Below, piece by piece: positions 1-64,000 of a stretch of DNA of 64,000 nt. This DNA comes from Paenibacillus alvei DSM 29. Its GTDB lineage: Bacteria; Bacillota; Bacilli; Paenibacillales; Paenibacillaceae. Both the position numbers and the translations under genes were made by a program. Position 1 is the first letter of the stretch; each line of letters begins with the position of its first letter. Below the pieces are notes generated by a model. The model was not told the DNA's origin. It saw nothing but the letters and a program-made list of their open reading frames with translations, and searched no databases. The stretch covers positions 62,001 through 126,000 of the forward strand of contig NZ_AMBZ01000012.1 in the NCBI RefSeq assembly GCF_000293805.1, in the 5' to 3' direction.

Positions 1-1202
1 TAAACTGCTTTGGTCTTCATTAAGCAATAGATGACGTTAACCAGTTTACGCATTATACATACAATGGCTTGCTGCTTAGTCTTTCCTGCCGACATTTTCT
101 GCTCATAGTAAGCGTAGAAGTAGGGATTACGCGGCTCTCGTTTCCCACGTGTGACTGCTATTTGTCGAATTGCAAGCGCTTTAATGATATCATGAAGTTC
201 ACGATTGCCTTGCTTGCTCTTATAGTTTCGATGCTTGTCTCCTGATCCAACTGAAATTGGTGCAACCCCCGCAAACCGCGCAAGTTTGTCTGGGTTAGAG
301 AAACGATGAATATCACCTGTCTCCGCTACCAATTCTGCCGCTGTTACAACATCTATCCCTGTCATAGATTCCAATTGAAAACCCAATTCCTTGATAACGT
401 CTCTAATCTCTTGTTCGATCCGAGTCAACTCTTTCTTATAAAAACGTATACTCCGTACAAGTCGCTTTACAAGGAAATCCCGTTTATCTTGAAAACCCCG
501 ATATGTATCGCCGTCCTCAGCAATAAGATGGAGTATTTGCTCCGCTTTCTTGATTGATAGTCCATTATTGCTTAACTTTCGAAGGTACTTCGCCAGTTCC
601 TCCGCCCCGACACCGGATAAATGCCTTGATGAGGGGTACTTATGCCAGAAGGCTAACGCCGTCTTTCCATCTACCTCAGAAAAGAACTTCTTATAACTTG
701 GGTAATGGTATCCGAGCTGCTGATGAAGACGTTTCACTATTCCTGATAGGTTTTTAGCTTGCCATTTACGCTGCGTAACTAGCTGACTTATTGCCCAATA
801 AAAATCTACGGGTTTGGCATCTGGTAAATTTGGAAGTTTATCTCTTAATACCTTAGCCACACATTCCGCATCCCATGAATCAGACTTCTGAACAGTGACA
901 TGGCTCTTACGCCTTGCATTTGCTAGTTTGGCATTGACCTCTTTCACCCAACACCCTTTTTCGTTCAAGTAAACGGCTAACGCTCTGCCGTATCCACCCA
1001 CATCTTCCAAACCATATACAACTGATAGCCCGTTCTTTGTATATTTTTTTAATTTCTTCTCAAGCTGCGTAAATGCGGAAGGCTTGTTATCAAACTTGAT
1101 TTCATCTAGCTTCTGATTCCAACAATCGATTATAACCGCCGCTGTGTGATGCTGTTTGTGCAGGTCTACGCCCACGTAAACAAGCTTATCTGGCTGTATC
1201 AT
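1..1202 (-). CDS. IS110-family transposase (3' end at window edge)
   Basis: DEDD-type transposase/recombinase of the IS110 family. The reading frame opens at an ATG at 1200-1202 with a GGAG-type ribosome site just upstream and runs for 400 codons to the left edge. The last two bases visible are TA, so a stop codon may complete exactly at the edge. The RuvC-like N-terminal domain shows VGVDLHK (Asp13), YGLEDVGG (Glu66) and KSDSWDAE (Asp108 and Asp111), which match the expected D-E-D-D residues. The C-terminal transposase_20 domain (about residues 280-360) shows SMTGIDVVTAAEL and RFAGVAPISVGSGD, containing the conserved serine region. The length is usual for the family and no internal stop is seen, so the element may be active. 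It lies beside a broken recombinase gene, and its insertion may have defined the edge of this accessory region. Confidence 0.93.
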   Translation of the reverse strand, partial: MIQPDKLVYVGVDLHKQHHTAAVIIDCWNQKLDEIKFDNKPSAFTQLEKKLKKYTKNGLSVVYGLEDVGGYGRALAVYLNEKGCWVKEVNAKLANARRKSHVTVQKSDSWDAECVAKVLRDKLPNLPDAKPVDFYWAISQLVTQRKWQAKNLSGIVKRLHQQLGYHYPSYKKFFSEVDGKTALAFWHKYPSSRHLSGVGAEELAKYLRKLSNNGLSIKKAEQILHLIAEDGDTYRGFQDKRDFLVKRLVRSIRFYKKELTRIEQEIRDVIKELGFQLESMTGIDVVTAAELVAETGDIHRFSNPDKLARFAGVAPISVGSGDKHRNYKSKQGNRELHDIIKALAIRQIAVTRGKREPRNPYFYAYYEQKMSAGKTKQQAIVCIMRKLVNVIYCLMKTKAV

Positions 1203-1433
1203 TACTGTTCGCTCCTTATATGAATTGAATTTTATTGAATGGTTACAGATAGGTTAGAGCTGCATAAGACCAAGTAAGCAATACATAGAGAATCGTATGC
1301 ACAAAGTTCCAACCCATACGTAACCACCCAATTTGGATGGCTTACAGCATGTCTGTAAATTAGGTTGCATCCTCAGTTCGAGCGGACAAGCCGCAAAGAT
1401 ACGCTAGCGAATTCTGATTCCTTCTATGCTTCG
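1203..1433 (-). other. Non-coding left end of the IS110 element; candidate bridge-RNA region
   Basis: No open reading frame is supported here. The stretch lies directly 5' of the IS110 transposase gene, which is where IS110-group elements carry the end that encodes a bridge (seeker) RNA. On the minus strand, CCATCC and GGGTGG around 1330-1345 could form a short stem with one G-U pair. The outer boundary of the element cannot be seen. The RNA is an inference from position and family. Confidence 0.25.
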
Positions 1434-2209
1434 TTAAATGATTGCTTTGTGCAGCCCTACAGCTTCAAATTCTCCGTAACGGTACAAACCTTGATACAAT
1501 TCCTTGCGGTCTAATATCCGTTTCACTTGTACTTTCGTAAAACATTTACCTTGTTGCGTGGTGTAGCCTTCCAGATTCAGTTGTGATGCTAATTCAGACA
1601 GTGACCAAGACTCATACTGCTCTCGCAAGTCGAAGAGCCTTCTAACAACTTGAGCCTGCTTGTCATGGACTTCTATACTTTTATGTCCTTTACGAGCTTT
1701 GTAACCATAGGCCGCCCGTCCTCCTGCATATCCTCCTTGCTGTGCTTTCTTGTTGCGTCCTCTACTTAGCTTTAGAGCTATTTCAAGTCGTTGATATTGG
1801 TCAAGTAATTCCATCAACCCATTGATGAGAAAATCATTTGGATCTTTTTATGTATAGAATAAGTCGGCTGCTCAATGCTCTTCACATCTACGCCGAACTT
1901 CTTGAACTCACGATGAACCAATACTTTTACAATGTCAGACCGCCATAAACGGCTTGTATTGAGGACAACCACAGCGTCATAGGTTTGGGTGGCTAAGGCA
2001 GATAACATGCTCTGAAAGCCAATTCTGTCCACTTCAAGAGCATCTTCATCTACCTTCGCCCCACTGATACCTTCATCCGTAAAGATGTCCTGCAAGTTCC
2101 ATCCTTGCTCCTGACAATAAGAGCGGATTTCATCTTGTTGGTACGTTAAACTGTAGCCATCCTTGGCTTGTCCGCTTGTAGAAACCCTGACGTAACCAAT
2201 GACATTCAT
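1434..2209 (-). pseudogene. Large-type serine site-specific recombinase, split by a frameshift
   Basis: The upstream part (2209 down to 1814) encodes a serine-resolvase catalytic domain: IGYVRVSTSGQ with the nucleophilic Ser near residue 10, then DEGISGAK, RIGFQSML and LNTSRLWRS. The downstream part (from 1817 to 1434) encodes the recombinase domain: MELLDQYQRLEIALKLSRG, GGYAGGRAAYGYKA and LNLEGYTT. The two parts join if one base is added to the T5 run at 1845-1849 (A5 on the coding strand), which restores the usual KDPNDFLING linker. Together they give about 260 residues, normal for small recombinases of this Recombinase-domain type. The sequence does not decide between inactivating mutation, sequencing error and slippage. 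The gene is transcribed divergently from the XRE regulator at 2379 and shares a repeat-rich promoter region with it. Confidence 0.85.
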
Positions 2210-2227
2210 GATGTTTCCTCCTCACCC

Positions 2228-2362
2228 GTTACGATAATTGAGATTATTGTAACGCTTAACCGAATCATTAGTCATATTATATACCGCTTAAACGTAACAG
2301 ACAATGACTTTCTATATTCACGGTGATATAATCTCTTTATATTCAGCACGGTTAAGCGTTAC
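2228..2362. promoter_or_regulatory. Divergent control region with paired inverted repeats
   Basis: The recombinase (minus) and the XRE regulator (plus) face away from this region. A near-perfect palindrome occupies 2228-2253 (11-bp arms GTTACGATAAT and ATTATTGTAAC, one mismatch). A second repeat pair is exact: GTAACGCTTAACCG at 2249-2262 and its reverse complement at 2349-2362, enclosing 86 bp. A related GCTTAAACGTAAC sits near 2285-2297. A sigma-A-like promoter for the regulator is visible, with TATAAT at 2327-2332 and a weak ATGACT 17 bp upstream. These sites are plausible operators for the adjacent regulator. Confidence 0.6.
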
Positions 2363-2378
2363 CCTCTAGGAGGCTAAA

Positions 2379-2579
2379 ATGGCAATTCGAGTAAAGTTAC
2401 GTCAGTTGTTGGAGCAGAAAGGAATGTCTCAGCGGGAACTTGCACGAATGACAGGACTACGTGCAAGCACCATCAACCACCTATGTTCTGACAATGTAGA
2501 TAGGGTTTACTTAGAGACACTAGAACTCGTTTGTAAGTCAATGAATGTAAGTATTGACGAACTAATAGAGATTGATTGA
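2379..2579 (+). CDS. Small XRE/Cro-type helix-turn-helix regulator (66 aa)
   Basis: The protein is almost only a helix-turn-helix domain. The signature runs LRQLLEQKGMSQRELAR, MTGLRASTINHLC, then YLETLELVCKSMNVSIDELI, which is the usual Cro/C1/YozG-like fold of about 55-65 residues. The ribosome site AGGAGG ends 5 bases before the ATG. It probably binds the inverted repeats between itself and the divergent recombinase gene and controls both, as phage-like Cro repressors do. No ligand domain is present. Function as a DNA-binding regulator is secure; the target is inferred from position. Confidence 0.9.
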   Translation: MAIRVKLRQLLEQKGMSQRELARMTGLRASTINHLCSDNVDRVYLETLELVCKSMNVSIDELIEID

Positions 2580-2680
2580 GCAGTCGATTCGACCGCCAAC
2601 GGCGTGTCTGTCAGTATTTCTTTTAATCTTCTTTATTTACTTTTATTAAGTTCTTATTATTCTAAGATAATATACGACTC

Positions 2681-2751
2681 TCTCGAAGATGATAATTGGC
2701 TAATCTAACAGTGGAAATTACCTGTTCTATAGTTTAATTCCACCTTCGAGA
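2681..2751 (-). terminator. Nested hairpins, possible terminator of the following minus-strand gene
   Basis: Outer arms TCTCGAAG (2681-2688) and CTTCGAGA (2744-2751) enclose a second stem, GTGGAA plus TTA at 2711-2720 pairing with TAATTCCAC at 2735-2743. The structure lies just downstream of the regulator gene ending at 2759. There is no clear T run, so termination is tentative. Confidence 0.35.
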
Positions 2752-2758
2752 ACCGTAA

Positions 2759-3496
2759 TTATTGATCTTGAGTAGAGTCTTCCTCGTTCTCGGTATTAAG
2801 GAATTCTTCCCAGTCATATTCATCGCCATCATCAAATCCGATACTTTCGAGATACAGATTAAAGTAGTGACAGTAATCGGAATAAATCGGTAGAGATACC
2901 TCAGTGTCTTTTTCATCCTTTAGTTTTCCCCTGATTTCCATCATCAAAGCCGATAATGTGTCATATAAAACATCAGGAAAAAACTCGTCAGTTGACGTGT
3001 AGGCCTTCCTTATTCTATTAGCGTATGCATCATAAGAATCGCCATTGATGATGGTTGAAATAACTGATCTAACCAATGACTTATTGACCGATTTGGGTTG
3101 GTAATTTTTCAAAAAGTAATGGACGGTTTCAGAGAGTGCAATATAAGGATTGCTCTCCAGTTGATCAATTCTGTAGCGATTCACATGACCTCTTTTACGA
3201 ACTGTCTTTATAAATCCTTTCTCCTCAAGCGAAGTAATAGCAGATTTTACTGTGGACTCGCTGATACCCAAGTTACAAGCAATTGTTTCTAGGGAGGGGA
3301 ATGCTACCTCGTTTTCTCCTAAATGACATAGAATGTCAAGCAATACATTCCGCTCATTAATACTTAAGCCGTAACACTTTCTAATCATATGAGGATACGG
3401 AATGTAGTACATATTCTGTTGAAATGGACAAAAGAAATTATGCCACTCTTCGTTTAACGATAATTCTATCAATCTCTCTTGTATACTCTTTGTCAT
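2759..3496 (-). CDS. Winged-helix DNA-binding protein (HTH_36-like), 245 aa
   Basis: Residues about 40-105 form a winged helix: LSINERNVLLDILCHLG, EVAFPSLETIACNLGISEST, VKSAITSLEEKGFIKTVRKRG, then NRYRI. This pattern, with a recognition helix in GISESTVKSAITSLEEKG, is typical of HTH_36 domains in replication initiators of plasmids and phages and of accessory regulators. The C-terminal 140 residues are acidic (DEYDWEEF, ENEEDSTQDQ) and match no family I can name. The ribosome site is GAGAGGG about 9 bases before the ATG. An inverted repeat at 3525-3566 lies just upstream and could be its operator. It may be a replisome organiser or a regulator of the mobile region; I cannot choose. Confidence 0.7.
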   Translation of the reverse strand: MTKSIQERLIELSLNEEWHNFFCPFQQNMYYIPYPHMIRKCYGLSINERNVLLDILCHLGENEVAFPSLETIACNLGISESTVKSAITSLEEKGFIKTVRKRGHVNRYRIDQLESNPYIALSETVHYFLKNYQPKSVNKSLVRSVISTIINGDSYDAYANRIRKAYTSTDEFFPDVLYDTLSALMMEIRGKLKDEKDTEVSLPIYSDYCHYFNLYLESIGFDDGDEYDWEEFLNTENEEDSTQDQ

Positions 3497-3524
3497 TCAA
3501 ATACGCCCTCTCTCTTTGGAATTT

Positions 3525-3566
3525 AATTGGTAACGGATTGATCCCGGTTAATAGCCATTACCAAAT
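3525..3566. promoter_or_regulatory. Inverted repeat upstream of the winged-helix gene
   Basis: AATTGGTAACGG (3525-3536) and CCATTACCAAAT (3555-3566) form 12-bp arms with two mismatches, separated by 18 bp. The position, 29 bp upstream of the gene start at 3496, suits an autoregulatory operator. Confidence 0.45.
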
Positions 3567-3858
3567 CATTCGCTCAGCCTAGTAGTCGGACTATGTAGCT
3601 TTAGAGTTGCGATATTATTTACAATTTCAATTTATTTCGCAAACCGTGAGAAAGCGAAGGTAAGGTATTTGCATCAAAACACGGTGGTATCTGATGATTA
3701 CGGAGTTATGACAATGAAGGAGGTTTGTCATAAAGGGGGATATTATTAAACACTTTATACGTGCGTACAACCATATTGGAAAAATATCATACGGGGTTGA
3801 TGAGGGTTAGGTTCTTTCGGGACATGCCGCCCGATTCATTCGGCACTGGGTGGGGGTT
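3567..3858. other. Gene-free stretch
   Basis: I see no coding signal on either strand. One feature stands out: TTATGACA (3706-3713) pairs with TGTCATAA (3726-3733), placing AAGGAGGT, a perfect ribosome-binding sequence, in the loop. No ATG, GTG or TTG reading frame of useful length follows it. Confidence 0.5.
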
Positions 3859-3891
3859 AAAAAAGACCTTGAAGGCATAACCTCCAAGGTC
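3859..3891 (-). terminator. Rho-independent terminator of the toxin-immunity operon
   Basis: On the minus strand an 11-bp stem (GACCTTGGAGG with GACCTTGAAGG complement, one mismatch, 5-base loop; 3865-3891) is followed by six T residues. It lies 17 bases past the stop of the putative immunity gene. Confidence 0.85.
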
Positions 3892-3907
3892 CATTTAGTA
3901 CATCTTT

Positions 3908-4345
3908 TTATAAATCCTCTCTTTCAATAAATTCCGCTTCAATTACTTCAATTTCTTTATTAACGGGATTCCCTCCATACTTCTTGAGAATCTTAATGAT
4001 GACGTTGTAAAAGGCAAACTCCGGAGTTGCACCTTTAGAGGAGTACTCTATTTCATGGCTATCACTAACTTTTAGTTTATAACCTATTCCAGTATATGAT
4101 AAATTGAATTTGCAATCATTATCCTCAAGCCATGACATTAAATCGAGTATACTTGGTATCCATACTCCCTTCTTAAAAACCTCTTCCTCGCAGAGAAATG
4201 CCCCTGATGGTAAAATCCTTCCACCCACAACCCAAACGGCATCTTGATATTCAAATATGTCCTGTGGATATACCGTGTCCGCATATAAAGGTCTCTGGAA
4301 TCCTAATTCGAACAACTTTATTGCCTCTGTTTTTGATATAGACAT
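3908..4345 (-). CDS. Putative immunity protein for the adjacent RHS toxin (145 aa)
   Basis: This small acidic soluble protein has no signal peptide or membrane segment, so it should stay in the cytoplasm. It begins 15 bases after the stop of the RHS toxin gene, on the same strand, and is the last gene before a strong terminator. In polymorphic toxin loci this position is almost always taken by the cognate immunity gene. Visible features are EAIKLFELGFQRPLYADTVY near the N-terminus, VWVVGGRILPSGAFL, and an acidic tail EVIEAEFIERED. I do not recognise the family; several immunity families share the general pattern of a short alpha/beta protein with a WV-GG motif. The immunity role is inferred from position. 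The ribosome site is a weak GGGTGTGAG. Confidence 0.6.
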   Translation of the reverse strand: MSISKTEAIKLFELGFQRPLYADTVYPQDIFEYQDAVWVVGGRILPSGAFLCEEEVFKKGVWIPSILDLMSWLEDNDCKFNLSYTGIGYKLKVSDSHEIEYSSKGATPEFAFYNVIIKILKKYGGNPVNKEIEVIEAEFIEREDL

Positions 4346-4360
4346 ATCTCACACCCAAAT

Positions 4361-7300
4361 CTATTTAATTTTGATTACTGTACCAGTAGAACTTTTGTGT
4401 TTGCCATCAATATAATTGCCGAATTTGTCTGAATCAGCAACCCAGTGAAGTTCTTTACCGCCTTTCGCTTCCTTAAATACTTTGTATGCTGAATCTGCAT
4501 GTCCAGTTGTATCTTTCGACCACCATAACCCAGTTTTAGGATCTCGATAAGCAGTAACGGTATCCCCATTAAATTTATAAGATATTTTTTTGTCAGCACC
4601 TGTTTTAATGTCCCATAAAGTGGTGGTATTCTTACAATTCGTATTATGAACCCAAATGCCCAAATCCGTTACATAGTACGTGTGGTAGTCAGCAACTGTA
4701 AAGTTGTAAACCGTAACTGGTTCATCCAGATTAACAAACTCAACCTTATCAATTATCAGATTGCTTCCGTCAGCTTTTTGGAGCTTATCGCCTACTTGGA
4801 GTTCATCGGCGAAGACCCACCCTTTTTCTTCTACCCAAAATGGATGGTTGTCTGTCGTCTCGATGATCTGCTCCCCAACGTTCAGCTTAATTATATCATC
4901 ACGTTGGTTGCGGTATAACCCCGTTACTTCCTTATAAGCCAACTCTCCATCAGGGTTATTCTCATCCTTGGCGAGAACCTTATCTCCGACCGCAATGTCT
5001 TCGATATTTTTCTCTCCATCGTCTGTTAGAACCTTGGTTCCCGCTGTGAAGCAGTTACATCCGCCAATCGCTCTAACCTTTCCACCAACTTCTCTAGCTT
5101 TTCCTATGCCCCCGATTACTGGCCCCAATGAAGCCAAAGCTTCCGCAAAGGAGATTTCCTGATGCCATTTACTGTAATCCTTGGCTAACTCCGCTCTTGC
5201 CCAATCCGCATTTCCTGCACTATTCTTGTATGCACTTGTTTGCGTTAATAAACCAAACAAATAATTAAAACGATTAGTATCATATACATCTGCATACTCT
5301 CGACTTAACAAGTCATAAGCGTATGAATATGCTCTACTTTCAGTAGAAGTTATCTTCATAGTCGCTTTGAGAATGGAATTCATCTCTGAAGGTATATATC
5401 TATTACCACTAGGATCAATATATTTCAGCGGATTATTCTGTACGTACGTATATAGATTCAGCGTCAGCGGGTTCCCTAATTCCCCTTCATACGTATCCTC
5501 ATTAACAAACCGCCCGATACTTGGATCATACCATCTTGCGCGCAAATATTGCAGATTCGTCGCTTCATCCCAATATTCGCCCGAGTAACGGAAAATGTTC
5601 GGAACCTGCTCCTCTTGTACCAATGGATTGCCCCAGATATCGTACGTATAGCGGTTCAGTACATTGCCTTGCGCATCCCGGACTTCCGTAATGTCGCCGT
5701 GTCCGTTGGATACGTAGTATTGCATGCCTTGTCCTGGTACCTGACGAGCCAGCAGCTTGCCGTTCGAGTCGTGGACATACGCTGCAGTAATTGTAACGCT
5801 GTTGCCTTCCACCTTGCCTTCCGCTACGATCTTCGCTCGATCATCATAGTAGTAACGGGTCGTTACACCGCCTTCGGTGCGTTCTACCATCAGGTTATCG
5901 CCGTTGTAGCGGTAGCTGACGGCTTTGCCGTCTTCCGTCGTTACTTGGGTCAGACGATTGCGGCTATCGTACGCATAGCTTGCTCCCTTGATGTTCGGTA
6001 CCTGATCGCTTTGCAGCGTGCTGCGGTTGTCTCGCTGATCGTATGCATATGCTTCATTGAACTGGCTTGAGGTCTTGATCCGGTTCAGCGGATCGTAGCT
6101 GAATTGATACGCTGCTCCGTTGTCGTTTTTCGCTACAATGTTGCGGTTGTTATCATAGGTGTAGCTGTAGCTTCCAAGCGGCGCATCTCCTTGCTTCTGC
6201 TGAATGCCTGCTAGATTCAAGCCATCATACGCATAGTTCTCCAAGAATCCTTGCGCCGATTTCAACTCTACCAAACGATTATATGAGCCGTCGTACTTGT
6301 ATTCAAATTGCGTGAGCTGCGAGTCGCTGCCATCTAAGACGGCCATACTTGTTGGGTTCGGCAGGATGTTAGTATGGCTTATTCGCTGCGTGATCTTATA
6401 GCCCCCAGCCGCAACGGTCTGTTCCGTGCGCAGCCCCCTGACTTCATAATCGTAATTGATTCTGGTCTGATCCGGATAAGTGATCGATGCCAGTTCACCT
6501 GTTGGATAGTAGGCATAAGCTGTCGTTCCCGTCTGATCCGTCATTGCCGTCCTCTTGCCCGTTGCGTCGTAGCTGTACGAAATTCTCTCGTCCGGAGCAA
6601 CGACCGCAGTCAGGAAATTGCGGTTATTGTACTCGAACTGTTGGATTTGGCCTTTTCTGTCTATGCTTTTTGCGACATTACTATTAGCATCATAGTAGAA
6701 GCGTTTACTTTGCTTGTTCGGATCGATCTGCTGCAGCAGTCGGCCGATTTCATCATACCGTTTCTCAACCGTATTTCCGTCCGCATACTTGACTTCGACC
6801 ATATCCCCCGATAGGTTATACCGATAGCGCGTCGTCTTTCCTTCGGCATCTGTAACGGCGATCAGGCGGCCCAGTACATCATACTCGTATTTTGTCGCAT
6901 TGTGATTGCCGTCGTAGGCAGTCTGAACATTCCCCGCCAAGTCATATTCGTACCGTGCGGCTACCACGGCTTGACCAGATGGTTTGATTTCTTCTTTGGC
7001 AATCAAGCGATCCATTACATCGTACGTTTCCCGTATTCCATTATTGCTGCCGTCGTAAGCCGTCTTCGTGTTGGCGGCATCGTCGTATACGATTCTGTTT
7101 TGACCATAGATGAAGTTTTCTTTCGTTACGCGTCCCCAAGCATCATATTCATATTCCATCCAATTGCCGTCAAAGGTGCCTTTTCGAATCATATGACCAT
7201 AGCGATCATAGGTATGATTGGCTACCCCGCCACGGCCATTTGTTTCTTTGATTAAATTTCCAAGTGGGTCGAACCACTTTTCGATTTGCTGACCATTCGG

Positions 7301-9703
7301 GTACGTAATCGTAATTTTGTTTGCTGCATCATCGTATGCTACGGCGGTCTGTGTGCCGTCCGCATAGATTTCCGCAATCATCCGTCCCAGCTTATCATGC
7401 GTATACGTCGTTTCATTTCCGTTGCCATCGATGTATTTCGTCGGATCTCCTGTCAATGTGTTATACTCCATTCGGGATACGAGGCTGTCCGATGCTCCGT
7501 CGACATTCGTAACATTCACCGATTGCCTGTTCAAAAACATTCTTCCATATTCTTGCTGGACAACAGTATCCCGGGAGTCACCTTTGATCCGTATGGTTAT
7601 CGGGTTCCCCATCGAATCATATTCATAATTCAACTGCTGCACGACAGTCCCTTGATCACTCTTGGATTGAATTTGCAACAATCCGCCAGTACTTCGATCA
7701 TACTGATATTCCGTATTCAAGTTCATGCTTTGCCCTGTAGGGACAACGCTGCGGATAAGCCCCTTCTGCTTATTCGGAGATTCCAGCCGCCCATACTCAT
7801 AATGGCTTGTCGCGCCTAACGGATTCTTTTCAGAAACGATGTATCCCCAATTTTCCTTATCATACGTTCTGGTCGTAATTCGAGGTGCCGAGTTTCTCCC
7901 CTCGCTGCTTCGAACCTCTTCAATTCGAATGGGGTTCGGGTTTCTCATCCCCTTGTCATATTGATATCGGACAGTTCGGGCTTCATTCCCACGATCCGTA
8001 CGCGTCCTCGTTTCTTCCAAATATAGACTCGATGGGGCGTCACTCCCATTATATCGTTTGTCATACACATAGGTCGTTGTTTTTAGACCGTCCGTTACGT
8101 CCACCGAGAAAGAGTTATCTTGGAACTTCTCCCCTACATCACCGTTATTGAACGTGAAAACCAACTCATTTTGATGCGTTCCGGAGGTCGAACTATAGGA
8201 GTCCCGACGCGTTTTATAGCGAATCGTTTCCTCTTCCGCATACTCCCCGATTTTGCGGAATACCGTAGTATCGAATGCAAACCGGGTAATCGCTTTCGTT
8301 GGATGCTCGATTACGCTTAAAGCGATGGTATCGTTTCTCCCCCATTTCATTCTCATTAAATCGGATTGTCCATCCTTGCGAAAATCTTTATAAGCCCTGG
8401 CAAAGTTGAAGTAAAGGTCTTTCCACACGCTGTAATCGTATTTGGTGGATCGTCCCATCGGATCGATGACTTCCGTCAGCAGATCTTGTTCTAGGACGGA
8501 TTCTCCTTTAATAGAGGTCACTCTTTGCTTTTTATAGACAACTGTCCGACCTCCGCTTTCCACGACAATTGTATTATCGGGATTATACGTAAAAATCATA
8601 GCATTGGCACCGGTTCTTGAACTGTTTGACGTCACTACTATACCTAGTTCTGTACCGTAATAGATGAATTGAATATAATTCCCGTCTTTATCCTTTATTA
8701 GAATTAAGTCGCCCACGGCATTAAAATATTGCCGTACCCCTGTTTTATAATTGGCAAGCTCATACGCAGACTTTTCATTTCCTATCTTTACATTCTCTGA
8801 CTCGGAAAAGTTTAGATCATGAAAAGGATACCCCACAATATTAGATCCATCTATTCGATAAGTGCCCAAGCCGGAAATATAAAGGTACATCTGTCCGTCT
8901 ACTCTTTTGAAATAGGATATATCCCAAATCCACCCTTTTCCGAGCTTGAATCTGCCCTCTTCATCAGTTGATTGTTTCGTGATATTCTCCTTATAACTTT
9001 CCGGGTTGAAAGTAATATCGTTCTTTGCTCGAGAGCTGTCGTATACGCGTCGCAGCGCAAAATCTAAACCGTTGTATCCAGGCATGACCAGATCCGTTGT
9101 CTCCACGCGCAAGGAAGCGTCCACGGTCGAAATATGGTCGCTTTCCGAACCGACTGCATAAGGAGCTTGATCCAAACGAATCGGTGCACGCTGCAGCGCG
9201 ACCTTGTCGTATGGGCTATCGTCGCTCAGCGATCTCTTCGCTCGACGCAGGGTATTGTATACTAGATCGGTAACCGATAATGGATCTTCTCCTCCATATA
9301 CTTGATCCGTCACAGAGGTGGGGCCATATACGGCAGCAGTTACACTTGCATTATGAGCATGTAGGGGATCCGTAACTAGCGAGGGGTACTGCTGTTCCAT
9401 AAATTGCTCATACGATCCGCCCTGCTTTTGAAGAAGCAGCCCTTGATAAATATGATGAAGCGGGTAGCCTTTCACGATTTCATTGACCACCCAATCCCTT
9501 GCTACGCCAAACATTTCCGTAATCGAGGTGACGGTGATTAGCTCATCGGAGTCCGATAAGGTTTCATTTGCGCCGTATACGCTAGAGGTGACGGTCATAT
9601 TGGATGATCGGTTCGCAGACTTAGGAGAGTCTTGTGCTGATGTAATAGGTATACTTGTAAACAATAGCGTACATGCAAGAATCATTGACAACCATTTTTT
9701 CAA
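4361..9703 (-). CDS. Secreted RHS/YD-repeat polymorphic toxin with HINT domain and C-terminal toxin tip (1780 aa)
   Basis: Large secreted toxin of the WapA/RHS type. The start is TTG at 9701-9703 with AGGAGGAGG 8 bases upstream. Residues 1-23 are a signal peptide (MKKWLSMILA...PITSA). A DUF6531-like segment near residue 200 (MPGYNGLDFALRRVYDSSR) leads into the beta-shell. Many YD repeats (for example YEYDVLGRLIAV and YRYNLSGDMVEV) fill about residues 620-1360. The RHS core motif (about 1370-1433) includes YLRARWYDPSIGRF and ends in DPSGN. A HINT (intein-like protease) domain spans about 1551-1687: it starts CFTAGTKV, contains TTDNHPFWV, and ends YYVTDLGIWVHN. The last 89 residues (WWSKDTTGHADSAYK ... 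GNYIDGKHKSSTG) form the toxin tip. I think the tip resembles the Ntox21-like GKHK family, but I am not sure. The HINT domain probably frees the tip by autoproteolysis. Competing-strain inhibition is inferred from the family. Confidence 0.9.
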   Translation of the reverse strand: MKKWLSMILACTLLFTSIPITSAQDSPKSANRSSNMTVTSSVYGANETLSDSDELITVTSITEMFGVARDWVVNEIVKGYPLHHIYQGLLLQKQGGSYEQFMEQQYPSLVTDPLHAHNASVTAAVYGPTSVTDQVYGGEDPLSVTDLVYNTLRRAKRSLSDDSPYDKVALQRAPIRLDQAPYAVGSESDHISTVDASLRVETTDLVMPGYNGLDFALRRVYDSSRAKNDITFNPESYKENITKQSTDEEGRFKLGKGWIWDISYFKRVDGQMYLYISGLGTYRIDGSNIVGYPFHDLNFSESENVKIGNEKSAYELANYKTGVRQYFNAVGDLILIKDKDGNYIQFIYYGTELGIVVTSNSSRTGANAMIFTYNPDNTIVVESGGRTVVYKKQRVTSIKGESVLEQDLLTEVIDPMGRSTKYDYSVWKDLYFNFARAYKDFRKDGQSDLMRMKWGRNDTIALSVIEHPTKAITRFAFDTTVFRKIGEYAEEETIRYKTRRDSYSSTSGTHQNELVFTFNNGDVGEKFQDNSFSVDVTDGLKTTTYVYDKRYNGSDAPSSLYLEETRTRTDRGNEARTVRYQYDKGMRNPNPIRIEEVRSSEGRNSAPRITTRTYDKENWGYIVSEKNPLGATSHYEYGRLESPNKQKGLIRSVVPTGQSMNLNTEYQYDRSTGGLLQIQSKSDQGTVVQQLNYEYDSMGNPITIRIKGDSRDTVVQQEYGRMFLNRQSVNVTNVDGASDSLVSRMEYNTLTGDPTKYIDGNGNETTYTHDKLGRMIAEIYADGTQTAVAYDDAANKITITYPNGQQIEKWFDPLGNLIKETNGRGGVANHTYDRYGHMIRKGTFDGNWMEYEYDAWGRVTKENFIYGQNRIVYDDAANTKTAYDGSNNGIRETYDVMDRLIAKEEIKPSGQAVVAARYEYDLAGNVQTAYDGNHNATKYEYDVLGRLIAVTDAEGKTTRYRYNLSGDMVEVKYADGNTVEKRYDEIGRLLQQIDPNKQSKRFYYDANSNVAKSIDRKGQIQQFEYNNRNFLTAVVAPDERISYSYDATGKRTAMTDQTGTTAYAYYPTGELASITYPDQTRINYDYEVRGLRTEQTVAAGGYKITQRISHTNILPNPTSMAVLDGSDSQLTQFEYKYDGSYNRLVELKSAQGFLENYAYDGLNLAGIQQKQGDAPLGSYSYTYDNNRNIVAKNDNGAAYQFSYDPLNRIKTSSQFNEAYAYDQRDNRSTLQSDQVPNIKGASYAYDSRNRLTQVTTEDGKAVSYRYNGDNLMVERTEGGVTTRYYYDDRAKIVAEGKVEGNSVTITAAYVHDSNGKLLARQVPGQGMQYYVSNGHGDITEVRDAQGNVLNRYTYDIWGNPLVQEEQVPNIFRYSGEYWDEATNLQYLRARWYDPSIGRFVNEDTYEGELGNPLTLNLYTYVQNNPLKYIDPSGNRYIPSEMNSILKATMKITSTESRAYSYAYDLLSREYADVYDTNRFNYLFGLLTQTSAYKNSAGNADWARAELAKDYSKWHQEISFAEALASLGPVIGGIGKAREVGGKVRAIGGCNCFTAGTKVLTDDGEKNIEDIAVGDKVLAKDENNPDGELAYKEVTGLYRNQRDDIIKLNVGEQIIETTDNHPFWVEEKGWVFADELQVGDKLQKADGSNLIIDKVEFVNLDEPVTVYNFTVADYHTYYVTDLGIWVHNTNCKNTTTLWDIKTGADKKISYKFNGDTVTAYRDPKTGLWWSKDTTGHADSAYKVFKEAKGGKELHWVADSDKFGNYIDGKHKSSTGTVIKIK

Positions 9704-9748
9704 AGCTACTTCCTCCTCCTATAAATATAAACGGTTACCATACTTCAT

Positions 9749-11455
9749 TCATTCCATCTCTTCCGGAAGGGACATTTCTACTGGTGCTGAAGGGTTGTAG
9801 TTCGGGTTAAATCGCAAATTATGAACCACGACTTTTTCTGCCCACGCTTTGTTGGGATCAATCGGCAATAAACGAACAGACACTATTATTGCCCAAGTAT
9901 TTGGTAGAATATCTTCTTGTAAATGTATTACCTGTCTTTCATTTTGTAACGTATAGGTTTCTTTATAACTTTTATGTTGATCACCAAATCCTCTGGATAG
10001 AAATACTTTAACCTCCAATTTTGCATTATTGCTGTCTAGAATGGAGATTTCCCCATGCAAAGAGAACTTTCCTCTCATCGTATCCGGTACCATTTTCATC
10101 GACTGGCGGATTTCAGCGAAATTATTCCCCCATGTTCCATAGGGTACAGCAATATATTGTCCTCCATTGTTACTGCTTTTCCCAAAAACAGCTCCTGCAA
10201 TATTTGTCCATTTAGTCCAGCCCTGAGCGATATCGCTATTTTGATCAAACAACGTAAATAACGAGTTCCATAATGCCTGCGGTTCTGTACTATACTCGAA
10301 TGAAACATGCGCAATATCAACGTCGCTGTCGCTTTTCCCACTAAAATGCGCCCCTGCGTATACGTTTGCATAGACTGCGCCTTTTGGAATACTCCCTCTT
10401 AGTGATGCCGTCTGGTCAGATAAACTATTTGATGTGTTATAATTCGTTCCCATCAATGTCCCCTTCTCATTAAAAAACAAGATTTTTAAATGAGTTTTTG
10501 TGTTTGCAGTGCCTCCAATTCGACGAAATATCCCTCTCATTTGATAATTTCTCGATTCATCAATTAATAGATGCTGTATCAGATAGGTTTCCTTACTAGT
10601 GCCTTCTGAATTATTGGAAATTATCTGCCTTTTCTTATATTCATTAGTAGTCTTCAATCTGAACCTGACGGAGTCCTTATCCCCTGAAATTCCCCAGTAA
10701 TCTGGAATTGTTCCCTCCGCGGCTTGAATTTCTCTGCCCTGAAAATCATGATTCATGAGCATATTAAAATAATAATCTAAACCATAGGTGACATCGACGC
10801 CCTTAATTACTATCGTGCCGGCCGCATTGTCGCCAGTTGAATGGATCGCGATTTGCACAATCGCTCTTTCTGCTTTTTGGGGAACACTCTCTCTGAGACT
10901 CATCGTGAAGAAGAAATCGCTCTGCAACGTGCTTTTTTGGCTCTTTTTGCGAATGACCTTTCCTGTGTTATCTACAAAATCGACCATCATTACAGCTTCT
11001 GCATTATGTAAGTGTTCAATCTTCAAAGAAGCTTTCACATCGAACTTCCGGCTGGATTCCTTTGGAATCAACAGTGTTTGCTTGACCCCAATGAAACCTC
11101 CCAGTGGAATATTACTGGCTTGAATCTGCTGATGATTTCTTGACCCTATTTTTTGAATATTGAAGCTGGATACAGCCCTGTTGTCCGTCATATATGACCA
11201 TCCTACCACTTTGCCACCATTGTCTACTTCTTGAAAATCGCCGTTTGTCAACGTATTCATATACGTCTTCTCTCTTACACTTCTGCTTGTCATGTTTCCA
11301 TTGTTATCTGCCTGATAGACAATTTCCTTTTCATCTTGCGTGATCACCGTTAGATTCCCATTCTTGTCATAACGATACTCCGATTCATAAGCACTAACGC
11401 TAGCTGCGGAAAACGTCAACAATGACAGCACTACGAACACAATTGCACACCTCAT
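9749..11455 (-). CDS. Secreted companion protein with short YD repeats and three repeated jelly-roll-like modules (568 aa)
   Basis: Residues 1-22 are a signal peptide (MRCAIVFVVLSLL...VSA). Two short YD units follow (YRYDKNGNLTVI and YQADNNGNMTSR, residues 28-58). The rest falls into three modules of about 160-170 residues, each opening with a similar line: TNGDFQEVDNGG..VGWSY, MNHDFQGREIQ..PDYWGIS, and WNSLFTLFDQN..AQGWTKW. Each then has an alternating beta pattern, which suggests carbohydrate-binding (CBM_4_9 or galactose-binding) folds that could hold the protein on the cell wall. It lies 45 bases upstream of the RHS toxin on the same strand, so the two are probably cotranscribed. It may assist display of the toxin or be a shortened RHS relative. 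No enzyme motif is seen. A possible promoter lies in 11560-11600 on the minus strand. Confidence 0.75.
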   Translation of the reverse strand: MRCAIVFVVLSLLTFSAASVSAYESEYRYDKNGNLTVITQDEKEIVYQADNNGNMTSRSVREKTYMNTLTNGDFQEVDNGGKVVGWSYMTDNRAVSSFNIQKIGSRNHQQIQASNIPLGGFIGVKQTLLIPKESSRKFDVKASLKIEHLHNAEAVMMVDFVDNTGKVIRKKSQKSTLQSDFFFTMSLRESVPQKAERAIVQIAIHSTGDNAAGTIVIKGVDVTYGLDYYFNMLMNHDFQGREIQAAEGTIPDYWGISGDKDSVRFRLKTTNEYKKRQIISNNSEGTSKETYLIQHLLIDESRNYQMRGIFRRIGGTANTKTHLKILFFNEKGTLMGTNYNTSNSLSDQTASLRGSIPKGAVYANVYAGAHFSGKSDSDVDIAHVSFEYSTEPQALWNSLFTLFDQNSDIAQGWTKWTNIAGAVFGKSSNNGGQYIAVPYGTWGNNFAEIRQSMKMVPDTMRGKFSLHGEISILDSNNAKLEVKVFLSRGFGDQHKSYKETYTLQNERQVIHLQEDILPNTWAIIVSVRLLPIDPNKAWAEKVVVHNLRFNPNYNPSAPVEMSLPEEME

Positions 11456-11632
11456 GTTTCGCCCTGCCTTTCTGAAATAGATGACCGTCCCACTTATTCG
11501 AACAACCGCTCTTCCTCCTTCATTATTCTAGGACATAAAATAATAATATCCTATTTTTCCTTGATTTGACTATTTTGAGTTTTGAGGAAACTTTTTTCCG
11601 TGGGATTTTGAATGAATGCTTATCTGCATAAC
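11456..11632 (-). promoter_or_regulatory. Upstream region of the toxin operon
   Basis: No gene is seen between the toxin operon start and the next terminator. On the minus strand TAGTCA, an 18-bp AT-rich spacer and TATTAT near 11545-11575 are the best promoter candidate. An AAGGAGG followed by a three-codon frame (TTG TTC GAA TAA) near 11495-11520 could be a leader peptide but may be chance. Confidence 0.35.
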
Positions 11633-11679
11633 AAAAAGAGCTGTTTCCGAAGTAGTGATCAACTACCTGGAAACAGCCC
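11633..11679 (-). terminator. Rho-independent terminator of the PadR-DUF4180 gene
   Basis: GCTGTTTCC (11640-11648) pairs with GGAAACAGC (11669-11677), and an inner AGTAGT/ACTAC stem extends the hairpin. On the minus strand it is followed by a run of five T. It lies about 80 bases past the stop at 11757. Confidence 0.75.
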
Positions 11680-11756
11680 TCGTATATTTATCCATAGTTG
11701 GATCGAAGCTTCATTCTTCATTGCCTATACCTACCTACCCTATCCCCCCGGCTATT

Positions 11757-12686
11757 TTATCGAATAAGCCAGCTTTCAGCATCCTCACGCGTTTCAAAAA
11801 CTCCAAAATGATTGCTGCGATTGGATTCGACCACCATTTCAGTAAACCGGCCTTTGTTCAACGCTTGATCGGGAATGATGACCGCCGTTTTGACGCCGTA
11901 GTTCGTAAATTTCTGTATCATTCTTCCCGCTACACCCGTTCGCAAGCTATAAAAATCCTCTACAAGCGCATTCCCATGCACCAGAAGCAAGTCAGCATCG
12001 TTTTCTCCGCATAAGGCTACCAGATCCACAGCATCCTGCTCTGTGCTTAACGGGGTCTGACTCGATAGCAATTCCATATACCTCTTCGTTCCGGTCTCTA
12101 TTATTTTATAGTTCATGGTCGTACTCTCCTCCATTCGATTTTTATCTTTGTTTTTGTCTTTGAGCTCCTCGCGAATACCCTGCACCCATTTCAACTCATT
12201 GTGATAGCAGGACAGCAGATTTTCTGAGATTTTATCCCACAAAAAGACTTCCCGATCGTTACGATTCGGCGCTTGAACCCCGCGCTTCATTTTTTCCTGC
12301 TGGTAGGCAATTTGCATATGAATTCTGCCCTCATATCGATCCAGCAGTTCATCTAATTCCTCGTTGCTCAGTTGATTCGCCCACGCCAATTGAATGAGGA
12401 ACGTGCTCTTGAACTCTGGAAGCTCCGGTTCATTCAGAACCCATTCCTTCAATCTCGCCAGCCCTTCATCTGTAATGCTGTAGATTTTCTTGGAAGGGGA
12501 ATTATCCTGATGTTGAACTTCATTCGTGACCAACCCCTCATTCAATAGTTGTACAAGCGATTTGTAAATTTGATTGTTATTGCCTGACCAGTACATCGTT
12601 GTAGAGTCTTCAAAAATTTTTTTCAGTTCATATCCTGAAGCAGGCTTCCAGCTCAGAAGTCCCAATATGGCATATTTGATTGACAT
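11757..12686 (-). CDS. PadR-family regulator fused to a DUF4180 domain (309 aa)
   Basis: The N-terminal winged helix is PadR-like: MSIKYAILGLLSWKPASGYE, LKKIFEDSTTMYW, NQIYKSLVQLLNEGLVTNE, then a long helical dimerisation part to about residue 175. From about residue 190 a DUF4180 domain follows (MNYKIIETGTKRYME, DLLLVHGNALVEDFYSL, FTNYGVKTAVIIPDQ, FGVFETREDAESWL). I start at the ATG at 12684-12686 because GAGGTG lies 6 bases upstream; an in-frame ATG nine bases earlier has no such site. PadR proteins repress their own and neighbouring genes in response to small molecules. A perfect palindrome just upstream supports self-control. The effector is unknown. No drug pump lies beside it. Confidence 0.88.
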   Translation of the reverse strand: MSIKYAILGLLSWKPASGYELKKIFEDSTTMYWSGNNNQIYKSLVQLLNEGLVTNEVQHQDNSPSKKIYSITDEGLARLKEWVLNEPELPEFKSTFLIQLAWANQLSNEELDELLDRYEGRIHMQIAYQQEKMKRGVQAPNRNDREVFLWDKISENLLSCYHNELKWVQGIREELKDKNKDKNRMEESTTMNYKIIETGTKRYMELLSSQTPLSTEQDAVDLVALCGENDADLLLVHGNALVEDFYSLRTGVAGRMIQKFTNYGVKTAVIIPDQALNKGRFTEMVVESNRSNHFGVFETREDAESWLIR

Positions 12687-12702
12687 AAAAAGCACCTCAT
12701 TA

Positions 12703-12716
12703 GGTTACTAGTAACA
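12703..12716. promoter_or_regulatory. Palindromic operator candidate for the PadR-type regulator
   Basis: GTTACTAGTAAC is a perfect 12-bp palindrome, flanked by AGG and ATAGG, 18 bp upstream of the regulator start. PadR sites are short palindromes in exactly this position. Binding is inferred. Confidence 0.6.
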
Positions 12717-12781
12717 TAGGTTAAGCATAACCCATCTTGTTGAGAATGTAAATAAAGGAATTTGAAATGGTACATAAAAGT

Positions 12782-12830
12782 AAAAAAGGGCTGTCCCAAA
12801 AGTCACTCTAAAGTGACAGGGACAACCCTT
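12782..12830 (-). terminator. Rho-independent terminator downstream of phoP
   Basis: A long hairpin (AAGGG-TGTCCC ... GTCACT/AAGTGAC ... GGGACA-CCCTT) is followed on the minus strand by six T. It lies about 40 bases after the phoP stop. Confidence 0.85.
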
Positions 12831-12868
12831 CTATATTTAACATATATGATTGTGCCACTTATTATTTC

Positions 12869-13603
12869 CTAAGACGGAAGCACGCCTTGCTTCTTGTGAA
12901 CGACAAGCTTGTAGCCAACGCCACGAATCGAATCGATCTGTACGGATTGCTGATTCATTTCCAGCTTCTTGCGCAGGGAACTGACATGAACATCTACTGT
13001 GCGTTGACCGCCAATATAGTCGAATCCCCATACGGCATTCATCAGGTCGTCCCGTGTAACAACCGTTCCAGGCCGCTGTACAAGATACAGCAGAACTTCA
13101 AATTCCTTAGGACGCAGCGGAATAAGATCATTATGAAGCGTAACTTCATATTTCTCTGGATAGATCCGGAGATCACCCAGTGCGATCAGCTTGTCATCCG
13201 ACTCCTCCGATGATGGCAAGCCCGTTCCGTCGCTGGAGGTTCGTCTCAGCACCGCCCCCACTCTTGCCAATAGTTCAGCAACACCGAACGGCTTCGTAAT
13301 ATAGTCGTCAGCGCCACACTTCAAGCCTTGGACGACCTCTTCTTCCGCATTTCGAACCGTTAAAATAATGACTGGGGTGCGGATTCCTGCCTGCCTTACT
13401 CGCGACAATATTTCGAATCCATTCATTCCCGGAAGCATAATATCAAGCACGATTAAATCAAATTTGCGATGAAGCGCCATCTGCAGCCCTTGCGTCCCAT
13501 GATCGACAACCGTTGTCTCATACCCTTCCAAGGTCAGGTTGTAGGACAGCAATCGCGCTAGTGTAGGTTCGTCTTCCACTACCAATACTTTAATTTCTGA
13601 CAT
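12869..13603 (-). CDS. phoP: Phosphate-type response regulator PhoP (OmpR family)
   Basis: A 244-residue OmpR/PhoB response regulator. The receiver domain (1-120) has the acidic pair Glu10-Asp11, the phosphorylation site Asp54 in LIVLDIMLPGMNG, and the conserved Lys in YITKPFG. The winged-helix DNA-binding domain (about 140-235) contains LRPKEFEVLLYLVQRPGTVV, WGFDYIGGQRTVDVHVSSLRKK and IRGVGYKL. The pairing with a PAS-HAMP histidine kinase and the location downstream of mdh match Bacillus phoP, which controls phosphate starvation genes. It lies 143 bases downstream of phoR, long enough for its own promoter. The reverse order, phoR before phoP, is unusual against B. subtilis. Assignment as PhoP rather than another OmpR regulator rests on synteny. 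Confidence 0.88.
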   Translation of the reverse strand: MSEIKVLVVEDEPTLARLLSYNLTLEGYETTVVDHGTQGLQMALHRKFDLIVLDIMLPGMNGFEILSRVRQAGIRTPVIILTVRNAEEEVVQGLKCGADDYITKPFGVAELLARVGAVLRRTSSDGTGLPSSEESDDKLIALGDLRIYPEKYEVTLHNDLIPLRPKEFEVLLYLVQRPGTVVTRDDLMNAVWGFDYIGGQRTVDVHVSSLRKKLEMNQQSVQIDSIRGVGYKLVVHKKQGVLPS

Positions 13604-13746
13604 AATCTTCCTCCGAAAGTCGAATCGATTATACGCAATCGTCTTTCTTCACCATATCTCAACATTATCGTAACATAGATCCTGTCCGATTGACCAAGCA
13701 TTTTTCGAAAATGTTGAAAATAAATGGAAATCTGCCGACCTCTTCA

Positions 13747-15573
13747 TTAACCTTGCTTCACACGATTTGAAAGCATCTGAATATCCTGCACGACAGGCAG
13801 CTCGATCGTAAACGTCGTACCTACCCCTAGTTCGCTGTCTACACGAATGAGGCCATGATGCGCATCGACAAGATGCTTCACGATGGACAAGCCAAGACCA
13901 GTCCCGCCAGAGCTTCGGGATCGAGCCTTATCGACACGATAGAATCGTTCGAAAATGCGCGGCAAGTCTTTCTTCGGAATGCCAATACCCGTGTCGGAAA
14001 TGGTCAGCCTAATCCACTCCGCCTCTCCATCTTCTCCATGCTCAATCGGCACTGCAACAATCTTTACCTGTCCGCCTTCTGGCGTATAGTTGATCGCATT
14101 CGACAATAAATTAAGGACAATTTGCCGGAAGCGATCCTCATCGGCCTCCACATACAGATCCTGCTCCGAACTTAACATCACTTCAATCCGCTTCTTCTCT
14201 GCTTCCTTCGAGAGCATCTCCACGGTCCTCTCAAGGAACAGATCTACCTGAACCGGAGAATATTGCAGCGGAACCCGCTTCGATTCGATCTTAGAAAGCT
14301 CTAATATATCGCCAATAAGACGATTCAAGCGCTCACTCTCATCATGAATAATTTGCAGGAATGACGATGCAATTTCGGGATCATTCATCGCGCCATTCAT
14401 GAGTGTTTCCGCGAATCCCTTCACCGCAGCAATCGGTGTCTTTAACTCATGAGATACATTCGCGACAAACTCGCTTCTCATTCGTTCAAGGCGGCGGATT
14501 GCCGAGACATCCTGCATGACAAGCAGCGCTCCCGCCCATTCATTGTCTGTAAAATAGACAGGGACGACACTTACATCGAGCAAACGTTCTTCCGGATAGT
14601 ACAGGGTAATTTCATCATGGCTCGAAATTTTCCGCTCCAGCACCTCTGCGGCCATCTGCTGCATCTCAAGCGGAGCATGCACATCCTCGAAAGCCCGCCC
14701 GATCCACTCTGTGCTCTTAATGCCCAAAATATGCTCTGCCTTCCGATTCAGCAAACCGACATGCCCTTTCGCATCAATCATCACTATGCCGTTGATCATA
14801 TGCTCCAATACTGCCTGAAGCCGGCTTTCTTTCTCACGGATTTCCGACATTTGAACCTGCAGGCTGTCCGCCATCGCATTAATCGCAGATCCGAGCTGCC
14901 CAATCTCATCCTTTCCGACAGATTGCGTTCGTGCCCGATAGTCCATTTGGGCGATGCGCATCGCTACCCGGGTCATATTTTCAATAGGCCGAGTCATGTT
15001 GAAGGCGATGCGATAGCTGACGATAGCAGCTACAAAAAAGAGGATCGCAAGACCAATCGCTAAATAAGCCCATAGTTCGCGAACACTGCTCTCTACATCA
15101 GCCAAGCTCATTGCGAGTCGGACATACCCATCAAAGTTCTGGGTATGAACAGGAGTGGCAACGTACAGCATGTTTTGCCGAAGGGTGTCGCTATAGCGAA
15201 TATTGGATCCGAGTCCATGTTCCTTGGCGGCTGCGATCTCCTCTCGATTCAAGTGGTTATCCATTCCCGTCACAGAGCGATCGGAATCTCCTACTACGGT
15301 TCCATCCGCCAAAATGAACGTAACCCTCGCATCTGCACTGTCGTGCAGCTTCTGTGCCCAGCCTGAATAATAGGTTGTCAGTTCTTCAAATTGCGTGCTC
15401 TGCTTCCAAACCAGCGTCTGTTCGATAAGCATAATTTCCCGGGACATATTTTGCTCAAGCTGTCGAATATGACTCGTCTTGAATGTAGATGCCATATATA
15501 TGCCCGCCGTGAGCACGGAAATACCGATAAGCAAGACAAACACAAAGGTCAACCTTGTGCGAAAACGTGACAT
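13747..15573 (-). CDS. phoR: Sensor histidine kinase PhoR
   Basis: A 608-residue membrane kinase. TM1 is about residues 9-28, an extracytoplasmic sensor follows to 165 (TFILADGTVVGDSD is a PAS-like sCache core), and TM2 is about 168-190. HAMP follows (about 190-243), then a PAS domain (about 250-355, NGIVMIDAKGHVGLLNRKAE). The dimerisation box SHELKTP places the phospho-acceptor at His375. The ATPase N, G1 and G2 boxes appear as NLLSNAINYTPEGG, DTGIGIPKKDLPRIFERFYR and GGTGLGLSIVKHLV. The domain order is exactly that of PhoR. It precedes phoP on the same strand. A decayed gene lies just upstream. Confidence 0.9.
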   Translation of the reverse strand: MSRFRTRLTFVFVLLIGISVLTAGIYMASTFKTSHIRQLEQNMSREIMLIEQTLVWKQSTQFEELTTYYSGWAQKLHDSADARVTFILADGTVVGDSDRSVTGMDNHLNREEIAAAKEHGLGSNIRYSDTLRQNMLYVATPVHTQNFDGYVRLAMSLADVESSVRELWAYLAIGLAILFFVAAIVSYRIAFNMTRPIENMTRVAMRIAQMDYRARTQSVGKDEIGQLGSAINAMADSLQVQMSEIREKESRLQAVLEHMINGIVMIDAKGHVGLLNRKAEHILGIKSTEWIGRAFEDVHAPLEMQQMAAEVLERKISSHDEITLYYPEERLLDVSVVPVYFTDNEWAGALLVMQDVSAIRRLERMRSEFVANVSHELKTPIAAVKGFAETLMNGAMNDPEIASSFLQIIHDESERLNRLIGDILELSKIESKRVPLQYSPVQVDLFLERTVEMLSKEAEKKRIEVMLSSEQDLYVEADEDRFRQIVLNLLSNAINYTPEGGQVKIVAVPIEHGEDGEAEWIRLTISDTGIGIPKKDLPRIFERFYRVDKARSRSSGGTGLGLSIVKHLVDAHHGLIRVDSELGVGTTFTIELPVVQDIQMLSNRVKQG

Positions 15574-15626
15574 GGTTCTACTCCTTCTTTCTGCTTTTCG
15601 TTCATTGTACGGTCTACGTATTAATC

Positions 15627-15924
15627 CTACTTATCCCGTTTCCATTTGACTAGCAGAAAGTTTATTAAGCTTTTGTAAATTTGCGTAATTACCGTCGCAT
15701 CAGGCTGCTGAACCAGGATCGCAAGCATAAATGCAATCGCTGTTTCTGACCGAAATACCTCATTGCAAGCACCAAGCCGAGGGGAATATTGAGCATGCCT
15801 GAAGCAAATCCCAATGTAGCTCCCCCATCACATCAGACCATCCGCACCCTAGTCCAGTCCCATCAACAAAGGCTGCAAGCCCGAACATCCATAGGACATA
15901 CGTACAAACGGAAGAAGCGCCTCA
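15627..15924 (-). pseudogene. Decayed membrane-protein gene remnant upstream of phoR
   Basis: Protein-like segments appear in successive minus-strand frames: TYVLWMFGLAAFVDGTGLG (about 15840-15905), GATLGFASGMLNIPLGLVLAM (about 15760-15825), and FRSETAIAFMLAILVQQPDA followed by INFLLVKWKRDK and a stop at 15627. The pieces line up in order and look like one hydrophobic protein broken by two frameshifts. TAG and TGA lie upstream, so no intact start remains. I do not recognise the family. A short plus-strand reading frame over the same bases looks accidental. Confidence 0.45.
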
Positions 15925-15925
15925 C

Positions 15926-15957
15926 TACAAAGAACCCCCAGCAACAAGCAACTGGGG
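15926..15957 (-). terminator. Possible terminator of the fumarase gene
   Basis: CCCCAG (15936-15941) pairs with CTGGGG (15952-15957), and TTCTTT follows on the minus strand. It lies about 80 bases past the fumarase stop. The T run is weak. Confidence 0.45.
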
Positions 15958-16036
15958 ATAAGCAAATACATATACTGTTCGAATCAATTGTTTATCATCA
16001 GACCGAAATTGCGCTCGAACTTATTATTCTAACTCA

Positions 16037-17590
16037 TTAAAATACCGGATCCTTGAACTGAGCCAGCTTCTCAAGCGAGCTCCGATCCACATCTGCATGC
16101 AGACTATTCCCATGGGAATCCATCGTTACAATCGCTGCAAAGCCTTCCACCTCCAGATGCCACATCGCCTCTGGGATGCCGAAGTTCATATAGTCAACAC
16201 CGTTGACTTGTTTGATGCACTCTGCATAATATTGCGCAGCGCCGCCGATCGCATTCAAATATACTCCGCCATGCTCCTGCAGTGCAGCCAGCGTCTTCGC
16301 CCCCATGCCGCCCTTGCCGATAACAGCACGGATGCCGAACTTCTTCATAATATCGCCTTGATAAGGCTCTTCACGAATACTTGTTGTCGGACCAGCCGCC
16401 TTCACATGCCAGCCTGCCTCATCCTTCAGCATGACCGGACCGCAATGGTAAATGACCGCCCCATTCAAATCTAATGGCGCATCGTGATCCATTAAATGCT
16501 TATGGAGTGCATCACGGCCTGTGTGCATTTCTCCATTAATTATAACAACATCACCGACGCGCAATGAACGAATTGCCTCTTCCGTAATCGGAGTCGTAAG
16601 CACCACTTGACGGCTTGACCCTTGCTCAGAAGCAGCCGCGACTTGCTCTTTGCGTTCCGTGTCCTGCGGTGTCGCCATGGCAACCTCTGTACCGCGTTCG
16701 TAGATCCATTCGCGGATCGCCCCTGTATCACTGTCAAGAAGAACACCTTGACGGCGGAATGCCCAACAATTGTACGCGACGGATACGAAGAAGCTCGCCG
16801 GCAATCGATTCATAACGCCAATTTTACAACCCAGCAATGTGACCTCACCGCCGAAGCCCATTGTGCCGATCCCCAGCTCATTTGCCTTCTCCATAACATA
16901 CTGCTCGAGCCGCGCCAGATCCGGATGAGAATTCATGTCATCCGCCTTGCGGAACAGTTGATGCTTCGCAAGCTCATATCCTGTCGTACGATCTCCCCCG
17001 ATGCCAACACCGATGAAGCCTGCACTGCATCCCTGACCTTGAGCCTGATAGACAGCATGCAGAATACACTTGCGTATTCCGTCCAAATCACGGCCAGCCT
17101 TGCCCAGCCCTTCCAACTCTGTAGGCAGACTATACTGTATGTTTTTGTTCTCGCAGCCGCCGCCTTTCAGAATAAGCTTAACTTCCACCTCATCGCGTTC
17201 CCACTGCTCGAAATGAATGACAGGCGTACCCGGTCCCAAGTTATCGCCGCTGTTCGCCCCCGTTAAGGAATCTACAGAATTGGTACGAAGCTTGCCTTCT
17301 TTTGTAGCCCGGCTGATTGCTTCGTGAATGTCCTGCTTCATTTTGATTTGATTCGCCCCAACTGGTGTATGTACAATAAAGGTTGGCATGCCTGTATCCT
17401 GACAAATTGGCGACACGTTTTTCTCAGCCATGTTAATATTGCGAGCGATCGTGCTTAAGGACAAGCCTGAACGCGTTGCCGCATCCTCACGAGCTTGCGC
17501 CTGCTGAATCGCCCGTCTCACATCTCCAGGTAAATTTGTAGACGTTTCCACAATTAATTCATACACACTTTGCAAAAATGATGTCATCAT
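16037..17590 (-). CDS. Class I iron-sulfur fumarate hydratase (517 aa)
   Basis: Oxygen-sensitive [4Fe-4S] fumarase that interconverts fumarate and malate in the TCA cycle. The alpha part includes PICQDTGMPTF, GVGIGGDRTTGYELAKHQL and FGGEVTLLGCKIGV; the Cys residues in these blocks are the expected cluster ligands. The beta part follows in the same chain (PITEEAIRSLRVGDVVIING, MHTGRDALHKHLM, GPTTSIREEPYQ, VIGKGGMGAKTL), so this is the fused FumA/B-like type. I start at the second ATG of ATGATG (17588-17590 reading from 5'), 7 bases after AGAGGAG, which removes about 30 unlikely residues of a longer frame. Most Bacillus species use the unrelated class II enzyme, so class I here fits anaerobic or facultative growth. 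It lies near but outside the citZ-icd-mdh operon. Confidence 0.93.
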   Translation of the reverse strand: MMTSFLQSVYELIVETSTNLPGDVRRAIQQAQAREDAATRSGLSLSTIARNINMAEKNVSPICQDTGMPTFIVHTPVGANQIKMKQDIHEAISRATKEGKLRTNSVDSLTGANSGDNLGPGTPVIHFEQWERDEVEVKLILKGGGCENKNIQYSLPTELEGLGKAGRDLDGIRKCILHAVYQAQGQGCSAGFIGVGIGGDRTTGYELAKHQLFRKADDMNSHPDLARLEQYVMEKANELGIGTMGFGGEVTLLGCKIGVMNRLPASFFVSVAYNCWAFRRQGVLLDSDTGAIREWIYERGTEVAMATPQDTERKEQVAAASEQGSSRQVVLTTPITEEAIRSLRVGDVVIINGEMHTGRDALHKHLMDHDAPLDLNGAVIYHCGPVMLKDEAGWHVKAAGPTTSIREEPYQGDIMKKFGIRAVIGKGGMGAKTLAALQEHGGVYLNAIGGAAQYYAECIKQVNGVDYMNFGIPEAMWHLEVEGFAAIVTMDSHGNSLHADVDRSSLEKLAQFKDPVF

Positions 17591-17828
17591 GAACTTGCTC
17601 CTCTCATCTCTTACCATCCCGGGAAATGAGCGTTCTTGATGCAGATCTCGGAAGCATCGGGAAGTAGTTTTATGTTTCAATTTCGTCAAATAAGTTCCAT
17701 GCTATTATAATATCATATGGCATGCACCTTATCGAACCATTTTCCATGCCATGCTGATACAAACAACATACAATCATTCTTTCTTAATGAAAAGAATGTC
17801 ATGATATTACTGTGAAAGGAAGAGACCT

Positions 17829-18473
17829 ATGAGTACATCTGAGAATTCAACTGCCAAACCCCATCATTTTCTCGCTTATATGTACCGGCTCAAGCATATC
17901 GAGCGCTGGAGCCTTATGCGAAATACAGACAAAGAGAATGTTGCCGAGCATACGTTTCATGTTGCGATGACCACACATATGCTGTGCACCATTGCCAATG
18001 AAGTGTTCCATAAGAAGGTAGATACCGGGCAAGCTGTTGCACTCGCCTTGTTCCATGATGCAACCGAGGTATTTACTGGCGATATTCCAACTCCCGTCAA
18101 GCATCATAACAGCCGGTTATTGAACAATTTCCGTGAAATTGAACAGCTTGCAGCCGAACGATTGGTCGGAATGATTCCTGCCGAACTGCAACGCGTATAT
18201 TCACCCCTTATTGATCCGCAGGGCGATCATGAGCTGCGTAGTTATGTGAAAGCTGCTGATCTGCTTGATGCGTATGTAAAGTGTATTAGTGAACTGGCTG
18301 CCGGCAACCGCGAATTCGAAATCGCCAAACGCCAAACAGAGCAAAAATTAAAGCAGTTGGATATGCCAGAGGTGCACTATTTCCTGACTGCACTTGCACC
18401 AAGCTTTAACATGACGTTGGATGAAATTTCTCTATCAGATGAAGAGGAGCATGCCGAGGATCCTATGTCCTAG
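17829..18473 (+). CDS. HD-domain 5'-deoxynucleotidase, YfbR/HDDC2 family (214 aa)
   Basis: The HD metal-binding pattern is clear: AEHTFHVAMTTHML supplies the first His pair, LFHDATEVFTGDIPTPVKH gives the His-Asp, and YVKAADLLDAYVKC the last Asp. YfbR proteins remove phosphate from deoxynucleoside 5'-monophosphates. The match to YfbR is good from residue 10 to about 190 (RNTDKENVAEHTF, SRLLNNFREIEQLAAERL). The C-terminal tail DEEEHAEDPMS is acidic and not conserved. AGGAAGAG lies just upstream of the ATG. It starts divergently from the fumarase and is followed after 126 bases by ytvI. Confidence 0.85.
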   Translation: MSTSENSTAKPHHFLAYMYRLKHIERWSLMRNTDKENVAEHTFHVAMTTHMLCTIANEVFHKKVDTGQAVALALFHDATEVFTGDIPTPVKHHNSRLLNNFREIEQLAAERLVGMIPAELQRVYSPLIDPQGDHELRSYVKAADLLDAYVKCISELAAGNREFEIAKRQTEQKLKQLDMPEVHYFLTALAPSFNMTLDEISLSDEEEHAEDPMS

Positions 18474-18599
18474 CGACATGCATTTGGATGAGTATGAATT
18501 GATTCTTTTGTTACAATAATGAAAAGAACAACCTGAACGGCTGCATATTCACTCACATACTCCACATTCAAGATTATTTTTGTAGAAAGGAAGTCATGG

Positions 18600-19751
18600 A
18601 TGCCTATTTTTAATACCACCCTCGTTCATCGCATCTTCCGTGCAGCATGGGTGCTAATCCTTGTTGCTGCCGTTGCTGCGGTATTCTATTTCGGGTTTTC
18701 GATCATTTGTCCCTTCCTGATCGCTTGGCTGTTAGCCTACATGATGAATCCAATCGTCCGCTTTTTGGAGAATCGCTGGAAGTTCCGCCGCGGATTTGCC
18801 GTTATGACGGCCTTATTGCTCTTTGCAGCCATCATTGCAGGTGTTCTATATATCTTCACAACGAAGATCATATCCGAATCGTGGCATATTATGGGGATCG
18901 TACAAAATCAAATTATGGAGTGGAGAGCACAGGCCGAGGCCTATTTCTATTCGGCTGAGTTCCAGCATCTTCTGTCTGATTTGAATGACACATTCAATTT
19001 TGCAGATTTGAAGTCTTCACTATCAAAATATACAGGAACGATTGCTAGCGGGGGCACCTTAATTGTCGCCTACCTATTTAATTTCTTAAAAGCTACTGTC
19101 TTGTTCCTGCCTAAGCTTGCAGTTATTACGGTCATCGTCTTGGTCGCTACATTCCTGATCAGCAAACAATGGAACATGATTTCTTCCAAGGGCACGGCTA
19201 TGATTCCTGAACGTGTACGCCGCTCTCTTGGAGTCGTCACAAGCGATCTGCAGAATGCTGTGTTCGGTTATATTAAGGGACATATTATTCTATCCAGTAT
19301 TACTGCACTCGTCTTCTTCCTAGGCTTGCTTGTGCTAGGTGTTGAATATGCCTTCACCATTGCACTGATTGGCGGTCTTGTAGATTTAATTCCGCTGGTC
19401 GGCATACCTGCCATCGTAGTGCCATGGGCTATATTCGCCTATGTGGAGGGAAATGTTTTTTTAGGGACGGGGCTGCTCATCATGTGGCCGATCATCCTTG
19501 TTACACGACATGCTTTTGAACCTAAAGTATATGGGGACAGCATTGGACTAAACCCGCTCATGCTGCTCTTCTTCCTGTATGCCGGATTGAAGCTGTTCGG
19601 CGTGCCTGGCATTATCATCGGAATTTTGTCCCTTGTCGTACTTACAGCACTAGAGAAGGCACATGTGTTCCGCGATGTATGGCGCTATATTATGACCGGC
19701 TCCTTCTTCAGCAATGAGGAGGATCAAGCTGCTGTATCGCTCATTGATTAA
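18600..19751 (+). CDS. ytvI: Sporulation membrane protein YtvI (first copy), AI-2E transporter family
   Basis: A polytopic protein of 383 residues in the AI-2E/PerM superfamily. Hydrophobic segments include about 15-33 (AWVLILVAAVAAVFYFGF), 35-52, 68-90 and several between 160 and 350. The family signatures are LIAWLLAYMMNPIVRFLE and LIGGLVDLIPLVGIPAIVVPW. In B. subtilis YtvI is made in the mother cell during sporulation and its gene lies near citZ, as here. The start ATG follows GAAAGGAAG. The paralogue at 24375 shares this architecture, so the citZ operon lies between two ytvI genes. Transport function is not shown by sequence alone. Confidence 0.88.
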   Translation: MPIFNTTLVHRIFRAAWVLILVAAVAAVFYFGFSIICPFLIAWLLAYMMNPIVRFLENRWKFRRGFAVMTALLLFAAIIAGVLYIFTTKIISESWHIMGIVQNQIMEWRAQAEAYFYSAEFQHLLSDLNDTFNFADLKSSLSKYTGTIASGGTLIVAYLFNFLKATVLFLPKLAVITVIVLVATFLISKQWNMISSKGTAMIPERVRRSLGVVTSDLQNAVFGYIKGHIILSSITALVFFLGLLVLGVEYAFTIALIGGLVDLIPLVGIPAIVVPWAIFAYVEGNVFLGTGLLIMWPIILVTRHAFEPKVYGDSIGLNPLMLLFFLYAGLKLFGVPGIIIGILSLVVLTALEKAHVFRDVWRYIMTGSFFSNEEDQAAVSLID

Positions 19752-19832
19752 ACAACCGACTTGATTCTTCATGAGGGTTTCGCAGAACGGGAGCTCCTCC
19801 CCAACTGAAACAATCTTGAATCATAATCTACT

Positions 19833-19873
19833 AAAAAAATCGCCCGGCTAGACATTAGTCTGACCAGGCGATT
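19833..19873 (-). terminator. Terminator of the broken membrane-protein gene
   Basis: AATCGCC and GGCGATT form a stem with inner GG/CC pairs. On the minus strand a run of seven T follows. It may also stop ytvI transcription from the other side. Confidence 0.65.
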
Positions 19874-19876
19874 CTA

Positions 19877-20360
19877 TTATGCAGTCGGTACAGTAATAAA
19901 CTTATAGCTGTATACCATCAGAAGTACAATGACAATGAACAATACGAAAATAAGCGTACTGAATGTGCGAACCTTGCCGGTAGCTGTATCATTTGCTTGA
20001 CCGCTCTTTGCGGATTGAGCTGCAAGCTTGATTTGCTTGACCGCTCTTTGCGGATTGAGCTGCAAGCTTGATTTGCTTGCCCATGATGCCGCTAAATGCT
20101 GCAATCGCAAGGAAGACAACCGTCGTCAGTACCATCCAGAGCACGCTGTACTTCGCTTGGCTCATGAGATAACCGCCTGTAATGAACTGAACGATCAAGA
20201 AATACTGAGATAAACGATTCGCCGTTCCCACGCCCACGAGCAGCCCCTCTTGTCCTGCTGTAGACAGCTTGTTCAAATTCCCTACGACAAATGGAACAAT
20301 GGCATAGAACCCCATTGCTACCGCACCTAAAATGTGCAAAAGATTAAAGGCACTGTACAT
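19877..20360 (-). pseudogene. Four-helix membrane protein gene broken by a 40-bp tandem duplication
   Basis: The gene starts at 20358-20360 (MYSAFNLLHILGAVAMGFYA). Its 5' part encodes three hydrophobic segments: about residues 4-26, LIVQFITGGYLM and VLWMVLTTVVFLAIAAFSGI. The 3' part, in another frame, encodes KVRTFSTLIFVLFIVIVLLM and ends VPTA at 19877. The break is caused by a perfect 40-bp direct repeat (19991-20030 and 20031-20070). Removing one copy restores a single frame of about 147 residues with the join GKQIKLAAQSAKSGQANDTA. With the duplication the first frame ends after NQACSSIRKERSSK. The family is a conserved hypothetical membrane protein I cannot name. It lies between ytvI and mdh, and a strong hairpin separates it from mdh. 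Confidence 0.85.
19991..20070. repeat. Perfect 40-bp tandem duplication (two copies)
   Basis: Bases 19991-20030 repeat exactly as 20031-20070. The unit begins ATTTGCTTGACCGCTC and ends GCAAGCTTG, and the following nine bases start a partial third copy. Because 40 is not divisible by three, the duplication shifts the frame of the surrounding membrane-protein gene. Perfect identity points to a recent event. Confidence 0.97.
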
Positions 20361-20434
20361 ATAAATACATTCCCTCCATAGCCATGATATGTATCATTCT
20401 TCGTTCCATTATACTAAAATTTTCTTGCTAACAC

Positions 20435-20468
20435 AAAGAAAGACACCGAAAAATTCGGCGTCTTTCTT
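20435..20468. terminator. Bidirectional terminator hairpin downstream of mdh
   Basis: A 15-bp stem, AAAGAAAGACACCGAA with its complement TTCGGCGTCTTTCTT and a 3-base loop, has T-rich arms on both strands. It ends the citZ-icd-mdh operon, which stops at 20528. Confidence 0.8.
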
Positions 20469-20527
20469 GTTATCTCAATGACATTTGTCACAATGTTGAT
20501 ACATTATAAAATAATTGCATTATTGTG

Positions 20528-21478
20528 TTACACGTGTTCTCCAGTAACTACCTGAATGACGCTGCGTACCGATTCGGCTGACTTATCCAATGCAGCCTTC
20601 TCCTCTGGAGTCAATTCAATCTCGATCACTCTCTCGATTCCGTCTCCACCGAGTACAGCCAGCACACCCATAAATAAGCCGTCATACCCGTATTCGCCTT
20701 CCAGATAAGCAATGACCGGAAGAATCCGCTTCTTGTCTTTCAATATGGCTTCCGCCATTTGCACGATCGAAGCCGCTGGCGCATAGTAAGCACTTCCGTT
20801 GCCAAGCAAATTGACAATTTCGCCGCCGCCTACACGCGTACGCTGTACAATTTCCGCAATGCGTTCTTGCGGAAGGAGACTTTCAATCGGTACTCCGCCC
20901 ACACTCGTATAACGAACGAGCGGCACCATATCATCTCCATGACCGCCAAGCACGACACCGCGCACATCTTCCACAGATACGTTCAGTTCTTCTGCAATAA
21001 AAGTGCAGTAACGAGCCGTATCCAGAACGCCGGATTGGCCGATTACGCGATTTCTAGGAAATCCGAGTGTTTCAAATGCAGCATAGGTCATCGCATCTAC
21101 CGGATTGCTCAAAAGAATCACGTAAGCATTCGGGCAATAAGCTTTTACGTTCTCACATACCGACTTCACAATGCTTGCGTTCGTATTTACCAAATCATCA
21201 CGGCTCATACCAGGCTTGCGAGCCACACCTGCAGTAATGATGACGATATCGGAATCTTGCGTGTCTTCATAGTTGGACGTTCCTATAATGCGGCTGTCAA
21301 ACCCTTGAACCGGACCAGCCTCAAGCATATCAAGCGCCTTGCCCTTTGTCGGATTCTCCAACTGAGGAATATCAACTAATACAACATCTCCAAGTTCCTT
21401 TTGAGCCAACATGAGAGCAGTTGTCGCCCCAGTGAAACCAGCACCAACGACTGTGATCTTATTGCGTCGAATAGCCAT
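20528..21478 (-). CDS. mdh: Malate dehydrogenase, NAD-dependent
   Basis: Oxidises malate to oxaloacetate in the TCA cycle. The Rossmann fold opens with GAGFTG at residues 12-17, and an acidic Asp36 in VVLVDI at the end of beta-2 indicates NAD preference. Catalytic and substrate residues show in [23 protein letters not shown] and the active-site His in [13 protein letters not shown]. The length of 316 residues fits LDH-like (MalDH type 3) enzymes. I chose the ATG at 21476-21478 because AGGAGG lies 10 bases upstream and the mature sequence starts there; a longer upstream extension reads into icd. The ribosome site overlaps the icd stop codon, so translation of the two is probably coupled. Confidence 0.96.
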
Positions 21479-21492
21479 TCGGATTCGACCTC

Positions 21493-22791
21493 CTAGTTCA
21501 TGTGATTGATGATGTGGTCGGCAAACTGCGAGCATTTAACTTCTGTCGCATTTTCCATAAGACGCGCGAAATCATAAGTAACCGTCTTGTTGTTGATGGC
21601 GGCTTCCATTCCTTTATAGATTAAGTCTGCTGCTTCCTGCCAGCCCAAATGCTCAAGCATCATAACACCGGACAAGATCACAGAGCCTGGGTTAACAACG
21701 TCTTTATCCGCATATTTCGGAGCTGTACCGTGAGTAGCTTCGAAGATTGCATGTCCAGTCACGTAGTTGATGTTCGCACCAGGTGCGATACCGATGCCGC
21801 CAACTTGGGCAGCCAACGCATCAGACAAGTAATCGCCGTTCAGGTTCAATGTCGCAATGACATCAAATTCCTTCGGACGCGTCAATACTTGCTGCAACGC
21901 GATGTCTGCAATCGCATCCTTGATGATAACCTTGCCAGCCGCTTCTGCTTCCGCTTGCGCCTTGTTCGCAGCTTCTGTTCCTTCAGCTTCTTTGATGCGG
22001 TCGTATTGCCCCCATGTGAATGTGTGCGCTGGGAATTCTTGTTCAGCCACTTCATAGCCCCAGTTCTTGAACGCACCCTCAGTGAACTTCATGATGTTCC
22101 CTTTGTGTACGAGCGTCACGCTCTTGCGCTTATGCTTGATCGCATATTCGATTGCGGCACGAACAAGGCGCTTGGATCCGTCAGACGATACAGGCTTGAT
22201 GCCGATACCAGATGTCTCAGGGAAGCGGATCTTCTTCACGCCCATTTCTTCTTGAAGGAATTGAATTACTTTCTTCACATCTTCCGAGCCAGAAGCATAC
22301 TCGATACCTGCGTAGATATCCTCCGTGTTCTCGCGGAAAATAACCATATCCACCAGTTCCGGATGCTTAACAGGGGAAGGAACACCATCGAAATAACGTA
22401 CTGGACGCAAGCACACGTACAGATCAAGCTCTTGGCGAAGTGCAACGTTCAGGGAGCGGATGCCGCCGCCGATTGGCGTCGTCAATGGACCCTTAATCGC
22501 CACAATATACTCGCGAATCGATTCCAGCGTATCATTTGGCAGCCATTCACCATATTCGTTGAATGCCTTTTCGCCAGCGAATACCTCGTACCAAGCAAGC
22601 TTGCGTTCACCGTTGTATGCCTTCTCAACAGCTGCATCCAATACACGCTTGGACGCGCGCCAAATATCACGGCCTGTACCATCCCCTTCAATGAATGGGA
22701 TAATTGGATGAGCAGGCACTTGAAGCTTGCCATCCACAATGTTAATTTTCTCGCCTTCGGTCGGTGGTGCAAATTTGTCCAATTGAATCAC
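21493..22791 (-). CDS. icd: NADP-dependent isocitrate dehydrogenase
   Basis: Decarboxylates isocitrate to 2-oxoglutarate. Family signatures are [36 protein letters not shown] (the Ser that AceK phosphorylates in enterics), [31 protein letters not shown], and [17 protein letters not shown]. The NADP-binding part is [17 protein letters not shown]. The start is GTG at 22789-22791, 7 bases after AAGGAGG, giving 432 residues, close to the B. subtilis enzyme. It lies 133 bases downstream of citZ and 14 bases upstream of mdh on the same strand. Confidence 0.96.
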
Positions 22792-22924
22792 AGATGTTCC
22801 TCCTTCAATGTCATTGTCACACAAACAGCTAACGGGAGCTACTCCTCTATTGTAGCAACCCGTCAATTTGTAAGACAACCTAAGTTTTCAAAAACTTCAA
22901 CATATATCTCAAATGAGTGCAAAA

Positions 22925-24037
22925 TTACCTTGCTTGGATCGGGATAAAAAGTTGATTCGACGGTCCTGTATATTCCGCACGAGGGCGAATAATACGGTTA
23001 TTGTCCAACTGCTCCAAAATATGAGCTGTCCAGCCGGATACGCGGCTGATTGCAAAGATAGGCGTGAACAAATCTCTTGGAATGCCCAGCATCGTATAAA
23101 CCGAAGCCGAATAGAAATCAACATTCGGTTTAAGCCCCTTCTGGCCCGTAACGAGCGCTTCGATGCGAGTGGACATGTCATACAGCTTCAGGTTATCGCT
23201 TGCTTCACCCAGTTCACGTGACATCTTCTGCAGATGCTTCGCACGCGGATCTCCATTCTTATATACACGGTGTCCGAAGCCCATGATTTTCTCCTTGTTG
23301 TCAAGCTTACTCTGGATGTAATCATCCACATGATCCAGATCAGCAATCTCCTCCAACATCATCATAACAGCTTCATTTGCTCCGCCATGCAGCGGACCCT
23401 TCAGTGCGCCAATCGCCGATACAATGCCTGAATACATATCCGACAAGGTAGCAACTGTAACCCGTGCAGCGAACGTCGAAGCATTCAGCTCATGATCCGC
23501 ATGTAGGACGAGCGCCTTATCCATTGCGGATACCGCGCTGGCAGAAGGCTCTTCACCAGTCAACATATATAGGAAATTATAGGCTATGGAATGACCCGCT
23601 TTTGGAGGAACTGGCTCCTTCCCTGCACGAATGCGGGCAAAAGCCGCGACCACAGTTGGCAGTTGCGCTTGCAACGCTATAGCCTTGTTAACATTCGCAT
23701 CATGCCCCGTGTCATTCGCATGCTCATCATATAAAGCTAATGCGGAAATCGCAGTACGGAGAACAGCCATCGTATTCGCATCAGACGGATACAATTTCAT
23801 TTGTTCAACAACGGCTGAAGGAATTGCAGCGTTCTTCTCCAGGCGCGTGTGTAACTCCGAAAGTTCCTCTTGATTTGGCAGCTTGCCGAACCACAACAAA
23901 TGAACAACTTCCTCGAATGTCGAATGCTCGGCCAAATCGTCGATATTATAACCGCGGTATGTCAGCACACCATCGATGATTGAGCTAATAGAAGAAGTCG
24001 TTGCAACTATGCCTTCCAATCCTTTCGTTGCTGTCAT
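22925..24037 (-). CDS. citZ: Citrate synthase
   Basis: Condenses acetyl-CoA and oxaloacetate to citrate. The order of blocks is that of Gram-positive type II enzymes: LEGIVATTSSISSIIDGVL, YRGYNIDDLAEHSTFEE, LHADHELNASTFAARVT (catalytic His), LKGPLHGGANEAV, MGFGHRVYKNGDPRAKHL (catalytic His), and NVDFYSASVYTMLGIPRDLFTP with the catalytic Asp. Length is 370 residues, matching B. subtilis CitZ. The ATG at 24035-24037 follows AAGGAGAG by about 7 bases. A promoter with a cre site over its -35 lies 110-145 bases upstream, so carbon-catabolite repression by CcpA is likely. Confidence 0.96.
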   Translation of the reverse strand: MTATKGLEGIVATTSSISSIIDGVLTYRGYNIDDLAEHSTFEEVVHLLWFGKLPNQEELSELHTRLEKNAAIPSAVVEQMKLYPSDANTMAVLRTAISALALYDEHANDTGHDANVNKAIALQAQLPTVVAAFARIRAGKEPVPPKAGHSIAYNFLYMLTGEEPSASAVSAMDKALVLHADHELNASTFAARVTVATLSDMYSGIVSAIGALKGPLHGGANEAVMMMLEEIADLDHVDDYIQSKLDNKEKIMGFGHRVYKNGDPRAKHLQKMSRELGEASDNLKLYDMSTRIEALVTGQKGLKPNVDFYSASVYTMLGIPRDLFTPIFAISRVSGWTAHILEQLDNNRIIRPRAEYTGPSNQLFIPIQAR

Positions 24038-24143
24038 CTGTCCTCTCTCCTTTGCAATGTAACCTAATACCATCCCAACTTTCTTTTCCCTGTAATCTCA
24101 TGATGTGACCCGCCTCGGAAAAAAGGCAAGTTTTTCTATAAAG

Positions 24144-24182
24144 ATGATAATGGATAATGTCGGAAATGTGAACGGTTTCAGT
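24144..24182 (-). promoter_or_regulatory. citZ promoter with overlapping cre site
   Basis: On the minus strand TTCACA (24167-24172) and TATCAT (24144-24149) form a sigma-A promoter with a 17-bp spacer. The plus-strand sequence ATGTGAACGGTTTCAGT (24166-24182) fits the CcpA cre consensus (WTGNNARCGNWWWCAWW) at all but one position. The cre therefore covers the -35 box. This matches known CcpA repression of citZ in B. subtilis. Binding here is an inference. Confidence 0.75.
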
Positions 24183-24374
24183 AGAAAAATATGGATAGAA
24201 ATGCTTTATCAGAGGTATAAACGTTTTTTAAAGTCCTGTGAATTGGGGATTTAGAAAAGAAAAAACAAGGAACGGACGTATTGTGCATAGCATATAAGGA
24301 GAGGGTCGTCCTTCTCAATCGGACGTGCTCGTATGTGAAAAATTTATGGAGAGATCATGGAGGTGAGCGGGAAC

Positions 24375-25490
24375 ATGGAGCAGCACATCATTAAGCGTAT
24401 TCTTCGTGGGGGGTGGGTATTGACCATTGGTCTACTCATGATCTTATCCTGCTATATCCTTATCCCACTGATTTATCCGTTTCTCATTGCCTGGATGATC
24501 GCCCTCATGCTTAATCCGGTTGTTCAATGGATGTCTGAACAGTTCCGGATGCCGCGTTGGCTGAGCGTCACGATTTGTTTAACCTTGTTCATCACTTCGA
24601 TGCTAACTGTCGCGGCAGCGGCGGTGACGCGTATCGTGCGGGAAATCTATAATTTGTCGGTCTCCATGGATCATTTTCTGCAATTGTGGCGGGAATTCTT
24701 TATACGGCTGTTCGAAAATGATAAGGTTCGTATCTTTTTGGATACGCTCGGTTCCTTATACAAGGATAACCCTAACCTTCAGGGCTCAATCAACAGCAAC
24801 CTATCAAGCACAGCCGAGAAAATAACAACGGTAGTCACCAATCTCATCACGTCATTTCTGGATGCGATCGTTCGCCTGCTGTCGAGTCTGCCGAATGTGG
24901 CGTCCATCTCCATCATCATCCTGTTATCCGCCTTTTTTATAAGCAAAGACTGGACACGCTGGATGAACATCCCCGCAAAAGCAATGCCCGACTCCATCTG
25001 TCAGCCATTGCGTACGATCTGGAGTGATTTGAAGCAGGCTCTGTTCGGATATTTGCGCGCCCAGTTATTTCTAATCTCGATTACGATGTTCATTATTACG
25101 GCAGGACTAATTGTGTTGCGAGTTGACTATGCCATCACAATTGGACTTCTTATTGGCATTGTCGATCTGCTGCCGTATCTCGGCGTCGGCGCTGTGATGA
25201 TTCCGTGGATTATATACTGCTTTGCAATTGACCAAACTTCCCTCGGAATTGGATTAAGCATTGTGTATGGCATCGTTCTGTTCACAAGGCAGATTATGGA
25301 GCCCAAAGTTCTCGCTTCAACGGTGGGACTTGACCCGCTTCTTTTGCTGGTTGCGATGTTTGTCGGCATGCAGTTATTCGGCTTTCTTGGACTTATTGTA
25401 GGTCCTGTTGCCCTTGTGCTGCTATCTGCGATGAAGCGGGCGAACGTCTTTCAGGATTTACGAACATTCATCATGAACGGAAAAAACTAA
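24375..25490 (+). CDS. ytvI: Sporulation membrane protein YtvI (second copy), AI-2E transporter family
   Basis: A 371-residue paralogue of the protein at 18600. Matching blocks are YPFLIAWMIALMLNPVVQWM and IGLLIGIVDLLPYLGVGAVMIPW, with ending KVLASTVGLDPLLLLVAMFVG. About eight hydrophobic segments are seen. I start at the ATG at 24375 because GGAGGTG lies 9 bases upstream; an ATG at 24357 would place its own ribosome site too close. It is divergent from citZ, which is the location of ytvI in B. subtilis, so this copy is the positional orthologue. Both copies keep the PerM core. Confidence 0.87.
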   Translation: MEQHIIKRILRGGWVLTIGLLMILSCYILIPLIYPFLIAWMIALMLNPVVQWMSEQFRMPRWLSVTICLTLFITSMLTVAAAAVTRIVREIYNLSVSMDHFLQLWREFFIRLFENDKVRIFLDTLGSLYKDNPNLQGSINSNLSSTAEKITTVVTNLITSFLDAIVRLLSSLPNVASISIIILLSAFFISKDWTRWMNIPAKAMPDSICQPLRTIWSDLKQALFGYLRAQLFLISITMFIITAGLIVLRVDYAITIGLLIGIVDLLPYLGVGAVMIPWIIYCFAIDQTSLGIGLSIVYGIVLFTRQIMEPKVLASTVGLDPLLLLVAMFVGMQLFGFLGLIVGPVALVLLSAMKRANVFQDLRTFIMNGKN

Positions 25491-25498
25491 GCAAACAC

Positions 25499-25641
25499 TT
25501 ATCCGCTTGCCCTATACTGCATCGCTTCCACAATGTACTCATCATCATCGAAGGTAGTTAGGATAATTACCCATAGCCGACGATAAGCATCAAGCTCTCT
25601 CGAATAAAGGGATCATCATCTACAATAAGAAAGTGAATCAT
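25499..25641 (-). pseudogene. Response-regulator remnant (NarL/LuxR type) with internal deletion
   Basis: From the ATG at 25639-25641, with AGGAGAG upstream, the frame reads MIHFLIVDDDPFIRESLMLI and stops. In another frame the sequence continues VIILTTFDDDEYIVEAMQYR and then ASG before a stop at 25499. The first block is the start of a receiver domain (Asp-Asp-Asp acidic pocket) and the second is its later alpha4-beta5 part. The middle of the domain, including the phosphorylation Asp, and the whole output domain are missing. This is a decayed gene. Confidence 0.75.
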
Positions 25642-25864
25642 CTGCTTTCTCTCCTGTGTGAGCTTGTCACTGCATTTGTCTGCCCCAACTCGCAAGGGGA
25701 TGATCCTACGAATACTATGTCGGATAAACAGATCCACACCTTCGACCAATGCTTCAACACTAGTACGTCCTATCAGTATATCGCGGAAAAATTGGCGAAC
25801 AATACCCTTTTCGCACTCATTTAAGCAGCGAGCATCATTGTTTTGACTCACTGGCTGTTGGGCG
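25642..25864. other. Gene-free stretch between two gene remnants
   Basis: Several short open frames cross it in both directions, but none shows a recognisable domain or a good ribosome site. In a two-component locus this spot would hold the kinase, but I see no kinase motif. I regard it as decayed sequence. Confidence 0.45.
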
Positions 25865-26020
25865 TTGAATGGGGAATTCCTTGGATGCTGGATGGATGCA
25901 ATGGAGCTGCTGGCTGCCGGAGGAACGTGGACTACAATCCTGCTGCATATTGGCGTACTGATTTTGTTCGGCATTGTACGGCTTGGCATTGGTTCAGTCG
26001 TGCTGCGCCCCGGCAAGCGG
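25865..26020 (+). pseudogene. Remnant of an ABC-2 type permease C-terminus
   Basis: The frame reads WMDAMELLAAGGTWTTILLH followed by a hydrophobic helix IGVLILFGIVRLGIGSVVLR and PGKREAI. This is the pattern at the end of ABC-2 permeases, where a short amphipathic turn precedes the last membrane helix. The rest of the gene is absent. With the response-regulator remnant beside it, the locus may once have held an ABC transporter and two-component system. Confidence 0.45.
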
Positions 26021-26054
26021 GAAGCGATCAGACTCAATTGTGGAGAACATATGC

Positions 26055-26100
26055 AAAACACGCCCGTCAACATGGTTCTACACCATATAGCGGGCGTGTT
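26055..26100. terminator. Terminator hairpin downstream of fxsA
   Basis: AACACGCCCG (26057-26066) pairs with CGGGCGTGTT (26091-26100), and ATGG/CCAT forms an inner stem. T-rich sequence follows on both strands. It lies 11 bases past the fxsA stop on the minus strand. Confidence 0.75.
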
Positions 26101-26110
26101 TATTGTTGGA

Positions 26111-26512
26111 TTAGAAACGGCGAAAGTAAATAAAGTTGCCGTCCTTCATCTTTTTCTCTAACCATTTTAGTAAGTAGTATCTGTAAATCGGTCGTGTCAG
26201 TGGAAATACAAGTGTAAAGCCAATAATATCGGTAAAGAATCCCGGCGTAAGGAGCAAAATCCCGCCTGCTAGAATACACAAGCCCTCTACAGCCTTTCTA
26301 CCCGGAATTTGCCCTGCCTGCATTTGCTTCTGGGCATCTGCCCATACTTGATTCGCCTCGTAGCGGGCAATGACTGCACCAATGACACCGGTTAGCAATA
26401 TCAACAGGAACGTATTCCATCCGCCTACCCAGTTACTCATCAGTACGAAGCCATACACCTCTAACGCAGGAATCAATGTCAGCACAATGAGCACCCATAC
26501 CATCGGATTCAT
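26111..26512 (-). CDS. fxsA: FxsA family inner-membrane protein (133 aa)
   Basis: A small membrane protein of the FxsA/YtzA family. It has hydrophobic segments at about 3-20 (MVWVLIVLTLIPALEVYGF), 27-45 (NTFLLILLTGVIGAV), and 72-105 (CILAGGILLLTPGFFTDIIG). The block ARYEANQVWADAQKQMQAG is the family signature. In E. coli overexpression of FxsA relieves F exclusion of phage T7; its role in Gram-positives is unknown. The ATG at 26510-26512 follows GGGAGGG by 8 bases. In B. subtilis the same gene lies near ytvI and pyk, as here. Confidence 0.88.
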   Translation of the reverse strand: MNPMVWVLIVLTLIPALEVYGFVLMSNWVGGWNTFLLILLTGVIGAVIARYEANQVWADAQKQMQAGQIPGRKAVEGLCILAGGILLLTPGFFTDIIGFTLVFPLTRPIYRYYLLKWLEKKMKDGNFIYFRRF

Positions 26513-26585
26513 AAGACATTCCCTCCCTTGCATCATGACATTTGCGTTGCATCATGCACTATAATACAGCCTACATGGAAATGAA

Positions 26586-27086
26586 TCAGTCTGTTGAGCA
26601 CATTTTCTCAAGCAACGTCCATACATCCTTCGCTTCCCGTTCAAGGCGAATCGGCCGCCATTTTGCATTCAACCAAGCAAGCGTCGTCGTCCCCTCCACC
26701 AGCAGTTCTCCGGCAGGATGGGATACCCAGCCTGATTCAGGCAGACTAGATAACAAATGTTCAGTTACTCTGCAAACCTGTGTAGCAAATGTAACTCGCA
26801 GCGGCGACAATTGCTGGAGGCGCGTATATACGACAACTTGATCATCATACAAGGCCGGCCGCTTGAACTTCACCTGAAGGTCGACTACAGGAAGTAGAAG
26901 TCCGCGCTCCTCAAGATCCCGATAGCTGATACCTAAGGAACGTATCCATTCGGTTCTTCCGACCTCAAACCAGGTTATATAGTTGCCATGGAATACAACA
27001 TTCATTCGATCCGTTTCTTGATAACGCACGCGCAGCGGATAACCAAACCATACGGATTGATCATCTTCCTTTACGTCAGGGGACAT
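26586..27086 (-). CDS. Acyl-CoA thioesterase, YbgC/FadM hotdog family (166 aa)
   Basis: A single hotdog domain: RVRYQETDRMNVVFHGNYI with the catalytic Asp, WFEVGRTEWIRSLGISYRDLE helix, VVDLQVKFKRPALYDDQVVV strand. The pattern matches 4-hydroxybenzoyl-CoA thioesterase-like enzymes that hydrolyse acyl-CoA thioesters. I choose the ATG at 27084-27086, with GGAGGA 7 bases upstream; an ATG two codons earlier has no room for a ribosome site. It lies between pyk and fxsA on the same strand. The substrate is not known. Confidence 0.85.
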   Translation of the reverse strand: MSPDVKEDDQSVWFGYPLRVRYQETDRMNVVFHGNYITWFEVGRTEWIRSLGISYRDLEERGLLLPVVDLQVKFKRPALYDDQVVVYTRLQQLSPLRVTFATQVCRVTEHLLSSLPESGWVSHPAGELLVEGTTTLAWLNAKWRPIRLEREAKDVWTLLEKMCSTD

Positions 27087-27137
27087 CACCATTCCTCCTC
27101 CATTGTAGCGCATTCGAGAGTACGTTCACAAATACAG

Positions 27138-27166
27138 CAAGAGCAATGGTTCGTCCATTGCTCTTG
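27138..27166. terminator. Hairpin between pyk and the thioesterase gene
   Basis: CAAGAGCAATGG (27138-27149) and CCATTGCTCTTG (27155-27166) form a perfect 12-bp stem with a TTCGT loop. Flanking CAGC/GCTG extend it. No strong T run is seen, but the position, 40 bases past the pyk stop, fits a terminator. Confidence 0.65.
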
Positions 27167-27205
27167 TCTGCTGTCGCTTATATATTCAATTGGATAAGCC
27201 TGTTC

Positions 27206-28639
27206 TTAGGAATAACGGCCTTGTCCGATTTGGCTTACTTTCACAAGGTTCGTGGAACCTGCGCAGCTCATTGGAACACCAGCTGTAATAACAACCAGAT
27301 CGCCTTCTGCAACGATGCCTGTTTTCACGCCGCCTGCAACAGCAACGTCGAACATTTCATCAGTAGAAGTAGCTTGATCGCCTTTAACTGGAGTAACACC
27401 CCAAGTCAAGGACAAACCGCGCATTACTTGCTCAGAAGGAGTCACAGCGATGATTGGAGCTTTCGGACGGTATTTGGATACCATACGCGCTGTGTAGCCA
27501 GTTTGTGTAGAGCTGATGATTGCTTTAGCGTTCAGGTCAAGAGCTGTGTTAGCAACTGCTTGGCTGATTGCATCCGTAACTGTTGTTTGCTGTCTCAAGC
27601 TTTGTTTTACCAAGATTTCACGGTATTCAAGCGCGGATTCAGCTTTTTCTGCGATACGGGACATTGTCATTACGGATTCAACTGGGTATTTCCCTGCAGC
27701 TGTTTCACCGGACAACATGATTGCATCCGTACCATCGAAGATTGCATTCGCTACGTCACTTGCTTCCGCACGTGTAGGACGCGGGTTGCGTTGCATGGAA
27801 TCAAGCATTTGTGTAGCTGTGATAACTGGTTTGCCAGCCAGATTACACTTCTCGATCATACGCTTCTGAACGAGTGGTACTTCTTCAGCTGGAATTTCAA
27901 CGCCAAGGTCACCACGAGCAACCATCAAGCCGTCAGACACTTCCAAGATTGCATCCAGGTTGTCCACGCCTTCTTGGTTTTCAATTTTGGAAATGATTTG
28001 GATATGAGTTGCATTATGCTTTTCAAGCAATTCACGGATTTCCAAAACGTCTTGTGCTTTACGAACGAAGGAAGCAGCGATGAAATCAACGCCTTGCTCG
28101 ATACCGAAGCGGATGTCGTTCGCATCTTTTTCTGTAATACCTGGAAGGGAAATTTTCACCCCAGGAACGTTAACGCCTTTTTTGCTCTTGATTGTGCCGC
28201 CGTTAACGATTTTACATTTGATTTCTGTACCTTGAATCTCAACAACCGTCAAACCAACGAGGCCGTCATCGATCAAGATTGTGGAACCGACTTCTACGTC
28301 ACGAGGCAAGTTCTCGTAAGTTACGGAAATGCGGTCTTTATCACCAAGGATCTCTTCTGTTGTCAATGTGATGAACTCGTCTTCAACGAGATCAACGGAG
28401 TCAACAGCAAGCTTACCCGTACGAATTTCTGGGCCTTTCGTATCAAGGAGAATTGCAACCGTTTTGTTCAATTCTTGGGATGCTTGACGAATGTTTTTGA
28501 TTCGGTTGCCGTGCTCTTCAAAATCACCATGTGAAAAATTAAGACGAGCAACGTTCATGCCAGCCGTAATCAATTTTTTAGTGTTCTCTAAAGATTCGCT
28601 GGAAGGACCGATAGTACAGACGATTTTAGTTTTACGCAT
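27206..28639 (-). CDS. pyk: Pyruvate kinase
   Basis: Transfers phosphate from phosphoenolpyruvate to ADP at the end of glycolysis. The barrel begins [14 protein letters not shown] and [12 protein letters not shown]; the active-site signature is [13 protein letters not shown] (catalytic Lys), and metal binding is [15 protein letters not shown]-terminal part shows [12 protein letters not shown] and [17 protein letters not shown]-like text. The protein is 477 residues and ends at [10 protein letters not shown], so it lacks the extra C-terminal PEP-utiliser-like domain of the Bacillus and Geobacillus enzymes (about 585 residues). GGAGGA precedes the ATG. Unlike B. subtilis, pfkA is not beside it. 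Confidence 0.96.
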
Positions 28640-28860
28640 ATGGCTTCCTCCAATTATGTGTGTCTCTCTAAGTATCTCTATATGGCATTGCTAAAAAACA
28701 AGGCTCTCAACTATCTAATTTACTACATTCAAGAAAATTTGTATATGAAGATAATCATATTGATAAGTTTTACCAGCAGACAGGATTTTAAGTCAATGAA
28801 CTCAAGAAAACCGCGCCATACCAGTCAGGACGTGGATCTGCGACACAGACGCCACTGAAC

Positions 28861-29826
28861 TTAACCGTGCTGCAGAACGGCGAACTCGCCAATATTGCGA
28901 AATTTGTCATATCTATCTTCCCGCAGCTGCTCTGGGGTCATCCCCATCAGCTCGGTCAAATGACGCCAAATCGCATCTTTCAAGTTGGCAGAAGCCACTG
29001 CAACGTCCTTATGAGCACCGCCTTGAGGCTCCGGAATGATCTCTTCGATCACATTGAGTTCCTTCAGGTCAGAAGCTGTAATCTTCATTGCTTCTGCCGC
29101 TTGGTCGGCTTTGGACGCATCCTTCCATAGGATCGACGCAGCACCATTCGGTGAAATGCATGAATAGATCGCATTCTCCAACATCAGGACTCGGTTGCCA
29201 ACGCCGAGCGCAAGCGCACCGCCGCTTCCGCCTTCACCAATTACGACGCAAATAATCGGCACACCGAACAGGGCCATATCTCGCAAATTGCGTGCAATTG
29301 CTTCCGATTGTCCTCGTTCCTCAGCTGTATTGCCCGGGTATGCGCCCTTTGTATCGATGAAAGTAATGATTGGACGACCAAACTTGTCCGCTTGTTGCAT
29401 GAGCCTAAGCGCCTTACGGAAGCCTTCTGGATGCGGGCTGCCGAAAAATCTTGCAATATTGTCTTTTGTATCCTTGCCTCTTTGATGTCCGATTACCGTT
29501 ACCGGCACCCCGTTCAGACGCGCCAATCCGCCCACAATAGCAAGATCGTTGCCGAACAATCGGTCACCATGGAGTTCAATGAAATCAGTGAAAATATGCT
29601 GAACAAAATCAAGTGTGGTCGGTCGCTGTTGGTGTCTTGCCAAGTGCATCTTCTGCGATGGGGAGATGCTAGCATAAATTTCTGCAGCTAACTTGGCGTA
29701 ACGCTCCTCCAAGCGGGCGATTTCTTCAGTAAAGTCAATTTGCTTCTCGTCGCCGAACCGTTTCAATTCAGCAATCTTCTGCTTCAACTCCACCAAAGGC
29801 TGCTCGAACGGAAGTTCATTCGCCAT
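28861..29826 (-). CDS. accA: Acetyl-CoA carboxylase carboxyltransferase subunit alpha
   Basis: The alpha half of the carboxyltransferase that makes malonyl-CoA for fatty acid synthesis. Blocks are [56 protein letters not shown], and the CoA-binding [18 protein letters not shown] helical N-terminal region (residues 1-60) is usual. Length of 321 residues is normal. It overlaps the end of accD by 11 bases, so the two subunits are translationally coupled. The small gene at 30833 precedes accD. AAAGGGG lies upstream of the ATG. Confidence 0.96.
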
Positions 29827-30658
29827 GAGCTACATCCCCTTTCACCGTATGCAGATCGATAAGTTTCGCCAACGTGGACTTCATGTCCTTACGCTGCACG
29901 ACCAGGTCGATTTGTCCATGCTTCTGGTTGAATTCAGCCGTTTGGAATTCTTCCGGAAGCTTCTGACGAATCGTCTGCTCAATTACGAGACGGCCGGCAA
30001 AGCCGACTCTTGCCCCAGGCTCAGCTATAATGATGTCGCCAAGCATGGCGAAGCTTGCAGATACTCCGCCCATAGTCGGATCCGTGAATACTGAAATATA
30101 GAATCCGCCTGCTTCGTGGAATTTCCCAAGCGCTGCGCTCGTCTTGGCCATCTGCATCAGACTCAAGATGCTTTCCTGCATTCTTGCGCCGCCAGATGTA
30201 GAGAAGATGATTAACGGATATTGCTTCTGCATTGCAGTTTCAATAGCTCGTGTTATTTTTTCTCCTGTTGCCGATCCCATGCTGCCTGTGAAGAAATCAA
30301 AGCTCATTACCGCTACGACGACAGGAAATCCTCCGATTGTCCCCTCGCCCGTAATAACAGCTTCATCCAAGCCAGATTTAGCCTTTTGCTGCTCCAGCTT
30401 GTCCTTATATTCTGGAAAATCAAGCGGATCCGCGGATACGACATCCGCATCATATTCAAAAAATCGGCCTTCATCCAATGTCATCTCGATGCGCTCTCTT
30501 GCACTCAAGCGCAAATGATATCCGCATTGCGTACATACCTTCAGGTTTTTATCCAGCTCTTTATGATACTGAATCGAGCCACATTTTGGACATTTATTCA
30601 TCAAACCTTCGGGTATCTCGCGTTTGGGACGGTCATCGTGTACAGATCCGGACGGCAC
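29816..30658 (-). CDS. accD: Acetyl-CoA carboxylase carboxyltransferase subunit beta; 5' end frameshifted
   Basis: The beta subunit of the carboxyltransferase. A C4 zinc ribbon is complete: Cys23, Cys26, Cys42 and Cys45 in CPKCGSIQ and KVCTQCGYH. The crotonase-fold core follows ([51 protein letters not shown]). The start given here, GTG at 30656-30658, has no good ribosome site. A better one exists 38 bases upstream: AAAGAGGTG before GTG at 30694-30696, reading VFKDLFQKK, the usual AccD N-terminus. That frame and the main frame join only if one base is added to the T4 run at 30669-30672. So either translation starts late, or the sequence has lost one base. All domains of known function remain. 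Confidence 0.9.
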
Positions 30659-30732
30659 CGTTGCGTACTTTTCTTTTGAAATAAGTCTTTAAACACCCGA
30701 TACACCTCTTTAGGCGTGATTTCTCCAGTTGA

Positions 30733-30760
30733 AAAATAGGACAGAATCCTATTGCTTCAA
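30733..30760 (-). promoter_or_regulatory. Possible promoter of accDA with overlapping palindrome
   Basis: On the minus strand TTGAAG (30755-30760) and TATTTT (30733-30738) are separated by 16 bp. ATAGGA and TCCTAT (30736-30752) form a palindrome across the -10. A longer TAGGACA/TGTCCTA pair spans 30737-30776. Lipid-gene repressor FapR is a candidate but the site does not match its consensus well. Confidence 0.4.
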
Positions 30761-30786
30761 ATTAGAGATTGTCCTAACCATAGACA

Positions 30787-30830
30787 ACAAAAATCGGCTG
30801 TTTGAACGAATATCGTTCATTCATCAGCCG
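30787..30830 (-). terminator. Terminator downstream of the small gene before accD
   Basis: CGGCTG (30795-30800) pairs with CAGCCG (30825-30830), and GAACGA/TCGTTC forms an inner stem. On the minus strand T-rich sequence follows. It lies just past the stop at 30833. Confidence 0.65.
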
Positions 30831-30832
30831 CA

Positions 30833-31021
30833 TCATGCATGCAAGATCGAATTAAGCACTTCCTGAATTTCTTCAACTTCTCCGGAAGGCACTAGAATTT
30901 CAAACTGTTGTTTAGACAGATGAATCGGACGGATCTGAATGAGAAATCCTTCCTCTGTCAGCTTGCGCTGAATTTTATCTGCTAAATTGGCAGTCGGTGC
31001 GATGTAGATAACAGTCCACAC
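30833..31021 (-). CDS. Small conserved protein, DUF2007-like (62 aa)
   Basis: The sequence opens MWTVIYIAPTANLADKIQRK and ends LVPSGEVEEIQEVLNSIL. It has the short alpha-beta-beta-alpha pattern of ferredoxin-like DUF2007 (putative signal-transducing) proteins: a beta strand, a helix reading ADKIQRKLTEEG, then a strand FLIQIRPI and another EILVP. No catalytic residues are seen. It lies upstream of accD on the same strand but is separated by a terminator hairpin, so it is probably its own unit. The GTG/ATG start at 31019-31021 has a weak GGGGG site. Function unknown. Confidence 0.7.
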   Translation of the reverse strand: MWTVIYIAPTANLADKIQRKLTEEGFLIQIRPIHLSKQQFEILVPSGEVEEIQEVLNSILHA

Positions 31022-31190
31022 GCGCGATTGACCCCCCTAACGTTCCAGAAACGGCTCATATAATGCCATTATGATATCATAATTGTCAATTTCACCGCAA
31101 CAAATTCCAACAGACTTGCTGGAATGAGCAGCTCATTAAACAGAGTAGAACGGCTGTCAAGCCTTACCCTATCTCGGCTTGGCGACTTCT

Positions 31191-31715
31191 TTAAGAATTT
31201 GCATTCTCATCGTCGGATCCGCAAGCTCCACCCTCGCCGTACTGCTGCGCACGCTTGTTGTGATGTGCAATTCTTGCAGATGCCGCAGCTGCTAATCCCG
31301 CAACAATATCATCTAGAAACACATGAATCTGCGTGGTGTCCGAATTGAGATGATGAATGATTCCCAGCTTGGCTTTATCCAAGTACCCAAAGCTGGTGAG
31401 GCCGATCATTCCGTAAACGCTAGTGATGCCAAGCGCAAGTGTTTCATCTACGCCATAAAGGGATTCATCCGTTTCCATAATCGCTTGGAGCGGCTCCGGC
31501 AGCAGCTTCTGCTCCGCAAGCATATCTAATGCGATGCCGGTAATAAGCGTATATTGCACCTCACGCTTGCGAGTTACGGCTCGTACGCTGTCCAAACAGT
31601 CCTCCAGCGTCAATGCTGCATTGTATGGCTGCTGTAGATGGAGCACAATCTCCGCGATGGATTCGAGTGATACACCTCGTTTAACTAACCATTGCTCCGC
31701 CATATTGAAGGTCAT
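31191..31715 (-). CDS. YutG/PgpA-like phosphatidylglycerophosphatase A family protein (174 aa)
   Basis: The protein matches the YutG group of PgpA-related proteins: AEQWLVKRGVSLESIAEIVL, LTLEDCLDSVRAVTRKREVQ, LITGIALDMLAEQKLLPEPL, DESLYGVDETLALGITSVYG, and VFLDDIVAGLAAAASARI. In PgpA the conserved DD pair binds metal, and LDDIVAG is the expected site. It has no clear membrane helix, unlike true PgpA, so its substrate may differ. I start at the ATG at 31713-31715, with GGGAGGGG 5 bases upstream, not at a GTG six codons earlier. It follows dnaE on the same strand, with 119 bases between. Confidence 0.8.
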   Translation of the reverse strand: MTFNMAEQWLVKRGVSLESIAEIVLHLQQPYNAALTLEDCLDSVRAVTRKREVQYTLITGIALDMLAEQKLLPEPLQAIMETDESLYGVDETLALGITSVYGMIGLTSFGYLDKAKLGIIHHLNSDTTQIHVFLDDIVAGLAAAASARIAHHNKRAQQYGEGGACGSDDENANS

Positions 31716-31834
31716 GGCGTCCCCTCCCTTCACCCCTTCGATCTCGTCTTGTTGCGAATAGGGTGTATGACCACTCTATGCAGGTGGGAGGGGAATTGTG
31801 CTACTTGCGAGAGAGGATCTGGCCACGACTATTT

Positions 31835-34800
31835 TCATTTCACGCGTACCGTTCCAGCTCCGAACATGGATTCAATCTTCTTGAACAGTTCAGGCGAGGG
31901 CTTCAGCGCATAGGCTTCGCTAAGCGCCAGCAATTGCTGATCGCGCTCATAGAACAGCACAGTCGGCAATGGGCCTGGCTGTGATTTCAAGAGCTGCTTC
32001 AATTGCTGTAGTAAATCTGGGCGCTCATGATCAGCTGTAATCTTGATATATACACGCTGCTGGTGCGGGAGGCGCGAACTCGATCTGGAGGCAGGTACAG
32101 CATCCGCCCTTCCTTCATTTACCCCAACTGGAGCCTCGTTTCGCACATGCACAGCGGATGACCCAGAACCATCCGACACGACGCCTGCGTGGAGATTCGT
32201 ATCAATAGCCGCCCCGGCTCCACGTTTATTGTCGATAGCTGCGCGCTGACGCATATGGCCCCCCTGATTCTCTGGCGCGCGCTTACGATGTGCAGCACGC
32301 TTCGTAAGCGTAGCAATTGCGCGTGATTCGAGCGGTACGACCTCGTCAGCAAGCAGCTTATAACCTTCATCCTGGTGCTGAACTTTCGCCCGTATGGCGA
32401 TCAACGCCCCCTTCTCGATTAAAGACTCCGCTCGACGCCATACCTCTGGGAATAGCACTACTTCAGCCCGTTCTATCCGATCTTCAATTTCAATAAATGC
32501 CATCGGCTTTCCTTTCTTCGTCATAATCGAACGAAGCGATACAACCATTCCGGCAACTGTGCATTCACTATCGTCCGGCACTTCGTGCAAATCAACTAGC
32601 CGATCTGTTTCCGAAGATGCCAGTAACTCCGCATGGTCATCCAACGGGTGACCGGATAAATACAATCCCAACAATTCTCGCTCCAGTTCGAGCTGCTCTG
32701 TCATGGCGAATGGCGGAATATTTGGATAATCGATCGTCCAATTGTTCACTTCAACGAAGCCGAATAATTGGATTTGGAGATCATCCCTTTCTTTGCGCCA
32801 TTTTGCAGCAGCTTCCAATGCCTCGTCCAGCATAGCCAGCAATTGAGCACGATGACCTGGCAATGAATCGAACGCCCCTGCTTGGATAAGCGATTCAATG
32901 ACTCTCCGATTGCATACTCGAAGGTCTACCCGCTGACAGAAATCGAGCAAATCCGCAAACGGCTTCTCCTTTCGCTGTTTCAATATACTTTCGATGGCAA
33001 GCGTACCAACATTCTTAATGGCGCCAAGGCCGAAACGAATCGCGCCATCAACAGGCGTAAAGCGTACATAGCTTTCATTTACATCTGGAGGCGACACGAC
33101 AATACCCAATCTTCGACAATCCTCAATGTATTCTGCTATCTTCCGATGGCTGCCCATGTTCGCTGTCAGCATAGAGGCCATAAATTCTGTCGGATAATGA
33201 GCCTTCAAGTAAGCAGTTTGGAAAGCAAGCACACCATAAGCAGCAGCGTGCGCCCGCGGGAATCCATAATCAGCGAAGCGAACAATCATATCATAGACCC
33301 GATTAGCTTCTTCTTCTGTATAGCCCTGCTTCAAGCTGCCTTCTACGAAGTGACGGCGCTCTTGATCAAGCACCTCCCGCTTCTTCTTCGATACCGCACG
33401 CCGTAACAGGTCTGCTTCTCCAAGCGAGAATCCCGCCATTCTGGAGGCAATATGCATAATCTGCTCTTGATAAACAATGATGCCATACGTGTCTTGCAAA
33501 ATCGGTTTTAAATCAGGGTGCGGATATTCGACAGCCTTTAACCCATGCTTACTTTGAATATAGTTTGGTATGAACTCCATTGGACCTGGACGGTACAGGG
33601 CAAGCACAGACACGATATCTTCAAAGACAGACGGCTTCAATTCCCGCAGTACACGACGAACACCAGCTGACTCCAGCTGGAACAATCCCGTTGTATCTCC
33701 CCGGCACAACAGTTCATAAGTCTTTTTATCTGTATCGTCGATCGTTCCTAGATCCAGTGGCTTCTCTGTTCGATGGTTCACCCATTCTAGTGTCCGTTCA
33801 ATAATCGACAATGTCCGCAGACCAAGAAAATCCATTTTCAGTAGGCCGATCGATTCCAAATTCTCCATAGAGTACTGCGTGAGCGCAATATTCTCGGTCC
33901 CTGCCTGCAAGGGAACATAATGAGTCAGCGGCTCTTCACTGATTACAACCCCTGCTGCATGGGTTGAAGCATGCCGCGGCATTCCTTCTACTTTCGACGC
34001 CATATCGATAAGCTCGCGAATGCGTGCTTCCCGCTCTCTCCAGTTGCTTAGTTCATTGCTCGTCCGCAATGCCTTCTCAAGTGTCACTCCCAGTTGGTTC
34101 GGTATGAGCTTAGCTACCCGATCCGTTTCGTTATAGGGCACATTCAGAGCCCTGCCAACATCTCGCACTGCCGCTCGTGCAGCCATCGTACCGAACGTAA
34201 TAATCTGCGCCACCCGATCGGGGCCATACTTATTCGCAACGTAGGCAATGACCTCATCACGGCGCTCATCATTAAAGTCGATATCAATATCCGGCATCGT
34301 AATCCGCTCCGGATTCAAAAAACGCTCAAACAATAAATGATACTTGAGCGGATCAACATTCGTAATCCGCAAACAGTATGCTACAAGACTGCCGGCTGAT
34401 GATCCCCGTCCAGGGCCTGTCATAATACCTTTTTCATGTGCAAAGCGAATGAAATCCCATACAATTAAGAAGTAATCAGAGAAACCCATATTCTCAATGG
34501 TATTCAGCTCATAAGCAAGTCTCTCCTTCGCCTCGCGTTGAAAGGCTTCATCCTGCCATTCCGGCAGCGACCCATACCTGCTCTCCAATCCTTCTTCGCA
34601 CAACTGACGTACATACTGTCCCGCATTCATGCCTTCGGGGAGCGGATGATAGGCAGGAAGCACATGCCCGCCGAAATCAAGTATCACATTACATTCATCC
34701 GCAATCCGAGCCGTATTCGTAATTGCTTCCGGAACATGACGGTACAATGCCCTCATTTCATCCTGAGACTTAAAATACATCTGATCCGTATGCATACGCA

Positions 34801-35503
34801 TCCGACCCTCATCGTCAACGGTTTTCCCTGTACCAATGCAAATGAGGACATCTTGCATCGCTGCATCTTCCCGCTGTAAATAATGGACATCGTTCGTTGC
34901 CACAAGCGGTACTCCTGTCTGCTCACTTAATGCTATAAGGCCAATGTTAACCTTCTTTTGATCCGGAAGGCCGTGATCCTGCAACTCAATATAAAATCCA
35001 TCATGAAAAATATCCTTATATCGTTCAACTGCTTTGCGTGCAGCCTCTTCATTGCCATGAAGCACATGCTGCGACACCTCGCCACCAAGACAGGCGCTAA
35101 GCGCAATAATCCCATCCGCATACTTACGAAGCGTATCCATATCGACACGAGGTTTATAGTGGAACCCTTCCAAATGGCCAACGGAGCAAATCTTCATTAG
35201 ATTCCGGTATCCCTGCTCATTCTTCGCCAACAATATCAAATGATAGATTGGCTGTTCCTTGCGCGATACCTTCTCATGAAGCCCTCCTGTCGTCACATAC
35301 GCTTCCACGCCAATAATTGGCTTAATGCCATGAGACTTACATGCTTTATAAAAAGGAATGATCCCGTACATCACCCCATGATCTGTGAGAGCTAACGCCT
35401 TCATCCCGCATGCGGCTGCCCGTGCAGCAAGCGCTTCAATACGCGCTGCTCCGTCGAGCAAGCTGTATTCACTATGCACGTGCAGATGCACGAACTGCTC
35501 CAT
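31835..35503 (-). CDS. dnaE: DNA polymerase III alpha subunit DnaE
   Basis: The C-family replicative polymerase of the DnaE type, 1222 residues. The PHP domain opens FVHLHVHSEYSLLDGAARI and includes ALTDHGVMYG. The palm has PGRGSSAGSLVAYCL and the catalytic Asp motif PDIDIDFNDERRDEV. Fingers and tandem HhH domains follow; near the C-terminus an OB fold reads TVAGMVVSLRSIMTKKGKPM. The tail (about 1010-1220) is poorly conserved. In B. subtilis DnaE extends lagging-strand primers before PolC takes over. I start at the ATG at 35501-35503, 8 bases after AGGGAG, since a GTG three codons earlier lies on that site. It is divergent from ytrH. Confidence 0.96.
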   Translation of the reverse strand: MEQFVHLHVHSEYSLLDGAARIEALAARAAACGMKALALTDHGVMYGIIPFYKACKSHGIKPIIGVEAYVTTGGLHEKVSRKEQPIYHLILLAKNEQGYRNLMKICSVGHLEGFHYKPRVDMDTLRKYADGIIALSACLGGEVSQHVLHGNEEAARKAVERYKDIFHDGFYIELQDHGLPDQKKVNIGLIALSEQTGVPLVATNDVHYLQREDAAMQDVLICIGTGKTVDDEGRMRMHTDQMYFKSQDEMRALYRHVPEAITNTARIADECNVILDFGGHVLPAYHPLPEGMNAGQYVRQLCEEGLESRYGSLPEWQDEAFQREAKERLAYELNTIENMGFSDYFLIVWDFIRFAHEKGIMTGPGRGSSAGSLVAYCLRITNVDPLKYHLLFERFLNPERITMPDIDIDFNDERRDEVIAYVANKYGPDRVAQIITFGTMAARAAVRDVGRALNVPYNETDRVAKLIPNQLGVTLEKALRTSNELSNWREREARIRELIDMASKVEGMPRHASTHAAGVVISEEPLTHYVPLQAGTENIALTQYSMENLESIGLLKMDFLGLRTLSIIERTLEWVNHRTEKPLDLGTIDDTDKKTYELLCRGDTTGLFQLESAGVRRVLRELKPSVFEDIVSVLALYRPGPMEFIPNYIQSKHGLKAVEYPHPDLKPILQDTYGIIVYQEQIMHIASRMAGFSLGEADLLRRAVSKKKREVLDQERRHFVEGSLKQGYTEEEANRVYDMIVRFADYGFPRAHAAAYGVLAFQTAYLKAHYPTEFMASMLTANMGSHRKIAEYIEDCRRLGIVVSPPDVNESYVRFTPVDGAIRFGLGAIKNVGTLAIESILKQRKEKPFADLLDFCQRVDLRVCNRRVIESLIQAGAFDSLPGHRAQLLAMLDEALEAAAKWRKERDDLQIQLFGFVEVNNWTIDYPNIPPFAMTEQLELERELLGLYLSGHPLDDHAELLASSETDRLVDLHEVPDDSECTVAGMVVSLRSIMTKKGKPMAFIEIEDRIERAEVVLFPEVWRRAESLIEKGALIAIRAKVQHQDEGYKLLADEVVPLESRAIATLTKRAAHRKRAPENQGGHMRQRAAIDNKRGAGAAIDTNLHAGVVSDGSGSSAVHVRNEAPVGVNEGRADAVPASRSSSRLPHQQRVYIKITADHERPDLLQQLKQLLKSQPGPLPTVLFYERDQQLLALSEAYALKPSPELFKKIESMFGAGTVRVK

Positions 35504-35625
35504 AACATTCACTCCCTACTCTGATACATCATGCGAACATATTTTCGTTTCTTATTGTATCATAATTCCGCCAGCAAGTCCTATACATGTACAAAGGGTT
35601 ATTCTATGTGAAAAGGGGCTAAACA

Positions 35626-35952
35626 ATGGGTTCTTTTCTTTCCAAAGCGCTGCTCGACTTCTTTATCGCCTTCGGCATTGTGCTCGGAGGTGCCATATTA
35701 GCAGGTATCGGATCCGTAATCGCTCTTCAACCTCCTGCGGATACGATGCGCCATATTGCAGAACACCTCAAAATATGGGCAGTTGTCGCTGCTGTTGGCG
35801 GTACAATCGATCCGATTCGTGTCATTGAAAGCAACTTTTGGATGGGTAACTTGAATCCCGTATTCAAGCAGCTCTTGTATATCTTCGTATCATTTCTGGG
35901 GGCTCACTTCAGCACAGAGCTCATCCACTGGATATGCCGCAGCCGTCTATAA
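35626..35952 (+). CDS. ytrH: Sporulation membrane protein YtrH (108 aa)
   Basis: A small membrane protein with three hydrophobic stretches: about 9-34 (LLDFFIAFGIVLGGAILAGI), 46-62 (IWAVVAAVGGTIDPIRVI), and 80-98 (LLYIFVSFLGAHFSTELIH). The block is characteristic of YtrH, which with YtrI is made under sigma-E during engulfment in B. subtilis and helps make resistant spores. AAGGGGC precedes the ATG. ytrI follows after 87 bases on the same strand. A sigma-E promoter may lie in 35530-35600, but I could not fix its boxes. Confidence 0.9.
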   Translation: MGSFLSKALLDFFIAFGIVLGGAILAGIGSVIALQPPADTMRHIAEHLKIWAVVAAVGGTIDPIRVIESNFWMGNLNPVFKQLLYIFVSFLGAHFSTELIHWICRSRL

Positions 35953-36039
35953 CTTTTCGTAAACGTTATGCTACAACTGTTCTGAGCCTTTCGAACGGTT
36001 GGTTACATGCGGAGAACACAAGGAAGGAGAACACAGACG

Positions 36040-36534
36040 ATGCGCCAACGCAAAACTCCATTGTGGCTTAGTAATCTTTCACTGATCATAGTCGGCAGCG
36101 TTATAGGTGCCGGCGTTTATCACGCAGTCTACTTGCACCAATTCAATGAAGTCATGATGATGAACATCGACCTGCGCGATCGTCTTGCACATTACAAAGC
36201 AGAAACGGAGGATTTGCTTCGCTACAAAAATCGGAAAACCATTATTAAAAGCATCGACCTGCACATTTACAAGCAGCAGAACGGAGTAAATATCCCACAA
36301 GCTGACGAAATGGAGCTTCGTCGCCGATTACTAAAAGAACTAACCGTACTAAAGGGCCGGAATGTATTCCAAATTGACGAATACAGCAAACTCGTTGAAG
36401 GGCTGCTATCCCGCAAAATATATCCTGACATCAATGACAAAGACTATGCAGTTCAATTGAGAACAATGCTCGTCACAGAAGGTGTGCTCCACGTCTGGAT
36501 TGACGTCCATCCCTACATTCCAACATCACCATAA
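36040..36534 (+). CDS. ytrI: Sporulation membrane protein YtrI (164 aa)
   Basis: One membrane helix near the N-terminus (residues about 10-30, LSLIIVGSVIGAGVYHAVYL) then a coiled-coil and soluble domain (ETEDLLRYKNRKTIIKSIDL, RRRLLKELTVLKGRNVFQID). The match to YtrI is good and ytrH is directly upstream. The ATG at 36040 is preferred to one at 36007 because AAGGAG lies 11 bases before it and the upstream segment is Arg-rich and non-conserved. Like YtrH it is expected in the mother-cell membrane during sporulation. Confidence 0.88.
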   Translation: MRQRKTPLWLSNLSLIIVGSVIGAGVYHAVYLHQFNEVMMMNIDLRDRLAHYKAETEDLLRYKNRKTIIKSIDLHIYKQQNGVNIPQADEMELRRRLLKELTVLKGRNVFQIDEYSKLVEGLLSRKIYPDINDKDYAVQLRTMLVTEGVLHVWIDVHPYIPTSP

Positions 36535-37039
36535 TTGTAAAAAATTCTACAGCCAACAACCTTATACATATGCACCTCTTCTAAACCCAAACATTTCCAA
36601 ATTTTTTCGAAATTTCATTCCATATTTCGTTCATGTCGTTTCTATTTGTGCGTCATCTTTACGTGTAACTATTATTTGTCTTTTCACTCCCTACTTTATA
36701 TCTTTACTTGCATATTTCATTAACAACCATTCTCCCCGTATGTGTTTCTAACAATATTGCTCCACTATCCCTTCGACTCAGTGCCCAAATGCGCTTTTCC
36801 CTAAAATTACTCATGTACATTTCATTACTACCGATCAAGTACACTGATTTAATCTTAAAATTTATATTTCAACTATTGAAATAAGAACATATATTCCATA
36901 TAATCAATACAGGAACATTAGTTCCCATATATAATCTCTCTAAATATTATCAATATACATAGATCAAAAATTCATTTCACCTAATTAAAATAATCATCAT
37001 CTCATGCATCATTTTTGTCTATATCTTAGGAGAATCGCT
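36535..37039. other. AT-rich stretch without a gene
   Basis: Both strands are very AT-rich and carry many stops. I see no coding signal, RNA gene or clear repeat. It is probably the left flank of the transposase-like gene at 37040, but no inverted repeat end could be recognised. Confidence 0.5.
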
Positions 37040-37924
37040 ATGAGAACAAACCTTATAGATCCTTCGTGCTCTCATCTCAAGAAGTTATTGCATAATGAAG
37101 ACGCCTGCACTTCTTTTTTATATACATTGAAATGGCCAAAAGGCTTTGTATGTCCGCGCTGCCAGCACCAACAAGCATGTACCATTTCAACACGCAGGCT
37201 TCCTTTATATGAATGCCGGGCTTGTCATTATCAGGCTTCCTTAACCGTTGGTACCGTTATGGAAGGTAGTCGAACACCCCTGCAGAAATGGTTTACTGCA
37301 TTATGGCACCTTTCGCGTCCTCATTGCAGCCTGAACGCCGTGCAGCTCAGCGCGATCATCCAAGTTACGTATAAAACAGCCTGGTCAATGCTGCATAAAA
37401 TACGAACCGCTATTAACCGTGCGGATAATGCTCGCCCTTTACACGGTGATGTACGAGGCCTGCTGGCTTTTTACGGATATCATCCGATCAGTCCATTCAA
37501 AGAGCGACAGCACCCTGTAATTGTTGCGCATTCCGTCACCCTAAATGGTTCCACAAGTGCACTTAAAATGAAAATGACTAGTCTTGCTCGACCAGATCAC
37601 AAAATACTCTCCTATGTTGAACACCAAGCATTTATTAATACACATGTTGCTGCTTCTTCTATGGAACCTACTATTAATCGATATTTTTATAGAATTAAAC
37701 GAAAGGATCGTTTGTATCAATCGTCTAAACAAGTTTGGCGTTGGCTGAATGAAACGTTTCACGGAATTGGCTCAAAATATCTACAGCTATATTTGGACGA
37801 GTATTGTTTTCGTTATAATATTTCGTATATGTATAAATCTGCTTCGGAGTTGTTCTGCCAATTCTGTAGGCCTCTTTTCACATCGAGTTCAATATCAATC
37901 CCCAAGCTGAAACGTTGTGCTTAA
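37040..37924 (+). CDS. IS1595/ISXO2-like transposase-derived protein (294 aa)
   Basis: The N-terminus has a zinc ribbon (Cys38-x2-Cys41 ... Cys59-x2-Cys62 in CPRCQHQQACT and ECRACHYQASLTVGT) and the following IS1595-type helix block MEGSRTPLQKWFTALWHLSR, QLSAIIQVTYKTAWSMLHKI. The C-terminal part has HVAASSMEPTINRYFYRIKR and WRWLNETFHGIGSKYL and LYLDEYCFRYN, which match the IS1595 end. In active members the first catalytic Asp lies in a V-E-V-D-E-x-Y-F-G-G block. Here the equivalent reads LHGDVRGLLAFYGYHP, without the usual DE and GG, so the enzyme may be inactive or repurposed. I start at the ATG at 37040 with AGGAG 7 bases upstream. No terminal repeats or target duplication are seen. Confidence 0.75.
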   Translation: MRTNLIDPSCSHLKKLLHNEDACTSFLYTLKWPKGFVCPRCQHQQACTISTRRLPLYECRACHYQASLTVGTVMEGSRTPLQKWFTALWHLSRPHCSLNAVQLSAIIQVTYKTAWSMLHKIRTAINRADNARPLHGDVRGLLAFYGYHPISPFKERQHPVIVAHSVTLNGSTSALKMKMTSLARPDHKILSYVEHQAFINTHVAASSMEPTINRYFYRIKRKDRLYQSSKQVWRWLNETFHGIGSKYLQLYLDEYCFRYNISYMYKSASELFCQFCRPLFTSSSISIPKLKRCA

Positions 37925-38030
37925 ATCAGGTTCATTACGAAGGGTAACCAATGCTCGAATTCTACACCCTTTCCTATCAAATATTCGACTAGACTCATAT
38001 CTATTATTTACTTGTATCTTTTGGTATGCT

Positions 38031-38060
38031 TTAATTTGTTTTAATTTGTTTTAATTTGTT
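38031..38060. repeat. 10-bp tandem repeat (3 copies)
   Basis: The unit TTAATTTGTT is repeated three times without mismatch. It marks the left end of a run of short repeats. Confidence 0.85.
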
Positions 38061-38180
38061 TTCACCAAACCCTTGACCATTTTATACCCAGCTCATAGTT
38101 TATTAATACACATTTTGTCTCCCGATTCGTTCACTCTACTTGGTTGCTGCTACATTTTTTATAGGATTTTATATGTTTTA

Positions 38181-38252
38181 CAGTCTTTTCAGTCTTTTCA
38201 GTCTTTTCAGTCTTTTCAGTCTTTTCAGTCTTTGCAGTCTTTGCAGTCTTTG
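38181..38252. repeat. 9-bp tandem repeat (8 copies)
   Basis: Five copies of CAGTCTTTT are followed by three of CAGTCTTTG. The one-base change is shared by a block of neighbours, as expected from slippage. Confidence 0.95.
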
Positions 38253-38295
38253 CAGCATTTACTGTTTTAACAGCCTTACTTCTTTTACTTCTTTC

Positions 38296-38340
38296 TTTTA
38301 CTGCTTTTACTGCTTTTACTGCTTTTACTGCTTTTACTGC
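38296..38340. repeat. 9-bp tandem repeat (5 copies)
   Basis: Five exact copies of TTTTACTGC. The unit differs from the 38181 repeat although both are 9 bp long. Confidence 0.95.
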
Positions 38341-38752
38341 CTTTCTTCTTTCTTTACTGCTTACTGCTTTTTGTAGCGCCTTTTACTGCTATTACTTTTA
38401 CGTTTTCAGACATTGCTGTACAGATTTATAAAGGCTATTGCAGCATTTACTACACGTTTTTATATTTAGATGTTCTAAGCATGCGAAACACTAAATTTCG
38501 CTGTGCTTTTCTTATGTCCATTCTTCGATGTTATTTATGACTCATTTATCCTTCTGCTCGCGTCAACAACAAGGCCTTTAACCGTTAATGCTTTGTCTTG
38601 CTTTTAAATTTGATTACGAAACGATAACTGACCCAATGGGATAGTGGTGAAAAGGGCAAAAAAGAACCTAGAAATTGGGGTGATTGAAAGAGGCTGTTTT
38701 TGCAAAACAACAATAAGTCTGAAGACACTTGGGTTGGGTAATGACATTTGAG

Positions 38753-38864
38753 CAACGATATTTGAATAACGATGATTTTGTAGCGATGTTTGAGTAGCGA
38801 TGTTTGAGTAGCGATGTTTGAGCAGCAATCTTTGAGCAGCAATCTTTGAATAGCAATCTTCGAG
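38753..38864. repeat. 14-bp tandem repeat (about 8 copies)
   Basis: Three exact copies of TAGCGATGTTTGAG (38781-38822) are followed by CAGCAATCTTTGAG, CAGCAATCTTTGAA and TAGCAATCTTCGAG. Two diverged units precede them. Divergence grows away from the centre. Confidence 0.9.
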
Positions 38865-39003
38865 TAATGGCACTAAGCTAATAGGTCTTTTCCTATATTG
38901 GATTGTTAAATCTTGTAGGACTGTCCCTTTGAATATGGTAATATAAAGGAGCTTTAGTGTTGTTTTGTTTCCCTATTGTCGTAGAAGGAGAGTTGCTTAA
39001 TCG

Positions 39004-39309
39004 ATGGAAACTATCCAATGGGTGCTGATTATCTTGATTTGTATGACATCAGGATTGTCTGTGTATTTCAGCTTTCGTTCAAGACGTGAGCAGGCTACGG
39101 CACTTCGTGGCTTGTATGCGGCTAAAATGAATATTTGTATGGGATTTATGTTGTTGTTTATCGCATCAATTCAAATTTTCATGTTCACAGCATCGACCGT
39201 AAGAGTTATTGTAGGGGCTGTATTGCTCGTAATCGGACTGTTCAATTTATTCGCAGGAATACGGAACCACAGTCATTATCAAGCCATTTATTCAGCAGGT
39301 AAAAAATAA
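39004..39309 (+). CDS. ytpI: YtpI family membrane protein (101 aa)
   Basis: Three hydrophobic segments: about 5-20 (WVLIILICMTSGLSVYFSF), 42-60 (MNICMGFMLLFIASIQIFMF) and 68-86 (VIVGAVLLVIGLFNLFAGI). The match is to YtpI, found beside ytoI in Bacillus. No enzymatic motif is visible; function is unknown. AAGGAGAG lies 11 bases upstream of the ATG. It is convergent with ytoI and shares a bidirectional terminator. Confidence 0.82.
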   Translation: METIQWVLIILICMTSGLSVYFSFRSRREQATALRGLYAAKMNICMGFMLLFIASIQIFMFTASTVRVIVGAVLLVIGLFNLFAGIRNHSHYQAIYSAGKK

Positions 39310-39325
39310 TCACTACATCAACAAC

Positions 39326-39380
39326 AAAAAGGGATTGCAACTTCTCCACCGCGTAACGGTAGAAAAGCGATCCCTTTTTT
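39326..39380. terminator. Bidirectional terminator between ytpI and ytoI
   Basis: AAAAAGGGATTGC and GCGATCCCTTTTTT form a strong stem with TTCT and AGAA inside. Both strands have a T run, so it stops transcripts from both convergent genes. Confidence 0.9.
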
Positions 39381-39517
39381 ATCAATTTCATTAGATTTTA
39401 TCAAAACCCGCTATAGGTTATGGTTAATATGTTAATCTCTCACGACGACACACGCTTCCCGCCTTCTTGAAGTTTGTATGAAGCTATTTTCATAACTTCA
39501 TAATATTGGTCAGGCGG

Positions 39518-40852
39518 TTAGTCGTGATCAATCGACTGCGCAGTCATCATGGCTTTGGCTACGAGGTGTTCGCCGTGGCGAATAGACATCTCCAGCTTGC
39601 AAAATTTGCGGCTCATTTCGATAAATTCTGGGTGCATGGTAACGATATCCTCAATTTGAAGAGGGCGAACGAAATAGGTCGTCATATTTTCCATAACGTG
39701 GTCGTAGCTGCGAACGTCCTTTACTGCCCTCAAAGCGCCCTGCGTCATAATTGTGGATAAAATCCCCTCTGATACAGAGCCGAATCCATTCACCATCTGC
39801 GGTGTGATAACGCCACGGAAATAAAGCTGTCCCTTATCATCTCGCTCTTCTTCAAACCCATGCCAAATGAGGTCATCAAAGGTTTCCCCAAGCTGCGGCT
39901 CCTTGCGGGCATCACGCATCGCCTGCAGCACCTGTCGTCTTGTTACTACTGCGATCAGCTTGCGATTGCGATCAACGATCGGAAGTAATTCGACCCCCTC
40001 CCATACCATAGTATGGGCAGCCGAAGCTAGTGTTGTCTGAAGCGTTGCCGTTATCGGGCTCCTCGTATAGAGCTTATCGATGCTCGTACCCGATTCAGCT
40101 CCCAGCACATCCTTGTATGTGATCATTCCAATTACCCGATACCATTCATCTACTACTGGGAACCGCGTGTGGTTTGTTTCTTCACGCAGTCGCTGGAAGT
40201 CATCTACTGTGCTGGATGGTCGCAGAACGAACATTTTGTCTTTTGCGGTGACAATATCCTCTACAATCATGATTTTCTTCTTAATTAATCGGTCGAACAA
40301 CGCACGGTTAATCATAGAACCAACCGTAAAGGTATCGTACTTCGATGAGATGATTGGCAAATCCAGCGCATCTGCAAGAAGCTTCACCTCTCGGCTTGTC
40401 CCGAATCCCCCCGTAATAAGTACACCTGCACCATGTTGAAGCGCAAGTCGATGGGCATCCTCACGGTTCCCGACGATAAGCAGGCTCCCAGCGTCAATAT
40501 AACGAGCCATAGCATCCAGCTTCATCGCTCCGATTACATACTTGTTCAGCGTCTTCATTAAACCGCGGCTACCGCCAAGTACATGCCCGCCTAATATATC
40601 AACAACTTCGCCAAACGTAAGCTGCTCGGACATATTGCGCGGCTTCTTCTCTACCCGAACTGTGCCGATCCGCTCTTTCGTAACGACAATCCCGATGCTC
40701 TCCGCTTCCTTCACGGCACGATAGGCGGTTCCCTCACTAACTCCCATTTCCTTTGCCAGCTTACGAACCGATATTTTAGTCCCTGGCTTCAAGCTCTCAA
40801 TATGCTGAAGCAATTGTTCATGCTTTGTTAGCGTCGCATCATGGCCATCCAT
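39518..40852 (-). CDS. ytoI: YtoI: helix-turn-helix, DRTGG, CBS pair and hotdog domain protein (444 aa)
   Basis: Domain order: a winged HTH (about 10-70, KISVRKLAKEMGVSEGTAYR, AVKEAESIGIVVTKERIG), a DRTGG domain (about 75-185, TFGEVVDILGGHVLGG, AGVLITGGFGTSREVKLLAD), two CBS domains (about 190-310, HTRFPVVDEWYRVIGMITYK, LLPIVDRNRKLIAVVTRRQV), and a C-terminal hotdog thioesterase-like domain (about 330-435). This is the full YtoI architecture. CBS pairs usually bind adenosine nucleotides, and the HTH suggests DNA binding, so it may be a nucleotide-sensing regulator. Targets are unknown. It is convergent with ytpI, as in B. subtilis. Confidence 0.9.
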   Translation of the reverse strand: MDGHDATLTKHEQLLQHIESLKPGTKISVRKLAKEMGVSEGTAYRAVKEAESIGIVVTKERIGTVRVEKKPRNMSEQLTFGEVVDILGGHVLGGSRGLMKTLNKYVIGAMKLDAMARYIDAGSLLIVGNREDAHRLALQHGAGVLITGGFGTSREVKLLADALDLPIISSKYDTFTVGSMINRALFDRLIKKKIMIVEDIVTAKDKMFVLRPSSTVDDFQRLREETNHTRFPVVDEWYRVIGMITYKDVLGAESGTSIDKLYTRSPITATLQTTLASAAHTMVWEGVELLPIVDRNRKLIAVVTRRQVLQAMRDARKEPQLGETFDDLIWHGFEEERDDKGQLYFRGVITPQMVNGFGSVSEGILSTIMTQGALRAVKDVRSYDHVMENMTTYFVRPLQIEDIVTMHPEFIEMSRKFCKLEMSIRHGEHLVAKAMMTAQSIDHD

Positions 40853-40921
40853 CTGTTACACCCCTATATTCCGAACTGTTGTATTCTGTGCTTAGTTTAC
40901 CATATATTTATAATAAACTGC

Positions 40922-40964
40922 AAAAAAAACAAGTTGGCATTTGACTTTGCAAATACCAACTTGT
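40922..40964 (-). terminator. Terminator of the YhgE-like gene
   Basis: CAAGTTGG (40930-40937) pairs with CCAACTTG (40956-40963), and ATTTG/CAAAT extends the stem. On the minus strand T residues follow. It lies 42 bases past the stop. Confidence 0.85.
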
Positions 40965-41005
40965 GATGTTTCTATATGAGCAGAGGAAGGAGCAGCTATC
41001 AAATG

Positions 41006-43684
41006 TCATCCTGAAGCTACATTAGATGCGACGGCTGTTTTTTCTTTTTTCACCAGCTTGCGATAGAATAATTGGAACGATACGCTGCTCGCTGTCAGCG
41101 CCAATGCAATATATACCGATAGAAATCCAACATTCATCCAAACATAGCTCATATCTCCTAATGAGATTACACCGCGGAAGGCCCGGATCGTGTAGGTCAT
41201 CGGCAGCCATGGGTGAAGCATTTGGAAAAATGGCGGCGTCAATTCAATCGGGAAAGTACCAGCCGTTGATGACAACTGTAGGACAAGCAGGATGATAATA
41301 ATAAACCGGCCTACATTGCCAAATGTCGTTATGAAAAATTGAATCAGAGCAAAGAAGGTCAAGCTGGTCGTCAAGCATACTAGAAAGAACATTGGAAGAT
41401 TCGTTACAGGCAGCTTAATGACCGTCAGAACGACTGTACCGCAAATAATCACTTGTAGCATGCTCTCGACGGTCATGAAACCAAATTTACTGACCATCCA
41501 CGCCATTCCGGACGGTGGTCTCGCGCTTGTTTCTTTCAACGGATAAACCATAGAGAACATAAGCGCACCCACAAAGAAGCCAAGCGACAGGAAATAAGGC
41601 GCCATTCCGACTCCATAGGTAGTCACATCATGATTCTGCAGCTTGTCGCTGCCAACCGGCGATGATATCATCTCGTACGTTTTGTCGGTAGGGTTTTGAG
41701 TCGCCTTTTGCGCTCCCTCTCGAAGCTTGTCGCGCAATTCAGCCCCGCCGTTCATCAATCGCTGTTGACCATCCAAAAGCATTGCAAATCCATTGTTGAT
41801 GGAGGCCTTCGCCTTATCCACTTGATTCAGCATATCGCTCATCTTCTGGAACATGATCTTCTGTATATGCCCCCCTGCCTCATCCAGCTTCATATCAGCC
41901 AAATTATGCAGCATGTCGCGTGCCATTGGCTCTAGCGAATTTACTTTGTCATCTGCCGCCGTATGCAGCTTCTTCGTAATTTCCGGAGCCAAGCGGTTTA
42001 GCTCCTCATTTACTTTGTGATGAATGCCGTTCACAACTTTTGGCTCGTATTGCTTCCACTTTTCGTCGACCAGTGTATGCAGCTTATCCACAAGCTGCTT
42101 CGATTTCTGCTGGTACATATTGTCCGCTAGCTCATGCGCCTTATCCCGCAGTTGAGGAGCCAGCTCATTCGCCTTCATCAGCACCATACGATTGGCCAAT
42201 GCACGAATTTGAGGAAAGACCTCACTAAACTTCTGATCTGCTGCCTCGTGCAGCTTCTTAACGAGCGAGCTCCCTACCTTGCTTAGCTCTCGATCTGCAA
42301 GCTCGGTAAGATCCTGCTTCACCTTCTCCTTCAACGCCAACAATTGTTTACCGTTCAGCCGGTTCTCCACCTTTGTTCGCACATCCACAAGCTTTTTCTT
42401 GAGCTCATCCCAAGGTGCTTTCATGTTAGGCGGGATTTGATCTTCAAATGGCTTGAGCTTCTCTTCAAGCATTTTCAGATCCTCTTGGATCTTGTTCATT
42501 TCATCCTTGCCCCGCTGAATTGCACCGTCAAAAATAGCATCAACCTTCTCATTGATATACCGGTGAATAGAGGAACGAATGGTACTGTCCAGCTTGCTGT
42601 ATTCATTGTCGATGATAGTATGCATCTTGGCACGGGCTGCAGGCTCCATCTCCGTAAGCGAATCATTTAGCTCAGTGCTTATCTTTCCGAGCACCTTGTT
42701 TAAATTTGCATCGTAAGCCTGATCAATTTCCCGATGCATGTTCTCTCGAATTTGCTCGCCATACTGCTCAGCCTGCTCGTCGATTTGTTGATGCACTTTT
42801 TCCTTCGCCGGCATCGATTTCGAACGTATGAGTTCATCAATTTTGGTATGTAGCGAATCGTGTACAATATCGTAGTATTTATCCGATTGTGCATCAATTT
42901 CCCGATGAATCTTATCCATCATCTTCGGCTTGTTGTTACGGATCGCTGCATCGATCTCTTTATGAATCATCTTATCAAGCTTTTCTTTGTTATCTTCCAG
43001 AGCGCGTTCGACCAATGTTCCAGCCTGCGAAGTTTTGGAATCCACCTTAGCATTCAGTTCATCTCTGAACTTCTCAATACCTTCCCCAAGCTTGCCTAGC
43101 CCCTGCTCGATTTGATTTGCACCTTCACTTGCCGCATATAGCCCATCCGCTACTTTGTCAAGTGCGTTGAACATTTGCTCTACATAGGTTTCCGTAACCT
43201 TTTGCGACAATTCAGCCTTTATATTCTGTACAACTTTATCTGCAATTTGACCAGAAATAAAATTATAGCTGCTGTTCTCTGTATAAATCAGATTCATCGG
43301 TTGCGGATGTGGATCAAGGATCGTCGTTGCATTATGAGACATTTGTTCTGGTATGCGAATCATCAAGTAGAACTTGTTCTCACTCAACCCCCGTTCCCCT
43401 TCCTGCCTGCTTACGAAATGAAAGGCAACCTTGTCATTATCATGAAGCTTCTCGATCAATTCCCGACCAATCGCAATCTCCTTTCCTTCGTACATCACCG
43501 GTCGATCTTCATTGACGACAGCGACAGGCAGATGCTTGACATTACTATACGGATCCCAATTCGCAACCAAATATACACCGCAGTACAGCAGCGGGATGAT
43601 AAGCAGACCCAAAACAGGCACAAGCACCTCTTTTGTTCGGATATTCGCGACGAATTCCGACCAGAAAAAACGAATACTTTTCAC
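41006..43684 (-). CDS. YhgE/Pip-type membrane protein with long helical 19-residue repeats (892 aa)
   Basis: The ends match the YhgE/Pip family: one N-terminal membrane helix (about 20-40, VLVPVLGLLIIPLLYCGVYL) followed by the conserved domain (LPVAVVNEDRPV, LIEKLHDNDKVAFHFVSR), and an ABC-2-like C-terminus with five or more helices from about residue 690 to 875 (GVGMAPYFLSLGFFVGALMF, TSSTAGTFPIEL-like text, HPWLPMTYTIRAFRG). The 500 residues between are all helical and not like the usual family middle. They contain two arrays of a 19-residue repeat with a conserved His and, four residues later, Asp (see the repeat entry). Start is GTG at 43682-43684 after AAGGAGGTGA. YhgE proteins may act in export of WXG100-type or phage-related proteins, but the role of this one is unknown. 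Confidence 0.85.
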   Translation of the reverse strand: MKSIRFFWSEFVANIRTKEVLVPVLGLLIIPLLYCGVYLVANWDPYSNVKHLPVAVVNEDRPVMYEGKEIAIGRELIEKLHDNDKVAFHFVSRQEGERGLSENKFYLMIRIPEQMSHNATTILDPHPQPMNLIYTENSSYNFISGQIADKVVQNIKAELSQKVTETYVEQMFNALDKVADGLYAASEGANQIEQGLGKLGEGIEKFRDELNAKVDSKTSQAGTLVERALEDNKEKLDKMIHKEIDAAIRNNKPKMMDKIHREIDAQSDKYYDIVHDSLHTKIDELIRSKSMPAKEKVHQQIDEQAEQYGEQIRENMHREIDQAYDANLNKVLGKISTELNDSLTEMEPAARAKMHTIIDNEYSKLDSTIRSSIHRYINEKVDAIFDGAIQRGKDEMNKIQEDLKMLEEKLKPFEDQIPPNMKAPWDELKKKLVDVRTKVENRLNGKQLLALKEKVKQDLTELADRELSKVGSSLVKKLHEAADQKFSEVFPQIRALANRMVLMKANELAPQLRDKAHELADNMYQQKSKQLVDKLHTLVDEKWKQYEPKVVNGIHHKVNEELNRLAPEITKKLHTAADDKVNSLEPMARDMLHNLADMKLDEAGGHIQKIMFQKMSDMLNQVDKAKASINNGFAMLLDGQQRLMNGGAELRDKLREGAQKATQNPTDKTYEMISSPVGSDKLQNHDVTTYGVGMAPYFLSLGFFVGALMFSMVYPLKETSARPPSGMAWMVSKFGFMTVESMLQVIICGTVVLTVIKLPVTNLPMFFLVCLTTSLTFFALIQFFITTFGNVGRFIIIILLVLQLSSTAGTFPIELTPPFFQMLHPWLPMTYTIRAFRGVISLGDMSYVWMNVGFLSVYIALALTASSVSFQLFYRKLVKKEKTAVASNVASG
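41843..42967 (-). repeat. Two arrays of a 19-residue His-x3-Asp repeat in the YhgE-like protein
   Basis: In array one (about residues 240-392) His occurs at 241, 260, 279, 298, 317, 355 and 374, spaced exactly 19 apart, with Ser at 336. Asp or Asn stands four residues after each (245, 264, 283, 302, 321, 340, 359, 378). In array two (about 459-614) His occurs at 479, 517, 536, 555, 574 and 593, again 19 apart, with Asp or Asn at 464, 483, 521, 540, 559, 578 and 597. A hydrophobic residue precedes each His. The regularity was read by direct counting along the translated sequence. Confidence 0.9.
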
Positions 43685-43928
43685 GCTGTCACCTCCTTAT
43701 TGACCGACTGACCAAATTATTAATGTGGTTCTCATCTGACAGATGCGAGTATTATAACCCACCATTTTGAGTATTTCAATTTCCAATTATTACACCAATC
43801 CAACCCACTATACAAGAAAATAACCTACCAATGAAACACGTCTGTTCCGCCTTTAGAAACAGTCAAACAACCGATTAAAAGCAACCCTATCTTGACACAA
43901 TTATGTGTGTCCACTGGATTTCAGAACA

Positions 43929-43963
43929 TAAAAAATAGAGCCTCTCCTAGTGGAGGGCCCTAT
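43929..43963 (-). terminator. Terminator of the small membrane-protein gene at 43980
   Basis: ATAG-GCC-CTC arms around CTAG form a hairpin with a few mismatches. On the minus strand TTTTTT follows. It lies 17 bases past the stop. Confidence 0.6.
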
Positions 43964-43979
43964 TCCCAAGCAAGTACGA

Positions 43980-44285
43980 TTATTTCAATCTGGCAGGCTG
44001 ACCTTTCAAACGCGCCTCAAGGCGATTATACTTCTCGCGCTTGATTTCCCGCAGACGCTGCTCCATTTCCTCGTCCACACGCAGCAAGCGATGCAGATGA
44101 GCAGCCACGATCAGCAAGGCAAACGCAATCCATACTACTCCAAACGTAGAGGAAGGCGTCCAGCCCTCCTTAAAGTTCAACGTAGGCAGTACATAAATCA
44201 GCATAGCTACAACAAGTATGATGGATATTACGTGTTTCCAGTTGTTCCGTGGTTTCGCAGTTGCCTTATTTTGTTCCGTTTTCAT
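43980..44285 (-). CDS. Small two-helix membrane protein (101 aa)
   Basis: Two membrane helices (about 18-34, VISIILVVAMLIYVLPTL, and 46-64, FGVVWIAFALLIVAAHLH) are separated by a short loop. A basic coiled-coil tail follows (EMEQRLREIKREKYNRLEAR). I do not recognise the family. It lies between the YhgE-like gene and yheA on the same strand, ends at its own terminator, and has a good GGAGCG ribosome site before the ATG at 44283-44285. The fold fits a small membrane anchor or regulator, but no function can be assigned. Confidence 0.65.
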   Translation of the reverse strand: MKTEQNKATAKPRNNWKHVISIILVVAMLIYVLPTLNFKEGWTPSSTFGVVWIAFALLIVAAHLHRLLRVDEEMEQRLREIKREKYNRLEARLKGQPARLK

Positions 44286-44395
44286 TCCGTTACGCTCCTT
44301 ACTTGAGATGAGCCGCCATTCGGTAGACCATCTCTAATCTTGTCCTATACTAGAGCGTATGCCGGTTATATGAATCCCATGACTTCTTTCTTGTC

Positions 44396-44734
44396 CTATT
44401 GATAAAGGTGTCCAAGCGATTCGGAGACGATCTTGTTCACATCTTGAATGACGACAGCAAGTCGACGTTCTGCATCGAAAAGCTTAGCGATATCAGTATT
44501 CATGCTAATCACTTGGAATAACTTTTCCATTTTTTCCATTTCATCCTGCTCTGGCATTTCACCCGTCATCATCTTTTGCTGCAATTCCATTTGGCGCGCG
44601 CGGAAATCATCCAGCATCTGCTTGCCTTCAGGATTCGCTTCCACTGCCTTCATTGCCTCTTCTACTGCCTTGGCCTCCTCAGAAGCCTGCAATGCACGAG
44701 CCAAGTCGTGCGCTTTGTCATATACGCTCATCAT
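44396..44734 (-). CDS. yheA: YlbF/YmcA family protein YheA (112 aa)
   Basis: Helical protein of the YlbF/YmcA/YheA family. Blocks are YDKAHDLARALQASEEAKAV, MLDDFRARQMELQQKMMTGE, and DIAKLFDAERRLAVVIQDVN. The heptad pattern is clear. YlbF-YmcA forms the Y complex with YaaT, which helps sporulation and RNase Y control; YheA is a separate branch of unknown job. GGAGG lies 6 bases before the first ATG of ATGATG. It precedes yheB on the opposite side, consistent with the yhe region, and the yhe ATP-grasp genes follow divergently. Confidence 0.85.
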   Translation of the reverse strand: MMSVYDKAHDLARALQASEEAKAVEEAMKAVEANPEGKQMLDDFRARQMELQQKMMTGEMPEQDEMEKMEKLFQVISMNTDIAKLFDAERRLAVVIQDVNKIVSESLGHLYQ

Positions 44735-44810
44735 CCATTACCTCCCGCAAAAAAATACAATCTTCAGCATAACATAGTTCCTCACTGCTGTCCTCGTCCA
44801 AATATGGCGT

Positions 44811-45989
44811 TTATCCGACAGCTAATAAAACAAAGGACTGCACTAACCCGATAATACCACCAAGCAGCGCCCCTAACCATGTAATGGCCCGGAATTCCTT
44901 GCCTGACACGCTTAAAATAATCGTCTCCAGACGTTCAATTGGGAACTGTTCCACTTGTGAACGCACGACATCCTCTAGACGTGCTGCCCGCACAATAGAA
45001 TCCAGATTACGATCAAGCAAGCCAAAGGCAGCCTTCACCACACTGGGGACATATTCCTTCCATACGGATTCATATTTTCCGACTAATTGGCCTGGTTGAA
45101 CTGCACCGAGGCGCTCAATTTGCTTAGGCCACTGAATGAATTCAGCAGCATGACCTACGATATAATCAAGCGAATTCGCCTCTTCTGGAAGCTCTGCCCA
45201 AGAGCGTACGAGTTGGGAAGGCGTTTCTTGAAGCCATTCATTAAGTTTGGTCAACATGAAACTTGCAACAGCTGCACGGACCTTCGGAGAACGCAGCTGC
45301 TCAACAAGAATAGGCGTCATTTTCGTTACCAGCTTATCCTCATCCACGAATATCGCTGCCATCGCGCCAAAAAATCCGGAAGCGCGATCAATAACCTCCT
45401 TAGCCAGCTTCGTCATGAGCAGCTGTCCCTGAAACGATGTTAACTCCTTCTCGAATGAAGACAGCATCGCAGCAGCTGCTTTATCCGCCCATTTTGCAGA
45501 AGATTGCTCCCAGCCTGCCGGCAACCATTCCACAAGAGGCCGCTCATCCCAGCCTTTCCTCTCCAGCCACTTCTTAACCCCATTGCTCGTCCATTCATTC
45601 AATCGACTCGCAGAATAATCCCGAATCTCATCCCACTCCTTGTCCGGGAACAATTGTGCTGCCCACTCTTTTACCGTTCTGCTGTCTTCAGACCAATCAC
45701 GTGTCATCCGAAGCACCGCTTGAACGGCATTCTCGCGGGCTTCTGGACGATTCAACATCGTACGAAGACCGTCACTTGTCACCAAGTATTCGGATACAAC
45801 CTCGCCAAAGGAAGCCGCAATATCATCCTTCCTTTTCGGAATCAACCCTGGCGTGAATGGAACTCGCCAGCGCCCAATGTATATAGCATTCCGTGGATGA
45901 AAGAGCATTTTAATCGCAAAATGGTTCGTTACCCCGCCTACGATTGCTGCGACGGCAACACTAAAACTAATAAATAGCCAAACCGGCAT
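44811..45989 (-). CDS. yheB: DUF445 family membrane protein YheB (392 aa)
   Basis: DUF445 protein with one N-terminal hydrophobic helix (PVWLFISFSVAVAAIVGGVT), then NHFAIKMLFHPRNAIYIGRW and FTPGLIPKRKDDIAASFGEV, which is the family signature. The body is helical, and two hydrophobic segments near the end (WLGALLGGIIGLVQSFVLLA) close the protein. YheB lies beside yheC/yheD in B. subtilis. I start at the second ATG of ATGAGTATG, where AGGAGGGG lies 9 bases away; the first is only 2-3 bases from it. Function unknown. It is divergent from the first yhe ATP-grasp gene. Confidence 0.85.
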   Translation of the reverse strand: MPVWLFISFSVAVAAIVGGVTNHFAIKMLFHPRNAIYIGRWRVPFTPGLIPKRKDDIAASFGEVVSEYLVTSDGLRTMLNRPEARENAVQAVLRMTRDWSEDSRTVKEWAAQLFPDKEWDEIRDYSASRLNEWTSNGVKKWLERKGWDERPLVEWLPAGWEQSSAKWADKAAAAMLSSFEKELTSFQGQLLMTKLAKEVIDRASGFFGAMAAIFVDEDKLVTKMTPILVEQLRSPKVRAAVASFMLTKLNEWLQETPSQLVRSWAELPEEANSLDYIVGHAAEFIQWPKQIERLGAVQPGQLVGKYESVWKEYVPSVVKAAFGLLDRNLDSIVRAARLEDVVRSQVEQFPIERLETIILSVSGKEFRAITWLGALLGGIIGLVQSFVLLAVG

Positions 45990-46141
45990 ACTCATCCCCT
46001 CCTGTTTTTTCCTTCTCTAGGTCAATCACCAAGGGAAATATGTCCTCATATGATGAATTAACGTATACGTTCTATCTGTATCGACCCATGCAGATGGAAT
46101 CGTATGAATGACTGCAAGTTGTTGTTGGAAGGAGAACCTCC

Positions 46142-47509
46142 ATGTCTAAATCAAAAGCGACGCTCCAGTTGATCAGTTCCAGCATCTTGCAAGACGATGT
46201 GCTCGTGTTGGGAGAGGCCTACGCCAAGCTGTGGAAGGTTCCTGTCAATCAGCCGTTGACGGTAAAGTTCGGTTCCTTTAGGCAGCGCATAACAGTAATA
46301 TCCGCCACCCGCTTCGATGGGCTGAGAATGAGTCATTCTCTTGCACGGAAGATGGGACTTATTAACGGCCTGTCATTGCGTGCCGCCTACAAAACGTCTA
46401 ACCAAACCCTGAGCCTTGGACCGCTAATTGGTGTATTAATAAGCCGCGATCATCCTAGTATGCCTGATAAGCCATTCGGGTCAATAACATCCTTTTGCAA
46501 AGAGTTGGTCGATGCATGCCAGCTACAAGGGGCGTGGGTGTGCTTCTTCACACCCGATCATATTCAAGATCTCCACAACGTAAGAGCGTGGGTTCATAGC
46601 AATGGCAGCTGGCAGCGAGTAACGATGCCAATTCCAGACATTATTAACAACCGATTGACATCCCGCAAGCTGGAGAACAAACCTAGCGTACAGCATTTTA
46701 TGAAAGAAGTAAAATCACGTTATCAGTCTGTCGTCTTTAACGAAAAATTTCTGGATAAAACAGAAGTGTTCGAGGCGTTACGGCCTCACCCCGAGTTTGC
46801 AAAATATTTACCAGAATCTTATTCACTCCGCAGCTACTCCACCTTAAAAAACATGTGCAGCCGTTACTCAACGGTATTCTTAAAACCAGCTCGCGGCAGC
46901 CTCGGGAAAGGAATAATTCGCATTACCCGCATGCCAGACCATAGCTATCAAGCCTTGTATACCACCTTGAACGGAACAAAGCGCCAGCAATTCAGCAGTT
47001 TGGTAAAGATATATTCCAGCCTATCCGGCAAGATCAAGTCGAATCGCTATCAAATTCAACAGGGTCTGACCCTTATTGATCATGGCAAGCGACCCGTCGA
47101 TTTCCGCGCACTCGTACAGAAAAATGCATCTGGAAAATGGACCATCACCTCCATCGTCGCACGCATCGCAAGTAATCAACACTTTGTATCTAATCTGGCA
47201 CGCGGCGGTTCGCTTAGCACCGTAAGGGAAGCGATTCATCGTTCCAATTTGCCTACTTCGGTGAAAAGCGATGTAAGTGCGCGGCTGAAGCGGGCAGCAC
47301 TTGACATCGCCCAAGGAATAGATACACACATCCCCGCTCATTTCGGCGAGCTAGGGATTGATCTGGCTGTTGATAATTCTGGTAAAGTATGGTTGCTTGA
47401 AGTCAATTCTAAGCCATCCAAAAACGACAACACCCCATTAAGCGATAACAAAATCCGTCCGTCTGTACGTAAAATCGTTGACTACGCTCGCTTTCTGACC
47501 GGAATCTAA
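46142..47509 (+). CDS. YheD-like ATP-grasp protein, spore coat associated (first of five, 455 aa)
   Basis: The N-terminal about 100 residues (WKVPVNQPLTVKFGSFRQRI, SLGPLIGVLISRDHPSMP) form a small beta domain typical of YheD. The C-terminal half is an ATP-grasp fold: glycine loop KPARGSLGKGIIRI, the FRALVQKN strand, and the metal-binding end ELGIDLAVDNSGKVWLLEVN with SKPSK. YheC/YheD proteins are coat-associated in spores of Bacillus; their reaction is not known, but ATP-grasp enzymes usually ligate a carboxylate to an amine. It opens a run of five related genes on the plus strand, with short or overlapping junctions. GAAGGAGAACC precedes the ATG. Confidence 0.88.
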   Translation: MSKSKATLQLISSSILQDDVLVLGEAYAKLWKVPVNQPLTVKFGSFRQRITVISATRFDGLRMSHSLARKMGLINGLSLRAAYKTSNQTLSLGPLIGVLISRDHPSMPDKPFGSITSFCKELVDACQLQGAWVCFFTPDHIQDLHNVRAWVHSNGSWQRVTMPIPDIINNRLTSRKLENKPSVQHFMKEVKSRYQSVVFNEKFLDKTEVFEALRPHPEFAKYLPESYSLRSYSTLKNMCSRYSTVFLKPARGSLGKGIIRITRMPDHSYQALYTTLNGTKRQQFSSLVKIYSSLSGKIKSNRYQIQQGLTLIDHGKRPVDFRALVQKNASGKWTITSIVARIASNQHFVSNLARGGSLSTVREAIHRSNLPTSVKSDVSARLKRAALDIAQGIDTHIPAHFGELGIDLAVDNSGKVWLLEVNSKPSKNDNTPLSDNKIRPSVRKIVDYARFLTGI

Positions 47510-47522
47510 GGAGGTGGCAGCA

Positions 47523-48683
47523 ATGAACGCTTCAGAAGCTTCATATCCGACACTTGGCGTTCTGCAATGCGAAGCGAAAGGCGTGCTGCCATTCACGGAG
47601 GCAGCGTATTGCCGCAGATTATCCATAGCCGGACGCAAGCACGGCATTCATGTTATGGTGTTCTCCCCGCTATGGATCCATTGGAATAACCATACCGTAC
47701 ATGCATTTGTATATACCAAATCGGGGTGGGAACGCCAAAATCTCCCCCTGCCTGCGCTCGCTTACGACAGGTGCACCTACACCGATAACCGCCAATACAG
47801 AAAAACACGGGCAGCGATAGCTCGCATGATGGAGCAAGCAAATGTAAGGCTGCTAGGTGTCGGCTTACGAGGCAAATGGGAGATCTATCGTTCCTTGCGT
47901 AATGACTCCTACCTATCTCCCATACTGCCCCCCACTCGGCTGTTCACAGGCGTCGCCAACCTCGTTGATCAGTTGAGTCGTTTTCAAGAAGGACTATTTC
48001 TGAAGCCGCATGGTGGAACTCACGGGAAATCTACACTCCATATTCACCTCCACCGCAACAGCGAGGAGGAGACAGGTTCGAAACTCATATCCTCTCCGCT
48101 GGAACTGCGAGGACGAGATGACAACAACGAGGCGATCCATCATCTTTTCCCTTGTCCTCAAGAGGGATTCGCCTGGATTGAACGGTTTGTAGGCAATCGA
48201 AAGTTTATCATTCAACCCTATTTATCATTGGCCACCCAAGAGGGAGAGCCGTTTGACATACGCGTTCTCATGCAAAAAGACGAAAATGGGCGCTGGGATT
48301 TCACAGGTATGGCTGCACGAATAGGCCAGCCTAACAGCGTCACTTCGAACCTGCACGGGGGCGGTCGAGCCGTCCCGGTCATTCCGTTCTTGGCAAGCCA
48401 ATTTGAACCGAATCACGGACAGCGGCTTATCAAACAGCTACGTCAATATAGCAAGTACATTCCACCGCTTCTGGAGGCTCAGTATGGGCGAATAAGCGAG
48501 ATTGGCCTCGACTTCGGTATCGACCTCGATGCTCGCCTCTGGCTGCTTGAAGTCAACTCCAAACCTGGCAGATCTGTCTTCAGACAAACGGGTGAGCACG
48601 AAGCCGCTTTAAAATCAGTGGAAAATCCGATTTTGTACGCACGCCACATGTTGGTTCGGTACCTTAGGAGGGTCAGTTCATGA
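47523..48683 (+). CDS. YheC-like ATP-grasp protein (second of five, 386 aa)
   Basis: A shorter YheC/YheD relative that begins with PTLGVLQCEAKGVLPFTEAA and lacks the extra N-terminal beta domain of its neighbours. ATP-grasp motifs: KPHGGTHGKSTLHI, PFDIRVLMQKDENG, and FGIDLDARLWLLEVN followed by SKPGRSVF. The glycine loop reads GGTHGKS rather than GGSLGKG, a small change. The ATG at 47523-47525 has AAGGAGG 8 bases upstream; a GTG at 47514 overlaps that site. It starts 14 bases after the first gene and overlaps the third by four bases (ATGA). Confidence 0.87.
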   Translation: MNASEASYPTLGVLQCEAKGVLPFTEAAYCRRLSIAGRKHGIHVMVFSPLWIHWNNHTVHAFVYTKSGWERQNLPLPALAYDRCTYTDNRQYRKTRAAIARMMEQANVRLLGVGLRGKWEIYRSLRNDSYLSPILPPTRLFTGVANLVDQLSRFQEGLFLKPHGGTHGKSTLHIHLHRNSEEETGSKLISSPLELRGRDDNNEAIHHLFPCPQEGFAWIERFVGNRKFIIQPYLSLATQEGEPFDIRVLMQKDENGRWDFTGMAARIGQPNSVTSNLHGGGRAVPVIPFLASQFEPNHGQRLIKQLRQYSKYIPPLLEAQYGRISEIGLDFGIDLDARLWLLEVNSKPGRSVFRQTGEHEAALKSVENPILYARHMLVRYLRRVSS

Positions 48684-50056
48684 GTTTGACGGTATGCAAC
48701 GTCCATTTGACGCCAAATTCCGGTAAATTTTTATATGTCTCTAACTCGCTATTGAAAGAACTTAAGCTTACAGGCAAACGATCGGTAAAGCTTAGACTCG
48801 GCAAATCAGTCACTCCAGCATTGGTCAAACCGATCCGTAGGCCCGGCAAGCATCTCTACGTTACAGCTGGATTGCGTTCTTCAATTCGCGTCCCTAAGTC
48901 AGGATCCGTGCTTTTGTTTAGTGATTCAGAGGGTGATCTGCAGCTCGGCCCCCTGATAGGCATTATGTCAGACGGAGCTTCAAGATCTCCTGTGGCTCCA
49001 TTCGGTAACCGAACAGGATTCATTAGACAAATATTGCGAACAGGCAATAAAAAAGCTTATGTGTTCGCTTTTGCCCCACGCGATATCAATTGGCAAAACG
49101 AAACCGTGCTAGGCTACTTCCTTGGTCCTTCCGGAGGCTGGGTAAGACGAACCGTCCCGCTCCCCGACGTCGTATACAACCGCTTGCCAAGCAGGCGAGC
49201 CGAAACCTCTGGCACTTACAATATGATTCGGGAACGCTTCACCCGTAAGAAGATACCTTTTTTCAATTGGAGCTTCTTCAATAAATCAGATGTGTATGCC
49301 TTGCTGAAGGGTGAAATAGAAGCGAATCGATATGTACCGGAATCCGTTATGAATCCCTCAACCGATACAATACGCTCGATGCTGGAACGTCATCAATTTG
49401 CCTATTATAAGCCATCCGGCGGCAGCCTTGGAATCGGCATTTATCGACTTACCTACCTGCCTAAGAAAGGGTATTTTGCACGCTATACAACAAATGGAAA
49501 AAACGTACTGCTCCGCTTTCGAACCTTTGCCAGCCTGATGCGCATGCTGGAAGCAAGACATGGCCGCAACCTTCGCAGTTATGTGATTCAGCAAGGTGTT
49601 CGTTTAATTGAAATTGACGGATGTCCGATTGATTTCCGTTTCCATATGCATAAGAACGGAGACGATAAATGGGCGGTTGTCGGCATCGGTGCCAAAAAGG
49701 CAGGCAAGGGCAGTGTAACTACACATGTTAAAAATGGCGGCAAGCTGATGACCCCTTCGCAGGCACTTCAACGCGCCTTCGGGAACCGCTCAGACGAAGT
49801 CCTTGAGAAGGCGAAAAAGATTGCCATTATTTTGGCAGAAGCCATTGAACGCAATCATCCACATTTGCTGGGAGAGCTCGGATTCGATATCGGCATTGAT
49901 CGTGACGAGCATGTCTGGATGTTCGAAGCAAACGCCAAGCCTGGACGATCCATTTTTAAGCACCCTTCCCTTAAGAATGAAGGGCAAGCATCGATTGAAC
50001 ACATATTGGATCACTGCCTGTACCTAAGTAAATTCCGCAGGGGGGAGATCGTGTGA
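48680..50056 (+). CDS. YheD-like ATP-grasp protein (third of five, 458 aa)
   Basis: Like the first gene it has the N-terminal beta domain (KRSVKLRLGKSVTPALVKPI, LQLGPLIGIMSDGASRS) and then ATP-grasp motifs: KPSGGSLGIGIYRL, PIDFRFHMHKNGDD, and GFDIGIDRDEHVWMFEANAK with PGRSIF. It starts inside the stop codon of the second gene (ATGA overlap) after TAGGAGGG. Alternation of YheD-like and YheC-like genes in one run suggests repeated duplication of a two-gene unit. Confidence 0.88.
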   Translation: MSLTVCNVHLTPNSGKFLYVSNSLLKELKLTGKRSVKLRLGKSVTPALVKPIRRPGKHLYVTAGLRSSIRVPKSGSVLLFSDSEGDLQLGPLIGIMSDGASRSPVAPFGNRTGFIRQILRTGNKKAYVFAFAPRDINWQNETVLGYFLGPSGGWVRRTVPLPDVVYNRLPSRRAETSGTYNMIRERFTRKKIPFFNWSFFNKSDVYALLKGEIEANRYVPESVMNPSTDTIRSMLERHQFAYYKPSGGSLGIGIYRLTYLPKKGYFARYTTNGKNVLLRFRTFASLMRMLEARHGRNLRSYVIQQGVRLIEIDGCPIDFRFHMHKNGDDKWAVVGIGAKKAGKGSVTTHVKNGGKLMTPSQALQRAFGNRSDEVLEKAKKIAIILAEAIERNHPHLLGELGFDIGIDRDEHVWMFEANAKPGRSIFKHPSLKNEGQASIEHILDHCLYLSKFRRGEIV

Positions 50057-51162
50057 GCGGCAAAGAGAAAGCAACACCTACGCCGGTCGTCGCCATATTA
50101 ACAATGGATGATGCCAAAGAGCATTTCCGCGGCAATCGCGATAATTTTGCCGACATCATTCAAACTGGAAGAGGCATGGGATTTATCGTCTATCTCCTTA
50201 CCGTAAAAGACTTGAAGCTTAGTGCCAAGCGGGTCATCGGATATACGATTAACGACAACAATATGTGGAAGCAGGAGTGGTTCCCGCTTCCGCATGTCAT
50301 TTACAATCGCATTCCTCTTCGAGAAGATGAAAGTCTGCCTACTGTGCGCAGCAAAATCAAGGAAGTGCTCGCCCATCCAACTATACGCATATTTAACCCC
50401 TACTTTTTCAATAAATGGAATTTATTTGAATGGTTGAAAAAATCCAAGATCACGAAAAAGTATATTCCATCAACGAAGCGGCTAAAAACATCCAGTACGT
50501 TAGGAAAAATGTTGCATAAGCATCCATATTTGTTCCTGAAGCCGGAATCCGGCAAGGCGGGTGCCGGCATTATGACCCTCCGCGTGAACCATACCAAAGC
50601 ACTGAAATACCGCCTTAAGATTCAGGATAAAAAGAAAAGTCTATCCTACAAGTGTGCAACGATTACGAAGCTGTGGAGTCGGATACAGAAGCAGGCAGGA
50701 ATGCATGACTATATCGTGCAACAAGGCATTCCACTAGCTGCCAGCAATCGACGTCCCTTCGATCTTCGAGTCCTTATTCAGAAAAATGGCCGGGGACATT
50801 GGGAAATTACAGGCGTTGGCGCGCGTGTCGCCGGTTCATCTAGTATTACGACACATGTACCGCGCGGCGGAAGCATAGACGATCCAGAAAAGCTCCTCAT
50901 TTCCGTGTTCGGTACTGGACAGTCCAAGCGCATCATGACTCGAGCCAGACATGCTGCACTTATTATTGCAAGGCAGATTGAGCGCGCCTCAGGTCATTTA
51001 CATGGCGAGATGTCAATGGACTTAGGTGTCGATGCAAGCGGCAGCATCTGGTTCTTCGAGGCAAACGCAAAGCCAATGAAGTTCGATGAGCCTCATATTC
51101 GGCATCGTTCGCTTGAGCGCATATTTCAATACTGCCAATATCTTGCAAAGCAGAGCGGATGA
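50053..51162 (+). CDS. YheC-like ATP-grasp protein (fourth of five, 369 aa)
   Basis: Short form without the N-terminal beta domain; starts PVVAILTMDDAKEHFRGNRD. ATP-grasp motifs: KPESGKAGAGIMTL, PFDLRVLIQKNGRG, and SMDLGVDASGSIWFFEANAK followed by PMKFD. The glycine loop is GKAGAG. The GTG at 50053 overlaps the stop of the third gene by four bases, and GGGGGAGA precedes it. The C-terminus differs most from the others, so its substrate may differ. Confidence 0.85.
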   Translation: MSGKEKATPTPVVAILTMDDAKEHFRGNRDNFADIIQTGRGMGFIVYLLTVKDLKLSAKRVIGYTINDNNMWKQEWFPLPHVIYNRIPLREDESLPTVRSKIKEVLAHPTIRIFNPYFFNKWNLFEWLKKSKITKKYIPSTKRLKTSSTLGKMLHKHPYLFLKPESGKAGAGIMTLRVNHTKALKYRLKIQDKKKSLSYKCATITKLWSRIQKQAGMHDYIVQQGIPLAASNRRPFDLRVLIQKNGRGHWEITGVGARVAGSSSITTHVPRGGSIDDPEKLLISVFGTGQSKRIMTRARHAALIIARQIERASGHLHGEMSMDLGVDASGSIWFFEANAKPMKFDEPHIRHRSLERIFQYCQYLAKQSG

Positions 51163-51187
51163 TGGACAGGAAGAAAGGTGAGTACGC

Positions 51188-52347
51188 TTGAGTCAACCTA
51201 CACTTGGTATATTGACATTGTATTTGAATGAACGGCGTCAGCTCGAAGAACGGCCCGTGTATCAGAAGATGATTGCAGCTGGCAAAAAAGTGGGGCTCGA
51301 GGTATATGTGTTCACTCCACAGGATGTTGATGAACAGCAGCGCCGCATCAACGCGATGTGCTACAATCCAGAGACAGGACGCTGGACTCGAAAATGGACT
51401 CGATTTCCCCACATGATATTCGACAGGTGCCGCATCCAAAATAGCTATCGCTTTAAGCAGCTTTGCCGCTTCCGCAACAAATACAAACATCTTCTGTTCT
51501 TGAATCGCCCTTTACGCAACAAGTGGACGATCCATCAAGTCTTATCAGGGGTAGCTTCCATTAAGCCACACCTCCCCAGCACTCGCTTATACCGTTCAAT
51601 TCAAGACTTGCAAAGCATGCTGCGCACAAACTCCCTAATTTACCTAAAACCTATCAACGGGACTGGAGGAAGGGGCATCCTGCGTATTGAACGTTCGCTG
51701 AGCAGTCCCTCCACCGTATTCGTTCAAGGCCGCGATCATCAACGGCGAATTATACAGCCACAGAAACTGACGCTTAACCAACTGGCCACGAAGCTGGCTG
51801 CATGGAGAGCCGTAGATCGTTACTTGGTGCAGCAAGGGATATCCTTGAAGCTGTCGAATGGGCGCGTACACGATTATCGCATGCTCGTGCAGAAGAACGG
51901 TAACGGGAAGTGGGAAGTGACCGGCTGTGCGGGTAGAGTGGGGGCCAATCGGAGCATCACTTCGAATCTCCACGGAGGCGGGAAAGCTGTACGTATGGAT
52001 GAGCTGCTTAAAAAATGGATTGGTGACGAGCAGCGCATTGCCGAAGTGAAGGAAGAAGCAGAAAGAATCAGCCTTGAAATTGCTCAATATCTTGAAGAAA
52101 ATATGGCGCTCTATGTGAATTGGCGCTGGATCTCGCCATTGATCGCAAGGGCCACATATGGCTGCTTGAGGTGAACCCAAAACCTGCACGAGAAGTATTC
52201 AGTCGGATTGGAGATCGGGAGACGTATCGGGCCGCTATCTCCCGGCCAATTGAATACGCAGCCTGGCTGCATCGCCAAAAAGGCAAGCGTCATGGGGATG
52301 TGACAATATCAATCGTAGAAGAAACCGATCCTTCAACTTCAGAGTAA
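51188..52347 (+). pseudogene. YheC-like ATP-grasp gene (fifth of five), frameshifted near its end
   Basis: The first part, from TTG at 51188 with AAAGGTGAG upstream, reads LGILTLYLNERRQLEERP, then KPINGTGGRGILRI and VHDYRMLVQKNGNG, and runs into a wrong frame at about 52115, ending WRWISPLIARATYGCLR at 52174. The correct end lies in another frame from 52120 to 52347: LDLAIDRKGHIWLLEVNPKP and AREVF. Adding one G at 52115 (TATGGTGAATTGG in place of TATGTGAATTGG) restores YGELALDLAID, as in the other four genes. The metal-binding Glu-Asn would be lost in the truncated product. Sequencing error or real mutation cannot be told apart here. A terminator follows at 52416. Confidence 0.85.
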
Positions 52348-52415
52348 ATAGATTCAAGTGCCTAGACCGCAATCGTGACGACGGTAAACAGCTTATCGAT
52401 TCAAGTTCTGCAAGA

Positions 52416-52460
52416 CACCACCGTAATCCTCGCAATGCGGACACGGTGGTGCTTCCTTTT
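52416..52460 (+). terminator. Terminator of the yhe ATP-grasp array
   Basis: CACCACCGT (52416-52424) and ACGGTGGTG (52443-52451) form a 9-bp stem, and CTTCCTTTT follows. It lies 68 bases after the fifth gene and 5 bases before the stop of the convergent carboxypeptidase gene. Confidence 0.75.
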
Positions 52461-52464
52461 ACAG

Positions 52465-53505
52465 TTAGTCCTTAAATGGACTTTCAAGTAACACAACTTC
52501 ATTCGTACTTGGTCGCAGCTCAACTTGACCACCGAGCGGCAGTATAAGCTTCGGATCTGTATGACCGAAGTCAAAATTGACCACAATCGGCAATTCCCCG
52601 GCGCCGAACTCCCCTTTGACGATGTCGACAATAAGATCATACAGCCGCCGCGTCTCTTCCTCACTGTAGTCCTTCGCCCGGCCAAAAATCAGCCCCTTTG
52701 CCTTCGCGTATACACCCTGCATCCCGTAATTGCGCAGCATGTAGCCAACTTGCATTGGCGACGGTTTCTCTTCTGAGGTTTCAAAAAAGAGAATTTTATT
52801 CGCCCAGAACGAAGCTTCCGGCCAATATGGAGTCGACTTCATAAACTCCAATACCTCAATACATCCGCCCCATAAATCCCCTTGTTGGACGGCTTCCCCT
52901 TGCAGAAAAATCCACCCCTTCTCATTCGAGATGAACTCCTGGCATTGACCTAGCGTATCAAGGTTGCCCCAATCCTGATATCCATTCGTCCATTTCATGT
53001 ATGGCGCATAGGCATATGGATAATCATTTGAAAACAATAGTGCATCAAGATGAGCGGTATACGCATCGGGCAAATGCTTCAGCTGCGCGATTCCTGCCAA
53101 TATCGAAGGACCATAAAAAGTGATCATGCCAAGCTGATTCAAATAAGATAAAAAGGTTGTCGCATCCGAAAAGCCCATGATCATTTTCGGATTATTTTTG
53201 ATCCGTTCAATATCCAAAAAGGGCAAGATCCGAATCGATTCATATCCTCCAATGGAACAAATAATGCCGTGAATGCTCGGATCAGCAAAGGCTTCATTCA
53301 TATCCTGCGCGCGCAGCTCAGGGTGGCGATACAGCTCCGCCGGCTCCATTCTAGCAGTCGGCATTTCTATAATTTCAAGACCGAACAGTTCACGTAAATT
53401 GCGCAGACCAAGCTCATAGGTATCCGGAAATAAGTAAGGAAGGCCGCTCGAAGGGGAAATGATTGCAATTTTAGAGCCTCGTTTCAGTCGCTTTGGCTTA
53501 AGCAT
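52465..53505 (-). CDS. LD-carboxypeptidase / MccF-like S66 family peptidase (346 aa)
   Basis: Serine peptidase family S66. Ser113 in MGFSDATTFLSYL is the expected nucleophile, with later Glu and His in FFETSEEKPS and FDFGHTDPKLILPLGG. The N-terminus KLKPKRLKRGSKIAIISPSS and the IICSIGGYES and TFYGPSILAG blocks fit. The family includes LD-carboxypeptidases that trim tetrapeptide stems of murein and MccF, which cuts microcin C. I start at the ATG at 53503-53505 since AGGAGG lies 7 bases upstream. It faces the yhe array and is the first gene of a minus-strand pair with the next gene not closely linked. Which substrate is used is unclear. Confidence 0.85.
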   Translation of the reverse strand: MLKPKRLKRGSKIAIISPSSGLPYLFPDTYELGLRNLRELFGLEIIEMPTARMEPAELYRHPELRAQDMNEAFADPSIHGIICSIGGYESIRILPFLDIERIKNNPKMIMGFSDATTFLSYLNQLGMITFYGPSILAGIAQLKHLPDAYTAHLDALLFSNDYPYAYAPYMKWTNGYQDWGNLDTLGQCQEFISNEKGWIFLQGEAVQQGDLWGGCIEVLEFMKSTPYWPEASFWANKILFFETSEEKPSPMQVGYMLRNYGMQGVYAKAKGLIFGRAKDYSEEETRRLYDLIVDIVKGEFGAGELPIVVNFDFGHTDPKLILPLGGQVELRPSTNEVVLLESPFKD

Positions 53506-53578
53506 ATAAATACCTCCTAAATTTCCATTAATTCTATTCCTGATGCAACTAGGAGTCAATCCTATATTTTCCATACAC

Positions 53579-53613
53579 AAAAAAACCGACACCGCAAATC
53601 AATGCGGTGTCGG
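53579..53613 (-). terminator. Terminator of the CHAT-like gene
   Basis: CCGACACCGCA (53586-53596) and TGCGGTGTCGG (53603-53613) form a perfect 11-bp stem with a 6-base loop. On the minus strand seven T follow. It lies 7 bases past the stop at 53620. Confidence 0.92.
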
Positions 53614-53619
53614 CTTTCC

Positions 53620-54171
53620 TTACTTCGTATACAGTTGATACATCAAAGTATCCTCGTCAGCGGCACGAGCGAGATCATAAGCCTGCTGAATGCTTCGTTG
53701 GTTCTGGATCAGCTCATAACAGAAACGGGTAACAAACATTAACGTACTGTTCCCGTATGGATAATCGTTAGGTGCAATATACGTTTGGCAGCCACTGTCC
53801 AAGAATGCCTCGGCCATTTCCTTATAGCCCAGATCACAGCCGTTGGCGATTACTGTCCGGCCATCGAGCTTGGCGAATTTCCGAACTTCCTCCCTGCCGA
53901 AATCGCCGCGCGGCTCCCCGTCATCATACACATCGTCTCCAATCTCAGGCATCACGAAGCGGCCCTCGTCGCCATGGAAATTTAAGATGACAAGATCGGT
54001 GTCGGGGAACAAATCCTTGCCAGACAGAACGTCAGTAAAATCGTTTGGTCTTCCCACCCAATACATGAATACCCGAGCTCCAAAGTACTCCAAAGTAGCT
54101 CGAAGCGCTTGTGTCTCCATATCACAATCCGGTCCACACACAATAGCAACATTCATTTCAGGTTTACTCAT
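53620..54171 (-). CDS. Stand-alone caspase-fold (clan CD, CHAT-like) candidate (183 aa)
   Basis: The order of elements resembles a CHAT or caspase catalytic domain: a beta-strand and His in VILNFHGDEGRF (His66), then a strand and Cys in TVIANGCDLG (Cys112), then a helix KEMAEAFLDSG, a strand QTYIAPNDYPYG, a helix STLMFVTRFCYELIQ, and the AYDLARAAD end seen in CHAT proteins. The His-Gly and Gly-Cys pair is the expected dyad. The protein has no other domain, no signal peptide and no membrane segment. Homologues are usually annotated as hypothetical, and I know no function. GGAGG precedes the ATG at 54169-54171 by 9 bases. Neighbours are an LD-carboxypeptidase and a HAD phosphatase. The CHAT link is inference from short motifs. 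Confidence 0.55.
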   Translation of the reverse strand: MSKPEMNVAIVCGPDCDMETQALRATLEYFGARVFMYWVGRPNDFTDVLSGKDLFPDTDLVILNFHGDEGRFVMPEIGDDVYDDGEPRGDFGREEVRKFAKLDGRTVIANGCDLGYKEMAEAFLDSGCQTYIAPNDYPYGNSTLMFVTRFCYELIQNQRSIQQAYDLARAADEDTLMYQLYTK

Positions 54172-54311
54172 TCGAATCAGCCTCCATATTGTTTAAGTAG
54201 TTACGCGCGTACGCATTTGTTTCAACTACTAGAAGCAATGGAGGCGGCCTGGCCCACCACGATACAATTCGACGTTACTTCTTCATTACTGTCTTCCCTT
54301 CAAGATTGTTA

Positions 54312-55016
54312 TTATAGCGATGAAGCATACAAATCCAGCAGCTCATCGAAGTTATGGATCAGAACGTCCGAACCCTTCAATTCCTCATCCGCACCGAAAC
54401 CAGCATACTGACAACCGATAACCGTTTGTCCATTTTCTTTGCCGGCCTCCACGTCCGAAGAGCGATCACCAACCATCCACGCCGAGGAAATGCCGTGTTC
54501 CTTCAACAGAAGCTCTACAAGCTCCACCTTCGTCGAAGTCTGGCGCCCTCCGGCACTATACAGCTCCGTGAACAGTTCAGTCAATCCGTGCGCATCGGAC
54601 ACACCTTGCACATATTCTTCCAATCCATTGCTGGCTACAAACAACTTTACACCAGATTCGCGCAAATTGGCAAGTGTTTCCTTAACCTGCGGATACAGTT
54701 CCGTTTCCCCTTCCTGCAAGCCTTTCAGTTCATATTCGAGCAGCAGATCATCCGCACGCAGTCTTGCTTCCTCGCTGGACTCCGGCATTACTCGCTTCCA
54801 TATATCTGCAAGCAGCATGCCAAGAGAGCTTAATATGCGCTCCTCCGGCGGGGTTGTCCCTTCGAATAAGCCCTCATTTCGAAGCTGATCAAACGTACGA
54901 TGATACGCTGGAATCAACAGCGTCTCCGTCTTGAACAACGTACCATCCATATCAAAAATCATTGCCTCCGGGCGCTTCAACGTGCCAGTGGAACGAGATA
55001 CATCAGAAGTAGTCAT
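54312..55016 (-). CDS. HAD-family phosphatase (234 aa)
   Basis: Haloacid dehalogenase hydrolase with all four motifs: MIFDMDGTLFKTETLL (Asp nucleophile), VASNGLEEYV for motif II, KVELVELLLKEHG with the Lys, and MVGDRSSDVEAGKENG for the acid pair. The alpha-helical cap spans about residues 40-115. It is a small-molecule phosphatase of the phosphoglycolate-phosphatase-like group, but the substrate is not seen in the sequence. I start at the ATG at 55014-55016 after GGAGGG with 6 bases spacing. A longer upstream frame lacks a site. It lies between the CHAT-like gene and ypdA, which is divergent. Confidence 0.87.
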   Translation of the reverse strand: MTTSDVSRSTGTLKRPEAMIFDMDGTLFKTETLLIPAYHRTFDQLRNEGLFEGTTPPEERILSSLGMLLADIWKRVMPESSEEARLRADDLLLEYELKGLQEGETELYPQVKETLANLRESGVKLFVASNGLEEYVQGVSDAHGLTELFTELYSAGGRQTSTKVELVELLLKEHGISSAWMVGDRSSDVEAGKENGQTVIGCQYAGFGADEELKGSDVLIHNFDELLDLYASSL

Positions 55017-55239
55017 TCCTTTCCCTCCAATTCTATAGTTGTCATTGCACAGACTATACATCATTGTACACAACATCAATCCATGATTCATTAGCAATAT
55101 TGTAAATGTTTTGTAATCCATATGTAAGGATGAGGATAGCCAATTTCATTCCCGTTCGATATGATAAGTATGTGGAATATACTAGAGACTAGATTATCGA
55201 ATTGCACAGCAAACAACTTGTCATACGGAGGCGAATCAA

Positions 55240-56220
55240 TTGGAACAGGCGATCATTATCGGAGCAGGTCCATGCGGACTATCTGCTGCTATAGAATTAC
55301 AACGGATTGGTATGAATCCGCTCATCATTGAGAAGCACTGTCTCGTGAACTCAATATATCGGTATCCTACCCATCTGCAATTTTTCAGTACGCCGGAAAT
55401 GCTCGAAATCGGCGGCATGCCATTTGCCAGCCCACACGACAAACCATACCGAGATGAAGCACTCGTCTATTACCGCAAGGTAGCAGAACGATACCAGCTC
55501 CGTATTCGTTCTTATGAAGAGGTAAAGTTTATTCATAAAGAAGAAGACGGAACGTTTACAATTCATTCTACAGCACGCAGCGGCTCATCCATCACACATC
55601 GTGCGCGTTATGTAGTCATCGCTACAGGTTATTTTGATCATCCGAACATGCTTGGCATCCCGGGAGAGTCCCTGCCGCACGTATCTCACTATTTCCAAGA
55701 AGCCCATCCTTATGCGGGCATAAATGTCGTGATTATTGGCGGAAACAATTCAGCTGTTGATGCTGCACTTGAGTTAATGCGAGTCGGAGCTAAAGTTACG
55801 GTTGTCTACCGCGGTGATGAGTTAACTGCTCATATCAAACCTTGGGTTCGTCCGATCTTTGACAGCATGATCGCAAAGGGAGTCATTGGAATGAAATATC
55901 ATTCCCGAGTCGTTCGAATCGAACCAGATCGGGTACATATTGAGCATAATGAGGGGGGCACGGAAGTCATCGCAAGCGACTTCGTTCTCGCCTTGACCGG
56001 ATTCAGACCGGATCGTACGATGCTGACTGCAAGCGGAATTGAGCTGCAAACCGACCGCGAAAAGCCCGTATTCAATCCGGAGACAATGGAGACGAATGTG
56101 CCTGGATTATATGTAGCTGGGGTTATCTCATCAGGGCGAGATGCCAACGAGATATTCATTGAGTCTGGCCGCTATCATGGGAAATTAATTGCTGATCATT
56201 TGAAGCAGCAATCCCGTTAA
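55240..56220 (+). CDS. ypdA: YpdA family putative bacillithiol disulfide reductase (326 aa)
   Basis: FAD- and NADPH-binding flavoprotein. The FAD Rossmann motif is IIIGAGPCGLSAAIEL and the NADPH motif is VIIGGNNSAVDAALELMR. A Cys lies in the first motif (GPCG), as in YpdA. The rest matches (YRYPTHLQFFSTPEMLEIGG, LALTGFRPDRTMLTASGIEL, PGLYVAGVISSGRDANEIFI). YpdA reduces bacillithiol disulfide and so keeps the low-molecular-weight thiol pool reduced. The start is TTG at 55240, 8 bases after GGAGG. It points to an organism that uses bacillithiol. A terminator separates it from yfkAB. Confidence 0.9.
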   Translation: MEQAIIIGAGPCGLSAAIELQRIGMNPLIIEKHCLVNSIYRYPTHLQFFSTPEMLEIGGMPFASPHDKPYRDEALVYYRKVAERYQLRIRSYEEVKFIHKEEDGTFTIHSTARSGSSITHRARYVVIATGYFDHPNMLGIPGESLPHVSHYFQEAHPYAGINVVIIGGNNSAVDAALELMRVGAKVTVVYRGDELTAHIKPWVRPIFDSMIAKGVIGMKYHSRVVRIEPDRVHIEHNEGGTEVIASDFVLALTGFRPDRTMLTASGIELQTDREKPVFNPETMETNVPGLYVAGVISSGRDANEIFIESGRYHGKLIADHLKQQSR

Positions 56221-56225
56221 GAGCA

Positions 56226-56249
56226 GCGGGTGGGTAACAACCCACCCGC
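56226..56249. terminator. Terminator between ypdA and yfkAB
   Basis: GCGGGTGGGT (56226-56235) and ACCCACCCGC (56240-56249) form a perfect 10-bp stem with a 4-base loop. T residues are sparse. It can serve both convergent genes. Confidence 0.75.
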
Positions 56250-56264
56250 CTCTTCATGAATGAT

Positions 56265-57428
56265 CTAGGACAGCACAGCCGTCCGCTCCTTGAAGTTCAC
56301 TCCCCGATAATACATATCGGCAACGAGCAAATTCGGCCCGCAGCAGGAAGCCTGCGGACAGTGGCAATCCACCGTTCTGGAAAGCGGATGTTCATTCAGC
56401 CAAGCATTGAATGTGTCATCGAGCTTGCCGGAATAGATGCTGCCGAACGCTGGAATATCCGCGAAGTCCGTTACATAGATATCCCCGCTAAACAAGTTGA
56501 CATTCAATCGGTTACGGCCATCCGGGTCGTTGCGAACGGTCACCATTGGTTCTTTATGAAGACGTTGCAGCAATGCCTGATCCTCTTCATTCCTATTGCA
56601 GGAGAAGAAAGGCAGCGTGCCGAACAGCATCCACATCTCTTTATTGCGAGTATCCAACAGCTTATGAATAGCTGCGCGCAACTGCTCAATTGGAAGCACA
56701 GGCAAGTTCTCCGCAAAGGAGCTCGGGTACATCGGATGAACCTCATGGCGCTTGCATCCCATTTCATCGATGAGACGATGAATTTCACTCAGCTTGTCGT
56801 GTGTCCGATAATTGACCATGGATTCAGCGGAAATATACATGCCTGCTTCACTCAACTTGCGTGTATTTTCAATCATGCGCTCATACAGTCGGCCTGCCGC
56901 ACCGGACTTCACCTCATGGCTGCTATGCGTGAATCCAACCGCATGGAAATCCTCCATACATGTATAGTTGAACGAAATATGCATGACATCCAAGTAAGGT
57001 GCTACCATTTCGTATCTGCGCATGTCCATCGTCAAGTTGGAGTTGATCTGGGAACGTACCCCGCGCTCGCGCGCATATCGCAACAGGGGAACGATATACT
57101 CCTTAACCGTCTTCTCATGGAACATCGGCTCACCGCCGGTTATACTTATCGTCTCCAAATGCTCGACCTCTTCGAGACGCTGCAGCATCAGATCAAGCGA
57201 CAGCTTGGGAGGCTCATTTGCGACCAGTGTGTATCCAACCGCACAGTGTTCACAGCGCATATTGCACGCCTGCGCCACAGTCATCTCCACACTTGTCAAT
57301 ACATGACGGCCATATTGCTGCAAAGAACGAATCGGATCCCATGGATCGTAGGCTGGACTAATTGTTCTTAGCCCTGCTGTCCCTCCTTGCTTCGTGTTCA
57401 CTATCTTCTCCGCTTGCAATTGATTCAT
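56265..57428 (-). CDS. yfkAB: Radical SAM protein YfkAB (387 aa)
   Basis: A radical SAM enzyme with the CxxxCxxC cluster motif at Cys55, Cys59 and Cys62 (CNMRCEHC), and glycine-rich SITGGEPMFHE that binds SAM. A C-terminal block rich in Cys (CHCPQASCC, about 355-363) suggests a second iron-sulfur site, as in SPASM-like proteins. The order matches YfkA and YfkB, which are one fused gene in most Bacillus. The reaction is not known. AGGTGG lies upstream of the ATG at 57426-57428. It is convergent with ypdA and precedes no close partner. Confidence 0.88.
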   Translation of the reverse strand: MNQLQAEKIVNTKQGGTAGLRTISPAYDPWDPIRSLQQYGRHVLTSVEMTVAQACNMRCEHCAVGYTLVANEPPKLSLDLMLQRLEEVEHLETISITGGEPMFHEKTVKEYIVPLLRYARERGVRSQINSNLTMDMRRYEMVAPYLDVMHISFNYTCMEDFHAVGFTHSSHEVKSGAAGRLYERMIENTRKLSEAGMYISAESMVNYRTHDKLSEIHRLIDEMGCKRHEVHPMYPSSFAENLPVLPIEQLRAAIHKLLDTRNKEMWMLFGTLPFFSCNRNEEDQALLQRLHKEPMVTVRNDPDGRNRLNVNLFSGDIYVTDFADIPAFGSIYSGKLDDTFNAWLNEHPLSRTVDCHCPQASCCGPNLLVADMYYRGVNFKERTAVLS

Positions 57429-57496
57429 GATTCATTCCACCTAACTTTCTAGTTGCCTGCTTTCAGCCTTCGTTGAAAAAATAATTGCTTACATAT

Positions 57497-59743
57497 TTAT
57501 AGCATACTTCGCCGATCCTTGCGTCGAAACATTCTTGGCGCCCACCAATTGGCACGGCCCATCAGCTTCATAAATGCAGGAACAAGCAGCACCCGAATAA
57601 GCGTCGCATCCAAAAATACCGATACCGCAAGTCCAAGCCCGATAGCCTTCATCATCTCATTATCGGTGAAAATAAAAGCACCTACAACAACAATCAAAAT
57701 GAAGGCCGCACTTGTAATAATACTTCCTGTCTTCATCAACCCTTGTGCGGTACTGTGTTCATTGTCCTTCGTGCGATCATACTCCTCAGCAATTCGGGAC
57801 AACAGAAACACCTCATAATCCATAGATATGCCGAAGACGACACAAAAAATGATGATGGGAAGCATCGCCACCACCATACCTGTTGAGGTGACCTGCAAAA
57901 GGTCAGCCAAATGACCGTGCTGGAAGACAAGAACGACGATGCCAAGGCTTGCTCCCAAGCTCAGCATGTTCATCATAACCGCCTTCAGTGGCAGAAGAAT
58001 CGATCGAAACGCGACAAAGAGAACCACATACGTCACGACAAGAATAAACGCGATTACGAACGGCAGTGCAGCTGTTATTCGTTCTATGATATCCCGTTGA
58101 ACTGCCGGGCCGCCGGTTACATACTTCCCCTTCAGTCCCGAACCAGATTCAATTTGACGCAGCTCGTCCACTAACTGGAACGCAGCGTCGCCCTTCGTGT
58201 GAGGCTTCGGAATGACTTGGATAACCAGCATCTTGTCACGAAGCGGCAGCTTCAACTCCATCTGGCTGCGCAGCTCTGGATGAGACAACGCAGCAGCCTG
58301 CGCTTCAGCTCCCTGTATATTCAATTGCGCCAATGCACTCACATAGCTGTCGACCCGCTGTACGCCATCTAGGTTTTGAATGCGGGTCGAAAAACCTTCT
58401 ATCGATCGAATTGCATCCACAGAAAAATAGGGCTTGTCCGTCTGCACGACGATCTGAATTGGATTCAATGCCTGCTCATCATAGGCTTCCTTCATCAATT
58501 CCGCACCATAGCGTGATTCATACTTGGGCGGAAGCATCTCTGCATCTGGTATCCCAATCTTCATGCTGCCGATTGGCCAAGCACAAGCAGCCAGGATTGC
58601 AGTGAGCAGCAGCACAATCAATACAGGATGCCTCATAACCCCATATGCAATGCGGCTCCACAATTCACTGCCCTCTGCCTTTTTGCCGCGTCTCCATCGT
58701 GCAGGAATGACTGGGAATTGATTCACCCTATGGCCAAGTAGACTCAATAGTGACAGTAAAAGTGTATTTCCCGCTGTAACCGACATCATGACCACAATGA
58801 CACCGCCAATGCACAGCGAACGAAATAGAGATAAATCAATAAAAAGCATCGCAATTAATCCAATCAGCACCGCAACGCCCGAAAATACAATCGACTGGCC
58901 CGCAGTTTGCGCGGTCATCGCAATCGCATGCTCCACAGAAGATTGCTTGGCAAGCTCCTCACGGAATCGGCTTACGATAAACAACGCATAATCGATGCCA
59001 ACGGCTAGACCCAGCATAGACACCATATTCGGCAAAAAGTTACTGAGCGTGTCAGTAATTTGGGCAATTCCATAGATAATCCCCAGTGTCGTCGTAACAC
59101 TAAAAAGCCCAATTATAAGCGGCAGCACTCCTGCAAGCCATGTTCCAAATACGAACAAAAGGACGAGCAGCGCAATAGGAAGCCCGATCAGTTCAGACTT
59201 TACAATATCGTTCTTGCTCGCTGTCTGAATATCATAGTAGACCGACGTAGTGCCTGTCACATAGGCCTTAGCGATCGGAATATCCGTTATAAGCTTGCGA
59301 AGATCGGGATATCGATCAAGCGCCTCATCTGTGTCCATATTGATACGGACATGAGCTGCAATAACATCGCTCCGCTTGCCCGTTTGATCCTGTGTCCGAA
59401 GTTGAATGTTTCCGACGGCCGGATTCCGCTTCAGATCTGCAAGTGAGCGCTCAATTTGCTGGATGGAATCTTTCGTGGACAAGGAGCTGCTGTCCCTGCT
59501 CTCATAGACAATATCCATCGTCGTGGAAGAGATGCCAAGCTCATCTCGCAACAGTTCATAACCTGTATAAGATTCACTGCTAGTCGGCGTGAATCCATTA
59601 TTCTTGAGCATGGAAGGCACTTGTACGGCCAGTATGGAGGTCAATGCAAACAAAATCGTCCAGATGATCCATACTGCATGACGCCATCGATAAATCCACT
59701 TTCCCCAATGCCACAACCAACCTTGTCTGGCTGCTTCCCTCAC
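57497..59743 (-). CDS. MMPL-family RND-type transporter (748 aa)
   Basis: MMPL/SSD-type membrane transporter with two repeated halves of six helices each. The first half has a large external loop after TM1 (VDIQVYESR-like region to about residue 180) and conserved PNMVSMLGLAVGIDYALFIV. The second half has FVIAFILVVTYVVLFVAF, GISMDYEVFLLSRIAEEY. These proteins move lipids or other hydrophobic compounds out of the cell or confer resistance. It has the actinobacterial-like form found in many Firmicutes. The GTG at 59741-59743 follows AGGAGG. Its neighbours give no hint of substrate, and no TetR regulator is beside it. Confidence 0.88.
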   Translation of the reverse strand: MREAARQGWLWHWGKWIYRWRHAVWIIWTILFALTSILAVQVPSMLKNNGFTPTSSESYTGYELLRDELGISSTTMDIVYESRDSSSLSTKDSIQQIERSLADLKRNPAVGNIQLRTQDQTGKRSDVIAAHVRINMDTDEALDRYPDLRKLITDIPIAKAYVTGTTSVYYDIQTASKNDIVKSELIGLPIALLVLLFVFGTWLAGVLPLIIGLFSVTTTLGIIYGIAQITDTLSNFLPNMVSMLGLAVGIDYALFIVSRFREELAKQSSVEHAIAMTAQTAGQSIVFSGVAVLIGLIAMLFIDLSLFRSLCIGGVIVVMMSVTAGNTLLLSLLSLLGHRVNQFPVIPARWRRGKKAEGSELWSRIAYGVMRHPVLIVLLLTAILAACAWPIGSMKIGIPDAEMLPPKYESRYGAELMKEAYDEQALNPIQIVVQTDKPYFSVDAIRSIEGFSTRIQNLDGVQRVDSYVSALAQLNIQGAEAQAAALSHPELRSQMELKLPLRDKMLVIQVIPKPHTKGDAAFQLVDELRQIESGSGLKGKYVTGGPAVQRDIIERITAALPFVIAFILVVTYVVLFVAFRSILLPLKAVMMNMLSLGASLGIVVLVFQHGHLADLLQVTSTGMVVAMLPIIIFCVVFGISMDYEVFLLSRIAEEYDRTKDNEHSTAQGLMKTGSIITSAAFILIVVVGAFIFTDNEMMKAIGLGLAVSVFLDATLIRVLLVPAFMKLMGRANWWAPRMFRRKDRRSML

Positions 59744-59840
59744 GTGACGAACCTCCTGCTCGCTAGTAGACTGAATGAAGGGATGATAATAATGAATAAT
59801 AGCTTAAATAGCATCGCGGCATATGATGTTCGCAAAGCGC

Positions 59841-60935
59841 TTAATCGGTTGCGTGATAGCCCACGATCATAACGTGAAGTTTCTTGGATAGATCAATTTC
59901 ATGGGGGATCTTCAATGGATTGCCTTCAGCATCGTACAGTATTCTTACAACAGGACGCTGTGGGTATTCAGCATGTATGCGGGCAATAACACCTGACTCA
60001 CCTGTATTCAAATGAATCGACATCCCTATCGGATAAACAGCCATACGGTCTCGAAACAGCTCCAGCATACGCTGCTCATATTGCGTTCCTGAACCGGTAT
60101 AAAGAATTTCCAGCGCCTCATGAGGAAGCATCGCTTTACGATACACACGATGCGTTGTCAAGGCATCATAAGAATCTGTAATTCCAACCCATTTCGCATA
60201 TTCATGAATATCCGGCGATTTGATGCCGCGTGGATATCCGGAACCGTTCAATCGCTCATGGTGCTGGTAAGCACAATGAGCCGCCAGCAGCGGAATATTC
60301 GGCTCATTTTTCAACATGTAGTATCCAATCTCTGTATGCTTCTTCATCTGTGCAAACTCATCATTCGATAATGAACCTGGCTTGTTCAATATGTTCAGAT
60401 TAATTTGCGTTTTGCCGATGTCGTGAAGGAGCGCACCCATGCTCAATGTCCGAAGTTCATTTCGAGGATACCCATGATGAAGCCCTAGCAAAGTCGTATA
60501 AACACACACGTTCAGGGAATGTCGAAACAAATAATGATCTGTCGTCTGCATATCATTCAGCATAACCATCGCTTTATGGTGACCATACAAATCGCCTATT
60601 ATGGCATCCAACACCTCAAAAAACTCCCGCTTCAGTGTCGTGTGCGAAGCTGAACGCTTACGCGTCATTGCTTCTTCAATCAATCGTTTGAATTGCTTGC
60701 GAATCGTCGCGTTGGCAAGTTTTCTCGTATCCCCGCTCAACACATTCGGTGCATGAATACCTTCTGTCCGCGCATCTTCCACGTACACATAGGAGACGCC
60801 CATCGCTTCCAAGCGCTGAATATACGCAGTACTAAGCTCGACTTGCTCCTTGAGCAGCACAAGACCTTCTTCATTATATATTTCTTTTGCTAATCGCATG
60901 CCAGCTCGGCACGCTTGTATAGGTACCCATCGCAA
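59841..60935 (-). CDS. HD-GYP domain protein (364 aa)
   Basis: HD-GYP phosphodiesterases cut cyclic-di-GMP. The catalytic domain shows MGALLHDIGK (His171, Asp172) and the GYP signature in HHERLNGSGYPRG (233-235). The 130 residues before it (MRWVPIQACRAGMRLAKEIY, then AGDTRKLANATIRK) form an N-terminal region without a known domain, shared with the gene at 62240. The start is TTG at 60933-60935 with weak AGGGG upstream. It is next to uppP and the second HD-GYP gene, and none has a GGDEF domain beside it. Activity is inferred. Confidence 0.85.
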   Translation of the reverse strand: MRWVPIQACRAGMRLAKEIYNEEGLVLLKEQVELSTAYIQRLEAMGVSYVYVEDARTEGIHAPNVLSGDTRKLANATIRKQFKRLIEEAMTRKRSASHTTLKREFFEVLDAIIGDLYGHHKAMVMLNDMQTTDHYLFRHSLNVCVYTTLLGLHHGYPRNELRTLSMGALLHDIGKTQINLNILNKPGSLSNDEFAQMKKHTEIGYYMLKNEPNIPLLAAHCAYQHHERLNGSGYPRGIKSPDIHEYAKWVGITDSYDALTTHRVYRKAMLPHEALEILYTGSGTQYEQRMLELFRDRMAVYPIGMSIHLNTGESGVIARIHAEYPQRPVVRILYDAEGNPLKIPHEIDLSKKLHVMIVGYHATD

Positions 60936-61193
60936 GCAGAGTCAACCCCTGAAGTTATGATATTTACATTCACTTAAAATGCATCGAATTAATCATATCA
61001 AATTCTCGCTAGACTAGCGAGTCACTGCCATACATTCCTTTATCTAAGTTGGGAAATTGGCAGAATTCGCTGGCGATCTCCGCTATTATCCATGGATCTC
61101 GGATGAATAAAAGTATACATCTTTTGCATACTTCTGAATTTTCCCAAAATGAAATTTTCAAAATGTCCTGCCCCTGTCAATCAGGAACAGCAG

Positions 61194-62016
61194 CTACATG
61201 ATGAAGTACCAGAATAACGCTGCCAAAACGAAGCGATAAATTGCGAAATGGCGAAGTTTAATCCGCTGAATATGCTTGAGGAAGACAACAACAATTACAT
61301 AGGCTACCACAAAAGATACTAAAAACCGAGCACAAAAAAGCGAGAATATCGAGGGTAAACATCTTATAATTGTCAAGCAGCTCATATCCACTCGCTGCAC
61401 ACATAATCGGGATCGCGATGAGAAAGGAAAAATCCGCAGAAGCTCGGTAGCTAACGCCGCTCATCATACCTCCCGACATCGTAGATCCTGAGCGGGAGAA
61501 GCCTGGCCACAACACAGACAGAATTTGAAACAAACCAATAGAAAAGGCTTGCTTATAGCTAATATCATCCATCGTCTTCGCTGATGGCTCTCTGCGAGAA
61601 CCGTACCATTCCGCGAACCACATAAATGCGCCTCCGACGACAAGCGCCAACAATACCGTTGAGGTGCTGTCAAACAACTGCTTAATATGATCTTTTGCTA
61701 GGTAGGCCACACCTAACGCGGGAGCTATTCCAATGGCGACATGGAGCAGATTCAATCGTTGACAGACGACATTCCCTTGCTGAACGGTTCGTTTGCGCAA
61801 GCCCAACATCCCCATGATCCGATCCCAATATACGACCATCATGGCCAGTGTCGCGCCTAGCTGAATGACGATCTCGAACGTTTTAAGCCAGCTAGCCTGC
61901 TCCTCAATCCCCATTAGCTTCGTTGTTAATATCATATGGCCTGTCGAGGATACAGGTATGAATTCAGTTAATCCTTCAACAATGCCAAGAACAACTGCAA
62001 CGATGACATAGAACAT
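61194..62016 (-). pseudogene. uppP: Undecaprenyl-diphosphatase UppP/BacA, two frameshifts near its end
   Basis: UppP dephosphorylates undecaprenyl diphosphate so the carrier can be reused in wall synthesis. The active-site blocks EGLTEFIPVSSTGHM and WPGFSRSGSTMSGGMM are intact. The frame continues to FTLDILAFLC at about 61340 and then departs from the family; the correct tail (VSFVVAYVIVVVFLKHIQRI, ending YRFVLAALFWYFIM) is in another frame from 61194 to about 61325. Two T runs on the coding strand (six T at 61334-61339 and five T at 61321-61325) each seem one base short: restoring both gives AFFVLGFLVSFVVA, the expected text. The double defect at runs suggests sequencing error. GAGGG lies before the ATG. 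Confidence 0.85.
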
Positions 62017-62239
62017 GGATAAATCCCTCTTTTCCTCCTCATACGAAGTTACTCGAGTTCATCTAATGCGAGCACTCCGAAATCGGACAAAGTATCTTGT
62101 TCTTTGTATACGAGCAGCGGATGAATTTCAGCACCAATTTTTCACAATATTCTGGAAAATGTTATTGTTATCTTTTGTCAGACTTTGGTATGATAAAAGA
62201 TACATGTAGGTCAATATGACTAGAAAGGTGTGACATTTC

Positions 62240-63310
62240 GTGCGGATACATGTCACAGAAATTCAAGAAGGGGACATTCTCTCGAAGGATATTTTCAATG
62301 ATAATGGTCTGTTGGTGCTGTCTGCAGGAACCGTCATGAAGCAGCGGGACATTGCTCTTCTCATTCGTCATCATTTGGAAATGATCAATATCGAGGGCAG
62401 AGCATGCACAGAACCTGCAGTAGAGTCCCCTTATTCTACGAATGAAGGGCAGCAAACCTATCACAGTGCCCATCAAGGGATGCAGAACAGCTATAATACG
62501 GCAATTCACAATGTCGAGAAAATATTTCAAGATGTCGTCCAACATGGATTTGTGCAAGATGAGCTTGTTCAAGAATCCATCACACCGCTTATTCAACAGA
62601 TGGAGAAGCAGCATGATGTTGTCTCCCTCTTGCTTCTGCTGGACTCAAAGGATGATTATACGTATCAGCATTCCGTGCAAGTCGGCATGCTGTCCTACTA
62701 TATTGCGAAGTGGATGCATTACGGGGAAGAAGAAGCGATTCGCATTTGCAAGGCTGGATTTTTGCATGATATCGGCAAGTCCCAAATTGATCGACACCTG
62801 TTACACAAACCAGAGATGCTGACATTTTCCGAATTCGAACAAATGAAATCTCATACTGTTCTCGGATATGAGATTATTCGTGCTGCTTATGATGATGAAT
62901 GGCTTGCGGTCGCTGCCCTCCAGCATCATGAACGCATTGATGGAAGCGGTTACCCTTATGGCACTTCTGATCTTGAGATTCATCCAGTTGCTCGCATCAT
63001 TGCCGTTGCAGATATATATAGTGCGATGACAAGCACACGAATTTATCGGAGCAAGCAGGATTTATTTACGGTTCTGAAAGAGCTTCATACGTTGAGCTAT
63101 ACTGGACTTGATCCCAAAATCGTCCATACCTTCATTCGCCACATGCTGCCTAACTTCGTTCATAAGCAGGCACGCCTAAGCGACGGGCGAACCGGAACAA
63201 TCATCATGAACCATCATACTGAATTTTTCCGGCCGCTCGTGCAAGTTGATAATCAATTCATTGATTTAACGCAATTCCGCAATCTGCATATTGAAAAGGT
63301 ATACATGTAA
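62240..63310 (+). CDS. HD-GYP domain protein (356 aa)
   Basis: Second HD-GYP phosphodiesterase. LHDIGK gives His176-Asp177 and HHERIDGSGYPYG carries GYP (237-239). The N-terminal 130 residues (RIHVTEIQEGDILSKDIFND, then LVLSAGTVMKQRDIALLIRH) match those of the gene at 59841, so the two are paralogues. A long linker between the N-terminal region and the HD domain differs. Start GTG 62240 follows AGAAAGGTG. A promoter with TTGTTA, an 18-bp spacer and TATGAT lies about 45 bases upstream. It is divergent from uppP. Confidence 0.85.
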   Translation: MRIHVTEIQEGDILSKDIFNDNGLLVLSAGTVMKQRDIALLIRHHLEMINIEGRACTEPAVESPYSTNEGQQTYHSAHQGMQNSYNTAIHNVEKIFQDVVQHGFVQDELVQESITPLIQQMEKQHDVVSLLLLLDSKDDYTYQHSVQVGMLSYYIAKWMHYGEEEAIRICKAGFLHDIGKSQIDRHLLHKPEMLTFSEFEQMKSHTVLGYEIIRAAYDDEWLAVAALQHHERIDGSGYPYGTSDLEIHPVARIIAVADIYSAMTSTRIYRSKQDLFTVLKELHTLSYTGLDPKIVHTFIRHMLPNFVHKQARLSDGRTGTIIMNHHTEFFRPLVQVDNQFIDLTQFRNLHIEKVYM

Positions 63311-63356
63311 GTTGCTGTACTAGATTTATTCGTTTACAGCCTGCTTTTTCAAGTGA

Positions 63357-63391
63357 AGCGCGTCGTGATTAACGTATTTATAAGACGCGCT
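63357..63391. terminator. Hairpin between the HD-GYP and deacetylase genes
   Basis: AGCGCGTC (63357-63364) pairs with GACGCGCT (63384-63391). T residues after it are few. The right arm touches the deacetylase stop codon. Confidence 0.45.
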
Positions 63392-64000
63392 CAGGATGTT
63401 TTTGCTTTGACCCGATGTGCCATTAATTCAGAAACGGTGACAAATGAATAGCCCCGCCGCTTCAATTCGGGCAGTATTTTCTTCAGCGCCTGAATGGTCT
63501 GTGTGCTTCCCTCTACTAAGTCGTGCATTAGTACGATGTCACCGTTTCTTGCATGTCCCAGCACCTTATTGACAATTCGATCTACTCCTGGTGAACGCCA
63601 ATCCTTCGTATCTTGATGCCACGACCATAAAATAACGCGGTACCCCTTCTCCCGTGCAATTTCTACAAGCCGTTCATTATAATACCCGCCTGGCGGTCGG
63701 AATAATTGGGGAGGCGTGCCCGTCACCTCTTCAATGACTCGATGCGCCTTCATGATTTCCTCTTCAATTTCTGCCTTCGTTACCCCTTTGCGAAAATACT
63801 TATGGTGGTACGTATGATTCGCAATTTCATGTCCCTCACGAACTGTGCGCTTTACTAATTCTTGGTGCGACTTTACTCTCCATCCTACGACGAAGAAGGT
63901 AGCCTTGGCATTATACTGCTTTAACAGGTCTAAGATAACCGGAGTACGGGTTGGATCAGGGCCATCGTCAAAAGTGAGTGCAATCCGCTTGCCAGCAGAC
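63391..64000 (-). CDS. Polysaccharide deacetylase, NodB domain (5' end beyond window)
   Basis: The NodB catalytic domain of carbohydrate esterase family 4. The visible 203 residues start SAGKRIALTFDDGPDPTRT (the metal-binding Asp-Asp), followed by KATFFVVGWRVKSH, HEIANHTYHHKYF with the two metal-binding His, LFRPPGGYYNERL with the catalytic Arg, and the MHDL end motif. The family removes N-acetyl groups from chitin or peptidoglycan, as PdaA/PdaB do in spores. The beginning, with any signal peptide or membrane helix, lies past the right edge. The stop is TGA at 63391-63393. Confidence 0.9.
   Translation of the reverse strand, partial: SAGKRIALTFDDGPDPTRTPVILDLLKQYNAKATFFVVGWRVKSHQELVKRTVREGHEIANHTYHHKYFRKGVTKAEIEEEIMKAHRVIEEVTGTPPQLFRPPGGYYNERLVEIAREKGYRVILWSWHQDTKDWRSPGVDRIVNKVLGHARNGDIVLMHDLVEGSTQTIQALKKILPELKRRGYSFVTVSELMAHRVKAKTS

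Follow-up and report, generated by a model that had tools for sequence, protein, structure and literature searches.

Phage receptors and a secretion component are among the homologues of YhgE/Pip-family proteins. For one relative, YjaE, a rod dimer of 360 Å has been predicted, each monomer being folded back on itself (excerpt of PMC12474359). In coiled-coil theory, a periodicity of 19 residues over five turns (19/5) corresponds to strong right-handed supercoiling, and the upper limit for coiled coils is expected near 3.9 residues per turn (excerpt of PMC4786415, 2016). The most extreme case named in that excerpt is YadA, in which 19/5 occurs only locally; the source given for it in the reference list concerns, by its title, a right- to left-handed transition.

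The stretch of DNA analysed here, hereafter the window (64,000 nucleotides of Paenibacillus alvei DSM 29), encodes a YhgE/Pip-family membrane protein with two arrays of 19-residue units in its central 400 residues (Table 1). In profile searches its N-terminal domain scored 179.4 bits with TIGR03061 (cut-off 96.15) and its C-terminal domain 207.2 bits with TIGR03062 (cut-off 102.2); ABC2_membrane_3 matched in the C-terminal membrane domain with 94.2 bits. The XXXLXXG profile TIGR03057 matched residues 177–202 only (19.8 bits, cut-off 18.6) and nothing through the arrays; such heptads commonly fill the middle of family members, but membership does not depend on them. A GGAGG-like site precedes most of the listed orthologue starts.

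Table 1. Features of the gene and its product; positions are those of the window, residues those of the protein.
Feature	Positions	Strand	Basis
Whole gene, YhgE/Pip-family protein, 892 codons, GTG start	41006..43684	-	ORF and profile matches
YhgE/Pip N-terminal domain, residues 11–172, including the first transmembrane segment (about 15–44)	43169..43654	-	TIGR03061, hydropathy
XXXLXXG-type heptad base of the putative outgoing strand, residues 176–215, hydrophobic period 3.525	43040..43159	-	TIGR03057 match, period
Array 1, residues 234–385: eight 19-residue units, L-H-x-E-I-D, His sites 241–374, period 3.80	42530..42985	-	
Putative tip/turn, residues 396–452	42329..42499	-	Breaks of fragment model, indel at 445
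Array 2, residues 453–623: nine 19-residue units, P-x-L-x-x-K-L-H-x-x-A-D-x-K-[LFYW], His 479 and 517–593, period 3.80	41816..42328	-	
Base of the putative returning strand, residues 626–665, heptad-like by eye (G-F-x-x-L-L-x-G ... L-x-x-G)	41690..41809	-	Sequence, alignment
YhgE/Pip C-terminal ABC-2-type membrane domain, residues 671–870	41075..41674	-	TIGR03062, ABC2_membrane_3, hydropathy

A preliminary description had reported His at exact 19-residue steps in two arrays of about eight units each, with Asp or Asn four residues later. The step holds at 13 of the 16 sites: array 1 has His at 241, 260, 279, 298, 317, 355 and 374, with Ser at 336, while array 2 has six His instead of eight (479, 517, 536, 555, 574 and 593), with Asn at 498 and Phe at 612. 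The second part of the claim is exact, since all 13 His have Asp or Asn at +4. Three more His (275, 556 and 606) lie off phase within residues 195–625. The lag-19 self-match of these residues is 73, i.e. above the maximum of 53 reached in 2000 shuffles at any lag from 3 to 79. Nine pairs of His are 19 residues apart; the maximum over 20,000 random placements was 6 at any distance from 5 to 59. Each array has its own consensus.

The hydrophobic residues of both arrays recur with a period of 3.80, i.e. 19/5. The power is 34.8 in array 1 and 41.5 in array 2, against 10.6 and 13.6 for the best of 500 shuffles. Thus chance periodicity is ruled out by shuffles of the self-match, of the His spacing and of the hydrophobic period. 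The 3.80 period recurs in each of three sequences tested singly, and windows of 57 residues all peak at 3.755–3.835 (13 of 13); the mean unit of array 1 taken alone peaks at 3.955, not at 3.80. Among the 42 frames of at least 200 codons in the window the protein has by far the strongest 3.8 signal (37.7), the next being that of the yheB/DUF445-like neighbour (9.2). The heptad stretch before array 1 has instead a period of 3.525 (residues 176–215). That usual YhgE proteins carry heptads in place of the array is borne out in the sample: 28 of 29 other frames peak at 3.47–3.54 and one at 3.63, none at 3.77–3.83, it being understood that L004, L009 and L011 among these frames all come from a single 1006-aa protein and that several frames are close relatives. 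The comparison covered frames of 641–1099 aa from loci up to L058, minus L001, L002, L003, L007, 14 orthologue loci and identical copies.

The repeat is conserved in orthologues, which were found in 18 of 394 genomes of the family, but most YhgE-family proteins are without it. A profile of the array found 3 of 296 genomes in the order sample, all of the same genus, and in the class sample 1 of 398, the genome itself. In viral contigs 96 stretches matched a pattern and none was confirmed as a relative. The second locus of the scan of genome contigs (L002) shares the peptide DEKWKQYE; it has neither a 19-residue lag nor a clear 3.8 period, and we attribute the match to chance, its frame being presumably a pyruvate:ferredoxin oxidoreductase-type protein. 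In what follows, 15 orthologues served for entropy, lags and the invariance given with them, and 18 for the counts of indels, register and composition; all counts are of sequences, not of independent events. Over residues 176–670 the 18 orthologues align without indels, save that four of them differ by a single residue at 445, and the most divergent arrays (L081–L083) are only 23–29% identical. Eight of the His sites are His in all 18. In the set of 15, no residue type of the arrays is as well conserved as His, with 9 of 16 sites invariant and a mean entropy of 0.53 bit. L042 and L043 show no joint change at sites 336 and 498, which counts against the strand pairing proposed below. The idea of an unusual bundle or superhelix is thus well supported at the level of sequence, by a period of 3.80 against about 3.5 in relatives and by a single one-residue indel.

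Structure models were computed from an input of only two sequences, 85–89% identical. The model of fragment 300–540 (pLDDT 83.1, pTM 0.51; among five fragment models, one scored a pLDDT of 48.4) consists of helices 301–414, 419–442 and 445–539, which run through P348, P491, P510 and eight unit borders. Its second break, at 443–444, adjoins the sole indel site of the orthologues. The full-length model is poor (pLDDT 46.9, pTM 0.29), with helix breaks at 417–418, at 443–444 and at two unit borders (288–292 and 584–587); both this model and the Foldseek search made with it were uninformative. For the fragment, the top Foldseek rows include segments of Smc and of chemoreceptors, which are long antiparallel hairpins; the best TM-scores are 0.38–0.44, others go down to 0.13, and none has E ≤ 0.001.

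A turn centred near residue 417 corresponds to i+j = 834. The His-His count over the 18 orthologues peaks there (5.3 per sequence; i+j 796–875 tested) and falls only to 4.6 at 853; site 374 (His) faces site 460, which is never His. The charge-pairing score peaks at 837 (13.7) and is positive throughout 833–838, within a noisy profile (9.9 at 814, 9.4 at 802 and 8.9 at 796). A parametric four-helix bundle brings the His CB atoms to 5.5–7.7 Å at one interface for i+j = 832–838. It does not choose the register, because 815 and 853 give the same distances for the remaining pairs.

On balance, sequence and models lead us to think that the protein forms a long antiparallel helical hairpin, which would pair with a second copy into a right-handed 19/5 rod spanning the wall and carrying His rungs; handedness, strand pairing, dimerisation and function are all inferred. 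Array 1 would run outward from the membrane and array 2 back after the turn near residue 417, and the rod formed with the second copy would be about 32 nm long. Its supercoil would be left-handed near the base and right-handed along the arrays. A left-handed heptad rod would have been replaced by a right-handed “nonadecad” rod. When the unit is drawn as a helical wheel at 19/5, positions 8 (His) and 12 (Asp) fall on one side of the hydrophobic stripe, with Lys (6, also 14 in array 2) on the opposite side. The His of the two strands would meet as rungs about 28 Å apart (H241-H593, H260-H574, H279-H555, H298-H536, H317-H517 and H355-H479), and the His-free sites S336 and N498 would lie opposite each other. 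Through His-Asp/Asn hydrogen bonds such rungs would hold a strained coil in register, possibly in a pH- or metal-sensitive way. By analogy with YueB/YjaE, the rod may carry the tip across the cell wall and couple it to the membrane domain.

The composition of the unit borders bears on how smooth this rod would be. In the 18 orthologues Pro within the arrays is confined to unit positions 1–2. It occupies position 1 in 103 of 126 unit instances of array 2 but in only 28 of 144 of array 1, where positions 19 and 1 are S, T, D, N or G in 46–49%; Gly has its highest frequency at these two positions, and the other outward positions have little Pro or Gly. This suggests that the helices kink or break at every unit border instead of coiling smoothly. 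The fixed Pro at the start of units, together with the breaks of the full-length model at two of the borders, would also fit kinked helices or a solenoid of short helices. A variant of the rod would have straight helices in which 18 residues make five undistorted turns, with a kink or pi-bulge at each Pro to accommodate the one extra residue of the unit; the period of the sequence would still be 19/5, with little supercoil. A local pi-turn can indeed absorb a one-residue insertion (excerpt of PMC4786415), and the Pro of array 2 is where this variant would need it. But array 1 keeps the 3.80 period with so few Pro, and we regard the variant as somewhat unlikely. The solenoid goes further: each unit would be a helix of about 15 residues followed by a turn, and each array a compact alpha-alpha solenoid. 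The confinement of Pro, the Gly of array 1, the border breaks of the poor full-length model and the presence of Pro-punctuated apolipoproteins among the weak matches are in its favour. Loops between units would however allow indels, and the borders are free of them in the 18 orthologues; the more confident fragment model has helices through eight borders; a heptad stretch lies ahead of array 1; and a separate consensus for each array with nearly equal numbers of units is what two pairing strands would give. Nor is there a sign of two helix types in alternation, since L042 is the only one of 15 orthologues in which lag 38 ranks above lag 19. We consider the solenoid unlikely.

Compatible with the rod, but in our judgement unlikely, is a ladder that holds Zn, Ni, Cu or a similar metal at each rung through the His-x3-Asp sites of both strands, the rod storing or sensing the metal or being stapled by it. 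The conservation of His and the CB distances of the modelled bundle would suit such a ladder. However, where a mostly-His site has another residue in the 18 orthologues, this is Asn in 16 of 22 cases. Asn is a poor ligand for metals, although it can still form a hydrogen bond; as the main replacement of His, it speaks more for hydrogen bonding than for an obligatory metal. In addition the residue at +4 of the His sites of array 2 varies among D, E and N and is once Ala, residues 228–620 of the protein contain no Cys, and no metal-transport gene was noticed by eye in the ORF list. As to the identity of the protein, the N-terminal domain matches T7_esaA_Nterm with 79.6 bits, the best such match of the genome (84.3 bits), and the genome has an EssC, as would be expected if this were the EsaA of a T7SSb. 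Both scores are nevertheless below the curated cut-off of 122, EssC is on contig C7 and the gene on C16, and its neighbours are genes that we take to be ytoI-, yheA- and yheB-like. Being below cut-off and at another locus than EssC, the EsaA identity was rejected as very improbable. Homology to apolipoproteins (PF01442) was also discarded (36.1 bits, gathering cut-off 90) and read as shared composition and helix pattern; hemagglutinin rows of the profile search were read as coiled-coil noise. Pfam DUF445 gave weak matches from 7 of 15 array segments, and residues 41–240 of the yheB/DUF445-like neighbour, unlike the rest of it, lean to 3.80–3.84 with low power (at most 8.5). Kinship with this neighbour was dismissed (hhalign probability 0.5%, E 0.11).

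A natural 19/5 array of 17 units in which neither the length nor most of the His ladder varies would demonstrate that an entire rod can be made with this periodicity, and would reveal the residues required for it. As relatives have the heptad period at the same place, the protein would amount to a natural experiment in reversing the stalk handedness of a membrane protein. A highly speculative extension is that a 19/5 coil of about 150 residues per strand uses its His(-Asp) rungs as a proton- or metal-switched lock, the other sampled members having a heptad, left-handed stalk there; locking or release of the rungs would then alter the twist of the rod and pass a mechanical signal between the surface and the ABC-2-type domain.

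Apolipoprotein A/E repeats are Pro-punctuated amphipathic helices, like the units of the arrays, but with a period of 11/22 instead of 19 residues. The cytoplasmic hairpin of chemoreceptors and the coiled coil of Smc resemble fragment 300–540 in being among its top Foldseek rows, none of them significant at E ≤ 0.001, and are mostly heptad and left-handed. With the stalks of YadA and other trimeric autotransporters the likeness is in the sequence period of 19/5, local in YadA (excerpt of PMC4786415). The protein differs from these stalks by another membrane topology, by a probable antiparallel hairpin with about 150–170 residues of 19/5 per strand, by Pro at the unit borders and by conserved His. 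The members of YhgE/Pip (TIGR03061/TIGR03062; Pip, YjaE, YueB/EsaA) have the same N-terminal membrane segment, large middle part and C-terminal membrane domain, and share with the protein the heptad stretch from which the putative outgoing strand rises. They part from it in the middle, where they have heptads with a period of about 3.5 and it has the 19-residue His/Asp array with a period of 3.80.

Both ends of the protein encoded at 41006-43684 belong to the YhgE/Pip family, since profile searches matched TIGR03061 at residues 11–172 (179.4 bits vs a cut-off of 96.15) and TIGR03062 at residues 671–870 (207.2 bits vs a cut-off of 102.2); Pfam ABC2_membrane_3 is matched at residues 648–866. Hydropathy places membrane-like stretches at residues ~11–44 and, several of them, beyond 690. 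The long middle is therefore a single stretch between them.

The middle contains two arrays of 19-residue units (residues 234–385 and 453–623) with His at unit position 8. The 19-residue step picked out in the preliminary description stands: the lag-19 self-match of residues 195–625 is 73, while 2000 shuffles gave at most 53 at any lag of 3–79, and nine pairs of His are 19 apart, against at most six for any distance of 5–59 in 20,000 random placements. His occupies 13 of the 16 repeat sites: 241, 260, 279, 298, 317, 355 and 374 in array 1 (336 is Ser), and 479, 517, 536, 555, 574 and 593 in array 2 (498 is Asn, 612 is Phe). The commonest residues among 18 orthologues give the consensus x-x-[VIL]-R-x-K-[IL]-H-x-E-I-D for array 1 and P-x-[LV]-x-x-K-L-H-x-x-A-D-x-K-[LFYW]-x-E-L for array 2.

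Features of the window and, in the last line, of the rest of the genome
Feature	Coordinates	Strand	Remarks
1780-aa protein	4361-9703	-	presumably RHS/YD-repeat-like with a Hint-like segment, resembling a polymorphic toxin
ORF	37004-37924		presumably transposase-like
DNA tandem repeat, 9-mer x 8.8	38177-38255		between ORF 37004-37924 and the ytpI-like ORF
DNA tandem repeat, 9-mer-like x 8.6	38295-38371		same interval
DNA tandem repeat, 14-mer x 8.6	38746-38866		same interval
ytpI-like ORF	at 39004		
YhgE/Pip-family ORF	41006-43684	-	892 residues encoded
Small membrane-protein-like ORF	43980-44285	-	101 aa, directly upstream of the array-protein gene
yheB/DUF445-like neighbour	44811-45995	-	second-highest 3.8-period signal in the window
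Five consecutive similar ORFs	46142-52174	+	taken to resemble ATP-grasp spore-coat-associated YheC/YheD paralogues
Fifth of these ORFs	51188-52174	+	frame apparently shifted near the end
uppP-like gene	61258-62016	-	apparent frameshift ahead of the C-terminal end, with membrane-protein-like sequence going on in another frame
Second YhgE paralogue (L005, L008, L010)	contig C6, 587333-589374		broken into open frames (255 aa, 530 aa); a third YhgE paralogue, 1006 aa long, lies nearby

Of 19 genomes searched within the genus, 13 hold a full-length orthologue, counting the genome of the window itself; the remaining six yielded only other, partial YhgE-type matches. At E ≤ 1e-10 the array profile matches 18 of the 394 family genomes (13 in the genus, five in three other genera); it matches 3 of 296 genomes in the order sample and 1 of 398 in the class sample, all of the same genus. 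The P. alvei genome comprises 6,834,602 bases, and the orthologue of Paenibacillus sp. NAIST15-1 (locus L001) is 89% identical to its protein. Residues 176–670 are free of indels in the 18 orthologues, except for the single residue 445, absent from four. The arrays of loci L081–L083 are only 23–29% identical to those of the window, yet align in the same indel-free manner. A ytoI-like neighbour is kept at L001, L014–L016 and L020–L025; none of the tested neighbours was found within ~1.5 kb at L017–L019, L042 and L043. The 101-aa ORF also adjoins the orthologue at L001, L014 and L022–L025.

His is invariant in 18 of 18 orthologues at sites 279, 317, 355, 479, 517, 536, 555 and 593; it is present in 16 at each of sites 260, 298 and 574, in 11 at 241, nine at 374, five at 612, four at 336 and one at 498. 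Over residues 228–620 of the first 15 orthologues, His has the lowest mean entropy (0.53 bit), followed by Trp (0.54) and Pro (0.57), and 9 of 16 His are invariant. The 22 non-His residues at mostly-His sites, counted as sequences and not as independent events, are Asn (16), Ile (4), Ser (1) and Gln (1).

By Fourier analysis, the hydrophobic period is 3.80, i.e. 19/5, in array 1 (power 34.8; best of 500 shuffles 10.6) and in array 2 (power 41.5; best of 500 shuffles 13.6). Three single sequences give 3.795–3.805, and all 13 windows of 57 residues give 3.755–3.835; the period is 3.525 in residues 176–215 and 3.61 in the linker 396–450. Among 42 ORFs of the window only the array-protein ORF has a strong 3.8 signal (37.7; next 9.2). 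None of 29 other YhgE-family frames peaks at 3.77–3.83: 28 peak at 3.47–3.54 and one, a piece of the 1006-aa paralogue, at 3.63. Pfam DUF445 is weakly matched by 7 of 15 array segments; direct comparison of the arrays with the yheB/DUF445-like neighbour gave no kinship. A supercoil at 19/5 is calculated to make one turn per ~81 residues.

The following results count against the right-handed rod proposed below. The averaged array-1 unit by itself peaks at 3.955. Pro opens the unit (position 1) in 103 of 126 instances in array 2 and in 28 of 144 in array 1. Gly is commonest at array-1 positions 19 and 1, and the other outward positions carry little Pro or Gly; a smooth coil leaves this pattern unexplained. 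Kinks or pi-bulges every 19 residues might account for it, as might a break; the full-length model, which is poor (pLDDT 46.9, pTM 0.29), breaks at 288–292, 417–418, 443–444 and 584–587, the first and last being unit borders.

Fragment 300–540 is predicted as three helices, 301–414, 419–442 and 445–539 (mean pLDDT 83.1, pTM 0.51); pLDDT is 77–83 in four of five fragment models and 48.4 in one, fragment and full-length models each being built on two sequences. Foldseek gave no row at E ≤ 0.001 for this fragment; segments of Smc and of chemoreceptors are among its top rows (5nnv_D, E 4.1e-3, TM 0.39/0.38; 3g67_B, TM 0.40/0.44; others lower). We infer a hairpin with a turn centred near 417, which would set residue i opposite 834-i and hence form six His-His pairs, with the His-free sites 336 and 498 opposite each other. 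In the 18 orthologues the His-His count is maximal when facing residue numbers sum (i+j) to 834 (5.3 per sequence; 4.6 at 853, 4.3 at 872, 3.7 at 815). The charge-pairing score is maximal at 837 (13.7; rival peaks ≤9.9), inside a positive run of 833–838. Against this reading, the pair 336/498 shows no covariation in L042 and L043. A parametric four-helix bundle brings His CB 5.5–7.7 Å apart at one neighbour interface for i+j of 832–838, compared with 15–17 Å at the other interface and 10–11 Å in a two-stranded coil; it does not fix the register, because the same distances are obtained at 815 and 853. With ~213 residues per strand the rod is estimated at ~32 nm.

Our preferred reading is a wall-spanning dimeric stalk coupling the cell surface to the ABC-2-type membrane domain, in which His-Asp/Asn rungs would fix the register of a strained right-handed coil. 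Of this picture the sequences show the family, the repeat, its period and its conservation, while the pairing within the hairpin, the handedness, the dimer, the rungs and the role are inferred from them. A dimeric state and a helix content of 70% are reported for an EsaA ectodomain fragment (PMC6891578). The homologues Pip, YjaE and YueB act as phage receptors, so the rod may likewise be exposed to phages. Among the papers listed by our searches, titles and abstract openings do not describe the repeat, which full texts may mention; PMC10425188 names 'nonadecades' as a non-canonical class. Judged from sequence, the left-handed heptad rod appears to have been swapped here for a strongly right-handed one, with a heptad stretch retained at its base.
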